Shown here: piece by piece, positions 1-64,000 of the stretch | Numbering within the stretch: position 1 is the stretch's first letter | Layout: each line of letters opens with the position of its first letter | NCBI GenBank assembly: GCA_027923505.1 | Contig: BROI01000002.1 | Location: 2,711,981-2,775,980 of the forward strand | Direction of reading: 5' to 3' | Source of the DNA: Mayamaea pseudoterrestris | Taxonomy: Eukaryota; Bacillariophyta; Bacillariophyceae; Sellaphorales; Sellaphoraceae | Length of the DNA: 64,000 nucleotides | Translations under genes and position numbers: made by a program | Notes under the pieces: generated by a model | Told to the model about the DNA's origin: nothing | Databases searched by the model: none | Seen by the model: only the letters and a program-made list of their open reading frames with translations

Positions 1-188
1 TGGCAAAAACGAAACCGTGGACAATCACCATGGTCATAGCGATGTGCTGAAAACGCGCTAGTGACATGCGGAACCGGGACCAGGAAATTAGTCCCGCTAC
101 GACTCCAACGAGAGCTGCAGAGCGACGACCATGGACAACATGATGGATCTGCATGCCAGCAGCATCATCCTCTAACCAACCATAGACA

Positions 189-2672
189 ATGAGAATTCGC
201 TGTATAACACAGTGCATAATATGGTTCTTTTTATTTGCTGTCGATGCCCGTCAGATTCCGTTGCCTCATCTATCGGAGAATCTAGACGGACGAGTGTACG
301 ACGATGATCAAGCACTGCCAACGACGCAGCAAACTCATCCCAATCAACCTCCGCAGCATTATATACCTGCGTTGACGATTGATCCTTCCGTTGCGACACT
401 GATAAAAGCGGCTTATGCTCGCCTCGTGACCCTTATCAGTCATAAACCACCAGTCGGCATTGTTTTGTCAGCCGTCATGTACCGACTTGTTGTCAAGGGC
501 CGTCTGTTTAGACTCCACGACGCCAAAGATAGCAATCAACCTGGACGGGGCCGAGCAAGACGGAGGGAAAAATCTCATCGAGCAATAGTATTAGACGAGA
601 ATGATCAGTTATACGTTACGCAAGGAGGCGTCCAGTCTGTTCGAAGAAGGCTGCTACAATCGATCACTGCAAGTCTTTTGGAATTTCACCCATTGGCACA
701 TCGTTCAACTTTAGATGATCACGCAGTAAGACCAGCCATTGTACTTCTCGAAGCGATGGTTGCATGTCTCAAGGTTACGCATCACCCTGGCTCTTTAAAA
801 GTAGGCTACATTCGAGATTTGATTGAGCCATACTCTCGACTGCGTTCCTTGTCCAGCGATGCTTCTATACTTCCCAGCCGCATTGGCAAGCACGAGGAAG
901 TACTTGATCCAATCGAAAAGCAGAGGATACTCGATCTTTGCTTGGCTACCATGGATGTTTGCTTGACGGACGCCCTTCTGCGACTCTGTCGTGATCGCCT
1001 GCTGTCAAGTAGTCTTCGACTGGCTCGTGCCAAGGAATACTGGAAGCGAAGGGTGAATGGTCTGCAAGGTCTGCCCAAACTCTTTCCTCTTGACAAGCTC
1101 GTCGAAGGGGACCGGATGAGACTTTCTTTGGCATCAGCTGCCTTGCAACAAGAGCTTACAAGACTTGGTCAAATTGGGGCTGTATTGTTGGACACGCCCA
1201 CGGATATTCAGCAAGAATTGTTGATTAAAGCACTACGCGAGTCGGATAGTGAACGACGCAATGAAAAGCAGACAGGAAAGCCCCAACATGACAACCAGAA
1301 ACCATGGCACATACCCAACCTAGGTTCGTTATCTAACAAAGCCTCTCAATATTACCGAGACAACTCGTTTCATTTTCGAAAAATGGGAAGCGGGGATATT
1401 CGGGGCAAGGCGGCCATTGCATGCCTGTCGGACAAATGGAATGAACAAGACGCTTGGATGAGGACGACCAGCGGTTGGAGTATCCGTGCCAAGCGCTTCC
1501 TTTGTGCGGTTGTACAAGATACTCTGACCAACAGCGTCCCAGGGGACGAATTTAATGCCGCAGATTTCTCAGCGTTGGAGAAATTATATTGCGCTTCGCC
1601 ATTGCAGCCGAAAAGTATGGGCGTGGAGCTTGCAAAATTTATCAAGTATGTGGAGAGCATGTCAGCTTGGAGACGCGTCGGAGAAGGCAAAGAGCTTCGT
1701 CTAGGAGATACATTCATTGCAGACTGGTCAAGGAGGCTGGATTTTTTAGGCATACCTTCATCGCTTCTTGCTGTTTGGGTTGCCACGCGAGCTCATGCAA
1801 TCTTACAACCATACTGGCCTCGTTTCAGACAAGAAGCTATTGACTTTGCGACCAAATCAAAAGAAATTGTCTTTACTAGACTCGTTATTCCGATACAAGA
1901 AATTGCGGCCGATATTCTCAACAAACACCCGGGAATGATGGCAGGCTTTGGGCTTGACGAGGAAAGCTCGTCGCTTGACCGCATGCTTCGAGACATGGGA
2001 TTCGGCGACGGGACAGAAGCTTCTCGACACGAAGCGCTAATGCAAGCGACCGACGAGTATGAGAAAGATCTGCAGAGTAGCCTATTTGGAATGTTGGTGA
2101 AAGGAAGGCTTGTTACGCTGTTACTTTTACAAATGCAGCAGCTTAAAGTTGGTCTATTGTCAGCACTAGCTGACATTGATGTCTTGATGCAGGGAAATCG
2201 AATAAATTTTCAGCTCATGGCAGCAATTCCAGCAGTCGTTCTTGTATACTTTGGCGCTCATTTTTCAATGCGTCGGTTGTACAATATCCGAGCCAAAGAC
2301 TTGCGACCCGTCACTGCAGTGCATGCGGACATGACAATCTACCTCAATGACATGGAGCGAGTCATTTTGTCGACAACCGAAACAATGGGCGACTGCAACA
2401 ACGTAAATCTACGCCAAGTCTCATCACCTTCGCTGATATCACTGTTGTCTTACTCTGAATATGGACGGTGGATGTTGACGATGCACCGCTATCTCATTCT
2501 ACTGGATTATTCTTCGCCGCCATATCCACAAATGAGCTGCAGCGACATTCACTTGTCCCTTCTGAGCTTTGGAGGTCGCAACGGAGCACTATCAACGTCG
2601 GGGAGTGCTCGGAACTTGGAGATATTACGTCGAATACAGCAAAAGCACGAGGGATTGAATAAATTTTTGTAA
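189..2672 (+). CDS. NCA2-family mitochondrial membrane protein
   Basis: One uninterrupted frame of 827 aa from ATG 189. The C-terminal third has the layout of the NCA2 family (yeast Nca2, plant DGS1). An acidic stretch (about 590-640) leads to FGMLVKGRLVTLLLLQMQQLK, then LSALADIDVLMQGNRINFQL, then one hydrophobic segment near residue 676 (MAAIPAVVLVYFGAHF), and finally a short tail ending in a heptad-like helix. Family members sit in mitochondrial membranes and affect ATP synthase subunit expression (yeast) or lipid and respiratory function (plants). The N-terminal 550 residues are less conserved. The first 20 residues contain a hydrophobic run (CIIWFFLFAV) that could be a signal or anchor, or the true start could lie downstream. 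It converges on the next gene with 77 bp between stops. The family call is good; the exact role is inferred. Confidence 0.72.
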   Translation: MRIRCITQCIIWFFLFAVDARQIPLPHLSENLDGRVYDDDQALPTTQQTHPNQPPQHYIPALTIDPSVATLIKAAYARLVTLISHKPPVGIVLSAVMYRLVVKGRLFRLHDAKDSNQPGRGRARRREKSHRAIVLDENDQLYVTQGGVQSVRRRLLQSITASLLEFHPLAHRSTLDDHAVRPAIVLLEAMVACLKVTHHPGSLKVGYIRDLIEPYSRLRSLSSDASILPSRIGKHEEVLDPIEKQRILDLCLATMDVCLTDALLRLCRDRLLSSSLRLARAKEYWKRRVNGLQGLPKLFPLDKLVEGDRMRLSLASAALQQELTRLGQIGAVLLDTPTDIQQELLIKALRESDSERRNEKQTGKPQHDNQKPWHIPNLGSLSNKASQYYRDNSFHFRKMGSGDIRGKAAIACLSDKWNEQDAWMRTTSGWSIRAKRFLCAVVQDTLTNSVPGDEFNAADFSALEKLYCASPLQPKSMGVELAKFIKYVESMSAWRRVGEGKELRLGDTFIADWSRRLDFLGIPSSLLAVWVATRAHAILQPYWPRFRQEAIDFATKSKEIVFTRLVIPIQEIAADILNKHPGMMAGFGLDEESSSLDRMLRDMGFGDGTEASRHEALMQATDEYEKDLQSSLFGMLVKGRLVTLLLLQMQQLKVGLLSALADIDVLMQGNRINFQLMAAIPAVVLVYFGAHFSMRRLYNIRAKDLRPVTAVHADMTIYLNDMERVILSTTETMGDCNNVNLRQVSSPSLISLLSYSEYGRWMLTMHRYLILLDYSSPPYPQMSCSDIHLSLLSFGGRNGALSTSGSARNLEILRRIQQKHEGLNKFL

Positions 2673-2749
2673 ACATGTATCATACTAGCCATTATTTATT
2701 TTTATACTACGAACATCAAACCATGTACGGCTTGCTTAAGCAGTACCGC

Positions 2750-3469
2750 TTATACATCCAAAGAGTCAAGCGAAGTTATTGACGGCGCCCTTGGAATCTC
2801 ACTCCCTTGGCCGCCCATGGCCCCCAGTAGGGGACGATTATGCACCGGCAAGATCGGCGGAGGAAATGTAATAATTTCTTTATCGCCAGTTCCATTCTGA
2901 GTCGGCGCGAACTGGTCAGCTGGCATTGAGTCGATATCAATGTTATTCTCCAGCAAGGCGGCAAAACGATTTTCTCGTTCCATTGCCGTAACGGCTGCAG
3001 CCTTCTTTTGTGTTTGCTGCAATAGAAAGCTTGACGCTGCCTCACCCGAGCCATTGGTCAAATAGTTTATATTGCCACCAATGCCTTCCAAAGCTGCAAT
3101 GCCGCGTTCGATTGGTTCATCATGAACAATGCCAGTGAATATTGGCGGTTGTAAATCAATGACACGAGGGTTCTGTTTCTTTCGGCTTGACGATCCGCCT
3201 TTCTTCCAGGCGCAGCGTTCATGTAAACTTGCTTGTTCGCGATTAAATTCTTTTTGCTCTGACGAATCTTTCTGAGCCTTCTTTGGTGCCCTTAATGCTT
3301 CCTGGCGCTGCCGACGTCGAGCTTGGCGTGTGGTAGACCCAGCTTGACCAGTGGGTTGCGGCTGCGGCTGTTGGTTCTGCGTTGGTTGACGACCGACTTC
3401 GAGCTTTCGAAAAGCCTTGCTTAGCGTCTTTGCCACCCGCTTCCGCTGCTTATTGTTTGCTTTGACCAT
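2750..3469 (-). CDS. Basic protein of unknown function
   Basis: 239 aa in one exon, ATG at 3469. I do not recognise the family. The N-terminus is strongly basic (KQRKRVAKTLSKAFRK), followed by a Gln/Pro-rich linker, a second basic block (RQARRRQRQEALRAPKKAQK) and a run of KKGGSSSRKKQ, all suggestive of nuclear or nucleolar location. The second half contains MERENRFAALLENN and a proline-rich segment before a C-terminal SITSLDSLDV. No membrane segment or enzyme motif is visible. Its stop faces the NCA2-family gene. The sustained open frame and low-complexity basic composition support a real gene; function is open. Confidence 0.6.
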   Translation of the reverse strand: MVKANNKQRKRVAKTLSKAFRKLEVGRQPTQNQQPQPQPTGQAGSTTRQARRRQRQEALRAPKKAQKDSSEQKEFNREQASLHERCAWKKGGSSSRKKQNPRVIDLQPPIFTGIVHDEPIERGIAALEGIGGNINYLTNGSGEAASSFLLQQTQKKAAAVTAMERENRFAALLENNIDIDSMPADQFAPTQNGTGDKEIITFPPPILPVHNRPLLGAMGGQGSEIPRAPSITSLDSLDV

Positions 3470-3735
3470 GTTCGAAAAATCAAAAGCGGGTAATGTAATG
3501 GTTCATTGTTCACACTGCATTCACGTTTGTGGCAGACGGCGACTCGTCGTCACGGTCTCGGAAGCGGTCGTGAAAGGCTTATTTAAACCAATCACATTTA
3601 GTACAGTTTTTATCACATTGAGGCTGAAAACAGGAGGGTAAATAAATGTGTACATAATTAACGCTATGATACGAACTCGATCAAGGGAGTTATCTCCCTT
3701 GAACTCGATGTGGGTGAGTTGCGGCAGGTAAAGTC

Positions 3736-5004
3736 CTACAGCTCTTCACCTTTATGTTTCTTGTTTGAATCACTCGCTGCTGCTTCTAGGCTAGCATCGT
3801 TCTCAGTGTTAGCCATATCCGTATCACCTCCATCAGCATCGCGACGATCGCCACTACTAGTCCTCAGTTTCCAAAATTCAACTTTACGATCAGCCATCAT
3901 TCCTCCACTCGCAAGCAAAGAAAGCTTGTCATGAGCCGAAACGGCAAGGACAGAATCCTTGTGTCCTTTCAGTACCTGGCGCACTTGTTTCGACTGTATA
4001 TCGTAAATGACAACCGAGCCATTCTCACTCCCCGTTACTATGTTGCCATGGTAACCAGGAATAAAGTCGCTCACCACCGAGTACTTTGTGTGTATATGTT
4101 CAAATGAAGAGTAGCTTTTACTGCATGACTGACTTTTGCTGGTGGTTGTCACTGGCCACAGCCGTATCACAGAGTCCAGAGTGCCAGCTAGCAAAAATTT
4201 GCCGTTCGGCGAAAATTTGGCCGAACAGACGGGCGGATTGCCGGCGGCAAAAATGGTCTTGAGACACTCACCCGTCGCCACGTCCCACAGTCGGATCAAA
4301 CCATCGTGTGACGCTGTGCAGACACAAGTTCCGTCGCGATTGAAACTGACCGAGGTGACAGGTTCCGAATGTGCTGGCAGAGTGCATACGCAGTCGCCCG
4401 TCCGAAGATCCCAAAGCTTGACCGTCTCATCAAACGAGCCAGAAACAACCTACAAATGCAATCAAGGAGTGAGGCGACAGGATTATTCATACTAAGTACA
4501 GCGAACACATAGCCACCTTACCATTGTTTGCTGCTGATCGACACAAAAGACAAAATTTTCGTGTCCTTTGAGCTCACTGAGCGACTCTCCCGTGGCAATA
4601 TCCCAAATCCGTACTGTTTTATCGTCGCTTGCACTAGCTAATAATGCCGCATATGGATTCCAGCATACTTCATTTACTCCGCGTGCATGTCCACGACATT
4701 GTGTCGTCGGCGTCAAGGCTTTTCGATGCGTGTCGTCCAAAGTTTCCTCCAATACTACATCTTGACTTAGATTCCAAATCTTGATGGAAGAGCTTGCGCT
4801 GGCACTAGCTACCATAACGCTGGATCCTTGACATAGTCTGGAAGGAGCGAATTTGACCGAGCTGACGGCCCTCTCATGGTCTCCAAACACGTTCAGGCGG
4901 ACGAATTCATCCGTGGCGACACGTTCGAGACATTTCTCCTCCAGTTGGGACCTTTTCCTGCTTATTGTCGCATTCTCAGAGTTAATTGCTTCAATATTAG
5001 CCAT
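3736..5004 (-). CDS. WDR5-like WD40 repeat protein
   Basis: Two exons: 5004-4522 and 4449-3736, joined across a 72-bp GT-AG intron (4521-4450) in phase 0, giving 398 aa. At least six WD40 blades are readable, including SASDDKTVRIWDIATGE, VVSGSFDETVKLWD, TASHDGLIRLWDVATGE and AGTLDSVIRLW. The blade order and the phrases GSFDETVKLWDLRTG, LPAHSEPVTSVSFNRDG and NPPVCSAKFSPNGKFLLAGTLD match WDR5/Swd3. That protein is the scaffold of SET1/MLL (COMPASS) H3K4 methyltransferases and binds the N-terminus of histone H3. The first 100 residues are a longer lead than in animal WDR5. The last 30 residues are acidic and Ser-rich. It is transcribed away from the Su(z)12-like gene, with 183 bp between start codons. 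Paralogous WD40 proteins cannot be fully excluded. Confidence 0.85.
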
Positions 5005-5187
5005 TTTACAACGCCGGCTACAAGTATATCAGAGAGTTGATGTTTGTTTTACAGATGAATGCATGGATACCGTCGGTATGCACAACCGGCTTGCCGCCGT
5101 CCTTCCGGTACTGATCTGACATGCGACAGCATCAACTCGTCGTTCCGACGACCGATTGCAGCACTGATCGTATCCAACTTTCGTAGC

Positions 5188-6352
5188 ATGGTTGTTCCTT
5201 TCTGGGAGCTGCAGCAAGAGCACGAAGGAAAGGAGAAAGATGTTCAACTCAATAATGGATTTGCTCATCACGGAGAAGAGTTTGATGCTTTGAACCGCCA
5301 CCACAGTAGAACAGGCATGAAACAATTCACGGTACCCGTTGTTCAGAGACGAAACTTGACGTATATAAAGATGTCTGACAGGACAATGAAGAAAAATATT
5401 ATCAAATCTACCGGGTAAGCTTTCAAAATACCTACCATTCAAGACTAGACCATCCAATGTCTCTCACCCAACTCATTTCCATGTTACTCACAATTGGATC
5501 CATGATAGAATATATGCATTCCACCTGCTTAGCGAAAATCAACATTCAGTCGAAAGTGGTCTCATTCAGAATGATTTTGTTTGCCCTCTTTGTTCATTTG
5601 ACTCGCGAGCATTGCCTCATGTTTGGATCCACTTGAAAACATTTCACTCGGGAACGTTTTCCTTCCAGCACCGGACGACTCCCGACAATCAGCTACACAT
5701 TTTAGCCAAGCCGCTGAAACAGCACAAGCCAGAAGCAAGACCACCAAAAGGAACTTCAGAACTCATCTACTTTGAAACTCTGTGTCGTTACAAGGACTAC
5801 CACAATTTTCCAAATCAAGGAAGTGTCAAGCCACAAGACTTAATCACGCTACTACCTCCATATAGAGTCTCCTTTCCTGATCGACCATACTACCATCCAG
5901 AGACTGGCTGCGTACTTACACTTGGTCAATGGCTGCATGAAACAGAACATGTTAGTTTGAATCCCGAGTGGCAACGAAAGATGGAGAATGGCATGATTGA
6001 TGAGTTTTCTGATGTTTTGGCAACTGAAAAGGCATTTCTCAAGCTCTGGAATGGATACATGGCCAATGGCATTATGTTCTTTCCTGACTTGTTGCCACAA
6101 CTTGTTCATTTTGTGGAGAAATTTGCAAAGGCTATTTGTGAACAAGACTTGAACGGTGAGCTCCTTGCCCACCTGATGAATATGTGGGACCATGGCCACA
6201 TTAGTCGCCAAGCCATGCATTGGCTTTGTCGGCGCTACAGTGAATTGATTCATACTGACAAGTCTACTGTGAGAGCCACCAAGCCAGCTCAAACGCTAGT
6301 ATGTATGATGGCAAGGCCAATGGGCAAGCGAAAATTTGCAGAGTCATCATGA
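5188..6352 (+). CDS. Su(z)12/EMF2-like PRC2 subunit (VEFS box)
   Basis: Two exons: 5188-5414 and 5509-6352, joined by a 94-bp GT-AG intron that restores frame (phase 2), giving 356 aa from ATG 5188. An in-frame ATG at 5059 would add 43 residues of low-complexity lead. A C2H2 finger spans the exon-2 start (CPLCSFD, then HVWIHLKTFH, about residues 101-122), spaced as in Su(z)12. Residues about 220-320 form the VEFS box: NPEWQRKMENGMIDEFSD, KAFLKLWNGYM, LVHFVEKFAKAI and HLMNMWDHGHIS. Su(z)12 proteins are core subunits of Polycomb Repressive Complex 2, which methylates H3K27. The protein is much shorter than animal or plant homologs because the N-terminal C2 and NBE regions are largely missing. 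Confidence 0.82.
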
Positions 6353-6539
6353 ACATGTTTGCCTTCTCTAACTAGCTTATAAGTCAGACACTCAAGGCTG
6401 GTCAAGTAATGATACTTTAGATTAATTTGTTTGCTTAATTATAACTTTTGTTTTGTAGCCCATTGGATAAGGCTTTTGCCATCGCCACATATCTTCACAC
6501 ATGGCATCAACACTGAGTTTTGCTTCCCAACCTAGCATG

Positions 6540-6755
6540 GAGCATCCGCATAAACAGTCACCCATCTCCCAGTCTTCTAGATGACAACTTAAAGGGGAGC
6601 CACAGAGGGTGACAAGCTTGGTGCTGCACTGGGAAAGAGAACTGTCCTGCGCTAGGTGACTCACTTGGCTTGGCGCTTGGGTCACTTATTGGCCCACTTG
6701 ATGGCAAGCTGCTAGGGTGAGTGCTTGGGAGACACACTGGGAGCCAGGGTGACAA
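6540..6755 (-). pseudogene. Remnant of a Pro/Ser-repeat (PSxxPS) coding sequence
   Basis: In one minus-strand frame this stretch reads as loose Pro-Ser repeats (PSTHPSSLPSSGP, then DPSAKPSESPSAG), like the PSxxPS low-complexity tracts common in secreted diatom proteins. It has no start, is only about 65 codons long and is flanked by non-coding sequence. I read it as a fragment rather than a gene. A chance low-complexity match is possible. Confidence 0.3.
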
Positions 6756-6989
6756 AGGAGACTATCTTCTTGATGATAAGCTTGTTACATCTATTACAGT
6801 ATGCTACCTAGTCTATGAAGCAATAGTTCACATAATTAATGACATTACCCTTAGACGTCTAGTTTTCCACAAACAATGTACGGGCACTGGTGATTTCCAT
6901 GGAAGAAGCCTTAAAATGACAATCTTTGATTGTGCGCTTCAACTTGCCAGCCCAAATAACCGTCACTGCTTCATGATGCAAGGCTGCCC

Positions 6990-8823
6990 ATACAATACCG
7001 ATTAATTGTGGTAGGATATATCTGGACATGCTTCACTGACATTAATGGGTGTAACTTGGTAAACATGCCGTACTTCTTGGTGTTTGTGTAGTCTACTCCA
7101 AATGGCCGGTGGTTCTGCAACATCTTCTACCCCAATCCAGTTGATTTGGCAATCTTTGTGCACGCGGAGCGCACAAAAGTTTGTTGCCAGGCATTGTAAA
7201 ACCATTGATCCTACCACTTTCCCCACCCTGCGAATGTGTTTTGAGCATGATATAAGCATGGGTAGAGTTCAACAACCGTTTGTCAAAATGGGATGGCAAG
7301 TCACTATTTACTGTTAATGCAAAGACTTTTTGCAAGCTTTGTTTATCTGCACTTACAGTGAAATTGACAAACGCTAGAAAAGCAGTCATCACTGACGTAC
7401 CAAATGCCCAATCAACAAGTGTGCATAGGCCCTCATTGTATTCCTCGGAAATATAAGAGCTGGTCATCGTGAGAACTACTCTGAAAGTGGTTTGCAGCAT
7501 CAAGAGAGCACTATCAGCCCTGCCATCCTGTGGGCAAATTGAGCATATGAGCAACATCAAAGACAAGAACAAAAAAGATGGCAAACTGAATACGTACATG
7601 CAAGGAGGAGACAAATTTCGGGAGAAGGCCCAAGATGCCCGCCGCAAAAAGTGTCGTCACAAATTTACTTGGGCGAGCTGCAACATGTTTTTCAAACAGT
7701 ATAGGCAATCATGTTGAGGGGTAATGCTTTCCTTTCATCAAAGCGTTGTCAACCAATGCAGCCTGGCTCGTTAGAAGTCCTATCAACCCGGGAATAAGTC
7801 TTTCACCATGTAGGGTGGCAAGATTCTCACTTGATCATATGTCTTGGTGGGTGAAATGTTGGGCAAACACTCTCAGCAGTGCTGCCAACCAAAAGCAAAA
7901 TATGGGGCTCACCTGGATGGTCAGAATGGGCCACTAGGAAAGCACCAACAAGGCCCCCAAGGCAGCCCAAATCAATAGATGGGTGATGCTCAAACAATTC
8001 CTGAAAAAGGCCTAACACCACAAGGCAGCTTGGAATTGTCAATCTCATCCAGACTATGATGTTAGGCTTGAAATGCCGTAGATGATTGAAGAGAGACATG
8101 GTTAGCAATGGAATAATAAACTTAGTCAAGAATTGACAAATGCAACTTACAAGATATTTGAGTATAATCCGCAGTGTACCAAAAGCAAAGGCTCCTGTCT
8201 GCAGAGACGAGTCATAATTTTGGCTGCAATTACTCTCACGTCGTTGTTCGCAGAGTCTGGCCCAAAGTGTAGGAGTGTTCGTGAAAGACATCTTACTGCG
8301 GTCACATTAATCACGGGCCACAAGCTTTGAACATGGTGAGCACCTCAACCAGTCCTGCCGCTGCACGGAAGATGTCAACCATTCTGGCATGGGCCCAAAA
8401 TGCGAATGCGAGTAGATGGGCAATATTCTCAAATGATGTTTGAGAACAATGCCAGTAGAGGTATTTATCCCCAGTATCTGCCGCAGTCGACGCTGCATAT
8501 GTACGTATGAATCCAAGGCAGTAGACCATATATGCGCTACACTCAGCAACCATTTCGTTCATGGCACATTGCCCCATGTAGTCATTGATAAAGGCAAATG
8601 CCTTTACCAGTTCCTGAACCACAGCTGGGTTGGCAAAACAACCTCTTCCATTTCAATTTACGCTGGCGAAAAGGTGTTGTGAACATGTTGGAGAAGAGCT
8701 GATATAGGCACGAATAAAGTGTGAGGTAGGAGCCTCATAATAAATGAACACTTGAGTACAAGTTTTGGAGCCGCTATTGACAGTTGAAGTTGCTGGTGCT
8801 CCTGCCTCTTCAGCTGTACTTAC
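6990..8823 (-). pseudogene. Decayed multi-exon membrane-protein gene remnants
   Basis: Several minus-strand frames carry protein-like, hydrophobic stretches without one intact frame. Between 8880 and 8311 an open frame interrupted by one TGA reads AFAFINDYMGQCAMNEM and FENIAHLLAFAFWAHARMVD. At about 8195-8150 a segment TGAFAFGTLRIILKYL is bounded by plausible cag/gta splice signals. At about 7270-7240 is LLNSTHAYIMLKTH. The second and third pieces weakly resemble the conserved C-terminal membrane segments of choline-transporter-like (CTL/SLC44) proteins, but this is only a pattern match by eye. The block ends exactly where the 3' LTR of the truncated copia element begins (8824), so the element sits inside or next to the dead gene. 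Confidence 0.35.
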
Positions 8824-9152
8824 TGACACGATAATATTAAACAAACCTTTATTCCAGCAACTACAATGGACTAGGAGCAATCAACCTCTTCATCCAGAGT
8901 AAAGCAAACAAACAAACTCAATTGCCAGAATAGTGTGTGTTACTTGCTACTCTACTCGTGCTCTTTGTCTCTGTTCTCACTGGGTTCATGGTCGAGGTTC
9001 ACGCCTCGACCCTCAGCGAATTCATACATGTATGTGAGGATTCGGTCACATGAGTGACTCAATCCAGCACAGGATTCAAATGTTTACAAACACAGGTAGC
9101 TAACCATCTTGTCATAAGACACAGGTCAACTCAACTCAATAATACTGTGTCA
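8824..9152 (-). repeat. LTR (3') of the truncated copia element
   Basis: 329 bp, starting TGACACGATAATAT and ending AATACTGTGTCA on the plus strand. It aligns along its whole length with 10265-10594, with scattered substitutions and small indels. The ends are a 6-bp inverted repeat. Confidence 0.88.
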
Positions 9153-9163
9153 TCCCCTTTAAT

Positions 9164-10264
9164 CTAGGCTTGTGACAATGATCGGTTTGCCGTGTCGCCC
9201 TTCCAGAAAAGAATCGGGACAATCAACGGGCGGAATGTGGCATGCAAGAACTTGGTAAGAACGTCGGCAACGTTCTGCTTGCCGAAGATGTGCTCAAAAT
9301 ACAGAACATTGCTTGCAATGGCCTCACGGACTTGATGGTAGGTGAGCGCATTGTGTCACTTAGAAAGTGTGGAGTGCGGGATCATTGACAACTTCTTGAT
9401 GCTTTCGTTGTCACTGAACATCCAGGCTGGTCCACTCAAAGGAACTCCTAACATGCATAGGGAGTATTGGAAATCCATAATCTGTTCTGTTGGGGTCTTG
9501 GCGACGACAAACTTGGATCCATACGTTGCAGTCTCAACAGTATTCTGATGCTTACAAAACCATTCAACGGGCGTCTGGTTCAGGAAATGTAGGACTCCCA
9601 TGGCGGAACGTCTGGTTGTGTAATCATGATACAGGTTCGCGCCCATAAAGGTAGATAGTTGCACAGGTTTGCCCTTTGGGACCAGCATATTCCACGAAAG
9701 CTCTTCGCTGGAGTCGCCGTAGACCAATTGCAACCAATTGTACTTGGTAAGTTCCCCGTGATCAACGATCTTTGTTTGGAAATGAATCGCCGCATCAGGG
9801 TACTCAGCTAGGTAACCGCAGACTCGCTTGGCTCGGTCCAGGTGTCGCGCCACGAAATTGGCCAAGTGTCATCAGGGCACAATGTATGTCAAATCAACAC
9901 AGTGTCACTGCCCACTGGAGGGCACCAATAAGAGACTGGTACTGTTGAATGCCACGGGCATTCAGCTCTTCGGTAAGGTCAAGTTTGGGGTGGTCCCCGT
10001 CGTCAAGCGGTGACTTGCACTTGCGTGGCTTTTCGCCAAACTATGGTTTCATAGTTCTTGAGCATGCGACCAATGTAAGTCTTTGCGCTCATGCAGAGGG
10101 TTCCATCAGGGTCACAATAGAAGTTGGCTCCAAGGTGATACTTGATATCGGTTAGGCTTGTGGATCTTCACACCGACGTACTTGTAGTGAGTGCCACAAT
10201 CTTTCATCCAAACGTCAGGGTCCACGTAACTTGGGTGAAATCCAATGTCGCAGAGTGTGTCAGC
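9164..10264 (-). pseudogene. Truncated copia pol: RT tail and RNase H
   Basis: The RNase H region reads from 9865 down: RAKRVCGYLAEYPDAAIHF, PVEWFCKHQNTVETATYGSK, PAWMFSDNESIKK. It continues in the same frame past one TGA (9353-9355, in place of the Arg codon of the usual KRHNAL motif) to TYHQVREAIASNVL and FGKQNVADVLTKF, and ends at TAG 9164-9166. Upstream, 9866-10264 holds frameshifted RT pieces (GFHPSYVDPDVWMKDCG, HLGANFYCDPDGTL). The start is lost at the LTR junction. The element cannot make a working polymerase. Confidence 0.82.
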
Positions 10265-10594
10265 TGACACGATAATATCAGACGAACCTTTATTCCAGCG
10301 ACTACAATGGACTCGGAGCGATCAACCTCTTCGTCCAGCGTAAAAGCAAACAAACAAACTCAATTGCTAGAATAGTGCATGTTACTCGCTACTCTACTCG
10401 TGCGCTTCTTTCTCGTTCTCACTGGGTTCACGGTCGAGGTTCACGCCTCGATCGTCAGCGATTTCACTCATGTATGTGAGGATTCGGTCACAAGTGTGAC
10501 TCAACCCTGCACAGGATTAAATGCATACAAAACACAGGTAGCTAACCGTCTTGTCATGAGACGCAGGTCAACTCAACTCAATAATATTGTGTCA
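10265..10594 (-). repeat. LTR (5') of the truncated copia element
   Basis: 330 bp, TGACACGATAATATC to AATATTGTGTCA. It is the partner of 8824-9152. Its inner edge forms the palindrome GTGTCAGCTGACAC (10257-10270) with the pol remnant, the likely deletion junction. Confidence 0.88.
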
Positions 10595-10627
10595 ATCTGC
10601 AAAAGTACTTTAAACGTAATAGTCACA

Positions 10628-10742
10628 TACTTTCAGATTCTGTCTGAATGTAAAAAGTACTTTCAGACATTGTCTGATTAAGCCAGATACTTTCAGACAT
10701 TGTCTGAATCAGAAAGATACTTTCAGACATTGTCTGAAAGTA
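10628..10742. repeat. Four-copy 30-bp tandem repeat with palindromic core
   Basis: Copies begin at 10628, 10658, 10688 and 10718, exactly 30 bp apart, each starting TACTTTCAGA. The core CAGACA-T-TGTCTG is an inverted repeat (the first copy is degenerate). In the last copy the palindrome extends to 12 bp on each side of a single T (10718-10742). It lies between the truncated copia element and the MYND gene, with no coding potential. Confidence 0.85.
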
Positions 10743-11038
10743 GCAAATCGCAGACTCTGAAACAGCTGGACGGGCAGGCGCGCCGCGCCGGCATTGCCTT
10801 CAACTGATCTTCGAAGCGTCAACGGAAACTTGAGTGCCAGTATGACATTTAGTCACGAAAAGTCATTTTACCGGACGCTCCAGTCTCATGCATCTCATTT
10901 GCGCTGACTTGCTATGCTACTAATACAGATTATCACGCTGAGCATGACTCCCGCTGCAAGGCTGCCCCTTTCAGTCTACTCAATCTACTACCGGTAGTAG
11001 CTGCATCTATGTGCACCCTCATCCACGAATCATTTTAC
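10743..11038. other. Intergenic spacer, nothing recognised
   Basis: Contains a GC-rich patch (GGCGCGCCGCGCCGG near 10777-10791) and otherwise unremarkable sequence downstream of the MYND gene stop. No gene seen. Confidence 0.4.
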
Positions 11039-12035
11039 CTACGCGTAAGACCGTGGTCGCTGCAATTCGCCCTCCGCCTTGGTGTTTTTACTACGCTCAA
11101 TTGCCGCCGCAATTCGTTTACAATCACTTTTATGGACTTCCCAATGAGCTACCTGGCACTCTTTGCTGCTGTATAAGGGCAAGGAAAAGTGGACGCATAG
11201 TGAGAAGCGCACGAGTTTGACATACAAAAAATGAACTCCTTCTCTTAAGCGTACCAGTATTCGACATTTTTGCATCGTTTGCATTGGAGCAAACTGTTTT
11301 TGTTGCATAAATGTCGACAGTCTGGATAAAAACATGCATAAGCCATTCCACCGCCAGCTTGGGCTTGCTGAAAAAGCTGCTCACGAGAATCTTCCTTTAA
11401 ACCGTTACGCATCGCTCTAAAATCGCGGTAAATCAGCTCGTGTTGGACAGGAACACTTGCCGTGGTGCCTTTTTTCACCCAGGAACATACTGAATCACGA
11501 AAGGCTGAAACAGACCGCGTCACAAAAGCTTGCTTAAGCGCGCTCTTTGCTGCGCGAGGGCTCCGCCGATACCGATCAGCAAGATAGTGCGGAGGCTCGA
11601 GAGTATCATCTTGAAAGACGCGAGTAGCTTTAAAGGCAGCACGCAAGAGATGCACAACCTGATTAACTTGATCCATTGAATCGTCCTGACCACAGCACAG
11701 CCAGGCGTTATACATATCGGTCATTTGGTGCATTGCATTCCAGAAGGTAGGCTCACTGAAAGCCTGATCACTTCCCAAATTATTGAACAATATTCTGAAC
11801 GCTAAGAGATAGGAATTTTCCGCAAGCTCCCACTCACTACCATATGTATAGGCAATACCTCGAAGAAGTCGAAAATAAGTCTCACATATATGCCTTTTGC
11901 TCAGCCAAGATTCCATCGGTATGGAGACATAGTCCCATCCAGATACCCTGGAGCTAAAGTTGCGCGACGGCAAAAGTCGGTTACTTGCACGCCTAATATT
12001 CTGTCCATAAGCTTTTGCGCAAATGCGTACGTCTC
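11039..12035 (-). CDS. MYND zinc-finger protein, 5' end lost at a copia LTR
   Basis: The last two exons are 11255 and upstream, and 11168-11039, joined by an 86-bp GT-AG intron (11254-11169). The joined sequence gives a clean MYND finger, CKRCKNVEYCSKECQVAHW, followed by HKSDCKR. Upstream is a helical, TPR-like region (ETYFRLLRGIAYTYGSEW, AENSYLLAFRILFNNLG). The frame stays open to position 12035, where the LTR of the tandem copia block starts, and no convincing start codon remains. Near 11895-11945 a 53-nt GT-AG intron is possible. It would link YAFAQKLMDRILGVQVTDF to HICETYF and reads better than the continuous frame. MYND fingers bind proline-rich peptides in partner proteins. The gene is 5'-truncated by the insertion or by a rearrangement at the LTR edge. 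Confidence 0.72.
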
Positions 12036-12422
12036 AACACCGTTGACGATTTCGCAGTCAACGTCTTACCTCCAAAAGCTTCGATACAGGGTCTTGGCCA
12101 CGGTCTGTACAGCTCTTGATGGAGATGGCTCGTCGAATAGTCTTGCGCCCGCCACTACACGAATCCGACTGCACTCTCGTCGCAAACTAGTAGTTCTATA
12201 TTGTGAGCTTATCGCTCCGCTACATCGACCATGGAAGATCATCCGATCAATCCGTTTCTTTCAATCACATTACATCAGTCGTAACTGGTCGTTCCATTCA
12301 TACAACGCATCCACACGTCGGTTGCGCACTTTCTTCATTCACATGTCACATACGACAGCTGCGGACTCGACACAAGCTAATTAGGGTTCGGGCTCTTGAC
12401 TTCGCCGCTCTGCGACTTGTCA
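12036..12422 (-). repeat. LTR A (3' LTR of copy 1)
   Basis: 387 bp, plus-strand ends AACACCGTTGACG and GCGACTTGTCA. It matches LTR C (18746-19132) except for G at 12233 versus C at 18943, and differs more from its own partner LTR B. Confidence 0.92.
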
Positions 12423-12430
12423 CTCCCCTC

Positions 12431-12797
12431 GGGTACGCTGCTCGTCGTAGCCGCATTCTTGTCCTTCACAATCGCATACGATGTATCGCCGCACCAAAAC
12501 AATACTGGCTTGAGCAATGGCATCGCATCACAGTACGGCAGGTACTTCGTCAGTATCGTCCGCAATGTTCTCCTTTCCGTCAATCTTCACAACTTGAGTA
12601 ATCCGCAGCAACTGCCCAACGAACACGATGGTAGGCCAACGCATTGTGTCGCTTGGACAATGTCCGAACTCAGGATTGTAGATTGTGTAATCACTGCTTG
12701 GTTGTCTCCGTACATCCAGGCAGACTTCTCCAATGGCGTACGCCCATAGCCATGAGCGATGCGCGTCGAGAAATGCTGATATCCGTTCCACTCTTTG
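12431..12797 (-). pseudogene. Frameshifted RNase H end of copia copy 1
   Basis: The main polyprotein stops at 12798 just after TVETAT. The expected RNase H continuation is present in other frames: PLEKSAWMYGDNQAVITQST after one shift, then VKIDGKENIAD and a tail containing TKYLPYCDAMPLLKPVLFW and GDTSYA after further shifts. The element has the sequence for a full RNase H but cannot translate it in one frame. The same lesions occur in copy 2 at +6,710. Confidence 0.75.
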
Positions 12798-15700
12798 CTA
12801 CCGCCGACTTCCGATCCGGGTCGCAGTCTCGACTGTGGCCTGGAGTTTGCAATGCCAGTCGATTGGCGTTCTGGTTGACAAATGACAAAAAACTCCTTCC
12901 AATGACTTGCCTGTCACCATGCAATCCATGAGCACGCATCCTCGAAAGTTGATGTTCGTACAGTCACACCCTTTGGCGGTGGGTGCAGACGTCCAACATC
13001 TCATCAACTCCGTCCTTCCCGTGAACGCTGCGCTCCAATCTTGTTCCTCCATGGTGCCGAAGTGCTCCTCGTTGGCTCCGTTCGTACGGAAACGGATTGC
13101 TGCGTCCGGTAACTCTCGCAAATATCCACAGACTCGCTTCACCCGCTGCAGGTGTCCCTTGCGCGGCTCCACACGGAATCGCGACAGACTCACAACTGCT
13201 ACGGCAATGTCAAATCGTCCCAAAGTAATCGCCCACTGAAGTGCTCCGACTAGAGACTGGTAAATCTTCTTCTCTTGGTCGTTCAGTAGCTCGCTTTGGT
13301 CAAGTTCGGGATGATCGTCTTTGTCGATTGGTGATGAATACTTCTTCGGAGGACCTTCAAACAACCGCTCGTACTGCGCCAAGAGTTTCGCAACGTAGGT
13401 CTTGGCCGACCAGTAAAGAGTTCCATCAGGGTCTCGTCCAAAGTCACCGCCGAGATGATACTCGGGATGTCCAACACCTTTGAGCTTAAACTTGTACTTC
13501 TCCTCTAGCATCTTGAAGAACGCTGCTGGATCGTCTGAAATATTCAACAGATCGTCGACCCATACACAGAGGTAGTCGTAGCTGTCGCCGGCGTCCTTGA
13601 TCCACAGATCGGAATCGCAATAGGACGGCTTCCACCCTTCCGCAAGTAGGGCGTCGGCTAAGCGTTCGTGAAATCGTGCTCCGCTCGTTCGCAATCCGTA
13701 CAAAGCCTTGACGATGACCAGGATGTGTCCTTCGCGCTCCCCGAACTCGGGGCCTCCAACGAAGTATACCTTCTCCTTGGTGAACGCTTCGAGATAAGCA
13801 TTCCCAATGTCACCGACCATGCACTTCTTGCCGTTCGCTTCTCCAATGACGAGAGCTAGACGCATTGCCTTCAATGAGATAACACTGGAGTAGGCATCGT
13901 CGTTGTCTTTCGTCATGTGGCCGCCTGCAACGAGACGTGCCTTGTATCGCAAATCGTGCTTGACATCGTACACAAAATGGACTCGGATCTTCTGGTAACC
14001 AGTTGGTGGTGTTGTGGTGGAACTCGGACCGAGATCTTGAAACGTCTCGTACTCGTCCAGGTTCGCAAGCTCCACGCCTTCTGCATCCGTCCACTTCGTG
14101 TGTCCTGCAGCTTCTTGTAGACGTCGCGCTTCCTTCCAATCTCGGGGTACTTGGACTCCAAACTTGTAGCGCGGTCCGTTCTTCTGCTGCTCCATTCGGG
14201 CGATCGCCACCTTGCGCGCAACCTTCTTGGCGTTCCGGGCCCATCGATTCAACGATGTCCATCCGTCCTTGTCGAGAAGATTATGCTTTTGCGCGTAGGC
14301 TGCCACTGATACTTTGTCGCTTTCGATCATCGCGTTGAGAGGCTCCCAAGTCTTGGATCCATCGTCCCATTGTACAAGGACGTTCCACTTGGAGTGCTTC
14401 CAGTTCTTCGACTTGCTCGTCAGCGGACCCTGATGGTCTAGAATCTCCTTGAAGAACCATTTACGCTCAGGATTCGCCATGTCTTGGTTCACTTCGGCCT
14501 CGTAGAGATCGGAAACCTCGACATACGACATGATTTCGTCCGCTTCGCCGTTGCCAAGCTTCAGCATCATTTTAATGTTCTGATGGTTCTGGGCGTCGCG
14601 GTTGTTCAGCTTGCTCATGACGGTCGCTCGAACTTCTTGCCCGTCGTCCGTCTTCATGAGAAACGACTTGCCGATAAGTTCATCGGGTGCATACTTCGGG
14701 AGTTTGCGCCACGGATTGATGTTCTTCTTCTTCGGCTTGTCGTCGTCGTCATCGTCATCGGCAGGATTCGGATCTAGCTCCCCGTCGGTCATATCGTCGT
14801 CTTCCGGGTATTCCACCGTCTCGACCAAAGGGGTATCGTCTTCGTCAGGAATGAAAGAATCATCGTCTCTGCTGTCGGCGTCGGTAATCTTCTTGATCAT
14901 TTCCGGCATAAGGATCTCGCCACCTAGACCAGGTACGGTATAGAGACGCGGCTCCCCTTCTTTCATGACTGGGGAAGCAGGTGCCGGTACGCGAAGGTTC
15001 AAAAATTTTGGGTCATTTCGGGGTAAGCAAACCGATCGCGTCATGATCTCGTGGGTCTCGCAATCACAGATGAAGTACGTCAGGTCGTCTCCGCACGTCG
15101 TGTTGGGACCAAGCCAGTACGCCGCGCGCTGGCGGGTACCCGGGGCCTCGACATCCTTGACAAAGTAGTTGACAATTTCAAACCAACGAAAATGCAAATA
15201 CTTCGACACGTCGGGGACTTGCCCAGTGATAAACTCGATGGGAGACTTGCCGTCCAAGGCAGGATGCGACAAATGACGGTACATCTCGGTCTGAAAGAGT
15301 AAAGCGCGTAGCCAGAAGCATGCCGGAGTGCCTGTTCGGTCCATAAGTCGTTCATGACTTTCCTTGACGTGTCCGATGATGCGCTCGGCTGGATTTTGAT
15401 TCTGGTAGTACGGCTCCGATGTATGACGACGGCGAATCATGAACTCGCGCATTACTTCGTCAAACTCGGCACTCATCGCTTCTTTCGCATTATCCGAGAA
15501 GACTTCCAACGGAGCTCCAAACTCGCGGATGAAATCACGGAATCGTTTCGGTACGTCACCTTTCGTCCGCATGGGATACACGACAATGATCTGACTGCGA
15601 CAGCCATAGAATAGCTGCACGCATGTGCACCCTGCATGTCCGTCGATATGATCATCCATGGCTGGTTCGTCGAAGAACATGGTGTCATGGGCCACTCGAT

Positions 15701-18248
15701 CATCTAGACGGTAGACGTTCAGGAATCGGCTCTTTCGATGCATTCGTGGGGGGTATCGGCGCTCGTGCATGTTGAACTGCGTGCTGTGGCGCAAAGTATC
15801 CTTGATCGTCTGCGCCGGGTACCATGCAAAGTTCGGCAGCAATGCGTCGATATCAGGTTTCTTTGGCAGGATAGACTTGTAGGGCTGATAGACGAGATCC
15901 GCATTGTACTTCTGTACGACGGCACAAACATTCAGCTCCTTCTCGGTGTAAACAGGTTGATTGTCGTGTCCGAGATTCGTATACGTCACGTTGCTTTGAC
16001 GATGGGTGCGATTCCGCGTACGCGAACGTGTCACGCGCGTGAAGCCCTCTTCGTCGTCACTGTCTTCGTCGTCTTCGTCGCGCGACAACAAGTCCGGTAC
16101 GTCGTCCTCGTCGTCATCGTCATCCGAAGAGTCATAGTCGTCGTCCTCGGTCGGCTCGACGTCAAACTCATTCGGATCCCAAGGTCCATCGAAGGTCATC
16201 ATGACCCGAGGTAAGGTGTGAAGCTCATGCGCCGACACTGGAAACATTGGCAAGGTCGCCATGCCACTTTCCATCCCGAGCATAAACTTGTATCCATCTG
16301 GCGTTTCGATTCGTAACTTGCCACCAAAGTTGTAATGCTTGTCGTTGACATGAAGTCCGAAGGCTTCCATCTGCATACTCGAATGAATCGTCTTGCCGGT
16401 TCCAGAATATGCGTAATTATGGAACTCGCCGACGACCCAACCCTTGGTGCTCTTAAGCTTGGCGACTGCTGTGACGGTAGACAGGTCCGGAAGTTTGAGA
16501 CCACCGACTCCAGTGACTTCAATCTTGTGGAACTTGTCCTCGGTAAGGATGCGGCCGTCCGCTCCCCATACTCCGCCACTCGCGCCGCGATCGACAGTCG
16601 ACGCTGAATGCTTATCCAAGTCAATGCTCGCGACTTTGTACTTGCGACTCTGAGCGATATTCGCTCCCCGAGTCGTAGTCGTGGGCTGGTCTGGACCTAA
16701 GAAACTTCGCATCGCTGAGCCACGGCTGGTGTTGTTCACACGCTCAGTCGCTGCACTCGCCGTCGTTGCCGCTGATGAAGTGGCTGCGACGTTTGCGTTG
16801 CGTGTTGTACTCGTCGTCTGCGTGGTGCCTGCCTGTGTTGCTGATGTCGAACCACCTGCAGCACTGGCCGCTCGACTCGTACCACGGCGTTCAAACACTT
16901 CATGTTGCTGATCGCGGGTAAGGAGTCGCCACGTGTTTGGTGGAATCGTCGCATTCACGTCGCTGGGGATTTCGATCGTCTTCGTGTCGGCATAGCTGCG
17001 AACATACGTACGAGTATCTCCCCGACCGCGGCCGCTGCCGCCGCCTCGTCCTGTGCTCAAGTCGCCGCGACCACCGCCCCCCTGACTGGATTGCTGATTG
17101 TTGCTGCTACTTGGCGTAGACTGGGAATTGTTCGCGCTTGCCTTCTTCGTCTTCTCCTTCTCTTTCTTGGTCTGCTCAGATTGGTTCGCCTGACGCTTCT
17201 CGGTCTCCTTGATGCCACGACGATTGTCAGATTGACGTGCGACGTCGTTCAGGAGGTTCCAAAACTGGGTGTACGCCATCGGGTTGCCGGTCTTGGACTC
17301 TTCGATCAGCGCCATGTTCACCGCCGCTGCCATATCCGCATGGCGGAAAACCGCGCGTTCCAAAATCTGACGCTTCGTGCTTGCTGTAAGTAGCTCGGTT
17401 TCCTCGGCGTAGTCATTGTAGTTCTCTTCCTTGCTGGACCACTGGATAAGCCAATTGACGAGAGACTTGGCGTAACCCGCGTCGAGGGTGAAGTTGCGCC
17501 ATTCGTCTTCGGCCGAACGTAGATCCAACTTGCGCGCCATCCCGTCGAGGAATGTCGCCTCCAACTCTGCAATGCACGCTGAGGCATTCGCGCTGTCGAT
17601 GTGCTTGCGGACAATGAGCTTGCTCTGCGGAGTCTTGCAGGTATACTCGAGCGCCGCTAAAAGCTTCGAACACTGATACTGATACTCGGCGAATTCGGGC
17701 TCGAGTGCAGCTGGTGCCTTGAACTCGTCGTCCCAAAAGTAGCCAAGTCGCTCGCTTCGCATGCGGTTATTGAAGGCCCGCCAGTAGGAGCAGAACTTGC
17801 GATCGTTCTTAAGCTCCAGCATGGTCTTCAGATCCAGCTTGATGTCATGTCGCTTCGTCGTGTTGTCGTTGCCTCCGATAACGCTGAAGTCTCCGAAACT
17901 GCGGTTGCCTGCGGTCGGTGACCCCGGTGCTACTGGGAGGTCTCGGCTCGTAATCTGGTCTTTCTCCAAGTCTTGCCATTGCGCAGTCGTCCGACGTTGC
18001 TCGTGAATCCAACTCATGAGCTTGCGCAATCGGCTTGTTCGTATCGTCGACCACTGGTACTGGTTCTTAATGTTCGTCACGTCTTGTTCCGACAACTCGG
18101 CCATCGCCTCCGCAGTCGTGAGTTCCTCGGATTCGAAGCATACTGCGGTAGGGTCGTTTGGGTCCCAAGCTGCGGACGCTGCGAGCCACGGAATATCGAA
18201 GACTTTACCGACGGCACGCTTGTAGGTCGTTACATCAATCGTCGTCAT
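12798..18248 (-). CDS. Copia gag-pol polyprotein, copy 1
   Basis: 1,816 aa in a single frame from ATG 18248. Gag-like helical region (about 1-350), then Gln/Ser-rich and RGG-like tracts (about 370-430) with no CCHC knuckle. Protease-like segment with active-site motif DRGA near 553. Integrase with catalytic Asp near 867 (IDGHAG), Asp near 917 (FSDN) and Glu 36 residues on (NQNPAERI), a DD35E spacing. Acidic spacer with runs of Asp. Chromodomain-like module about 1260-1325 (EILDHQGP, WNVLVQWDDGSKTWEPLNAM). RT about 1400-1640 with VWVDDLL near 1562. It ends prematurely in RNase H (TVETATRIGSRR). Gag and Pol in one frame, without a frameshift site, is normal for Ty1/copia. Confidence 0.92.
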   Translation of the reverse strand: MTTIDVTTYKRAVGKVFDIPWLAASAAWDPNDPTAVCFESEELTTAEAMAELSEQDVTNIKNQYQWSTIRTSRLRKLMSWIHEQRRTTAQWQDLEKDQITSRDLPVAPGSPTAGNRSFGDFSVIGGNDNTTKRHDIKLDLKTMLELKNDRKFCSYWRAFNNRMRSERLGYFWDDEFKAPAALEPEFAEYQYQCSKLLAALEYTCKTPQSKLIVRKHIDSANASACIAELEATFLDGMARKLDLRSAEDEWRNFTLDAGYAKSLVNWLIQWSSKEENYNDYAEETELLTASTKRQILERAVFRHADMAAAVNMALIEESKTGNPMAYTQFWNLLNDVARQSDNRRGIKETEKRQANQSEQTKKEKEKTKKASANNSQSTPSSSNNQQSSQGGGGRGDLSTGRGGGSGRGRGDTRTYVRSYADTKTIEIPSDVNATIPPNTWRLLTRDQQHEVFERRGTSRAASAAGGSTSATQAGTTQTTSTTRNANVAATSSAATTASAATERVNNTSRGSAMRSFLGPDQPTTTTRGANIAQSRKYKVASIDLDKHSASTVDRGASGGVWGADGRILTEDKFHKIEVTGVGGLKLPDLSTVTAVAKLKSTKGWVVGEFHNYAYSGTGKTIHSSMQMEAFGLHVNDKHYNFGGKLRIETPDGYKFMLGMESGMATLPMFPVSAHELHTLPRVMMTFDGPWDPNEFDVEPTEDDDYDSSDDDDDEDDVPDLLSRDEDDEDSDDEEGFTRVTRSRTRNRTHRQSNVTYTNLGHDNQPVYTEKELNVCAVVQKYNADLVYQPYKSILPKKPDIDALLPNFAWYPAQTIKDTLRHSTQFNMHERRYPPRMHRKSRFLNVYRLDDRVAHDTMFFDEPAMDDHIDGHAGCTCVQLFYGCRSQIIVVYPMRTKGDVPKRFRDFIREFGAPLEVFSDNAKEAMSAEFDEVMREFMIRRRHTSEPYYQNQNPAERIIGHVKESHERLMDRTGTPACFWLRALLFQTEMYRHLSHPALDGKSPIEFITGQVPDVSKYLHFRWFEIVNYFVKDVEAPGTRQRAAYWLGPNTTCGDDLTYFICDCETHEIMTRSVCLPRNDPKFLNLRVPAPASPVMKEGEPRLYTVPGLGGEILMPEMIKKITDADSRDDDSFIPDEDDTPLVETVEYPEDDDMTDGELDPNPADDDDDDDKPKKKNINPWRKLPKYAPDELIGKSFLMKTDDGQEVRATVMSKLNNRDAQNHQNIKMMLKLGNGEADEIMSYVEVSDLYEAEVNQDMANPERKWFFKEILDHQGPLTSKSKNWKHSKWNVLVQWDDGSKTWEPLNAMIESDKVSVAAYAQKHNLLDKDGWTSLNRWARNAKKVARKVAIARMEQQKNGPRYKFGVQVPRDWKEARRLQEAAGHTKWTDAEGVELANLDEYETFQDLGPSSTTTPPTGYQKIRVHFVYDVKHDLRYKARLVAGGHMTKDNDDAYSSVISLKAMRLALVIGEANGKKCMVGDIGNAYLEAFTKEKVYFVGGPEFGEREGHILVIVKALYGLRTSGARFHERLADALLAEGWKPSYCDSDLWIKDAGDSYDYLCVWVDDLLNISDDPAAFFKMLEEKYKFKLKGVGHPEYHLGGDFGRDPDGTLYWSAKTYVAKLLAQYERLFEGPPKKYSSPIDKDDHPELDQSELLNDQEKKIYQSLVGALQWAITLGRFDIAVAVVSLSRFRVEPRKGHLQRVKRVCGYLRELPDAAIRFRTNGANEEHFGTMEEQDWSAAFTGRTELMRCWTSAPTAKGCDCTNINFRGCVLMDCMVTGKSLEGVFCHLSTRTPIDWHCKLQATVETATRIGSRR

Positions 18249-18346
18249 GGTGGAGGTTGATCAGAGGAATCGGACTCGCTGCAGACGAATGTGTCACAAT
18301 AGCTCCCTCGCTCGTTCTCGCTCTCAAAGCACTGAAATGTTAATCT

Positions 18347-18740
18347 AACACCGTTGACGATTTCGCAGTCAACGTCTTACCTCCAAAAAGCTCCGATACA
18401 GGGTCCTTGGCCACGGTCTGTACAGCTCTTGATGGAGATGGCTCGTCGAATAGTCTTGCGCTCGCCACTACACGAATACGACTGCACTCTCGTCGCAAAC
18501 TAGTAGTTCTATATTGTGAGCTTATCGCTACATCGCTACATCGACCACTCGGAAGATCATCCGATCAATCCGTTTCTTTCAATCACATTACATCAGTCGT
18601 AACTGGTCGTTCCATTCATACAACGCATCCACACGACGGTTGCGCACTTTCTTCATTCACATGTCACATACGACAGCTGCGGACTCGACACAAGCTAATT
18701 AGGGTTCGGGCTCTTGACTTCGCCGCTCTGCGACTTGTCA
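18347..18740 (-). repeat. LTR B (5' LTR of copy 1)
   Basis: 394 bp. Same ends as LTR A, but with the substitutions and indels it shares with LTR D (25057-25450), for example ATCGCTACATCGCTACATCG instead of ATCGCTCCGCTACATCG. I found no typical tRNA-complementary primer site directly inside it; the leader begins AGATTAACATTTC on the element strand. Confidence 0.92.
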
Positions 18741-18745
18741 ATATG
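18741..18745. repeat. ATATG junction between the two copia copies
   Basis: Five bases separate LTR B from LTR C. The same ATATG follows LTR D at 25451-25455, so copy 2 is flanked by a perfect 5-bp direct repeat, the usual copia target-site duplication length. Confidence 0.85.
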
Positions 18746-19132
18746 AACACCGTTGACGATTTCGCAGTCAACGTCTTACCTCCAAAAGCTTCGATACAGG
18801 GTCTTGGCCACGGTCTGTACAGCTCTTGATGGAGATGGCTCGTCGAATAGTCTTGCGCCCGCCACTACACGAATCCGACTGCACTCTCGTCGCAAACTAG
18901 TAGTTCTATATTGTGAGCTTATCGCTCCGCTACATCGACCATCGAAGATCATCCGATCAATCCGTTTCTTTCAATCACATTACATCAGTCGTAACTGGTC
19001 GTTCCATTCATACAACGCATCCACACGTCGGTTGCGCACTTTCTTCATTCACATGTCACATACGACAGCTGCGGACTCGACACAAGCTAATTAGGGTTCG
19101 GGCTCTTGACTTCGCCGCTCTGCGACTTGTCA
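18746..19132 (-). repeat. LTR C (3' LTR of copy 2)
   Basis: 387 bp, identical to LTR A by eye except at 18943. Its 5' neighbour within the element is the GAGGGGAG purine tract (19133-19140 on the plus strand). Confidence 0.92.
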
Positions 19133-19140
19133 CTCCCCTC

Positions 19141-19507
19141 GGGTACGCTGCTCGTCGTAGCCGCATTCTTGTCCTTCACAATCGCATACGATGTATCGCC
19201 GCACCAAAACAATACTGGCTTGAGCAATGGCATCGCATCACAGTACGGCAGGTACTTCGTCAGTATCGTCCGCAATGTTCTCCTTTCCGTCAATCTTCAC
19301 AACTTGAGTAATCCGCAGCAACTGCCCAACGAACACGATGGTAGGCCAACGCATTGTGTCGCTTGGACAATGTCCGAACTCAGGATTGTAGATTGTGTAA
19401 TCACTGCTTGGTTGTCTCCGTACATCCAGGCAGACTTCTCCAATGGCGTACGCCCATAGCCATGAGCGATGCGCGTCGAGAAATGCTGATATCCGTTCCA
19501 CTCTTTG
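19141..19507 (-). pseudogene. Frameshifted RNase H end of copia copy 2
   Basis: Same sequence and same frame breaks as 12431-12797. The lesions therefore predate the duplication of the element. Confidence 0.75.
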
Positions 19508-22500
19508 CTACCGCCGACTTCCGATCCGGGTCGCAGTCTCGACTGTGGCCTGGAGTTTGCAATGCCAGTCGATTGGCGTTCTGGTTGACAAATGACAAAA
19601 AACTCCTTCCAATGACTTGCCTGTCACCATGCAATCCATGAGCACGCATCCTCGAAAGTTGATGTTCGTACAGTCACACCCTTTGGCGGTGGGTGCAGAC
19701 GTCCAACATCTCATCAACTCCGTCCTTCCCGTGAACGCTGCGCTCCAATCTTGTTCCTCCATGGTGCCGAAGTGCTCCTCGTTGGCTCCGTTCGTACGGA
19801 AACGGATTGCTGCGTCCGGTAACTCTCGCAAATATCCACAGACTCGCTTCACCCGCTGCAGGTGTCCCTTGCGCGGCTCCACACGGAATCGCGACAGACT
19901 CACAACTGCTACGGCAATGTCAAATCGTCCCAAAGTAATCGCCCACTGAAGTGCTCCGACTAGAGACTGGTAAATCTTCTTCTCTTGGTCGTTCAGTAGC
20001 TCGCTTTGGTCAAGTTCGGGATGATCGTCTTTGTCGATTGGTGATGAATACTTCTTCGGAGGACCTTCAAACAACCGCTCGTACTGCGCCAAGAGTTTCG
20101 CAACGTAGGTCTTGGCCGACCAGTAAAGAGTTCCATCAGGGTCTCGTCCAAAGTCACCGCCGAGATGATACTCGGGATGTCCAACACCTTTGAGCTTAAA
20201 CTTGTACTTCTCCTCTAGCATCTTGAAGAACGCTGCTGGATCGTCTGAAATATTCAACAGATCGTCGACCCATACACAGAGGTAGTCGTAGCTGTCGCCG
20301 GCGTCCTTGATCCACAGATCGGAATCGCAATAGGACGGCTTCCACCCTTCCGCAAGTAGGGCGTCGGCTAAGCGTTCGTGAAATCGTGCTCCGCTCGTTC
20401 GCAATCCGTACAAAGCCTTGACGATGACCAGGATGTGTCCTTCGCGCTCCCCGAACTCGGGGCCTCCAACGAAGTATACCTTCTCCTTGGTGAACGCTTC
20501 GAGATAAGCATTCCCAATGTCACCGACCATGCACTTCTTGCCGTTCGCTTCTCCAATGACGAGAGCTAGACGCATTGCCTTCAATGAGATAACACTGGAG
20601 TAGGCATCGTCGTTGTCTTTCGTCATGTGGCCGCCTGCAACGAGACGTGCCTTGTATCGCAAATCGTGCTTGACATCGTACACAAAATGGACTCGGATCT
20701 TCTGGTAACCAGTTGGTGGTGTTGTGGTGGAACTCGGACCGAGATCTTGAAACGTCTCGTACTCGTCCAGGTTCGCAAGCTCCACGCCTTCTGCATCCGT
20801 CCACTTCGTGTGTCCTGCAGCTTCTTGTAGACGTCGCGCTTCCTTCCAATCTCGGGGTACTTGGACTCCAAACTTGTAGCGCGGTCCGTTCTTCTGCTGC
20901 TCCATTCGGGCGATCGCCACCTTGCGCGCAACCTTCTTGGCGTTCCGGGCCCATCGATTCAACGATGTCCATCCGTCCTTGTCGAGAAGATTATGCTTTT
21001 GCGCGTAGGCTGCCACTGATACTTTGTCGCTTTCGATCATCGCGTTGAGAGGCTCCCAAGTCTTGGATCCATCGTCCCATTGTACAAGGACGTTCCACTT
21101 GGAGTGCTTCCAGTTCTTCGACTTGCTCGTCAGCGGACCCTGATGGTCTAGAATCTCCTTGAAGAACCATTTACGCTCAGGATTCGCCATGTCTTGGTTC
21201 ACTTCGGCCTCGTAGAGATCGGAAACCTCGACATACGACATGATTTCGTCCGCTTCGCCGTTGCCAAGCTTCAGCATCATTTTAATGTTCTGATGGTTCT
21301 GGGCGTCGCGGTTGTTCAGCTTGCTCATGACGGTCGCTCGAACTTCTTGCCCGTCGTCCGTCTTCATGAGAAACGACTTGCCGATAAGTTCATCGGGTGC
21401 ATACTTCGGGAGTTTGCGCCACGGATTGATGTTCTTCTTCTTCGGCTTGTCGTCGTCGTCATCGTCATCGGCAGGATTCGGATCTAGCTCCCCGTCGGTC
21501 ATATCGTCGTCTTCCGGGTATTCCACCGTCTCGACCAAAGGGGTATCGTCTTCGTCAGGAATGAAAGAATCATCGTCTCTGCTGTCGGCGTCGGTAATCT
21601 TCTTGATCATTTCCGGCATAAGGATCTCGCCACCTAGACCAGGTACGGTATAGAGACGCGGCTCCCCTTCTTTCATGACTGGGGAAGCAGGTGCCGGTAC
21701 GCGAAGGTTCAAAAATTTTGGGTCATTTCGGGGTAAGCAAACCGATCGCGTCATGATCTCGTGGGTCTCGCAATCACAGATGAAGTACGTCAGGTCGTCT
21801 CCGCACGTCGTGTTGGGACCAAGCCAGTACGCCGCGCGCTGGCGGGTACCCGGGGCCTCGACATCCTTGACAAAGTAGTTGACAATTTCAAACCAACGAA
21901 AATGCAAATACTTCGACACGTCGGGGACTTGCCCAGTGATAAACTCGATGGGAGACTTGCCGTCCAAGGCAGGATGCGACAAATGACGGTACATCTCGGT
22001 CTGAAAGAGTAAAGCGCGTAGCCAGAAGCATGCCGGAGTGCCTGTTCGGTCCATAAGTCGTTCATGACTTTCCTTGACGTGTCCGATGATGCGCTCGGCT
22101 GGATTTTGATTCTGGTAGTACGGCTCCGATGTATGACGACGGCGAATCATGAACTCGCGCATTACTTCGTCAAACTCGGCACTCATCGCTTCTTTCGCAT
22201 TATCCGAGAAGACTTCCAACGGAGCTCCAAACTCGCGGATGAAATCACGGAATCGTTTCGGTACGTCACCTTTCGTCCGCATGGGATACACGACAATGAT
22301 CTGACTGCGACAGCCATAGAATAGCTGCACGCATGTGCACCCTGCATGTCCGTCGATATGATCATCCATGGCTGGTTCGTCGAAGAACATGGTGTCATGG
22401 GCCACTCGATCATCTAGACGGTAGACGTTCAGGAATCGGCTCTTTCGATGCATTCGTGGGGGGTATCGGCGCTCGTGCATGTTGAACTGCGTGCTGTGGC

Positions 22501-24958
22501 GCAAAGTATCCTTGATCGTCTGCGCCGGGTACCATGCAAAGTTCGGCAGCAATGCGTCGATATCAGGTTTCTTTGGCAGGATAGACTTGTAGGGCTGATA
22601 GACGAGATCCGCATTGTACTTCTGTACGACGGCACAAACATTCAGCTCCTTCTCGGTGTAAACAGGTTGATTGTCGTGTCCGAGATTCGTATACGTCACG
22701 TTGCTTTGACGATGGGTGCGATTCCGCGTACGCGAACGTGTCACGCGCGTGAAGCCCTCTTCGTCGTCACTGTCTTCGTCGTCTTCGTCGCGCGACAACA
22801 AGTCCGGTACGTCGTCCTCGTCGTCATCGTCATCCGAAGAGTCATAGTCGTCGTCCTCGGTCGGCTCGACGTCAAACTCATTCGGATCCCAAGGTCCATC
22901 GAAGGTCATCATGACCCGAGGTAAGGTGTGAAGCTCATGCGCCGACACTGGAAACATTGGCAAGGTCGCCATGCCACTTTCCATCCCGAGCATAAACTTG
23001 TATCCATCTGGCGTTTCGATTCGTAACTTGCCACCAAAGTTGTAATGCTTGTCGTTGACATGAAGTCCGAAGGCTTCCATCTGCATACTCGAATGAATCG
23101 TCTTGCCGGTTCCAGAATATGCGTAATTATGGAACTCGCCGACGACCCAACCCTTGGTGCTCTTAAGCTTGGCGACTGCTGTGACGGTAGACAGGTCCGG
23201 AAGTTTGAGACCACCGACTCCAGTGACTTCAATCTTGTGGAACTTGTCCTCGGTAAGGATGCGGCCGTCCGCTCCCCATACTCCGCCACTCGCGCCGCGA
23301 TCGACAGTCGACGCTGAATGCTTATCCAAGTCAATGCTCGCGACTTTGTACTTGCGACTCTGAGCGATATTCGCTCCCCGAGTCGTAGTCGTGGGCTGGT
23401 CTGGACCTAAGAAACTTCGCATCGCTGAGCCACGGCTGGTGTTGTTCACACGCTCAGTCGCTGCACTCGCCGTCGTTGCCGCTGATGAAGTGGCTGCGAC
23501 GTTTGCGTTGCGTGTTGTACTCGTCGTCTGCGTGGTGCCTGCCTGTGTTGCTGATGTCGAACCACCTGCAGCACTGGCCGCTCGACTCGTACCACGGCGT
23601 TCAAACACTTCATGTTGCTGATCGCGGGTAAGGAGTCGCCACGTGTTTGGTGGAATCGTCGCATTCACGTCGCTGGGGATTTCGATCGTCTTCGTGTCGG
23701 CATAGCTGCGAACATACGTACGAGTATCTCCCCGACCGCGGCCGCTGCCGCCGCCTCGTCCTGTGCTCAAGTCGCCGCGACCACCGCCCCCCTGACTGGA
23801 TTGCTGATTGTTGCTGCTACTTGGCGTAGACTGGGAATTGTTCGCGCTTGCCTTCTTCGTCTTCTCCTTCTCTTTCTTGGTCTGCTCAGATTGGTTCGCC
23901 TGACGCTTCTCGGTCTCCTTGATGCCACGACGATTGTCAGATTGACGTGCGACGTCGTTCAGGAGGTTCCAAAACTGGGTGTACGCCATCGGGTTGCCGG
24001 TCTTGGACTCTTCGATCAGCGCCATGTTCACCGCCGCTGCCATATCCGCATGGCGGAAAACCGCGCGTTCCAAAATCTGACGCTTCGTGCTTGCTGTAAG
24101 TAGCTCGGTTTCCTCGGCGTAGTCATTGTAGTTCTCTTCCTTGCTGGACCACTGGATAAGCCAATTGACGAGAGACTTGGCGTAACCCGCGTCGAGGGTG
24201 AAGTTGCGCCATTCGTCTTCGGCCGAACGTAGATCCAACTTGCGCGCCATCCCGTCGAGGAATGTCGCCTCCAACTCTGCAATGCACGCTGAGGCATTCG
24301 CGCTGTCGATGTGCTTGCGGACAATGAGCTTGCTCTGCGGAGTCTTGCAGGTATACTCGAGCGCCGCTAAAAGCTTCGAACACTGATACTGATACTCGGC
24401 GAATTCGGGCTCGAGTGCAGCTGGTGCCTTGAACTCGTCGTCCCAAAAGTAGCCAAGTCGCTCGCTTCGCATGCGGTTATTGAAGGCCCGCCAGTAGGAG
24501 CAGAACTTGCGATCGTTCTTAAGCTCCAGCATGGTCTTCAGATCCAGCTTGATGTCATGTCGCTTCGTCGTGTTGTCGTTGCCTCCGATAACGCTGAAGT
24601 CTCCGAAACTGCGGTTGCCTGCGGTTGGTGACCCCGGTGCTACTGGGAGGTCTCGGCTCGTAATCTGGTCTTTCTCCAAGTCTTGCCATTGCGCAGTCGT
24701 CCGACGTTGCTCGTGAATCCAACTCATGAGCTTGCGCAATCGGCTTGTTCGTATCGTCGACCACTGGTACTGGTTCTTAATGTTCGTCACGTCTTGTTCC
24801 GACAACTCGGCCATCGCCTCCGCAGTCGTGAGTTCCTCGGATTCGAAGCATACTGCGGTAGGGTCGTTTGGGTCCCAAGCTGCGGACGCTGCGAGCCACG
24901 GAATATCGAAGACTTTACCGACGGCACGCTTGTAGGTCGTTACATCAATCGTCGTCAT
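19508..24958 (-). CDS. Copia gag-pol polyprotein, copy 2
   Basis: 1,816 aa with the same amino-acid sequence as copy 1. The only coding difference I found is silent (a Pro codon; T at 24626 versus C at 17916 on the plus strand). Protease-like DRGA, DD35E integrase, chromodomain-like module and VWVDD reverse transcriptase lie at the same residue positions. It stops early in RNase H like copy 1, so it is probably not fully autonomous. Confidence 0.92.
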   Translation of the reverse strand: MTTIDVTTYKRAVGKVFDIPWLAASAAWDPNDPTAVCFESEELTTAEAMAELSEQDVTNIKNQYQWSTIRTSRLRKLMSWIHEQRRTTAQWQDLEKDQITSRDLPVAPGSPTAGNRSFGDFSVIGGNDNTTKRHDIKLDLKTMLELKNDRKFCSYWRAFNNRMRSERLGYFWDDEFKAPAALEPEFAEYQYQCSKLLAALEYTCKTPQSKLIVRKHIDSANASACIAELEATFLDGMARKLDLRSAEDEWRNFTLDAGYAKSLVNWLIQWSSKEENYNDYAEETELLTASTKRQILERAVFRHADMAAAVNMALIEESKTGNPMAYTQFWNLLNDVARQSDNRRGIKETEKRQANQSEQTKKEKEKTKKASANNSQSTPSSSNNQQSSQGGGGRGDLSTGRGGGSGRGRGDTRTYVRSYADTKTIEIPSDVNATIPPNTWRLLTRDQQHEVFERRGTSRAASAAGGSTSATQAGTTQTTSTTRNANVAATSSAATTASAATERVNNTSRGSAMRSFLGPDQPTTTTRGANIAQSRKYKVASIDLDKHSASTVDRGASGGVWGADGRILTEDKFHKIEVTGVGGLKLPDLSTVTAVAKLKSTKGWVVGEFHNYAYSGTGKTIHSSMQMEAFGLHVNDKHYNFGGKLRIETPDGYKFMLGMESGMATLPMFPVSAHELHTLPRVMMTFDGPWDPNEFDVEPTEDDDYDSSDDDDDEDDVPDLLSRDEDDEDSDDEEGFTRVTRSRTRNRTHRQSNVTYTNLGHDNQPVYTEKELNVCAVVQKYNADLVYQPYKSILPKKPDIDALLPNFAWYPAQTIKDTLRHSTQFNMHERRYPPRMHRKSRFLNVYRLDDRVAHDTMFFDEPAMDDHIDGHAGCTCVQLFYGCRSQIIVVYPMRTKGDVPKRFRDFIREFGAPLEVFSDNAKEAMSAEFDEVMREFMIRRRHTSEPYYQNQNPAERIIGHVKESHERLMDRTGTPACFWLRALLFQTEMYRHLSHPALDGKSPIEFITGQVPDVSKYLHFRWFEIVNYFVKDVEAPGTRQRAAYWLGPNTTCGDDLTYFICDCETHEIMTRSVCLPRNDPKFLNLRVPAPASPVMKEGEPRLYTVPGLGGEILMPEMIKKITDADSRDDDSFIPDEDDTPLVETVEYPEDDDMTDGELDPNPADDDDDDDKPKKKNINPWRKLPKYAPDELIGKSFLMKTDDGQEVRATVMSKLNNRDAQNHQNIKMMLKLGNGEADEIMSYVEVSDLYEAEVNQDMANPERKWFFKEILDHQGPLTSKSKNWKHSKWNVLVQWDDGSKTWEPLNAMIESDKVSVAAYAQKHNLLDKDGWTSLNRWARNAKKVARKVAIARMEQQKNGPRYKFGVQVPRDWKEARRLQEAAGHTKWTDAEGVELANLDEYETFQDLGPSSTTTPPTGYQKIRVHFVYDVKHDLRYKARLVAGGHMTKDNDDAYSSVISLKAMRLALVIGEANGKKCMVGDIGNAYLEAFTKEKVYFVGGPEFGEREGHILVIVKALYGLRTSGARFHERLADALLAEGWKPSYCDSDLWIKDAGDSYDYLCVWVDDLLNISDDPAAFFKMLEEKYKFKLKGVGHPEYHLGGDFGRDPDGTLYWSAKTYVAKLLAQYERLFEGPPKKYSSPIDKDDHPELDQSELLNDQEKKIYQSLVGALQWAITLGRFDIAVAVVSLSRFRVEPRKGHLQRVKRVCGYLRELPDAAIRFRTNGANEEHFGTMEEQDWSAAFTGRTELMRCWTSAPTAKGCDCTNINFRGCVLMDCMVTGKSLEGVFCHLSTRTPIDWHCKLQATVETATRIGSRR

Positions 24959-25056
24959 GGTGGAGGTTGATCAGAGGAATCGGACTCGCTGCAGACGAAT
25001 GTGTCACAATAGCTCCCTCGCTCGTTCTCGCTCTCAAAGCACTGAAATGTTAATCT

Positions 25057-25450
25057 AACACCGTTGACGATTTCGCAGTCAACGTCTTACCTCCAAAAAG
25101 CTCCGATACAGGGTCCTTGGCCACGGTCTGTACAGCTCTTGATGGAGATGGCTCGTCGAATAGTCTTGCGCTCGCCACTACACGAATACGACTGCACTCT
25201 CGTCGCAAACTAGTAGTTCTATATTGTGAGCTTATCGCTACATCGCTACATCGACCACTCGGAAGATCATCCGATCAATCCGTTTCTTTCAATCACATTA
25301 CATCAGTCGTAACTGGTCGTTCCATTCATACAACGCATCCACACGACGGTTGCGCACTTTCTTCATTCACATGTCACATACGACAGCTGCGGACTCGACA
25401 CAAGCTAATTAGGGTTCGGGCTCTTGACTTCGCCGCTCTGCGACTTGTCA
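25057..25450 (-). repeat. LTR D (5' LTR of copy 2)
   Basis: 394 bp, matching LTR B and differing from LTR C by the same set of changes that separate LTR A and B. Confidence 0.92.
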
Positions 25451-26310
25451 ATATGACTTAAAAGTAGATGGACCTCACTCATTTAGCGGAACACATTGGA
25501 CTTGATAGGTGGATGGACCTCGCTCATTGAGCGGGAACACATTGGACCTGAAATTGGATGGAACTCACTTATCTAGCAGTAGTGCATTGGACTTGAAAGT
25601 GGATGGGCCTCACTCATGTAGTGGACTTGATAGGTGGATGGACCTCACTCAATTAGCGGGTACACCTTCAACTTGATAGGTGGATGGACCTCACTCATTT
25701 AGCGGGAACACATTAAACTTGAAAGTGGGATGGACCAAACTTATTTTGCGGGACGCATTGGACTTGAAAGTGGATGGACCTCACTCATTTAGTGGGAACA
25801 CATATGACTTAAAAGTAGATGGACCTCACTCATTTAGCGGAACACATTGGACTTGATAGGTGGATGGACCTCGCTCATTGAGCGGGAACACATTGGACCT
25901 GAAATTGGATGGAACTCACTTATCTAGCAGTAGTGCATTGGACTTGAAAGTGGATGGGCCTCACTCATGTAGTGGACTTGATAGGTGGATGGACCTAACT
26001 CAATTAGCGGGTACACCTTGGACTTGATAGGTGGATGGACCTCACTCATTTAGCGGGAACACATTGGACTTGAAAGTGGATGGAACTCACTTATTTAGCG
26101 GTAGTGCATTGGACTTGAAAGTAGATGGGCCTCACTCATGTAGTGGACTTGATAGGTGGATAGACCTCACTCAACTAACGGGAACACCTTGGACTTGATA
26201 GGTGGATGGACCTCACTCATTTAGCGGGAACACATTAAACTTGATAGTGGATGGACCTTACTCATTTAGCTAGATACATTGGACTTGAAAGTGGATGGAC
26301 CTCACTTATA
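25451..26310. repeat. Satellite of about 46-bp units with 351-bp higher-order period
   Basis: Imperfect tandem units built on ACTTGATAGGTGGATGGACC, TCACTCATTTAGCGGGAACA and CATTGG, about 46 bp each, with some shortened units. A block beginning ATATGACTTAAAAGTAGATGG at 25451 recurs at 25802 with the same unit variants in the same order, giving a 351-bp higher-order repeat. No open frame runs through it. It ends near 26310. Confidence 0.9.
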
Positions 26311-26610
26311 ACCATGACATTATTTGCTATAATATTACTAGCACAGGATGCTCACTTGTAGCATGTTACTTGCGAGACAGATGTTAATGTCTCATGTGAC
26401 ATATGGGATTCCGATGGGTTCTGCATGTTGAAGTTTCATTATAGTAGTCGTAGAAAGTGAGTCACAGACTGACAGACACAACATTTTTTATACTCACTGT
26501 ACCCTACGGGTCAGTGATTCATTCATTCATCCTGCTCTCGTAGGTACCGAGTCTGTGTGTCACAAGTAAGCATTAATTACAATAGAAGGCAAACAAGGGA
26601 AGCTAACGTC
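26311..26610. other. Spacer upstream of the MsrB-like gene
   Basis: AT-rich sequence with an ATTCATTCATTC microrepeat at about 26518-26530. It should hold the promoter and 5' UTR of the next gene. No defined element was recognised. Confidence 0.4.
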
Positions 26611-27333
26611 ATGGGTGGTAAAACTTTTGGTCCTCCAGTAGTCATGGGCGACGAGTCAATCATGGTAAGCACGATTGAACGAGGACTTGGCAGCATAGCA
26701 CCTTCACTGCATATTGGCAGTTCTCACACTCGTTTGTTTGCGCAGGACCCAAAGGCTCACGGCACATCTGACACTCCAGTTCAAGCTCAGTTGCGTTGGA
26801 ACTGTGATCGTGAATTGGCGGATGGTATTTGCAACTTTAATCGCCACTACGCAGAAAACTCGGGTTACTTTGAAAAGATTTCGGCGTTCATGCAGGAAGC
26901 CAAGGCAGCAACGCAGCCCATGGAATACTACGACTCGAACACTGGAAAGCTCTTGTTCACGGCACCGAAAGGGAGAAGCATGGAAGATTATCTCGTTGAA
27001 AGCAAGGCGCATGGTTGGTAAGTACTAGCAGCCGTAGTGTTAACGCATTGCTTTTCTTGCAGGTTGCTGACCCAAAATTGTCAACTTGCTTTGTAGGCCC
27101 TCGTTTAGGGATGAAGAGGTGAACTGGGAGTTTGTGCGTGTACTCCCGGATGGTGAGACTGTAAGCGTTGACGGAACTCATTTAGGTATGTGATGCAATG
27201 TAATGGCAATGTGTGGGTTTGTTCGTTTCTGATGCTCGCTAACATATTTAAACTTTTAGGCCACAATATCCCCGACAAGAGTGGTAATCGATACTGTATC
27301 AACCTGGTCTCAGTTGCAGGAAATTCTGTGTAA
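26611..27333 (+). CDS. MsrB-related (SelR-fold) conserved protein
   Basis: Three exons: 26611-27017, 27097-27185 and 27260-27333. Introns are 79 and 74 bp and all junctions keep frame, giving 189 aa from ATG 26611. The C-terminal half follows the methionine-R-sulfoxide reductase B pattern: HGWPSFRDEE, VSVDGTHLGHNIPD and GNRYCINLVSVAGN, with the Cys of RYCIN at the catalytic position. The paired CxxC zinc sites of many MsrB enzymes are not present. The N-terminal half has a conserved-looking region (CDRELADGICNFNRHYAE, GYFEKISAFMQE) and then YYDSNTGKLLFTAP. No clear organelle signal. Reductase activity on Met-R-sulfoxide is plausible but not certain. Confidence 0.78.
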
Positions 27334-27398
27334 ATTAGTCAACGACTATTTGGTAGTTCTAAGTAACATCAATCGTTATTGCCAACACGTTCTACGTT

Positions 27399-28151
27399 TT
27401 ACATTGTCGTGACTCCAGCCGCGTAGTTCATGTCCGTCTGATCCATGACAACGTCCGGCTTTGTAGGTGCACTTTTGACTTTCTCGTTGGCAACCTGTTC
27501 CGCAAACTTTACAGACGCTCGCTTCGAAACTAAATGGTCATGCCCGAGCTTCTTCTTGATTTCCGCTCGGTCCGCCAACGCCGACTGCTCCTTGACGACT
27601 CGAGCAAACTTGGCTGCGATGTCTGCTTCTTCAAACGACACAATATACTGTACATCGCCCAAGGATGTTTCCAGCGAAACGGGGTGGCGACTCTGCGCTG
27701 CATCGTTCGCCTTGGCTTGCAACTGGCTCAAAGATATAGCATATTGTGGGCTCGACGAGTCATTCGAAGCAAAGACAAAAACAAACGGCCCTTTAACGAG
27801 AACGAGGACATCCGAGTTGTTCATTGAATTGCCAAAACATCCACAGCCAATGCCTTCGCTGGTGCGTTGAATGCGGCCAGTCGCTTCAAAGTCGGCTCCC
27901 TTTGTACCACGGAGTTTATCAGCCGACGCTCCGCGCTTTCCTCCAGACCTGATAGCAATTAGTAATGCATGCGTAATGAGATGTTGTAGCTGAGGATGAT
28001 AGTAAAACTCATTGTTTGTTCTTTACCTGAAAAAGCTCTGTCGAGCGCTTCTGAAAATAGAGCTGGCTCGCTTCTTGCTTGCTGTTCCTGGAGTCAGCCC
28101 GTCCGAGGCTGGAGGGACAAAAGATTTCTTTTCGTCATCAGCTGTCATCAT
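27399..28151 (-). CDS. Conserved hypothetical protein, PH-like C-terminus
   Basis: Two exons: 28151-28027 and 27948-27399, with a 78-bp intron (28026-27949) that restores frame, giving 224 aa starting MMTADDEKKSF. The N-terminal part is basic and Ser-rich (KKRASSIFRSARQSFFR, SGGKRGASADKL). The central part (SDVLVLVKGPFVFVFA, QYAISLSQLQAK, VQYIVSFEEADIAAKFARVV) alternates beta-like strands and ends in a helix, as a PH-type fold would. This is only a shape argument. The C-terminus is Lys-rich. Family not recognised. It is convergent with the MsrB-like gene, 65 bp between stops. Confidence 0.6.
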
Positions 28152-28453
28152 GTTTGCTGTTTAATTAGAACACTGAGACTATCAGGTAGATGTGAAGGCA
28201 AGCCGCTATGATATGATCGATTGTGTTCCCATGGCAGCAAGAAGTTCGTGGGGGGATGAGTACCGCAAGGACAAATGACTGTGTTTTAGCGATGTACCGT
28301 ACTGCACGAGTACTTTATAAACCTTAAGCACAATGACGACTGCGCAAGATACTGCATAATCGTTAAATGTGTGCATATTAGCTAGACTTTGCACCTTACA
28401 TTTTCTGTCTAAAGGGCCGGTCGACAGTTTGATTTGTCTCGCGATGAAAGTCC

Positions 28454-30230
28454 CTATGACGGCCCTTCGTCCCGAGAAAACATGTCTCGCCAACTTTGAA
28501 TCGACGGCGACGCAAACGGAGTCGCTGGAAGATAAGGCGTTCCAGCCGAGTTGCTTCCAGGGGTTTGACCCGCACCGCCGACACTGCCGGGTCGGCTGTC
28601 GGTGCCTCCCGTCGACCGAAGGTCTGGATCCGGAAACACCAATCGGAATGCTCGATGTGCAAGCCATATCCATATTAGCATCCAAAACAAAGGGATCGAT
28701 AGCATTATAAGTAGAGGAACAAGGCATGGGAACAATAGCAGCTTACAAAGCGATGCAATGGAGCTCTCGAGCGAGTATGTACGCGTATCAAACACGCGAT
28801 ACCGGCAAAAGCCTCGATTGTCAACTGGAAACGCCCTGTGTCGCGCAAAGTGATGAAGTAATCGATCTTTCTCCGCCCACTTCTTATCAAGCCATGACGG
28901 ATCTGTTAAAAAGCACAGAGAATGAGAGACTTCAATGCGTATCCCGATCAGCGCGCGTCGTTCTGGCAACATACCTGAAAAGACCTCCTCCATGCTATAA
29001 CGCTTGATTTGAACGTGAATCTCTTTAGGAAACCTTCGCCTTAAAATGTTCCACAGAGTCAGCACGTTGAGCTTGTTCGAAGGCGGCAGCGAACCATCAT
29101 AACCGGCATACGCCTGCACAGAATGATGAAAGGTCAGCACGGAGCGCATGTGTCGCAACAACACTTTTACTATCATCAATGTCACTTACCATTGTTACAT
29201 CGTAGACAACCGGACTCGACTCACGCAAGCACTCTAGACTTGCATTAAAGCCTCGAGTGCGGGGAAGCAAAAGATGTCTCAGCTGCGGTCGACCTTCCCG
29301 CTTGGCAAACTCATTGCTCTTCGCCAGCATGGATTTGCGATCAGCACCATTGTGCTGTGACCAGCCCTCTGGAAAGAATAGCAAGTGCACAGGCGCCGCG
29401 TCCGAGTATTCTGCTAGACTCCTGAGTAGCTGAAAGAGCTGGTCTCTGTTGGACATGTAGTCTTCGCCATTGATCAGTGGGAACTCGAGAAACAAATGCA
29501 AAAGCTTCGCCATGAGCGACAAGTCTTGTGGACGGTGGTGAGGCTTATTGTGGCCACTCAAGCTCGAGCCAAGAGCACTCGGACCTGCTGGACCAGAGGC
29601 GCTCGCAGTGCTGGTAAAGGTCGGTGGTATCGAGCTCCCATGCCCATTAGTGTGTGCCCCGTTCGTTCGGACGACAGCCGTCAATGACTCTGCTTCCGGC
29701 ATGCTTATTTGCAGATACTCGTTTCGTAGAAACGCCTTGACGCTTCCACGTAATCCGACGCATCGTCCCAGCATGAGAATCACCCACCAATCTCCATCCA
29801 GCAAGTGGTTCGAAACAAGAAGCGACATTCCGACCGGACTCGGTACGTCGCTGTCGCCCGTCAGATAAATCCTCGTATTCGGTAGTAGCAGTGCCAACGC
29901 ATCCACAAAGGAAGCAGCTCCAAACTGTGCAGCCAACCGCCGATACAGTGGCAGAGAAAATGGTCGGACTGTCACGTACAAGACGACAAAGATCGTGGAC
30001 AAGCCAGCCACGCAGACAGCTGCTAGCATTGCTGTCACCATGTCACCCAGTAGATCCAATGGTCCGCATCGAATATTGTCTTGCTGATCATATTCTTCTT
30101 CATCTCCGTTGTGGTCGTCTGGAAAATGGACGCTGCGAGCCCTACTGGATGCTGGCAGCGAACGGTTCGTTGCGCCGTCCTGTCTTGGGAACGGAACGTT
30201 GTTGCTCTTCAATGTGCGGCGATTGTTCAT
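28454..30230 (-). CDS. LPLAT-type acyltransferase (lysophospholipid/LPA acyltransferase)
   Basis: Two exons: 30230-29190 and 29113-28454 (76-bp intron, phase 0), 566 aa from ATG 30230. Motifs of the PlsC/LPLAT family: catalytic NHLLDGD (HX4D, residues 142-147), FPEG (286-289) in LLFFPEGWSQHN, and YDVTMAYAGY across the splice site. The overall plan (N-terminal membrane segment about 62-90, catalytic core, C-terminal hydrophobic pair) resembles LCLAT1/AGPAT8-like acyltransferases, which acylate lysophospholipids in the ER. A Ser/Thr/Pro/Gly-rich insertion of about 50 residues (about 188-238) separates the first two motifs. The C-terminal tail is Ser/Gly/Pro-rich. Exact substrate unknown. Confidence 0.82.
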
Positions 30231-30809
30231 TACAACGAATGTTTTCTTCAAAGACGCTGACAATTTACTGTAGAGGTAGCTGCTGTTTCACTTTATTGCG
30301 TGTATATCCTCGCTCGCTTGCTTCTGCCGCAAAACCGCGACCTTGGAATAAGATTCCTCCCGACCATTCTCTCGCGAGACGGACATGGGATCCTCCATGA
30401 AGAAGACGCGTCACCTTTCCATCGGAGCTCCCATCGCGAAACAATTCTGAAGTTGAAAAGCCCTTCCACGCTGACGCGCGTGAACTTAGAGTCGCACCGT
30501 TAATTATGAGTCATTTTGACGCCCGAAAGTTCCGATCCATGGTGCCTCTGGCACGCGCTGCAAGCGTGTGCTTGCGGGATCTTTTCAGGCTATTTCTACG
30601 TGTAGCAAGCACGGCATCTTTTGCTCCTTCTGCTGCTCTAGGCTTGGAAGAACGAAAGTACAAACGGTTGTACGGTACAGACGAGATGGCGCTGAAAAAA
30701 GCACGATGTACGCGCGCACGCTGAATGCTTGCGACTTGGTGCATCGCTCGGCGCCACGAATACATGATATAGGTCGTATAAAAGTAGATCCGATGACGAC
30801 GACTATAGC
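30231..30809. other. Spacer between acyltransferase and epimerase genes
   Basis: A plus-strand frame of 72 codons (30506-30724, ATG start, basic) and an overlapping minus-strand frame exist, but neither shows homology or splice support. The region includes the 5' UTR of the acyltransferase gene and the 3' UTR of the epimerase gene. Confidence 0.4.
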
Positions 30810-31490
30810 TTACTTTTGCAAGTGCTTATCAACCGTCTCGCGTAGTGTATTAATCACGCCTTGTCGGTCGTCCGAGCCAAAGATTGCACTGGCTGCGACC
30901 ACCACATTGGCGCCGCTGGATGCAGCCTCTTCAATCGTCGATGGACTTAATCCACCATCCACTTGAATGTTTAAAGAAGGATACTTTTCTCTCAAAGTCT
31001 TTACCTTTGGCATCATTTCCGGCATGAACTTTTGCCCACTAAAGCCCGGCTCGACCGTCATAATGAGAACCATGTCCAGCTTGTCAACATAGGGAAACAA
31101 CGTTTCGACCGGCGTGCCGGGCTTGATCACCATACCAACATGCATGCCAGCGTCGCGGATCATGCGAATCATGGCATTCGGGTCGTTCTCAGGCAGTTCG
31201 CTTTCCAAGTGAAACGTCAAGCAGCTTGCACCTGCTTCCTTGAGCGGCTGGACCCACTTGTATGGCTCCGAAACCATCAAGTGACAGTCTAAATACGCTT
31301 CAGGACAAGCCTTGTGTAGACTCGCAATCACTGGTGGTCCAAACGACAAGTTTGGGACAAAGTGGCCATCCATTAAATCCATGTGAAGGTAGTCGGCGCC
31401 CATGCGAAGCATTTCCTTGGCATCGTCCGCCAGTCGAGCAAGATCACACGATAAGAGTGAAGGGCAGATGATTGATTTAACGTTTGACAT
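30810..31490 (-). CDS. RPE: Ribulose-phosphate 3-epimerase
   Basis: 226 aa from ATG 31490 (MSNVKSIICPSLLSCD). Full TIM-barrel epimerase: SLLSCDLARLADDAK, HMDLMDGHFVPNLSFGPPV, DCHLMVSEPYKW, TVEPGFSGQKFM, QVDGGLSPSTIEEAA and GANVVVAASAIFG. The metal-binding His and Asp (HMDLMDGHF, CHLM, VDGGL) are all present. It interconverts ribulose-5-P and xylulose-5-P in the pentose phosphate pathway. The frame is open upstream to an ATG at 31637, which would add 49 Ser/Thr/Arg-containing residues resembling a mitochondrial leader. A TATA-like TATATAG lies between the two ATGs, which favours the shorter, cytosolic form. Confidence 0.92.
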   Translation of the reverse strand: MSNVKSIICPSLLSCDLARLADDAKEMLRMGADYLHMDLMDGHFVPNLSFGPPVIASLHKACPEAYLDCHLMVSEPYKWVQPLKEAGASCLTFHLESELPENDPNAMIRMIRDAGMHVGMVIKPGTPVETLFPYVDKLDMVLIMTVEPGFSGQKFMPEMMPKVKTLREKYPSLNIQVDGGLSPSTIEEAASSGANVVVAASAIFGSDDRQGVINTLRETVDKHLQK

Positions 31491-31806
31491 CTTGCAAAAG
31501 TAAGTTGTGTATGTTTGTGCACTATATAGTGTGAATGAATCTGGATAATGGAACGATTTGCAAAGTGGATGGACGAAGGCGATGGACGTCGAAATCGATG
31601 TCGCTTGTCGCATCACTACTCGCGAAGTAGCTATCATACGACTACTAGAATGACCGTCGGCAGGTACAAGTCAATACTTCGACGTCAAATGATACTGTGA
31701 GTTGTTTGTAAGCTTTATACTGACTATCAATTCTACTGCATGAATTACCGGCACTGTGCATACAAGACGCCAGAAGAGTTCGGAAACTCTTCAGAGCACC
31801 AAATGC
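31491..31806. other. Spacer between epimerase and ABCE1 genes
   Basis: Contains the possible epimerase leader (31491-31637), a CACTATATAGTG palindrome near 31520-31531 and the ABCE1 3' UTR. No separate gene seen. Confidence 0.4.
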
Positions 31807-34275
31807 TTAGATGTCATCTTCGTCAACTTCCTCATCGTCTGCGCCATCATCAAAGAAGAAATAGTTGCCCGACTTCTTCTGTTCCGAATCCTTTTGAGAA
31901 TTCTTCTTGTTAATTCTGTGGTGGACAAGTGGGTCGGGTAAGTTTCAGAGTGGTCACAATGATACGAATAGCAATGCAAAATGGGATGTCAGAAATTAAA
32001 ACATAAGACTTGCTCCTCTCACAACCGACGCCAAAACGGCGCTCACAGAAATCTGCGACAAAGGTATCAAGGTTGTTTTCGCGTCACACATGCCGTCGAA
32101 TGCGGCTTAGCACGAAAGGAGCTTACCTCGGACGATGATTAATGGGATCACGTCGGAACGTAACTTCCAGACTCTTCAGAAACTGATTCATTCCCGTCAA
32201 CAACGACTGGGGACAAGATGCAGTAGCCTCAATTCCGGGGTTACCGTGGTACACAACGACGCGATCAGCAAGGTAGGTGGCCATGATGAAATCGTGCTCG
32301 ACAATGAAGGCAGTCTTCTTGCTGTGCATGATGAAACGTTTGATAACTTTCGCACAGTTCAGTCGCTGCTCCGAATCCAGATAAGCACTAGGTTCATCGA
32401 TCAAATAGACATCCGCTGGAGTACCGAGCGCAAGAACAATCGCCAGCCGTTGCAATTCACCACCAGACAGATTCTGTACGCCGTTGTCAATGATACTTTC
32501 CATGGCAAGAGGCTTCATCACGTCGGATATGAATTGCGGGTGGATGTAGGCATCCCGGATTCGCTTGTGCAGTAGCTGTCGAACGGTGCCTTGAAACTTT
32601 GGCGAAATCTTTTGGGGCTTGTAGCTCACATTTAGGTCGGGAACGCCTGCCAAAGAGGCTTCGTAATCAAAGCCCTCCTCCTCTAGCCTCGTCTGCTCAT
32701 CGCTCTTGAGCAGACCAGCAAGCATACGGACGAAAGTTGTCTTGCCAGTGCCGTTCTCACCCAGCAAGACAATAATTTCGCTGTCAGTGAATTGTCCAGC
32801 TTGTACGTTCAATTTGAACGAAGATCCTTCACGAGTTTGAACCTTCGTCATGTCAGGATAGCTATACTGCTTTAGAGTCGAGTCTTTATCAGCCGCCACC
32901 GAGTCAGCGCGTTCAGATACCTGACAGCAAAAATGCAAAACATTAGCTACGCGTCAAAACATGTTTTCACGCCACATTGTTGCGACTAAACATACCTTAA
33001 ATGTGAGAGCATGGTCGCGGAACCTCAAGTTCTCTGAACTCAGAAAGCCAGATAAGAAGGCGTTAATGCCATAGCGCACGCTCATTGGCATTGTGACAAC
33101 ACCATAGCCTCCAGCCTGTCCATACAAGACGCACACAAAGTCGCTCAAATAGTCGAGAACCGCCAAGTCGTGCTCTACGACAATGACATAGCGACGATCT
33201 CCATCGCCTGATTCCAAAATCTGGCGAATCATTGTTGCGGCCGTGAGGCGCTGCTTTACATCCAGGTAAGAAGACGGCTCGTCAAACATGTAAACGTCAG
33301 ACACTTGAACAGCAACAATGGAAATGGCGAATCGCTGCAGCTCTCCTCCAGATAGCACTTTAATGTCGCGGTCCAGCAAATGATTTAATTCGGCCTCGGT
33401 CGCAGCCCAGCCCATGACATCCCAGCCTTCTACTTCGGAGCGCTGGAGAATGAAGAGATGTGTAATGAGATACAGCGTAAGTCGCACGAACGAATGTGGA
33501 CGCAAAGTCAGATGTCACACCAACATGACGTCGCAATTAGCATTACTCACCTCATCCTTCAGCTTGAGAATCTCGCCCACTGTTCCTTTGATGGCTTTCG
33601 GAATGTGGTCTACATACTGAGGCTTAATAGTGGCCTTCATCGTGTCTTCAAGAATCTTGGTAAAGTAATTCTGAAGCTCGCTTCCTCGGAAATGGACCAA
33701 AATTTCCTCCCAGTCGGGCGGTGTATCGTAGCGCCCCAGATTTGGCTTCAACTTGCCAGCCAAGATTTTAATGGCAGTAGACTTTCCAATACCATTGGTT
33801 CCGACTAATCCCAGCACTTGGCCCGGTCGGGGCATGGGAAGGCGATGTAGTTTAAACGCGTTCGGACCATATCGATGCGTCGTGTTGCGCTCCAAATCCT
33901 TGGGAAGATTGATAATGGAAATCGCTTCAAATGGACATTTCTTTGTGCAGATACCGCAGCCTGATATAAACGTGATGGATGGAGGAAAAATTAGATCATG
34001 GTCGTGCAGCGTATAGTCCGTAGCTGTTGTCGTCATCCAAATGACGAAAGCTTCTTCGTTTACTCACCAATGCACAAGGGTTCCGATATGAATGACACCT
34101 TGCTCTTAACAGTAACTTCAATGCACATCTTTCCTTGCTTGACAACGGGACACGACTTTTTACATTCCTGTCGACACTTCTTGGGCTTGCATCGTTCTGC
34201 GTTCACAATGGCAATGCGTGTGAGCGTCTCCAGCTCTTCGTCGCCCTTCTTTCCGGCTGCCTTTTTCGGAGGCAT
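31807..34275 (-). CDS. ABCE1: ABCE1/RLI1 ribosome-recycling ATPase
   Basis: Five exons: 34275-34068, 33960-33551, 33442-32996, 32920-32127 and 31915-31807. All introns are GT-AG and the sum gives 655 aa. N-terminal Fe-S domain: [16 protein letters not shown], then [15 protein letters not shown], the latter joined across intron 1. First ABC domain: Walker [10 protein letters not shown], signature LSGGELQRF, Walker [11 protein letters not shown]. Second: [28 protein letters not shown]. The C-terminus ends [33 protein letters not shown], then an acidic tail rich in Asp/Glu. It splits post-termination ribosomes and is one of the most conserved eukaryotic proteins, which makes the hand-built exon model secure. 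Confidence 0.96.
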
Positions 34276-34676
34276 TTCGTTTGCTTTATGGAATGACGAG
34301 TGTCTTTTGAAGCACTTCAACTGGAAAGCAGTCGATGTATACACGACAGTTGATGTAAAAAGCAGCGACGTTGCTCGTTTGATGTGTGTGAAGGAAAAGG
34401 CGCGGAACGAGCGGTCGACGCATTATCGTCTGCCATGCGCCCGGTTTATTTTAGCTACTTGTACTGCAACGGCACTTGACAATTATATCTTCGATAGTGT
34501 TACAATTACACTACGCAAAGCAAAAGTGGTGTATATGTTTAACTTAAAGCATTACTGCTGCACATGAAAAAGTAGATTGAATCATTTATTGAGCTCCAAT
34601 CGTTGGCCTTTCAAAAGTCTAGAGCAAGAGTCAAGCTCCGCCCAATCCCACCGTGGTGAAAGGATTTGGTAGCTTG
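34276..34676. other. Spacer upstream of ABCE1
   Basis: Holds the ABCE1 promoter and 5' UTR and the 3' UTR of the minus-strand gene to the right. No further feature recognised. Confidence 0.4.
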
Positions 34677-35910
34677 CTATGCCAAAACTCCGCCATCAAC
34701 TTCGCTTTCGTCTCGATGTCGCGACTTGGATCGTCTCGATGAGGATGACTTTGTTCGTTCCGACTTGTCCCTCGTCTTGCTCTTGGAGCGACTTGACCGG
34801 TCGTCTCTTTTGCTTCGCTTCTTGCTCGATTGTCTGTACTTGCGCTGCATTAAAGCTCGGCGCCTTCGTCGGTTGGTAAACAAGATGCCTGTAAACATGA
34901 CAAAGGATGCAAGCAGTAGCATGCCGGCAACTACATACTTGAGCTTGGTCAGCCAAGTCTTGGCTGAAAGGCCCACAGACGAGGAAATGCGATTGGTCTT
35001 GGTCGTATGAGTTCGCCTCGACTTCATGTAATTGTTGTCCGTACAAAGGTCGCTATCGAGAGAGGAGCAGCTATCCGACGTCTTCATGAGCACGTTTGCA
35101 AGGCCACCATTGTCGTCGTCATTTGCATTGTTACTCTTGTGCACAGTAGCACACGACCGATACTGTTTCAGCGCGCGATTGAGGGTGCGCAGATTATCGT
35201 ACACGCTTCCAGTCGGATTGGTGCAGTACGCATCGTTGTAGTATTCCAGCGCAAAGTATCCATCGTCGGTGCAACCGAGACCAACGTATTTGCCATTGTA
35301 CTGCTCGCACATTGGTAGGTTGTCGTAGTTAGCTTCGCCATCCTCCTCAGCGTCGTCGGTTGCAACGTAATATCCAAAGGCATTATTGTTGTCGTATTCC
35401 GAAAGGTAGTAAATAAATTCCGAGACACCCTCTTTCGTTATGAACTAACGAATCGAAGGAAATGAGATACGTGAGCTTAGACAGTTTGTTACACAAGCAG
35501 ATCCCCAAGCCAATCAAGAACTAACGTACCGTCTCTCTAAAATTAGAGCTGGAGCAGCTCGTACCCGAGTATAGCCCAAAGACAGCTTGTGCACGTCGAC
35601 AATTGGCCATCATGTACCAATACTGCGTTCCGTCCTCGCTCGATCGCTCCAAGCAAGCGCCATCTTCTGCGTCCTTTACAAAGCCCCAGACGCAGCCCAT
35701 GAGTTTCATTGAAACTGCCGATCCATCATATAGCCAGTCTCGCGTCAGTTTATTGCCGTAAATGCTTGAATCCGATGTATCAGATTCACCGTTGCCCCAC
35801 GCTGCAGCTTGCAGGGCGAGCAATGAAAGTAAAGTCGTTGTAAAGACCGCTCTGAGCTCGCATCTGCACGAAGTTCTCTTTCGGGTATTTATCAGTGATA
35901 TATCCTTCAT
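34677..35910 (-). CDS. Secreted-type single-pass membrane protein, Cys-containing ectodomain
   Basis: Two exons: 35910-35530 and 35444-34677 (85-bp intron, phase 0), 382 aa. A basic N-terminus precedes a signal-like core (VFTTTLLSLLALQAAAWG). The ectodomain has scattered Cys in motifs such as MKLMGCVWGFVKD, YWYMMANCRRAQAVFG, CEQYNGKYVGLGCTDDG and YYNDAYCTNPTG. It has many Tyr and an SEFIYYLSEYD-like segment created by the splice. One transmembrane helix (YVVAGMLLLASFVMFTGILF) is followed by a tail of Arg/Lys/Ser repeats (SKKRSKRDDRSSRSKSK). I infer a type I topology. Similar architectures are common in diatoms but I cannot name a family or function. Confidence 0.72.
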
Positions 35911-36463
35911 ATTTTAATTCTGTTCGAGAACGTGGACGACTGGTGCGTGACCTTTGGCTGTCCCTTGGCGTTGAAAAAGTTGTTGCGTTTGCTTGACGCA
36001 AGACTCGAGCTTTGCCGCAATTTTCGCAGCAACTATTAATCCTCAGAGCTAAAGGAGCTGCAAGGATGTTATACAATCTTCTATTGATGGGTATGGAAAG
36101 CGTGAACGAGGTGATACTGTCGAAGGAGGTAAGCAAGCCTACGATAGCAATCGTCGACTTTGGTTTGCTGCCGAGACGCCCCGGCATCGCCAATCAGCAC
36201 GGGTGCTGGTTGGCAGAGGCTTATGTATATTTAACCGTTTGTAACGTCCAACGCACGCAGTGGGTAACGGCGAGCGTCTGTCCGGTAAGCCTTAACTCCC
36301 AAGTTGAAACGATCTTGACGCAAGGTTTTCAATTCGTTCCGTCGACATCACGATGGAACATGGATCATCCCTTCTTTCGAACACCGTGTCAAAGATCCCC
36401 ACAAAGCGTCGTTCGATGCTTCGCAAAGCTGATCATAACTTTCATTAGTCGACGTTCAACACA
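35911..36463. other. Divergent promoter region
   Basis: Separates the membrane-protein gene (minus) from the fumarylacetoacetase fusion (plus). Overlapping frames on both strands show no recognisable protein and look spurious. Confidence 0.45.
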
Positions 36464-38559
36464 ATGCTGCTTTCCTGTTTAGAAACGGCGTCGTCCTCCG
36501 ACTTTAGTCTGAAAAACTTGCCGCTCGGTGTGTTCAGTACCAAGCTGCCGCTTGTAGTCCACCCTCGCTGCTGCACGCGACTTGGAGACATTATCATTGA
36601 CTTGGCCGTGCTTGAAGAGGCTGGTTTATTTGAAGACATTCCCGGTTTGAGCTCGCAAGTATTTTGCCGAGACACCCTGAATGCCTTTTTGGAACATCCT
36701 CGTCCAGTCTGGATTGCCTTTCGCCAGCACTTGACTGAACTATTGACTGGGAATATTCTCAATGCCTTTCATGCTGATCACAAACTACAAGAGGCTTCTT
36801 TTCACCTTGTCACGGAGGTGGAGCTCCATCTTCCGATTAGGATTGGAGACTATACAGATTTCTACGCAAGCCGAGAGCATGCGACGAATGTTGGGTACGT
36901 GTACCAAAAGATTATCCTGTGCCGCATCGAACATCAATGATTAATAGCGTTTTTACTGTTAATTTTTACAGCACCATGTTTCGAGGCAAGGATAATGCGC
37001 TGCAGCCTAATTGGTTGCACTTGCCGGTGGGATACCATGGTCGGTCGTCTACGGTTGTTGTCTCGGGTACACCGATTCGGCGTCCGTGCGGCCAGCTACA
37101 AAAGGATCCAAGTGATCCTGAGCAAGGAAGTGTTCATGGACCATGCAAGCGACTAGATTTTGAGTTGGAAATGGCCGCTGTTGTTGGAGGTCCACCGAAT
37201 CTAATTGGGCAGCCAATGACTTTGGAGCAAGCTAAGGAACGAGTGTTTGGTTTCATGCTCATGAACGACTGGTCTGCGCGCGATATTCAAAAATGGGAGT
37301 ATGTCCCTTTAGGACCCTTCACGTCCAAGAACTTTGCGACGACGGTCTCCCCGTGGATTGTCACGTCGCTTGCTCTCGAAGACTTTGTAGCGCCAACATC
37401 TGCCGGGCAGCAAGACAATCCAGTTCCGCTCCCATATCTGCAGGATCCCAGCTATTCTTCGTACGACGTGGACCTTACGGTGGCAATTGAGACTTTGAAA
37501 CAAGATGAGCCGGTTGTCGTTTGTCGCTCAAATCTGACCAATGTGTATTGGACGGCGGCGCAGCAACTTGTGCATCACTCGGTGACTGGATGCTCTATGA
37601 AGGCTGGCGATTTGTTGGGCAGCGGCACAATCTCAGGCAGCAAACCGGATTCTTTTGGGAGCATGCTTGAATTGAGCTGGAATGCGACGAAGGATGTGGC
37701 GCTAGGCGATGAGACGCGCAAGTTTCTGGAGGACGGCGACAGGGTGATTATGAGCGGACGGTGCGAGAAACCAGGAGCTGGCAGAATTGGTTTCGGAGAG
37801 TGTGCTGGAATGATATTACCGGCAGTGCACAGCGACATGATCCATCCCATTGCTCATTTGAGCGCAAAGGAACGCTATGGACAGTTCAAGCTTTACAGCT
37901 ACTGGCGATCCTCAAGCGCATGGCGTGTTCGCATCGCTTTGGCTGCCAAGGGACTTTCATTCGAAACCATTCCTGTTGATATAACAAAGGGCGAGCATAA
38001 GACGGTTGAGTATCTCACCAAGAATCCTCACGGACAAGTTCCCTGTTTAGAATGTGTTGACAATGTGTCTGGCATTTCTCTTACTCTGACGCAGTCTGTC
38101 GCTATCATCGAGTTTCTCGACATGGCGTTTTTAACTCGTCGTCAATTGTTTCCTTCTGATTCTGCCGATAAGGCTGCTGCACTGGAGATGGTGGAAGTGA
38201 TCAACTCTGGAACGCAGCCGCTTCAGAACATTTTCTTCCTACGCGCTATTGAAGTCAAGTCAGGAGGCCAAGTTGTGGCAGTCGACGAAGCCAAGCGAGT
38301 CATTGAGTATGGTTTGTTGACACTGGAGTCGCTCGTGAAGAAGCGGTTGGAAGTATGCAAGGGTCCTTACTGCTTGGGAAGTTTTTCACCCACAGTTGTT
38401 GATGCGTTTCTTGTTCCTCAAATGTACAATGCTCGTCGGTTTGAGGTTGATGTAGAGCGCATTTGTCCAACCTTGGTGGCGATTGATAAGTTGTGCTTTG
38501 TACATGCATGGTTCAAGCCCTCCCATCCAAGCGCGCAGCCGGACTTTCGCGATGAGTAG
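36464..38559 (+). CDS. Fumarylacetoacetase fused to maleylacetoacetate isomerase
   Basis: Two exons: 36464-36894 and 36972-38559 (77-bp intron, phase 2), 672 aa. Residues 1 to about 440 are a full FAH: FSLKNLPLGVFST, DYTDFYASREHATNVG, WLHLPVGYHGRSS, LDFELEMAAVVGG and LMNDWSARDIQKWEYVPLG, with the metal ligands (Asp of DYTD, both Glu of ELE, Asp of NDWS) present. From about 448 a zeta-class GST/MAAI follows: KLYSYWRSSSAWRVRIALAA, NPHGQVPCLEC, TQSVAIIEFLD and GSFSPTVVDAFLVPQ. These are the last two enzymes of homogentisate (Tyr/Phe) breakdown, isomerase then hydrolase, in reverse order along the chain. The usual SSCSWR of animal MAAI is SSSAWR here. No stop or linker separates the halves. Confidence 0.93.
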
Positions 38560-38790
38560 ATACTTAGATCATTATCTTACGTCTTCTACATATACTTAAC
38601 GTTGTATACATCATTAAGAGTCTTTCTACTACCTTAGGTAGTACAGTACTGTACGGGTACCAATATAGCAGCGGATTGAGTACCTCTGCGACTACTTGTG
38701 ACACGACGACCCTGCGACTGCTTGTGACACGACGACCAAGCCATTCGTTCTGCCAGAAATGCGATCTCACTTTTCCTTGCGCGATGGACC

Positions 38791-40977
38791 ATGGCGCAAT
38801 CAAGCAACCCAGACGTTGAAAATGCTGCCGAGAAGGATGGTTTTCACCGTCCTCGAAGGCCAAATCCAGAGACTCTTGTCTACTTAAAGTCCTTGCCATT
38901 GGATGCTGATGCTTCCTCGGATGAAGAAATCAAGGCGTACGTCGCAAGTGCCAGCGATGACGCCGAGTTGCCTCCCATTATGGCGGCTGCACTGGCAGCA
39001 ATAGATGAGATAAAGCACGAAGTAGCGTCCCTCGCTGGAGATGAAGATGGATCTGAGATTCTGGAAGCTTTGATACGAACTGCCGTGCCATACTCGGAGC
39101 AAGCTGCTCGAATTCTTTTGCAGGGAACAATTGGATATTGTGCACATTTGGCGACCCACCGATACGGATCTCATGTCTTACAAACGTTGCTGCAGTTGGC
39201 AGTGATTTCGCGGTCCGACAAGGATGTTGCGACGGCTGGTGATGCGCCACCTATGTCAGCGAGTGGGGTTCCACCGCTGGCGACGCTTGTCCTCGCCATC
39301 CATGAAGAGTTGTTGCCTCAAGCAACTGAATTGAGAGCACATTTATGTGGCTCGCATGTACTTCGAACGCTAGTGTGTATCATGGCAGGTGTACGTATGA
39401 AGGGGCATGGAGGTCAAGCCATGAGAAGGGGAAAGCAAAAAAATACGAAGAAGAAGCGCAAGCGAGCACTTCACGCGCATGACGGAGACAGCGATAGGTC
39501 GACACAGCTAGAATTGGAGTACGAGTTAAGTCCACGCGTCGATGTGGCCATAATGGCAGATGCTTTAAATCAGATGACAGAAGCACTTTCTGGTTCTGAA
39601 GTGCAAGCGCCAGGTTTACTACAGCAACTCGCGTGTCACCAGTCGGCTGGACCACTGCTCATCATATTGCTTCGTGCACTGACGTACAAGGATGCTCCAA
39701 GCAGTTGGAGGAAGAAGCAAGCTAAAAGGGCGGAGCAGCCTGCATCTCGGTATGGCGACACTTCGTTGGAACCTCAATTTGAACTAGGTTCATCAGGTTA
39801 CAAGTTGATGGAACGACTTCTTTGCTGGCAATCCGGAAATGCAGATCAGGCGTGGGCTGGCGATGTTATATACGGGCTTGCTGGAGAGGCAAGAGGTTCG
39901 CACGTGCTTGAAGCTATTTTCAAACTCAGTCCTGATTCTATTTACAAAGAAGTGATGGTTTTGGGCGGATTTGACTCGGCCGAGACGTTGAAGGAATATG
40001 TCGAACACGAAGTCAGCAACTTTGTTGTGCAAAATCTACTGATGACCATTCGTAGCGAGGACCAAGCCACTTGCATCCTGCGAGCCTTGCTTCCTTTGGT
40101 CAGCAACGGCTACGTTATCGATCCGTCACACAAGCGTCGTGGCGTTCTCTGGCGTGCAGCGGAGCTTGCGTGCAGATTCAACGCTCTGCAGTCCGACTTC
40201 GAGGCTAGTCTGCGGGTCGCATTTAGTAAAAAATTTCTCGAGGATTGCGTGACAAATCTCTTGTTTGTAGGAATTGATTCGAAGCATAGGGAAACGTTTG
40301 CTCTCGATGCGCCAGGCGCCCACGTGGTCAACAGTCTCTTAAAGTTTACACCTGATATCGCCCTGCGTGCGTTAACTGGTGCTTTGAAGATGTCCAAAGA
40401 CGATTTGGAGTCACTTGCAAAGAATAGTCTCGGGAGCCGATGCATATGGGATGGCATAATGGGAAGAGCTCATGGCGTGCCCGACTTCGCATCAGCGTGT
40501 GTCAAGCTGGTGAAGAAGCTTAGTGGACGGTGGGTAACCATTGCGTCCGATCGTGTGGGGCAGCATGTTGTCATGAACCTTTTCCAATGCCTACCCGCCA
40601 TGGATGATCGCAAGCGTCTGGTTGAAGAGCTTTCTGTCGGCAGATCTCGTTTGAACGGTTGTGCCATGGGACGAAATGTCATAGCTGCTTGTTTTGTTCG
40701 CGAGTTCAGCATGGACGGCGAAGAATCTTGGAGTGCACTGGTGAAGAAGATGTTGAGAAATACTGCTTGGGTCGAGGGATTGCAGGAATCTGGCAGCAGG
40801 GATGAGAGTAAAAGCGTACCACGGACGAAGCGAATATACAAGGATAACTTCGAAGAGCCACGAAAAAGCAAGGCTACTAAGCACACGAAAGACTCTGTGG
40901 CGACGATAATGGACGTGATCAAGCTTCCGACAGACAAGGGGGCTCCAAGACGTGACTCGTACCATGATGCAGAATAA
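38791..40977 (+). CDS. NOP9: NOP9-like Pumilio-repeat nucleolar protein
   Basis: 728 aa in one exon, ATG 38791. Opening region PRRPNPETLVYLKSLP, then repeated Puf-type helices with the recurrent GSxVL/GSHVL signature: DEDGSEILEALIR, HRYGSHVLQTLLQ, HLCGSHVLRTLV, EARGSHVLEAIFK, VSNFVVQNLLM, APGAHVVNSLLKF, NSLGSRCIWDGIM and DRVGQHVVMNLF. A Lys/Arg-rich insertion (KQKNTKKKRKR) and a basic C-terminus fit nucleolar location. Nop9 binds pre-18S rRNA and is needed for 40S biogenesis. The irregular repeat spacing and length fit Nop9 rather than classical PUF. Its 3' end faces the PRMT gene, 119 bp apart. Confidence 0.85.
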   Translation: MAQSSNPDVENAAEKDGFHRPRRPNPETLVYLKSLPLDADASSDEEIKAYVASASDDAELPPIMAAALAAIDEIKHEVASLAGDEDGSEILEALIRTAVPYSEQAARILLQGTIGYCAHLATHRYGSHVLQTLLQLAVISRSDKDVATAGDAPPMSASGVPPLATLVLAIHEELLPQATELRAHLCGSHVLRTLVCIMAGVRMKGHGGQAMRRGKQKNTKKKRKRALHAHDGDSDRSTQLELEYELSPRVDVAIMADALNQMTEALSGSEVQAPGLLQQLACHQSAGPLLIILLRALTYKDAPSSWRKKQAKRAEQPASRYGDTSLEPQFELGSSGYKLMERLLCWQSGNADQAWAGDVIYGLAGEARGSHVLEAIFKLSPDSIYKEVMVLGGFDSAETLKEYVEHEVSNFVVQNLLMTIRSEDQATCILRALLPLVSNGYVIDPSHKRRGVLWRAAELACRFNALQSDFEASLRVAFSKKFLEDCVTNLLFVGIDSKHRETFALDAPGAHVVNSLLKFTPDIALRALTGALKMSKDDLESLAKNSLGSRCIWDGIMGRAHGVPDFASACVKLVKKLSGRWVTIASDRVGQHVVMNLFQCLPAMDDRKRLVEELSVGRSRLNGCAMGRNVIAACFVREFSMDGEESWSALVKKMLRNTAWVEGLQESGSRDESKSVPRTKRIYKDNFEEPRKSKATKHTKDSVATIMDVIKLPTDKGAPRRDSYHDAE

Positions 40978-41096
40978 ATTGGCAACGACTGAGTGACCTT
41001 TAAATAATGTAAGATGACCATTTGGTGCGATCCATAATCAGAATGCTTTAGAGACTATCTTAGTTAGTTATTAAGCGTCAATCGACTTTATTTTCT

Positions 41097-42513
41097 TTAT
41101 GGAATTTGGTACACTTGTTCGATTTGCGCAGTCTTCATAAGGACAGAGCCGTCGCGTTTCTCCTCACTCCTGCGTCGTGAAATGTTGTAGGTAATGCGAC
41201 AGTTGTACAAACGCGAGTTCTCCTTAGTCCGTAACATTTCCAATTGGCCTTCAACGCGAGTCGTTTCTCCCTTGAGCAAAGGATAACTGGCAGGAAAGTA
41301 AAACATTTGCTGTCCCCAGTGTGTGTATCCATCATCTGGTCCGGTAGACAAGAATGCAGGATGAAGAAGCTTCGGTGCGTCCACGCCAGCGGCATCCGTT
41401 CGACTTTTGAAATCAGTTGTAAACCAACCAGCAATACCACTTATTGGTCCGCGCACGACGTCTCCATCGACATCGAAATCAAACTTGGCGTTTTCTTCGT
41501 CCGCAAAGACGCCCTTGGCGTCCTGCAGCGTGCATGTTGTCATGTCCAGATGCTTAATCATAGCAGGCTCGGCAAGCATGGCATCTGATGATAGCTCTCG
41601 CCATCGACTGCTCAATAAATAATACTCTTTTTGCTCGCGCTCATAACTCTTGGTCAATATATCCATGTCAACTCCATACACTTGACTCGTCGTTTGCGTA
41701 AAATCGTTCCAATCGGCCACGGCACCGGAAAACTCATTCTGGTTCGCTTTACGCTCTTCCTCGTCGTATATTGGAGCAACATACATGGTCGAATGGGAAG
41801 GAAACATGAGGCCAGTTCCCTTTTTAAGAAACTTGTCTCTGGCGCGGATGACAGAATCCAACATGCTTTCGCGGAGCAAAAAGTAGCCCATCCACTCGCT
41901 CACAATAATGTCAACGCAGAGAGTCGTTCCTTCCTCCTCGACAACCAATTGGTCCTGCTCAATCGGTAGCTCGATCTTTTCCACTGCACCTTGAATTACA
42001 GTGACAATATGATCCACCTTGTTTGCCTTCATGACTTGCTCGGCATGCTTGGCAATGTCCGTGTACTCAATGGCATAGACCTTTTTCGCTCCCGCCTGGG
42101 CAGCCCAGACTGCTAGAATGCCGGATCCTGTTCCAATATCCATGACAACCTTATCGCGAAAAACGTCCTGGTTGCCGAGAATGGCAGCATGGTAGGCGGC
42201 CATGCGATTGTGGTCGGCAAGCATTTGCTTCTGATGGTAAAGCTGCGCGTAGCTGCAAAAGTAGTTTGCGAAATCGGACGCTTGTGCCTATGAACATGAA
42301 AATGATGATGAGATGTGACAAGTAATAGACGGCAGCCATGAAAGAACGTGCTGCTGTAGGCTGGCAAAGAACAATTTTCGTATCTGCACTCTGCATTAGT
42401 AACGCCTATAAACGTCACAAGCATACCTGAGCATCCCCATTAAAGGACGGTATTTCACCATCTTTACTGGCATTGACAAAGGCCGGTGCTGCTACCTCGG
42501 ATTCGCTCGCCAT
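41097..42513 (-). CDS. Type I protein arginine methyltransferase (PRMT10-like)
   Basis: Two exons: 42513-42427 and 42287-41097 (139-bp intron, phase 0), 425 aa. PRMT signatures: YFCSYAQLYHQKQMLADHNR, SAM motif VVMDIGTGSGILAVWAAQAG, AIEYT, the double-E loop SEWMGYFLLRESMLD, and the THW loop (THWGQQMFYFP). The YFLLRES and FPSHSTMYVAP wording is closer to plant PRMT10 than to PRMT1 (which has YCLFYESM). It transfers methyl groups from SAM to arginines of histones and RNA-binding proteins, giving asymmetric dimethylarginine. No N-terminal extra domain. Assignment to the PRMT10 subgroup is by wording only. Confidence 0.9.
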
Positions 42514-42763
42514 GGTTACAAGGAGACAAGGATTGGCTCGAGGAAAAATGCGAAAATGTATGGCGCTGCACGCGAACGAGCGATCAATGAGTACCGGTCA
42601 GACGGTTTTCCACCGCTGCGACATTTTGGGCTGGTCGATCAAAAGGCACTGCCTCGAGGTGCGGCATGCACGCATGAATCAATAGGACTTGTGACCTTCC
42701 AAGCAACAACTTTATAGCCTCCTGATACAAGCCATCCCACCCTCGATACACAGACAATAGGCC

Positions 42764-45685
42764 ATGGGCTTTGAAGTGTATCAAATTGTATCAGACGAGA
42801 AGCATTTTTCTCCGTTTGTATGCCAATTGTGCGAGTGTCTTTGCTCGCTCGATGCCCTCGTCACGGACGCTTGCTCGCACCCGTTTTGTCGATCCTGCTT
42901 GGAGTCTCATGTTGCATCATGTAGTCAATGTCCGACGTGTCAGCAATCTATCATTCTGACTGAATCAAGTAACGGAGAGGAGACGATAAGAAGCGCTCGA
43001 TACATCATGCTCGGTTCTTCAGCGACCATGGCCCATCCAATTAAAACGGCTCAACCATTGGCGTATCAACTTCTCTGCGCGGTCCAAGTTGCATGTATCA
43101 TACAATCAAGCAAGACGGAGGCTTTAAAAGCGGACAAGGAAGTCACGATGATTCACACGTGCGAATGGATTGGCGATTACGCGCACTTTCATGAGCACAT
43201 TTCTGAACATCACAATCATTCTTCTGCATCCGATACAGCTCTAGCTAAGATTCCCGTCAAGACTTCGCAGCAATTAACATCTTTTCTACCTGAACAGAAT
43301 AGCAAAGTAAAGACTCGCCCGACAATGAAGGGACTGCGAAGTCTATCGACTCCATCCGTTTGGTCTGGCGAAGTCAGCGAAAGTACCCTCGAATTTACAA
43401 TGTCAACAGAAGCCACTCCCACCATGCCATATCGGGGTGACGACTCATCTGCCTCCAAGGATGATTCTGCGATTGATATGCTTTCGCCGCGTGCAAAATT
43501 CCGACGATCCAAGAGTTTGAAAGACATGGGCATGACAAAAACAATATCAATTGACGAGCTTCGACTCAATACGCCGCCCAAGCCACAAGTAACGAATGCA
43601 ACAAGTAGAACGCCACCAAAATCACTTGGATGCGACGCAACAACGTCTCGAGACACACCGCCAGCCATGGTGCATCGAAAAATATCGGGTGATGGCATGG
43701 TCAAGGGTCCGCCGCCGCAACCACAACCAAAAGTAACAACTACTATCATTCCAGTGGCAGATGAAACGTTTAAAGGTGGAGTAGGAGGAGGAAGTAAATC
43801 AAAGCTTTTACATGGGTCGCCGTCATATTCGGGCCCAAAAAGATCAAAACGACCACTCACTCCATCAGCAAGCGCTGCGGCTGCTCCATCCAGTACAAAC
43901 AATGGTGATTCAGACCTTGAAGTCTCGTACAGTCACGCCCTTGACTGGAACATGTCCATTAACAATTTTGGCGGTGGCTTTAACAATAATAACAGCACTA
44001 GCGACGTGAATGAAAACGCAACGACCCGAAAGCAACCTGCCATGGATACACTTTTGGAAGACGAGGAAAAGACTGACTTTCAACTGGAGTTTGAACCAGA
44101 GGATTCGAATGGCATTGGTAGCGAACAATCTACGCGTCGCATATTCGACAAGGCTGAAAAACTAAAGAAGCAGGCAAACGCAAAGTTCAACAAGGGTGAT
44201 TTTTCGGCGGCGCGAACCCTGTACACGGTCGGCATTAACGTGATGCAAACCATGACGGCTGTCAGCCAGGAGGAGCGAGAGTTGCTTTCGGGCATGCACT
44301 CGAATCGAGGCGTGACATATTTTCGAGAAAAGAAGTTCCAAAGTTGCATTGAAGATTGTGAGCATGCCATACGCTACGATTCCACCTACGATAAATCATG
44401 GATTCGAAAGTGGAGGGCACACATGGCGCTTGGTGATTTTGACGGAGCGTACCACTGTTTGGAAAAGGCCAACCGACTTATACCAGCTTCGAAAAAGATT
44501 CAGGAGGAGCTTGCAAACTGTCAACAGGACAAGGAACTGCTGATGACGGCGCGGCAATTTTTGATGAAGAAGGATTACGAGCAAATTCGCGAGGTCCTCC
44601 GACCACATGCTACGTCATCGGACAATATATCGTTACTCTTCTTGGCAGCGCGGGCAGATGCGTATCTGGGTCACACCGAAGCAGCTTTGGAGAAGATTAA
44701 TAAAGCGCTTCGCTTCAATCCCATGCATGCCGAAGGTCTTGAACTTCGAGGTCATACTCTGTTTCTCGCTGGCGAAACCGAGAAGGGAGCTCATTTGTTA
44801 CAGGAGGCCTTAAATATCAACAAGGACAGCAAACTTATCAACAAGGAGCTGAGCCGTTGTCAAAAGACGCATACGTCGTTTCAAAAAGGCCGGGCGTCGG
44901 TCAAGCGGGGACGGTACGCTGAAGCAGTGGAGCACTTTGCGCAAGCGATCAAAGACAGCGGAAACGTGCCGCCACAGACGCCATTGTTTGGATCATTGCG
45001 CATTGAACGAGCCGAAGCTTATTTGCTCTGCAACAGATACGTTGACGCCTGCAAAGATTGCCAGGAGGTTATCAATTCGCAACCAGAGCATGCGACAGCA
45101 TGGAGCGTTCGGGCCGACATTTTGGTTGCTCTAGGAGAACCGGAGCAGGCGAAGAAGGAGTTGAAGAAGATACGAAAATCATGGGGCTTTGACAACCCAA
45201 CAATTGGCGAAGCTTTCAAACGTGTTGATTTCGAGCTCCGCGTAAGGAAGGCCGATGATGAACTGGAAACGTTTCTAGCGGATCTCGAGTCTGGCCGAGC
45301 CGAGCCAATCTTTGCTGAAGATGATCGGAAAACAAAGCGAAAGGAAGGGCACCGCAGAAACAATCGGTCTTCCAGCTCATTTGGATTTGAAGACGACATT
45401 GACTTAAAGAATAGGGACAAGAAGCGCAACACGACGAGGAGATCATTAAGCAGAAACCGCTCCGGGTCAAGAAATGAGTCGGATAATGAGCTTCTTCCGG
45501 AAAAGCCACGTTCACAAAGTGCCAGACGAAGTGAGATACAGAAACGCAGCAGCTTCGTCCCACCTCCATCGATAGAGGATTTGACCAGTGGTGACGATAC
45601 GCCCGTGCCTGAACGACGATCGAGTACGAATGATCACGAGCCCTCGCGAAGTTCAAAACGTGAACCAAGTCGAAGACGAAGCTAA
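42764..45685 (+). CDS. RING-finger plus TPR-repeat protein
   Basis: 973 aa, one exon. A canonical C3HC4 RING sits at the N-terminus (C20, C23, C37, H39, C42, C45, C56, C59), so E3 ubiquitin-ligase activity is likely. A middle region of about 300 residues is disordered (Ser/Thr/Pro, RRSKSLKDMGMTK, poly-Gly and poly-Asn). From about residue 465 a TPR array begins (AEKLKKQANAKFNKGDFSAA, SNRGVTYFREKKFQSCIEDC, ADAYLGHTEAALEKINKALR, RASVKRGRYAEAVEHFAQAI). It resembles DNAJC7/TPR2, but no J domain follows. Instead the tail is basic and Ser/Arg-rich (RRSLSRNRSGSR). TPRs suggest an Hsp70/Hsp90 client link, by inference. It converges on the glycosyltransferase gene, 63 bp apart. Confidence 0.82.
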   Translation: MGFEVYQIVSDEKHFSPFVCQLCECLCSLDALVTDACSHPFCRSCLESHVASCSQCPTCQQSIILTESSNGEETIRSARYIMLGSSATMAHPIKTAQPLAYQLLCAVQVACIIQSSKTEALKADKEVTMIHTCEWIGDYAHFHEHISEHHNHSSASDTALAKIPVKTSQQLTSFLPEQNSKVKTRPTMKGLRSLSTPSVWSGEVSESTLEFTMSTEATPTMPYRGDDSSASKDDSAIDMLSPRAKFRRSKSLKDMGMTKTISIDELRLNTPPKPQVTNATSRTPPKSLGCDATTSRDTPPAMVHRKISGDGMVKGPPPQPQPKVTTTIIPVADETFKGGVGGGSKSKLLHGSPSYSGPKRSKRPLTPSASAAAAPSSTNNGDSDLEVSYSHALDWNMSINNFGGGFNNNNSTSDVNENATTRKQPAMDTLLEDEEKTDFQLEFEPEDSNGIGSEQSTRRIFDKAEKLKKQANAKFNKGDFSAARTLYTVGINVMQTMTAVSQEERELLSGMHSNRGVTYFREKKFQSCIEDCEHAIRYDSTYDKSWIRKWRAHMALGDFDGAYHCLEKANRLIPASKKIQEELANCQQDKELLMTARQFLMKKDYEQIREVLRPHATSSDNISLLFLAARADAYLGHTEAALEKINKALRFNPMHAEGLELRGHTLFLAGETEKGAHLLQEALNINKDSKLINKELSRCQKTHTSFQKGRASVKRGRYAEAVEHFAQAIKDSGNVPPQTPLFGSLRIERAEAYLLCNRYVDACKDCQEVINSQPEHATAWSVRADILVALGEPEQAKKELKKIRKSWGFDNPTIGEAFKRVDFELRVRKADDELETFLADLESGRAEPIFAEDDRKTKRKEGHRRNNRSSSSFGFEDDIDLKNRDKKRNTTRRSLSRNRSGSRNESDNELLPEKPRSQSARRSEIQKRSSFVPPPSIEDLTSGDDTPVPERRSSTNDHEPSRSSKREPSRRRS

Positions 45686-45748
45686 TGAGATAGGTGTAAT
45701 TGTAATGAATGCACTCTAATTAGCTATTTCTTTGATAACTTAGCTGCG

Positions 45749-47323
45749 CTAGCGCGTGTTGCTGGGATCATCATACACAGAGTATGGCTTGTTAAGATTG
45801 GCTGTCCCATTGCATGCCCTCTCTTTTATATACACAAGCGCCTCGTTAACTTTAGCTGTCATGGCGCAGACCATAAAGGCCTGTCGACGTGCCTCTTGTA
45901 GACTCGAAAAAGGCGTATGTTCCTCCTGGTACGTATCGCGATCTCGACCATTCGCCAAGGGCACGTTGACAGTAAAGTTGTACCTTGGATACGAGTACAC
46001 GTCTATCGCAGGCGGAAAAATGAGGGCTTTGTCGCAATCCATTATATTCTTTTTTAAGCGGTATTTGCTGAAGAAATTCTGTCGAAAATTATGCAAATCT
46101 TAGAATGGTATGTACCCCCATAAGTTACAATACTGGTAGTGCATTTCGTGAACACATGCAGCACAATGAACGACACACCGATTCGTTCTTACCTTTCCAA
46201 TCATGTAGCGACTACAGTAATGTAAAGCAATCGGCATTGGAGCCGACTCTGGAACGTTGCAAAGCTCTTTGTCGGTAAGAGCATCAATGAACGGCCAGCC
46301 TTCTCGTTTCGGCCCAGCAGTGGGGTCTGAAATTACAATGGATCGAATAAACGTAAACGGGAGGTTCAGTTCCACACCGGCAAAAATGAGAGCATACATT
46401 TCCGCAAACAATTTTGGATACACTTGCAATACATTGGGCAGCCACAAGGTCCACTTTAAAGTGAGTTGATAAAAGTCCTTGACCGTGGCCAGATATGGAG
46501 GCCCACTGTTCCAGTGCAGGGGTCCGTCCCGATCAAAAGGCTTGGTAAAATTTAATGGCAGTGACATCCATTGGTTCGTCAAGTAGCCATCGTGCTGTGC
46601 AATTGGATAGCCGTGTTTAACCATTCTGGTAACTGGTTCATTCTCCACCCAAAGTACATGTTCGTCCGTAAAGTCGTGCTGCAGTGGTCGCAGCAGAATC
46701 ATGTCAGGATCCATGAGAATGACAATGCCATCCAATAATTCGCCAGAAGCTGCTAAAATATTGCTTGTAGAATTTAGTCCTAGAGCATGTTCGAACCAGT
46801 GCAAGAGTCCATAGGGTTTGTTTGAGTACTTGTAGGGTGCACCTTCCGCAAGGTGAAGCTTGGAGTAGGACGGAGTAAAGTGAACGTGAAAATCTCCCAT
46901 TGGCTCGATGTACCTTTCGTAAAAATCTCGTTGCTCCTTTTCTTCAAAGTCTTTGCAGCCAGATAAAATTCTTGTGACTGATCCAGGTTGTTTGACTTGC
47001 ATGGCGTGAAAGAAAAAGACAAAGCTCTCCCAGTCTTGTTGTGGGCTGCAGCTCGTGGAAAAGACAGTGTAGTAGTGCGGAATTTTTGTGCTTGTCTTGT
47101 TTCGTAAGGTTTCAAGGTGGATTTGGTCTTTGGCTAGTGGTCGAGTTACAGTCGTTGGTTTTTGTTTGACGAATTCGTGCCTGGTAGGCAGCACTTGCGA
47201 ATGTACATCAGTTAGATCGGCTTGCGGAAGTAGTGAGTATTGCACAAATGCACAAATGAAGCAGCCAGCAACTATGACGACTCCGACAACCCCTCTTCCT
47301 GCATTGCTATGTTGTTTTCCCAT
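45749..47323 (-). CDS. Type II membrane glycosyltransferase, HPAT/SERGT-like
   Basis: Two exons: 47323-46193 and 46078-45749 (114-bp intron, phase 0), 486 aa. A short cytosolic start, then one anchor helix (VVGVVIVAGCFICAFVQYSLL), then a lumenal domain: YYTVFSTSCSPQQDWESFVF, KQPGSVTRILSGC, YSNKPYGLLHWFEHA, and the nucleotide-sugar DxD motif ILMDPDMILLRPL. This order matches hydroxyproline O-arabinosyltransferase and peptidyl-serine galactosyltransferase-like proteins of plants and algae, which act in the Golgi on secreted glycoproteins. The splice links HYCSRYMIGK to NFFSKYRLKKNIMDCD. Sugar donor and acceptor cannot be told from sequence. Confidence 0.82.
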
Positions 47324-47596
47324 GGCTAAAGGTTCTATGAGATGGCATGATGATGCAAGTAGTGTAACTGAGGTGCGTTAGATGAACCGATTGTGGTCAC
47401 GTTTCGTCGTCGCTTCGCATTCATATCGTCGGAGCGGTTTTAAACGTCGTACCGGTTCTCTTTACACGATTCTCGTCCTCGCTTTCCATCGATCACACAC
47501 CACTACAACGAACATGGAACAATATGGGACTACGGTGGCCAAATAGCAATCAGTACAAGTAAGCTTATTTAGTGCATCTTCGATACTCAAGAAAGA

Positions 47597-50500
47597 ATGG
47601 AGCCATTGGATGACGGAGAATGGGAATCGCTCGGAGAGCAGCCCAGCACGATTGGACCAGCAGACCGGCCATTGCAGTCTGCTGCCGAATCAACAATGAA
47701 TACAGACAGAAACCATATGATCGAAGAAACGAGCGCGAGCGACGAGTGCCAGAACGAAGTATCGACGGCAATAATGCTTGCAGCTGGGCCTCATAGGACG
47801 GCCACTTTAACGAACGATAATGAATCGCGCATTCTTGCTGTCAGTCAACGATTGGAGAGCAAACGGCAACTCAAGGACAAGCTGATGAAGCATCCGCTGC
47901 ATTTATTATGGAGCCGATTTCTCAGATATTTGGTGAATGAAATATGGGATCTTGATGCGAGAATCAGACTGGCTTTGATATTGATACTGCTGGGGTTGGT
48001 TACCAAGGTTTTACTCCTTTCGACGGCGTTCCTTTGGTATCCTCGTCTCTTTGTTGTGCCAGCTTTGATTTTGGTACCATTCTTTTACTTGAACCCGTCA
48101 TACGTACCAGTCAAGCTGGAGCGAGCTTTCCATGCGTTGCAGAATCCTTTAAAGCTCGCCGACGCACTCGGCGATTTCGATCCGTCGGCTCTGCGAAAAG
48201 TTGTTTGCCTTTGCCTGTTTATCCCCACTCTCCTTGAAGTACGAACTATTCAGTTCTTGTCGCAGATTCGGGTTGAAGCTTCATGGGGCTTCATTTATCA
48301 CTTAACAATCTCAGGTTTGATTGCTGCTGTCATGGGCGCGGCCTATATCAAGTTGGACAAGTCACCGCGAGAATGTACGCATATTGGACTCGTTTGTTTG
48401 TACGGATCGGCCCTATTTGTGGTGACAATCATTCAGTTTGATATCTGGAAGATTCCGGTGCTCGTCGCTCCGTTCTTTGTGGCAACTGGTATTTTATTGC
48501 TGCACAGTGTCGATGATAGTTATGAATGGTGCAGTCAAGCCATTCATAACGCTTTGCGCATGTCACTGCGAGATGCTCTTGCTTCCGTCAGCGAGTCGAT
48601 ATCACAGGATGAGATGCTGCAGCTTGCCATGCTGCGGTGGCTGGTTGATTATTGGGGAAGTACGCAGCAGCAATCTGCAGAGTCGACTGCTGGTCCATCG
48701 ACAGCAACCCCCGCACCGCGCACATCCAATGCATCCCGTCGAAACATGTCTCTTGTGGCGGTGCCACCGGAACGACAACTTACTTGGAATGAACTTCTTC
48801 CAATGCTTACCGTGACGTCGGAGCAAATTCGAACTGAAGTTGATATACTTCAAAATGGCCGTGCCGGCAGTGAGTCGATTCACGAACCGGGAGATCAGCG
48901 CAGCGAGAGTCTTGTTGTTCACGAAAGCAGCAATCAACATCAGCAGTACACATCCTCTATGCCAGCATCGTCTTCATCTTCTCCTTCACCGGGATCTGTG
49001 AGTGACTTTCAGACCATGTTGGCGTCAATGGATTTGGATGCGCATGCCAAGCCTGCCGTCATGGCATACAAAAAGGCGGTCGAGAGCTTTCCACCGTCCC
49101 GTGAAATGGCTGTTTTGCTGTCTGTTGCTCGACGATGCCCAGCACTTCTTGCTTTACTATGGGAACTCATTTTTGCGCAGTCTGGAAGTTTTGTCTCGAC
49201 AGTGGCTCTACTTCCGTTTATTGCCTTTGAACTATTTCGCTGTAAGAATTGGAGCGAATCTTGCAAGCGCGCTGCTAATAAGCCAGAAATAAACACTGGC
49301 GGCCTTGGCTTTGGAGCTGAAGCTCTGTTCCTTGAAAATGTAGATCCAATGGTGATACTATTAAGTACCGATAAGCTCTCTTTGCACCGACCCCCGACTC
49401 TGCTTGGTGTGTGGATGAATGTTGTCTCGTCCGTCGCTGCGCTTGAAATGGGGCTCATTGCTGCTCGATGTGTCCAGACAACGACTGCCGCAATCGACTT
49501 TGCACAAAACATCATGTCTTTGGCGGAGTTTGGATACCAAGTGGCGTCGCACGGATGGATGCATGGCGCTGGCGTTATTGCGAAGGAACTAATCATACAG
49601 CGTGCTCGAGCAGCGCGAGAGCCGAACATGCACGAAACCAAATACACTAGCGCGGCAATCCGAGCAGTTGAAAATAGCCGCAAAGTGACCAAGAACCTAC
49701 AAATTTTGATGGAGGAGGAAAATGCTAGTCACTTTCTGCCTCCAGTTTTTGGCTTTGTATCTGTTGCAGTTGGCCGAGGCTGGTTGTGGGGAAGGGAGGA
49801 AAATGTTCCGGTATCTACTCATACACAGTCGACAGTTGTCATTGAAGAGCTTGATAGCAGTAACACGGAAGCTACTGATGTTTCTAACAATATTCTTGAT
49901 GCAAGGGACGATAGTACGATTATACCCCCTCGTATCCAATCCACCGTTTTGCACGAAGAAATGGTTATCAGTGCTTCCAAAAGTCCTGAGAGTTCCAATG
50001 GCCGTGCTGTTGAAGGCATTTGTGCACTGGATCAGAAGCTTGTGTCCGAAATTATGGACTTGATTGCAGCTGCATCATCGCGGCAGTTAATTGACCAAGT
50101 CGAGAAGAACGATTTGTGCGAGAGGCTCTCGAAGTTAAAATCGGAGGGTCTGTCTGAAAGAGGTTGGCTTGAGGCCACAAAAAGAACTTTGGAGGGTCTC
50201 ATTTTGATTGACGAACGCGCCGGGATGCTGGCGATGGACAACAATTGCATGGGGGGCGAATCGACGGAGGAGACACGCAATCCGCATGGTGACGCCTGTG
50301 TGCCGAGCTTATCGGACGATCAGGCAGCACTGGAGAGTGAACGCTGCACAAACGGGCGTACTGAAGAAATGTACGAGCCGATCAATAATAGCCATGAGTC
50401 CGGATTAATGTCTCAAGTTGTCGATATCGACTCAGAATCTGTTATTCCACCGGTGCCGTCAACAGGCTTCCAGCAGGGTTTTTCAGGCGAGTCACAAGCT

Positions 50501-50659
50501 AGTGGAGATAACATTTGGATGCAGCTTGGAGGCGGACTTGCTGTGGTTGGAGCTGTTGTGGGGATGGCTGCTGTTGCAATGCAAAGTAACAACAATAGCG
50601 ACGGCCGCCGCAGTCGAGAACGGCATCGCCGTGACGAACATTTTCAGCCGAGCCAGTAG
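47597..50659 (+). CDS. Large multi-pass membrane protein of unknown function
   Basis: 1,020 aa, one exon, ATG 47597. Residues 120-320 hold about six hydrophobic segments in paired form (LALILILLGLVTKVLLL, FVVPALILVPFFYL, TISGLIAAVMGAAYI, LYGSALFVVTIIQF, PVLVAPFFVATGILLL). Two more hydrophobic stretches follow, near 530-550 and 610-640. The middle has Ser/Gln-rich linkers; the C-terminal third is acidic and hydrophilic until a final glycine/valine helix (GGGLAVVGAVVGMAAVAM) and a basic tail (RRSRERHRR). I recognise no family. It shares a 273-bp divergent promoter with the glycosyltransferase gene. Confidence 0.68.
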   Translation: MEPLDDGEWESLGEQPSTIGPADRPLQSAAESTMNTDRNHMIEETSASDECQNEVSTAIMLAAGPHRTATLTNDNESRILAVSQRLESKRQLKDKLMKHPLHLLWSRFLRYLVNEIWDLDARIRLALILILLGLVTKVLLLSTAFLWYPRLFVVPALILVPFFYLNPSYVPVKLERAFHALQNPLKLADALGDFDPSALRKVVCLCLFIPTLLEVRTIQFLSQIRVEASWGFIYHLTISGLIAAVMGAAYIKLDKSPRECTHIGLVCLYGSALFVVTIIQFDIWKIPVLVAPFFVATGILLLHSVDDSYEWCSQAIHNALRMSLRDALASVSESISQDEMLQLAMLRWLVDYWGSTQQQSAESTAGPSTATPAPRTSNASRRNMSLVAVPPERQLTWNELLPMLTVTSEQIRTEVDILQNGRAGSESIHEPGDQRSESLVVHESSNQHQQYTSSMPASSSSSPSPGSVSDFQTMLASMDLDAHAKPAVMAYKKAVESFPPSREMAVLLSVARRCPALLALLWELIFAQSGSFVSTVALLPFIAFELFRCKNWSESCKRAANKPEINTGGLGFGAEALFLENVDPMVILLSTDKLSLHRPPTLLGVWMNVVSSVAALEMGLIAARCVQTTTAAIDFAQNIMSLAEFGYQVASHGWMHGAGVIAKELIIQRARAAREPNMHETKYTSAAIRAVENSRKVTKNLQILMEEENASHFLPPVFGFVSVAVGRGWLWGREENVPVSTHTQSTVVIEELDSSNTEATDVSNNILDARDDSTIIPPRIQSTVLHEEMVISASKSPESSNGRAVEGICALDQKLVSEIMDLIAAASSRQLIDQVEKNDLCERLSKLKSEGLSERGWLEATKRTLEGLILIDERAGMLAMDNNCMGGESTEETRNPHGDACVPSLSDDQAALESERCTNGRTEEMYEPINNSHESGLMSQVVDIDSESVIPPVPSTGFQQGFSGESQASGDNIWMQLGGGLAVVGAVVGMAAVAMQSNNNSDGRRSRERHRRDEHFQPSQ

Positions 50660-50817
50660 GTAGATGACATCGTCATAGTTAATTACATAAATTATTATAT
50701 ACACTTTAGACTGTGGGTCTATAATGTTTTCACCTGCTTAAGGCAGGAGGAGCCATTCTGCGATAGCAGTATACATATAAACGTTTCGTTATTAATTTAT
50801 TTATCATTATATACACT

Positions 50818-52437
50818 TTACAAATCAGCTGTCTTTCTATACGATTTCGCCACTCCCATATCGATGAAATGTTTCGATCTGATGTGCGTTGCTTTGCGAA
50901 CGCGCTCTTGGAAGAAGGGATTGCTTCCGTTCTTGTACGACGGACAGTCAAAGCACCCTCTCTCCGGACAAGCAGAGCTTTTGCAGCACTTGTCCTTCAA
51001 ATAATGGTACCAGCTGCTCCTGTGACTAGCGTCACTCTCCCTGCGTTGTACATGAAGTGGCTTTCGCGCAACCGTGCCCCGTGCCTTGCTGCTGCCAAAG
51101 TGGCGATGGTCCTCTCGTCCATCACCTTCATCCCGAGCAGTCTCAAGTTCCTTTAACTCGTCGAATGATACGTCATGCATGCAGTCCACCGGACAAGCAG
51201 CAATGGCAGCCGCAATATCTGGACTTCGCGGACGCTGATCAAATGTACGCGCCCTTCCATCGTCGCTAAGTATTTCAAAACTACCAGGAGCGGCCAATGC
51301 GCAATTGGTACATCCAATGCACGAATCTTCGTCGATGAAGATAAACTCGCCGTCATTAATCCAAAGGGGTGTCTCTTTATCCGATGCCAGCTCCACGAGC
51401 TTGTGGCTACTCTTCTTGACGCGGTCATCTCCAAGTTTTTCGTAAACGAGGTCACATTCGTCCATGCTATTGTGTGAACTAAAGTGAGTTGTCGGCTCAT
51501 GAGTAAGCACCATCTCGAGCTGCATGCGTTCCCGTTCCACGTCCAACGGCGGAAGTATTCCATGATGTTTCAAGTCTCGCCAAACAGATTTCAGAGCATC
51601 GGAACGTCGCTTAACAATGTCCTCGGGAGAGTTGCATTCACTTTGTTTCTCACCAACAAGCGCTAGTAGATAAAGTCGCTTCAAGTCATCCAGCGTCAAG
51701 TATCCTGTTCCATACGAAGAGTAGGCTGCAAGGATACTCAGCACTCGCTGGTCATGGGGTCCAATCGCTTGCGCTGGCTGAAGGCACCGCTGAAACCAAG
51801 AGGCAACCGATTTAGCATCCATGACCTTGATCTTTTCGTCATTATTGCGCGTTGTGGCAGTTTTGGCGTGCGAGTCAAACATTTTGTTGACGCTGCGGTC
51901 TAGGAATTTGGAGGAAACCCACTGCTCACCGACAAACCGCTCCAGTAGTTGCGAAGGATGGAATCGCTCAGCATTCGTCAATGGAGGTAGAGCCCGTCCT
52001 TCCTGCACGAGCATGGATTGTGGTTGTTCATTGCAGCGAATCAATAGTGCAATTTCGTCGCCCATGTCGTCCTCAAAGGAAGCAGGTAGATTGTTCTTTT
52101 GGTGAATAGTCTCGCTAGAATCATTGTTATCTTCTTTATCATATAATATTGCATCCACTGTATCTTGTAGCCACTGTTCCTCGGCAGATGGAATCTTTTC
52201 TGGGCTGTCAACTTGATGAATGAGCCCAAAAGGGAGATTGTTGTCAGCACTTTCAGCCTTTGAAAGACCATTCCAATCATCTGTTATCGACCAGGAAGAC
52301 TCGCTAAATAGGCGAGTAGATGAGGAAGTGGGAAAGGATTGCGTTACGGCCTGTGATGGCATCCATCCGTCGATGCGTTCCGGCAGTAGAAGGAACAGGA
52401 CGAAGATTCCGTTGGTCGATGGAAAGCGACGATCCAT
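50818..52437 (-). CDS. [4Fe-4S] ferredoxin-like protein, probably plastid-targeted
   Basis: 539 aa, one exon. The N-terminus (GIFVLFLLLPERIDG, then WMPSQAV and a Ser/Thr-rich stretch) fits an ER signal followed by a transit peptide with an aromatic residue at +1. At about 370-425 is a single ferredoxin domain: FIDEDSCIGCTNCALAAPG, FEILSDDGRART and CPVDCMHDVS, enough Cys for one [4Fe-4S] cluster. Near 485-500 a second Cys group (DKCCKSSACPERGCFDCP) may bind metal. The 200 residues before the ferredoxin domain are helical (YLTLDDLKRLYLLALVGEK) and unfamiliar. Comparable C-terminal ferredoxin modules occur in plant plastid DnaJ-type proteins, but no J domain is present. An electron-transfer or assembly role is inferred. 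Confidence 0.75.
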   Translation of the reverse strand: MDRRFPSTNGIFVLFLLLPERIDGWMPSQAVTQSFPTSSSTRLFSESSWSITDDWNGLSKAESADNNLPFGLIHQVDSPEKIPSAEEQWLQDTVDAILYDKEDNNDSSETIHQKNNLPASFEDDMGDEIALLIRCNEQPQSMLVQEGRALPPLTNAERFHPSQLLERFVGEQWVSSKFLDRSVNKMFDSHAKTATTRNNDEKIKVMDAKSVASWFQRCLQPAQAIGPHDQRVLSILAAYSSYGTGYLTLDDLKRLYLLALVGEKQSECNSPEDIVKRRSDALKSVWRDLKHHGILPPLDVERERMQLEMVLTHEPTTHFSSHNSMDECDLVYEKLGDDRVKKSSHKLVELASDKETPLWINDGEFIFIDEDSCIGCTNCALAAPGSFEILSDDGRARTFDQRPRSPDIAAAIAACPVDCMHDVSFDELKELETARDEGDGREDHRHFGSSKARGTVARKPLHVQRRESDASHRSSWYHYLKDKCCKSSACPERGCFDCPSYKNGSNPFFQERVRKATHIRSKHFIDMGVAKSYRKTADL

Positions 52438-52722
52438 TTTGTTTAGTCAGTCGCTTTTTTGCAAATGCTTTTGTCTGCTTGAAGGTTCCAGTAAGTTGTA
52501 AAGTATGCGGGTCAACGCGAGAGGTGCCCGATTCAAAGAGAAGATTGATGTTTGTTGCTCGTGGGATCGATCCATCGAATCCGTGACGCCCATCGCCTTT
52601 TTAGTACCGTAAAGACTGTCGTAGCGTTACTCATGGGATGGCGTCGAGATCCATCCACCATGGCCATCCGGTATAGCATTCGCAAAAGTGTTCCCTCGCT
52701 CGCACACATTCATTGCTTCAAT

Positions 52723-53496
52723 ATGTGGAATCATGCCGCATGGACAATCATTGGGATCCTATCGCTTTTGAATGTCGCACATGGTTGGAGCTGTAGCAGC
52801 AAATTCGGGACGAAACGCAGCAAAAAAGCTATTGCAAACGACCGAGAATTTCATGCAACAATCTTTCAATCTACAACTCGGCTCGCCAGCACTCGGTCAT
52901 TTGTCCTCGACGATGACTATGAGGAGTATGGACAAGCTTCTTCGTCGTCAAGTTACGAGTCTCCCTCCGATCCTTCCGACACGTACTCCATGTCAGATTC
53001 CGATCTTGAAGCACACATGGGACCATGGGACGAAGGAGTCGCCAAGTTTAACACGATTCACTTGACCGGACGCATTGGTAACGACCCCGAGCCGCGTTAC
53101 TTTGACGATGGCAAGGTGGTTGTCAATCTATCACTAGCGACCAATCGCAAGTACCATTCGCTGGAACGACAAGCAAGCAACCTTCAATGGGGCCAAGAGG
53201 AAACGGACTGGTATGCCTTGGAGATATGGGGAAGCACTGCCGAGTTTGTGTCCAAGTATGTTGATCGAGGGACGCATGTTAGTGTAATCGGAAGCTTGCA
53301 GATTGACGAGTGGACGGATAGGGCGACTGGCGAATTGAGAAACAAGGCAAAAATAATTGTTCGAGACTTTGATATACTGGAAAGCAAAGACGAAGCGGAA
53401 GCTCGACGAAGTCGGTCGGGTAATAGTGGTGGCAAGTCGTACAATGATCGAAGCGATGGCGGGCCAAGTTCTGCTGGTTCTGGTGATTTCTTTTGA
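52723..53496 (+). CDS. SSB: Single-stranded DNA-binding protein, probably organellar
   Basis: 257 aa from ATG 52723. The frame is open further upstream, with in-frame ATGs at 52633 and 52660 (the latter in a good context, CCACCATGG). I chose 52723 because it gives a textbook signal peptide (MWNHAAWTIIGILSLLNVAHG) with W at +1, as for diatom plastid import. The OB fold follows: FNTIHLTGRIGNDPEPRYF, KVVVNLSLATNRKYH, WYALEIWGSTAEFVSKYVD and GTHVSVIGSLQIDEWTDR. The C-terminus is Gly/Ser-rich and ends GSGDFF, like the acidic tip by which bacterial SSBs recruit partners. It protects ssDNA during organelle replication. Plastid location is an inference; mitochondrion is the alternative. Start uncertain. 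Confidence 0.82.
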   Translation: MWNHAAWTIIGILSLLNVAHGWSCSSKFGTKRSKKAIANDREFHATIFQSTTRLASTRSFVLDDDYEEYGQASSSSSYESPSDPSDTYSMSDSDLEAHMGPWDEGVAKFNTIHLTGRIGNDPEPRYFDDGKVVVNLSLATNRKYHSLERQASNLQWGQEETDWYALEIWGSTAEFVSKYVDRGTHVSVIGSLQIDEWTDRATGELRNKAKIIVRDFDILESKDEAEARRSRSGNSGGKSYNDRSDGGPSSAGSGDFF

Positions 53497-54073
53497 AGAA
53501 AGGGAGAGCTCGGTGCATTTCCTCATTGGCCGACGTATACAGTATCTGAGTCCATTCTGCATTGTTTGTAAACATTTTGGTGCCAGACTACCGTTGGGTA
53601 CTAGATATTCATACTAGAACTACAGTCTATCATAGGTTTTCCAACACAGTACGTACCGTGCGTAGATGCGTACTGTACATATGATAGAGACCTTGTTCAA
53701 GAGAGGCGATTGCATCGCAACGGCACTAAAATCTTTGTCGACGCACGGGAAGGTGTGACGAGCGCGGCGAAATTGAACTGCTGCTGCTGTAACTGCGAAG
53801 CAGCGAAGGAATGGGCTTCTTGCAAGTCTTGTCGGCAGCCGAGCTTTCAGCAAGAGCAAGATAAGCTTGCGCAGCCATATCGTTGACAAGTTCATATCGA
53901 GAGAATCTTTGTTGCTAGAAATCAGGCGGAGTGAAGGAGTACTTCTTCGAGCCTCGAGCGTTCCAACAACCGATAGTTTTTCGAACAGCATCGTAGTTCA
54001 AGTTCGTCAAACTTGTGCAAAAGTGCCTGTCAGTCACATCAACTTACTTGTACGCTTAATACATTGGAGCACG
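53497..54073. other. Spacer with short inverted sequence, no gene recognised
   Basis: Between two plus-strand genes. Contains CAGTACGTACCGTGCG and GCGTACTGTACATATG near 53646-53684, partly self-complementary. Open frames here (one runs into the next gene from 53867) lack protein-like features. Confidence 0.35.
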
Positions 54074-55018
54074 ATGCCGGCAAGTAGTGAGAAGGCTGTA
54101 GCGGCGCCAGATTTACAAACAGATGCACATCGCAAGAACGACGATGGAAACGGAAAGCAACAATTGCGCGCGCCCCAGACCAGCAACGCCAAAATACGAC
54201 AAAATGTAAATAGAGGTTCTTCCTCCTTGTCATCCAACGGAGTTAATAGACACCAGGAGCACAATGAAGATGATAATGCCCAAATTTTTCAAATGCAAAA
54301 TTACTCCAACTACGCCAACAATATGGCTGCTGCTGCCGCCACAAATACCTCCAACACCAGCCCCAAGCAACCGACGCCACTCTTTGAACGACTAGTCACA
54401 GAAGAAGTGCAAGAGATCAAAGCATATGCGCGGATCATTGAAAGCCAGCAGCGACGATTGGTTGAACTGGAACGCGTGCACGGAGACTTGGAGGCTCGAC
54501 TAGAATCGGAAAGCAACCGACGCAAGGAACTGGAGAAAACACTGGAGTCGCGAGAACGAGAATGGGCAAACAGATTCGACGAGCTTTCAAAAGACAGGGA
54601 TCATTGGAAAGGAGTCGTGCAGGTTGAGCAGACGAAGAATTCCAGGTTGATTGATCAAGTGGTGCGAAAAGACCAAGACATTCATCGCATGCTGCAGCGT
54701 AAGGTAAGCAAGATTGATCCAATGGGCTTCGTCTGTAAGCGAGTATTATCTGTCTTTGCACTGCATGTCTCAACGTTGTGTTTGGCGCGTTTATAGTACG
54801 ACCATGAACCCATTCGAGGGTCCACGCGCAACGTTCGTCAGCAGCAGCCAACGACTGATCGAGGCGAACGAACTGCCGCTTCCGCTTCGAGATCACCCGA
54901 GTCGCGGCTGCATCGGCATCACAAGAGTCCTCATGAAATTTTGGCAGCCAGTGGATCGGCGGAAAAGGTTCGGCTACGGAATGTTAAATCGCTTCTGAAT
55001 GATTTTTTCGGCATGTAA
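54074..55018 (+). CDS. Coiled-coil protein of unknown function
   Basis: Two exons: 54074-54703 and 54797-55018 (93-bp intron, phase 0), 283 aa from ATG 54074. The first 95 residues are polar and disordered with Asn/Ala runs. Residues about 105-205 form one long coiled coil (EVQEIKAYARIIESQQRRLV, ELERVHGDLEARLESESNRR, LEKTLESREREWANRFDEL). Exon 2 adds a Ser/Arg/His-rich segment and ends in VKSLLNDFFGM, a short amphipathic helix. The frame continues upstream to 53867, but that part is not protein-like. No enzyme motif; a scaffold or structural role is a guess. Confidence 0.65.
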
Positions 55019-55345
55019 AGTGGACAGCGGACTATGTATCTTTGTTGTTTTCGATCTTGATTAGTAAAATGTTTAAATTTGCGGTGAAGGTCTTTGCTTT
55101 TTAGTACGTGTTACGCTGTACTGCAGAATATGTTCTTGTAGCGCTGCTTGAGGTTGCAACTTTCTATCTACGCTCGTCCATGCACAACAGTAGATCAATC
55201 TCCGTCGAGTGAGATTAATAAGTACTCGAATAGCACGGACATAAATGTAACTCCCAATTAAATAATGATATACGGTAGTCTACTAGCGTAAGCCCCATGA
55301 GTAAACGCGCAAATCGTCTGCGCGAACTCATTGGGCAGGCCCCCT
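55019..55345. other. Convergent 3' spacer
   Basis: AT-rich sequence between the coiled-coil gene (plus) and the NF-YC gene (minus). No gene recognised. Confidence 0.4.
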
Positions 55346-56407
55346 CTATGGATTGGACCATTGCGATGGCTGTTGGTCCGATTGATGCTGCTGCTGTTGT
55401 TGTAGCTGCATCCTGCTTGCAGCTGCTATTGCTTGTTGCTGCGCTTGAGCTAGCTGTTGTAAAGATGGCTGTTGCTGCGCTCCGTTATTATGGTTCTGTT
55501 GCTGTTGACCATTGGTGTTGTCAATATGAGCAGTCAAGTTTGGTAGCTGGGCGGGATAGCCAAGCTGCATGAGCTGTTCAGGATTTAATTGTTGGTGATG
55601 TTGCTCCAGTATGGCGTTGAAGTCAACCTGGCTAGGTGCCCCGCTAGTTATATTTCCTGCATGTTGAAGCATGGCCGCAGGCAAGTTGATATTCATCTGA
55701 CCTGGCGGTATGCCAAAGTTTTGCACAACTAATGCTTGGCCCACTTGTGACATGTCTACCGGTACAGCATTAGGTGCTGGTAGACGATGTGTGGCGACAC
55801 GCGGGATAATGTCTATTAGAAAGTCGTACACGTCACTTTCGCCGACGGCTGCGTGTATGTCTTGTCGCTGCAACGTCCTCCGTCGATTCCTTGCTGTATG
55901 CTGCCAAGCTCTAACGGATAGCTCTCGGATGAGAAGCTCACAAGCTTTGCTCATCACCAGCGGTGCTTCGGCCGAAATCATGAACTTGATGGATGTTTTC
56001 TCGTTTGGATCGATCCCTTGTTGTATACAACGATCCTTCTCCATTTCTTGCATTACAAACTCCTCGCTTTTCATAATCTTCTTGATCCGAGCCAAAGGTA
56101 AAGCTTGTATCTTCCAGTTTTCCGCCTCTGCCGACAAGGAAATTATACGGAAAACAAGCAATGTGTGAGCCAAACTATCCTTGGATAAAGTGGAATGACG
56201 ACTGTCGGAGGGCACATCAGGGTCGACCATCGAGTACATACCTGGTGCAATGTAATTTATATCATGAGTCGCCTTTGACCACATGTCGTCTAAAAGATTT
56301 TCTAATTCGCCGTTTTGATTCTGCTGGGGCGCTTGAGCAGCAACTTGACCCTCATTGGCAGAGCCGGAAGCGTTCCCACCTGCGTGGCCTCTGGCTCTGG
56401 AACTCAT
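55346..56407 (-). CDS. NF-YC/HAP5 CCAAT-binding factor subunit
   Basis: ATG 56407. The continuous frame is 353 aa, but a 114-nt GT-AG intron (56241-56128) is likely. Removing it keeps frame and joins HDINYIAP to EAENWKIQALPLARIKKIMK, deleting a segment that interrupts the family pattern (315 aa). The histone-fold core is clear: LPLARIKKIMKSEE, SAEAPLVMSKACELLIRELS, RAWQHTARNRRRTLQRQDI and YDFLIDIIPR. About 24 extra residues (MEKDRCIQQG, DPNEKTSIK) sit before FMISAEAP and read as coding. The C-terminal half is Gln-rich, typical of activation domains. NF-YC pairs with NF-YB, and with NF-YA binds CCAAT boxes. Confidence 0.88.
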   Translation of the reverse strand: MSSRARGHAGGNASGSANEGQVAAQAPQQNQNGELENLLDDMWSKATHDINYIAPGMYSMVDPDVPSDSRHSTLSKDSLAHTLLVFRIISLSAEAENWKIQALPLARIKKIMKSEEFVMQEMEKDRCIQQGIDPNEKTSIKFMISAEAPLVMSKACELLIRELSVRAWQHTARNRRRTLQRQDIHAAVGESDVYDFLIDIIPRVATHRLPAPNAVPVDMSQVGQALVVQNFGIPPGQMNINLPAAMLQHAGNITSGAPSQVDFNAILEQHHQQLNPEQLMQLGYPAQLPNLTAHIDNTNGQQQQNHNNGAQQQPSLQQLAQAQQQAIAAASRMQLQQQQQHQSDQQPSQWSNP

Positions 56408-57051
56408 AGCACAAGCCGAGGGGTGGCAAATGGACTCCAGACAGACTTTGACTAGTAGTATCTACTCTCAATACTTTTACGAGAGATAGTGGAGTAATTC
56501 GAAAATGTTAGCATCAATTCATCGCCAGCCAAATGATCGCAATCTGTGGCAGAGGAGAAGACGATGGCCGGACATTTTTGATGAACTTCATCGTGCGTTT
56601 GTCGCCACGGCAAAACCGCTGCGTTTCTCGGTGAGAACCGATACGATGCTCTAGCTACCTGCCCAAAATGATGTGCATTTCATACTGTACCGCAGTGTAG
56701 TACAGAAGCAGCAAGATGGCTGTTAATGTTCCATTTATCTGCCCTCACTTGTCACCATGGAACCCACTATTTTTCTTATTAGAGTGTAAGACAAGTTTCA
56801 TGGACGGAAGGTGGTGCGATGGAGCTTTGTTCCATGGTTGCTTCGACCATCTTTTGCGTTATCGTCTCACCTCGCTGACTGCAGCTGATCGAGTCGGCAC
56901 AAACTAAAGTTTCTCAAAGTCGATAACGATTTGCAAAAGGTACTACTATCTGTACAGTAAGCTAACGCACATCCGCCGATGCCTCGCTGGGAGTGCTAAT
57001 CGACCGCGATGATACTACAGACAACTCACCATCCAAGCATCATCTCGAAGG
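56408..57051. other. Spacer, only small unsupported frames
   Basis: Holds the NF-YC promoter. A 49-codon ATG frame (about 56504-56653) and a 63-codon frame (56716-56907) are present without homology. I do not call them genes. Confidence 0.4.
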
Positions 57052-57774
57052 TTACCACCGCTTGAAATGCTTGCTTGTCTCATGAAAATTCTTATCCAGC
57101 ATTTCAGGCGGAACGCCGAATCTGCTAAATATCTTGACCGAAAAGTGACGAAAGTAAACGTGTCTGCCAAACAAGGTACCGACGCAAACCAACATGACTC
57201 CATAGATGGGCGACATGACAATGAGAGAACATATCCTATACGCCCAAGGACCATCCTTCATGGAACCTTCCAAGCCAAGCACATCTTTGACGGCTGGGCG
57301 AACCAACTTTTAGGTGTGACGACAGCGAAAACGAATTAGTGAGATGACACAAGTGACGACGAGAAATTCCCTCATAAACAGGCAATAACCAATCCAAGCG
57401 ACATAGTATCGTACCATCATTGTTGAAGATCCTGTAATTGCAAAGACTGTACATATCAGGGCAACTTCTCTATACCATGCAAAAGTGTTTCGCTGCGGCA
57501 TAGGTTTCGGACCAAGGAATCGCTGCAGCCACGTCGGCTGACCTCCTGTATCTGTCGGCGTCTTTGTCACTGCTTGCGGTTCTACCTTTGGTGTCTGTTT
57601 TGATGAGTCCATAGTCAAACGGCGGATCCTTGTCGTTGCACTGCGCAGCGACAATTCTTCACTGGGCCGCACGATTCGTGCCGAGAAAATTGGTCGGTGA
57701 GCGACGCCAAGACGGTTTATAATAGTCATGCTACTAAGGCTGCGAGCTGCTAGTTTAGACGTCCTTCTAAACAT
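57052..57774 (-). CDS. Small mitochondrial membrane protein, DUF6787-like
   Basis: Two exons: 57774-57415 and 57306-57052 (108-bp intron, phase 0), 204 aa. The N-terminus (MFRRTSKLAARSLSSM) is a typical mitochondrial presequence: basic, Ser-rich, no acids. The mature part has FAWYREVALICTVFAITGSS, then MKDGPWAYRICSLIVMSPIY and GTLFGRHVYFRHFSVKIFSR, two membrane helices around a conserved GPW(A/S)YR loop. I associate this pattern with the uncharacterised DUF6787 group from memory and cannot verify it. Function unknown. Confidence 0.7.
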
Positions 57775-58088
57775 GGTGATTGACCTTGATTTTGATTTGA
57801 CACTACAAAGAAGAGTGACTCGTTTGTTGGCTGCGATTTTAAAAAAATGGAGCTGAGCTCTCGTGTCGCATCATCAATGGAACGATCCATAGTCGTACGA
57901 CTCGTACGTAGCTCGACCTACCCATCGTTACGTTATAATCACGACCAAACTATAGGCCTTGTTAAGCAACATGCATCTTTATTTACAACCAATTCTATGT
58001 GTAAATCATGTGAAGGAACTTGAGGAATGATACATCATCTGTGTATGTGTGTATGTAGTGGGGAAGGATGTCGTGTGTGTCTGTGTCG
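57775..58088. other. Spacer with GTGT microrepeats
   Basis: Between two minus-strand genes. It includes a TGTGTATGTGTGTATGT tract near 58041-58056. No gene recognised. Confidence 0.4.
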
Positions 58089-58586
58089 TTACTGAAACTC
58101 AGAGTCTGCGTTGGTGATCGTCACTTGAACTGGATGGGCTCGTTTAATGCCAAGATATGCCATCACATCAAACGGCTGATCATTAGGAAAGCGTTTAAAT
58201 TCTTCCGGAATCAAGCAGTCTTCGCAGTCAGCTCCACATGATGAAAGATCGCCCTCGACCGCAATAGACTCCTCGTACTGTTCCAATAGCCCCAATAGCG
58301 AGAGATCATCCACGACAAACGATTCTTTTAGCGCAATTCGTTCTCCATCCTGATTGAATAACAAATCAAAGACTGACTGCCCCGAAGGAGGAAGTGTGTA
58401 GGTGTGTTCGAGGGCCATTACTCCGCGACATCGATTCTCGTCCTCATCACGTTCCGAGGCAGTGTTCCTGATAGCTGTTGATGACGATGATCCATGAAAT
58501 GAATAGGCTGGCTCAATGCGTGGTCCAAAAGCGCTAACGCAGGTGACCGACGATAAGGCAAGCAAGACGGTGCTCCTCTTCATCAT
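58089..58586 (-). CDS. Small plastid-targeted protein, paralog A
   Basis: 165 aa from ATG 58586, chosen because MMKRSTVLLALSSVTCVSAFGP is a signal peptide with the diatom plastid motif (SAF at the cleavage site). In-frame ATG 58616 upstream gives a weaker signal. The mature protein is acidic. Near its C-terminus it has CGADCEDCLIPEEFKRFP, then DVMAYLGIKRAHPVQV. The ending DVMxxLGxKRA is shared with the next gene (59114-59602), so the two are tandem paralogs. Three Cys in the CxxxCxxC arrangement could bind metal or form disulfides. Function unknown. Confidence 0.7.
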   Translation of the reverse strand: MMKRSTVLLALSSVTCVSAFGPRIEPAYSFHGSSSSTAIRNTASERDEDENRCRGVMALEHTYTLPPSGQSVFDLLFNQDGERIALKESFVVDDLSLLGLLEQYEESIAVEGDLSSCGADCEDCLIPEEFKRFPNDQPFDVMAYLGIKRAHPVQVTITNADSEFQ

Positions 58587-59113
58587 GGTCGATTTATGCG
58601 TCTTCCGGAAGAACATGGCGCGAACTGCCCGCGTCAACGAGGTGTCAAGACCCGGAGGATGCTACCTCGCCGTTACATCATAGCGAACCTAGCGCTGGGA
58701 AAGTTAGCATGTGGCCACGATAGCTTTGTTCTTTCCATTTCAGGAGCCTCGCGATGGACAAACGAGCGATACATGCCTTGTCGAGGCGTGCAATAGCATG
58801 GGAGCTCACGAATGACCTGTATATACCAACAGATGCACCATTCACCCATGGAATCACTTTGCGTTGAGGCTGCTCTTCGCAGCAAATTTTGGAAGTTGGA
58901 TCCATTCTGCGGCAAGATTCGATTGTTATACGAAAGATGTTCGAGCGCGGCTAATGGAACGATAGGCTGGAAGCGCGCGGTGCGACCGACCGTTTCCTAA
59001 ACGACTCAGGTCGCTGATGGACTCTCTACAAATATGATCTCACTACTTGATATCAATCATACTCTATAATCAATCCTATCTTATTCCTATACATATGCGT
59101 AATCATTTACTAT
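58587..59113. other. Spacer between the two plastid-protein paralogs
   Basis: No convincing gene; small overlapping frames on both strands have no protein-like pattern. Likely promoter of paralog A and 3' UTR of paralog B. Confidence 0.4.
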
Positions 59114-59602
59114 CTAGGGCATCTTGTCATTCGCGTGATGAGCCTTCAGCGAGTCCGCGCGTTTAAGACCCAGAAACGACATTACATCAACGTCGTCAAC
59201 CCCGCCGTCTCGGTATTCCGCCGGCGTCTGCAACTTTTCAGGCATGTCACAGTCCTGCAAATTTAATAATGTTTGAGCAAAGTCAGTCGAGATGCATCAT
59301 GATTTGAAGTTGGCGTCGACACTGTTGCAGCACTTGAACCTTGGATCCAAAATCAGTGGACGTACCTCGATACCAGCCGCGCATGGCATGCCCTTGATCC
59401 ACTTGCTCGCAACGAATCCTGCAGCAGCTATATTGCTCATGCTACAATCATCATCGTAAATGTCTTGCCAACATGGATTGTCAGTCATTCCTTCCGGTAC
59501 GGTTGAGCGGAGACTCGTCACAAACGCAAGTTGCGAGGAGAGCGGATGAAAGGCGAGGCAACATGGAACAAGGAAGAGTGCCAGAATGCTTGTTACTTTC
59601 AT
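59114..59602 (-). CDS. Small plastid-targeted protein, paralog B
   Basis: Two exons: 59602-59366 and 59254-59114 (111-bp intron, phase 0), 125 aa. MKVTSILALFLVPCCLAFHP is a signal peptide with LAF at the expected cleavage site. The mature part has DNPCWQDIYDDDCSMSN, ASKWIKGMPCAAGIE, then, across the splice, DCDMPEKLQTPAEY and DVDVMSFLGLKRADS. The last motif matches paralog A (DVMAYLGIKRAHP), and both have a Cys pair a few residues before a PE dipeptide. Paralog A has no intron. No known family; an assembly or adaptor role in the plastid would be a guess. Confidence 0.7.
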
Positions 59603-59755
59603 TGTGCTAGCGTTGATTGGTATCAAAATAAGGAGGTACGGACAGCTTTTGCTTCGGCTGCTGCTTTCAGCTTTGTAGCGTAGCGGTGTGGCGACGTGAC
59701 TTCGCTTCGCAGGATCATGGATCATGCGAGGTGCCACTGCAGCCAAAAGGCTTCA

Positions 59756-60285
59756 CAGTGGTGGTCACCATAACCTGCACAACTTTAGAATCGATAATTA
59801 GGGATTTCATCATATAGTACTTAACGATACGAGTCAGGAATGACCCTCATTACCTCGGCAACCTCATGGTATCGATAGATAGATATGATTCAAGGTACCA
59901 ATTTGTGGTTTTCGGTTGACATGATGCGACATCTGGGACCTGATTTACATCATTTCATCATTACATCAGCACCTTGAGGGTTTATACAAATGGATCGTCA
60001 TGTTTGTAGCTTTTCAGCACTTGTCGTTCCTTGGTTATTGCTGGTTGGTGAATCGGTACAATTTTAGCGATGCGAAACACGCTTGTGAAAAGTGGCGGAA
60101 CGAGTCCCGCTTGCAAAAATCCTGCACAACAGCTGGCGCACCTCTAGATGTGCCGAAGCGATTCTTGCGAAACTTGGCCACCATATTCTTTAAGCCTAGC
60201 TCTATCCATTGCTAGGTTTATAGGAGAAAATATCATTGGCTTCGGGACTTATGTCCGTTTGTGCAGGTTATGGTGACCACCACTG
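59756..60285. mobile_element. 530-bp MITE-like element with 27-bp terminal inverted repeats
   Basis: 59756-59782 starts CAGTGGTGGTCACCATAACC, and its exact reverse complement is 60259-60285 (27 of 27 bases). Both outer flanks are TCA (59753-59755 and 60286-60288), a 3-bp target duplication as made by PIF/Harbinger- or CACTA-type transposases. The interior has no transposase; the best frame is 71 codons (60000-60215). It is therefore a non-autonomous DNA transposon, family unproven. Confidence 0.82.
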
Positions 60286-60387
60286 TCAGATCTTGCATGC
60301 TTCTCCGCACATTCTGTGGATTTACTATCCAGTTTAGTGTACGTCGTACAGCCGGCAATACCCAATCGCAGGCTTTTCACAAAGAAA

Positions 60388-60549
60388 ATGACACCTGCCT
60401 TTGAAATGTCGCATCACGATCGCACCACCAAACGACGACAGAAACGCGCATCGCGCAAACGTCGCTCATCGATCAAACTGTTGAGCATGGATGAGAACCC
60501 AAACCGAAGCGGCAGCGGTGACGTCACGAAGACGGTCACATTTAAGTAA
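60388..60549 (+). other. Short basic reading frame beside the third copia element
   Basis: 53 codons from ATG 60388, rich in Arg/Lys (TTKRRQKRASRKRRSS), ending VTKTVTFK then TAA. The last codons AAG-TAAG resemble a splice donor, so this could be a first exon whose partner was displaced by the copia insertion. It could equally be chance. Confidence 0.25.
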
Positions 60550-60696
60550 GCGCGGTAAGCGGCAACCGAAGGAGTGGATCGAGGACGATCACTTCTTGGA
60601 GAAAATAAGTAAAGTGGTTTTATTGACTCTGTCTGCTAATCAGTGTGCCAAGGCGCGTTAAATCCAACATTTTCTCCAAGAAGCGAGTGAAAAGAC

Positions 60697-63600
60697 ATGT
60701 CTTCGACGAGCAATACTCCGACGACAGGAGCGGCGTCGAGCGGTGGAGGTGCACCTCCCGCTCCGCCAGCAAGCGAAGGAAACCGACGCAACCGTCATTA
60801 TCGTCGTGGGAATCGTGCTGGGAATCGTTCCGGGAATCAAGGCAATGGTAACAGACTCAACGGACCGAGTCGTGCGCCGAGTGGAAATTTCCAAGGAAGC
60901 GAGCCGACGCTCGCTGGATTCATCTACGACTATAACGGTTCGCGCGATCCCGATGGATTCATCCGTACGACGAACGAGATCATCACTTTCGTCGGGCGCT
61001 CCTACAAGAAATATACCAAGGAGCTGCTCAAGGGCATGCGCAACGTGGAACTGGAGATTCCTGACGAGCCTGCACGTCCAACGAAGGATGCCGACACGAC
61101 GGACTCGGACTGGTCCATAATGCTCGAGGAATACAAGGCCGACAAGAAAGAGCATGTCGAGCGCGTGCGTGTATACTCCGACTTCCTCGCTGGTCTCTAC
61201 GCCGTGTTGCATGGACAATGCACGGAGCGTATGAAGGATCGTGTCAAGTCGCACGCCAAGTTCCGAGACGCCGAGGAGGACACGGACGGAATTAAGTTGC
61301 TGGCGATTATCAAGGAGATCTCGCATACGTACGAAGGGCGCTGCAAACTTGTGGATCAAGTCGTGGACATTCAAGCTGAGTTGTTCGGACGTACTCAAGG
61401 AGCGCGCGAAAGCCTGCAGAAATATTACGAAAGCATGGTCACGCTGGCAGACGTGGCGAAGGCGGTTGGCGTCACGATGCACAACGAGATTGTGGCGTTG
61501 GAACATTGCCAAGGATGACAATCGTAACAAGGCGAACAAGGAGGATATCAAGGCCGCCGAAGAGCTCGAGCTTGCGATGCTTTTCGTGCGTGGCGCAACG
61601 GGCGAATACGCCTGGTATTGCAAGCACTTGCGCAACTGCTACCTCGACGGGCACGACAACTTCCCGTTGACGATCCACGATGCATACAACATCATGCAGC
61701 GTCGTGAGCATGCGGATGGAGAAGCCACGTTGCCAACGAACGAGGGCGTGGCGTTTCACACGACTGGTACAGCGCGTGACCCTCCCAGATGCTGGACCCG
61801 TCAACAGGTTGGTCATGTGCAGCGAGACTGTCCTACGAGAACGGAGTCTACGGAGAGTGCGCCGGCTGCAGAGGCTAGTGGGGCGCAGCACTTCACGCTG
61901 GGTAGCGAGGAAGAAAGCGATGACGACGATGAGGTCGGATACATGTTCGCGCAGCCGCCGAAGGTGAACATCTCGAAGAAGGCTGTGCTCTTGGACAATC
62001 AGTCGACAGTGGATCTGTTCTGCAACGCCAAGATGCTGACGAACATTCGCCCGGTGCCAACGTGGATGGTGATCAAGTGCAACGCTGGTACAGTAAGGAC
62101 GAACATGATGGGCGACCTGGAGGGCTATGGTCCGGTGTGGTGGTATCCGCAGGGACTGGCGAACATTTTGAGTTTGGCGCAAGTCCGCAAGAAGTTTACC
62201 GTGGAGTATCTCATGCACGGCGTGGATCGTCCAATGTTCGTTGTGGAGAAGCCGGATGGTAAGCAGCGAGAGTTTGTCGAGACTGACTCTGGGCTGTATG
62301 TTTGCGAGAGCTTTTCGAAGGGCAAGCGCAGCGATGTCAAGGATGGAGTGGCGATGTTGACTACGGTAGACGATAACCGTACTAACTACACCAATGATGA
62401 CTATTTACGCGCTGTTAGAGCTAGGAACTGCAAATCAAAATTGGACGGCCAAGCCTCAAGGATTATCTGCGCATTGTTAGTAGCAATCAGTTGCGGAACT
62501 GTCCTGTGACGAAGGCCGACATCCTGGCTGCTGAGCACATCTTTGGACCAGATGTTGGCTCGTTGAAGGAAAGACGACGCGTCGCGCGTCGCATCTGGTG
62601 AAGCCTGCGATTGTTGAGCAGCTTCCACCGGCTATCATGAGTCGCTATCGAGACGTTACTCTTTGTGCTGACATCATGTATATCAACAAAGTCCCTATGT
62701 TGGTGACGTTCTCCCGCAGCATTCGTTTTGCTACGGTTGAGGTGATTCAAAACCGTACGCTTCCGGTTATGTTGAAGGCAATCGAGTCTGTGTTGAAGAT
62801 TTACGCACGCGGTGGGTTCCGTGTCGTCGCGGCTCTGATGGATGGGGAGTTCGCTCCAATGCTTGGCGCGTTGGCTGATCTCGGAGTGGCGCTCAATGCG
62901 ACATCTGAGGATGAACACGTTGGCGAAATTGAACGTTTTATCCGTGTCGTGAAAGAACGGGTGCGCGCGACATACAACACGTTGCCATTTAAGCACGTGC
63001 CGGCACGCTTGGTTATCGAAATGACGAAGTCTGCCGTGTTTTGTTGAATGCGTTTCCGAACGAGCGTGGCATTTCGAAGGATCTCAGTCCACGCACTATT
63101 GTGACTGGTCAGACAGTTGACTTTAATCGGCATTGCAAGTATGAATTTGGTCAGTATGTGCAAACGCATGAGTCGCACAGCAATGACATGCAGGCGCGCA
63201 CGATCGGTGCGCTGGCTCTGCGCCCGACTGGTAATGTGCAGGGTGGGTTTTATTTCCTCAGTTTGTCTTCGGGCAAAGTTCTGAATCGTGGGCACGCTAC
63301 GCCTTTGCCCATGCCTGATGATGTCATTGAGCGCGTGCATCGTCTCGCTCGTCAACAGAAGGCCAATCCGGCATCGTGTTATGGACCGCCACCGTGTTGC
63401 GGAGGCTGCTGAGCCAGTCATGTGGCACGAAGATGACGCCGAGGATGATGATGACTCTGATTATGATGACGACGCTTCTCGCGGTGACGACGACTCTGCC
63501 GGCGGAAGCGAAGGAGTGAATGCGACCGATGACGACGACGACGACGACGATGGTGCTGACGGCGCAATCGAAGGAGTGCTGAACTACGAGTATGGTGAGG

Positions 63601-63999
63601 CCATTGACGGCGAACGACGACGCGCCAGCCGGGATGATGGCGAAATTCGAAGGAGTGCCCGATGAAGGCGAATTGAAGGAGTGCCAGCCGGCAGACGAAG
63701 AGGATTTCGATGCGCGTATGGCCCACGCTGGTCGGTATGGCCTGCGTGCGCGCAAACCTCGTCGTTCGCTCATTTGTTCAGCTCGACGTGCAGAGGAAGT
63801 GTCGGAGCCACTCGTCACGGCACAGAGAATATGCGACAAGGTTTAAAGGCTTTTGGCGATGCTGGAGGGAGGCAGTGCGCAAGGAATGCAGCAGCACACA
63901 CAGGCACGTCGCGAAGGAGCCCAATCACTTGATCGAGCAGCGCAAGGATGCATTGATGTTTCGAGAGATGCGGACTGTGAAGGGACGCGGGCGGATGGA
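60697..63999 (+). pseudogene. Broken copia gag-pol (Gag, protease, integrase)
   Basis: Gag runs in one frame to TGA 61516-61518, then continues in another (AKDDNRNKANKEDIKAAEEL) through a degenerate zinc knuckle (CWTRQQVGHVQRDC, second Cys replaced by Arg), protease (AVLLDNQSTVDLFC, LANILSLAQVRKKF) to about 62430. A third frame carries IGRPSLKDYLRIVSSNQLRN to about 62565. A fourth (62598-63046) holds integrase Asp (CADIMYIN), Asp (LMDGEFAP) and Glu (HVGEIERFIR). A single missing base near 63044 moves to LNAFPNERGISKDLSPRTIV, and at least two more shifts cross the acidic spacer. With six or so frame breaks it is a pseudogene. Confidence 0.82.
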
Positions 64000-64000
64000 C
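60697..64000 (+). mobile_element. Third copia-type element, frameshifted, cut by window end
   Basis: A second copia lineage on the plus strand, starting with Gag at ATG 60697 and still in the region before RT at the window edge (GLKAFGDAG, LIEQRKDALMF, RTVKGRGR, as in CoDi-type pol). Its proteins are not close to those of the tandem pair: the protease core is LLDNQSTV rather than DRGA. The 5' LTR should lie before 60697 but cannot be defined without the 3' copy, which is outside the window. Confidence 0.8.

Follow-up and report, generated by a model that had tools for sequence, protein, structure and literature searches.

Two near-identical Copia-type retrotransposons lie head to tail in the 64,000-nucleotide stretch of Mayamaea pseudoterrestris DNA analysed here (the window), and the question is whether the genome carries both or whether one element has been written twice. 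The sequence-only reading had taken the pair for an element with unequal LTRs duplicated at the DNA level and had named an assembly duplication as the alternative. We favour the latter and put at roughly 0.8 the probability that the tandem pair arose as a false duplication during assembly. The features of the pair and of its right flank are given below.

12036-18745, minus strand: unit copy 1, a Copia-type element made up of LTR A, internal region, LTR B and ATATG; matches 18746-25455 except at 12233 and 17916
12036-12422, minus strand: LTR A, 3' LTR; the first T of the family is absent, and it has 6 substitutions and 4 deletions relative to LTR B
12036-13080, no strand: indel-rich block, copy 1; 18 indels (first at 12078, last at 13078) and 20 substitutions relative to the C41 copy
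12798-18248, minus strand: gag-pol ORF, copy 1, 1,816 aa, with RVT_2; its 3' end lies inside the indel-rich block
18346-18740, minus strand: LTR B, 5' LTR; identical to many LTRs of the family
18741-18745, no strand: ATATG, the unit junction between LTR B and LTR C
18746-25455, minus strand: unit copy 2, a Copia-type element made up of LTR C, internal region, LTR D and ATATG; ATATG on either side
18746-19132, minus strand: LTR C, 3' LTR; as LTR A except for one base
18746-19790, no strand: the same indel-rich block, copy 2; behind a clean LTR B and ATATG
19508-24958, minus strand: gag-pol ORF, copy 2, 1,816 aa
25056-25450, minus strand: LTR D, 5' LTR; identical to LTR B
25451-25455, no strand: ATATG, right target-site repeat; the same pentamer closes the left flank of the family copy at C34:138953
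25455-26306, no strand: 45/46-bp minisatellite of the right flank; contig C34 carries a matching half-array that stops at a family copy

A BLAST self-comparison of the window aligned 12036-18746 with 18746-25456 at 99.97% identity, with 2 mismatches and 0 gaps, and a direct shift by 6,710 found mismatches within the unit at 12233 and 17916 only. The earlier claims of a 6,710 period, equal to the Copia-type element plus ATATG, and of just two mismatches between the units (12233/18943 and 17916/24626) are thus borne out. No N occurs anywhere in the window, and the unit junction is without an N gap. Instead of one shared internal LTR there are two, LTR B and LTR C, with 5 bases between them. The assignment of A and C as 3' LTRs and of B and D as 5' LTRs follows from the minus strand of the ORF. 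This 1,816-aa gag-pol ORF, placed between the LTRs, contains the Copia-type (Ty1-type) reverse transcriptase RVT_2 at residues 1415-1626 (PF07727, 8.5e-21); a Pfam search gave no integrase domain in it at E 0.001 and no match to an RNase H model, so that the placement of the frameshifts "in RNase H" is a label of the sequence-only reading. The element itself is a Copia-type retrotransposon of the ordinary kind, with recent activity.

LTR B and LTR D are identical, and LTR A differs from LTR B by the 6 substitutions and 4 indels stated previously. The claimed identity of LTR A and LTR C holds except at one base (12233/18943), where CCATGGAAG stands against CCATCGAAG and LTR B reads CCACTCGGAAG; relative to LTR B, LTR C has 5 substitutions and 5 indels. 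The mismatch can be read as one lost base in common plus one differing lost base. Family LTRs mostly begin TAACACC on the plus strand, and both LTR A and LTR C are without that T. The left flank of LTR A ends in GTCTC, giving a matching 5-bp repeat on both sides of the second element only, and the outer flanks of the pair are GTCTC on the left and ATATG on the right, not one target repeat around the array. A search for the expected partner of the left flank, a family LTR end with GTCTC next to it, produced a single match, on C5; this is not an LTR, and the left flank is thus left without a partner.

In the family, 5 of the 11 two-ended single copies have exactly matching 5-bp target repeats, as for a Copia element, and the other six have none matching; these 11 leave out copies whose ends are truncated, noisy or N-masked, along with the pairs at C41 and in the window, and the counts for the family are minimum values (40 of 98 LTR candidates and 23 of 152 internal candidates scored). 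The copies at C1:13223, C7:621530 and C41:27971, among the six without matching repeats, have both LTRs identical to LTR B. Mismatched target repeats could also be explained by ectopic recombination between elements.

The inequality of the LTRs and the frameshifts both fall in the single block 12036-13080, which opens each unit, with the first indel 43 bases in. Against the clean C41 copy, the block has 18 indels and 20 substitutions and the remainder of the unit has 2 and 76 (Fisher p 7e-9, for block limits picked after inspection of the data). Similar blocks occur in other copies. Among 33 A-side rows, kept after prior removal of matches <500 bases and of further hits to the same place within 50 bases, 18 have no indel over the aligned part, 9 have 8-43 and 6 have 1-5. 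The copy at C10:190474-195978 has matching TGGTT target repeats and one LTR that is 100% intact, yet 40 indels within ~1.2 kb inside, and its indels are therefore not due to age. Because such blocks recur, one of them beside an intact LTR, block 12036-13080 looks like unpolished consensus or sequencing noise rather than age. Ageing is also an unlikely source of the LTR A divergence, since several diverged LTRs consist of transitions with few or no indels: the LTR at C39:3104 shows 9 transitions and nothing else, and those at C10:411167 and C12:661572 each show 6 transitions and 1 transversion. All 58 LTR rows, including the noisy ones, add up to 147 transitions, 78 transversions, 80 deletions and 17 insertions. 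It is noted that any start of the noise before 12036 is not visible, the left flank being single-copy.

Three more exact head-to-tail repeats were noticed among the copies of the family that were examined. At C41 the repeat is 6,684 bases long with 0 mismatches, and this pair has no noisy block. At C3 the identical stretch covers 2,954 bases and stops within the element at the onset of noise, with 10 indels in the 100-base bin that opens 4 bases beyond the identical part of copy 2 and 127 over the rest; leftover element is absent from the 3.3 kb behind the repeat. A nested insertion at C3 was rejected, there being no remainder of an outer element up to 1053500 and only one weak reverse match (74%). 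At C15 an LTR plus CT is repeated with a period of 397. Copy 2 restarts at the U5 edge of the element in three of the four cases (window, C3 and C15) and 19 bases inside that edge at C41. Two further candidates were kept out of the exact cases: C7:323046-331569, whose two parts match the window unequally, at 99% and 96%, and C34:142711-143440, a 0.36-kb repeat at a join with 98% identity between copies.

The right flank points to a better partner for the second element. In a search that skips very common words, the minisatellite has long matches at C2, C34 and C4 only. The half-array left of the C34 family copy ends in ATATG, the array end reading ...ACACATATG followed directly by TAACACC, whereas the left flank in the window ends in GTCTC. 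The C34 left part and the C2 right part together read as one array across the join. The second element thus probably has its native left flank on another contig (C34), and insertion into the minisatellite is probably genuine. It should be mentioned that the C34 element body differs from the window at 7 bases in 13081-13500, which means that the pieces from C34 and from the window cannot both faithfully represent a single element.

The near-identical units, the indel block opening each of them, the sister cases and the C34 left flank together argue for the assembly duplication, which fits best. The DNA-level duplication is not supported, given that the unequal LTRs and the frameshifts trace to a single noise-like block, that exact element-edge repeats recur at C41, C3 and C15, and that the left flank of the second element is probably elsewhere. 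We infer the assembly step itself from sequence rather than from read depth or an assembly log. One Copia-type element would have been contained in two sequence pieces, the first covering the left flank, the whole element and a little beyond its end and the second running from the element edge into the minisatellite flank; the pieces would then have been placed end to end with their common 6.7 kb left unmerged. Against a false duplication stand the junction without an N gap, the absence of the noisy block from the C41 pair, the disagreement of the C34 and window bodies in 13081-13500, and the junction ATATG, which is exactly the right target repeat and would be produced as well if element and target repeat had been duplicated precisely in tandem.

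Such a real DNA-level tandem duplication, with a rearrangement then or alongside replacing the original left flank, is distinctly unlikely. A recent event would look like this pair, with near-perfect identity of the units and ATATG at both right edges, and a real tandem collapsed to one consensus and placed twice would share the noise too, which explains the common indels. The event would have to break at the edge of the element and where the target repeat ends, with ~1 base of homology, and similar edge-tied events would be required at C41, C3 and C15, at the second of which the copy end coincides with a clean/noisy seam; the left flank is without a match. A very unlikely reading is that all four exact repeats (window, C41, C3 and C15) exist in the genome as products of a cellular process of this organism, which would duplicate DNA in the backward direction from the U5 edge of the retrotransposon and leave LTR-LTR joints. 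The chance is remote that head-to-tail cDNA or a two-LTR circle inserted into, or recombined with, an existing copy: the few additional bases where two LTRs abut (ATATG here, CT at C15) look like end-joined cDNA and the family looks recently active, many of its LTRs being identical to LTR B, but a single insertion should give one target repeat on both outer sides instead of GTCTC and ATATG, a divergent LTR A/C beside pristine B/D is unexpected from reverse transcription, and the C3 case stops inside the element. Independent insertion of two elements, with the second landing in the 5 bases next to the first and gene conversion later making them alike, has a next to negligible probability despite the insertion hot spot present in the family and the ATATG flanking the second element, since conversion would have copied 6.7 kb with every indel and yet halted at both edges, and the first element would still be without its own target repeat; the sequence-only reading was right to set aside both independent insertions and LTR-LTR unequal crossing-over.

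If the false duplication holds, tandem copies, unequal LTRs and missing target repeats of this family in the assembly cannot be read as biology, and LTR-divergence dating of insertions here would take consensus noise for age. The indel-to-substitution ratio along each copy, combined with unit edges that fall on clean/noisy seams, offers a check that needs only the sequence.

A yeast Ty5 study reportedly described tandem elements formed by cDNA recombination, sometimes with LTR-LTR joints. The window copies differ in having an indel-rich block and a divergent LTR in common, and no unprocessed cDNA joint is shown in the window. Tandem LTR-retrotransposons in plants (PMC11899658) likewise consist of two elements of one family, head to tail and in one orientation. 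Two rice tandem loci described there have one internal LTR in common and one target repeat around the array, one locus having been checked with 4 spanning long reads, whereas the window pair has two LTRs with ATATG between them and unmatched outer flanks. With 2 mismatches in 6,710, the adjacent units resemble the near-identical copies of one locus in false homotype duplication, in which a locus is written twice, often at contig boundaries via overlapping sequence, in association with read errors (PMC8081667, PMC9516828). A gap between the copies, described there as a common sign (PMC9516828), is missing here. Those cases come from vertebrate assemblies and were recognised by read coverage, k-mers and curation, whereas the window pair was recognised from its sequence alone, and the overlap here is one whole repeat element.

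The window is the final 64 kb of contig C2, in an assembly of 30.6 Mb and 41 contigs that is eukaryotic judging by its genes, and carries the following features.

12036-18745, minus strand: copy 1 of the unit, a Copia-type element followed by ATATG (3' LTR A, 12036-12422; 5' LTR B, 18346-18740)
18746-25455, minus strand: copy 2, likewise (3' LTR C, 18746-19132; 5' LTR D, 25056-25450)
189-2672: ORF, Pfam match to NCA2
5612-6352: ORF, Pfam match to VEFS-box (polycomb)
30810-31637: ORF, Pfam match to ribulose-phosphate 3-epimerase

The last three ORFs are ordinary eukaryotic genes. Two direct copies of a sequence roughly 330 bases long, 89% identical, also lie at 8823-9152 and 10264-10594.

The two copies of the 6,710-base unit differ solely at 12233/18943 and 17916/24626, and the coordinates and counts of the sequence-only reading for the duplicated unit were correct. 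The unit has an ORF of 1,816 aa with RVT_2, and a purine-rich stretch, judged by eye, adjoins LTR A and LTR C on the coding strand. Homology at the unit junction amounts to about one base. Working from the assembled sequence rather than from reads, we consider the tandem pair to be an assembly artefact, with a probability of roughly 80%.

Sister cases occur elsewhere in the assembly.

C41:55660-69027: two units of 6,684 bases each with 0 mismatches; LTR abuts LTR
C3: 2,954 identical bases repeated, from two bases ahead of TAACACC to a point within the element
C15: an LTR plus CT repeated, with a period of 397

The C41 pair shows an identical 19-base loss at its outer edge and at its junction. 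On C3 the second copy has 10 indels in the 100-base bin that opens 4 bases after the identity stops, with 127 indels over the rest of the element. No remainder of a first element turned up on C3 in the following 3.3 kb, which rules out a nested insertion there. In the window, C3 and C15 the second copy begins again at the U5 edge; at C41 it does so 19 bases inside that edge. The positions of the unit ends differ among these loci. All this would arise if a piece starting at the edge of the repeat were placed behind a piece already holding the repeat. Crossing-over between LTRs would not readily give this pattern, nor would insertion of cDNA.

Each unit opens with an indel-rich block (12036-13080, recurring at 18746-19790). 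The first indel, at 12078, is 43 bases in, which locates the onset of the noise only to within those 43 bases; a missing T is located right at the unit edge. The block of copy 2 is preceded by a clean LTR B and ATATG, while the left flank of copy 1 is single-copy and noise is untraceable there. In a piecewise comparison with the C41 copy, whose truncated LTR sets the starting point at 12054, the block has 18 indels and 20 substitutions versus 2 and 76 in the other 5.7 kb (Fisher p 7e-9, the block limit having been set after data inspection). Among 33 A-side matches compared with a C7 copy, 18 have 0 indels (a figure that includes the reference copy and counts one C41 place twice), 9 have 8 to 43 (2 being the window's own copies) and 6 have 1 to 5; matches <500 bases and near-duplicate hits to one location had been removed beforehand, and some span just part of the 1.9 kb. 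The indels of the 9 are mostly clustered in blocks.

Judging from sequence, these blocks are best read as poorly polished consensus, because several diverged LTRs carry transitions with few or zero indels, and because C10:190474-195978, where the target repeats match and one LTR is perfect, also has an internal indel-rich stretch. The T absent from LTR A and LTR C may be part of this noise. The sole difference between these two LTRs is readable as different single-base losses from one short stretch of LTR B, the outcome expected if one sequence had been called twice from a noisy consensus. The block contains both the LTR inequality and the frameshifts near the ORF 3' end (indels 12556 to 13078). 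The main argument of the sequence-only reading, that an unequal LTR pair was passed to both copies, therefore loses force.

The family LTR has at least 43 genome matches (40 of 98 candidates scored) and the internal part at least 27 (23 of 152 scored). On the plus strand the LTR edges are TAACACC...TGTCA in most copies seen; LTR A and LTR C begin AACACC. The 5 bases outside both ends match in 5 of 11 single two-ended elements and differ in 6, a set that leaves out truncated, noisy or N-masked ends and the C41 and window pairs. At C10:463190, one LTR has internal sequence on either side, a shared-LTR junction with both sides indel-rich. An N run from C1:2692500 on starts within a family LTR; being ambiguous between an assembly gap and a withheld stretch, it was left out of the evidence. 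The family has also inserted repeatedly at almost the same stretch within a different repeat (flank ...GACAACTTGTCACCAGTCTCAGC), apparently a hot spot for insertion.

C2:1717524, C7:628232, C23:510205, C39:3104: insertions at this stretch
C41:34686, C29:124114, C33:26659: insertions at this stretch, reverse orientation

The right flank of C41:34686 and the left flank of C29:124114 have ATCTG in common and, combined, match the other copies of the repeat that serves as target, a further hint of halves of one insertion on separate contigs; two hot-spot insertions would look the same, the target being repeated.

The right flank of the window pair is a 45/46-bp minisatellite. Of its 14 matches, those >450 bases lie on C2, C34:137676-138931 and C4:838229-839446, and the other 9 are short and to sequence past the array; the search omits very common words, and further arrays are possible. 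The C34 array ends at ...GGGAACACATATG, where a family LTR starts. Merged over the common ATATG, the C34 left flank and the window right flank form one TRF array (216-2350) crossing the join at 1499. The true join has an alignment score of 66 and the window's own left flank 35. The join score by itself is weak, because higher scores (67 to 73) came from 6 of the 45 shifted joins, each of them displaced by close to a full period. The pairing rests on the common ATATG and the complementary array halves, which suggest that the native left side of the second element is probably on C34. The C2 left flank (536 bases) has itself as its single genome match and terminates in GTCTC, for which a genome search found no partner; it was probably joined to the second element through misassembly or real exchange. 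Over 13081-13500 the element body on C34 disagrees with that of the window at 7 positions, so at least one body is mosaic, or there were two insertions, which counts against a simple picture.

In the two rice tandem loci described in PMC11899658, an internal LTR is held in common and a single target repeat flanks the array; spanning reads verified one of these loci. The pattern in the window resembles what the Vertebrate Genomes Project terms false homotype duplication, in which overlapping sequence at contig boundaries is retained twice (PMC8081667, PMC9516828).
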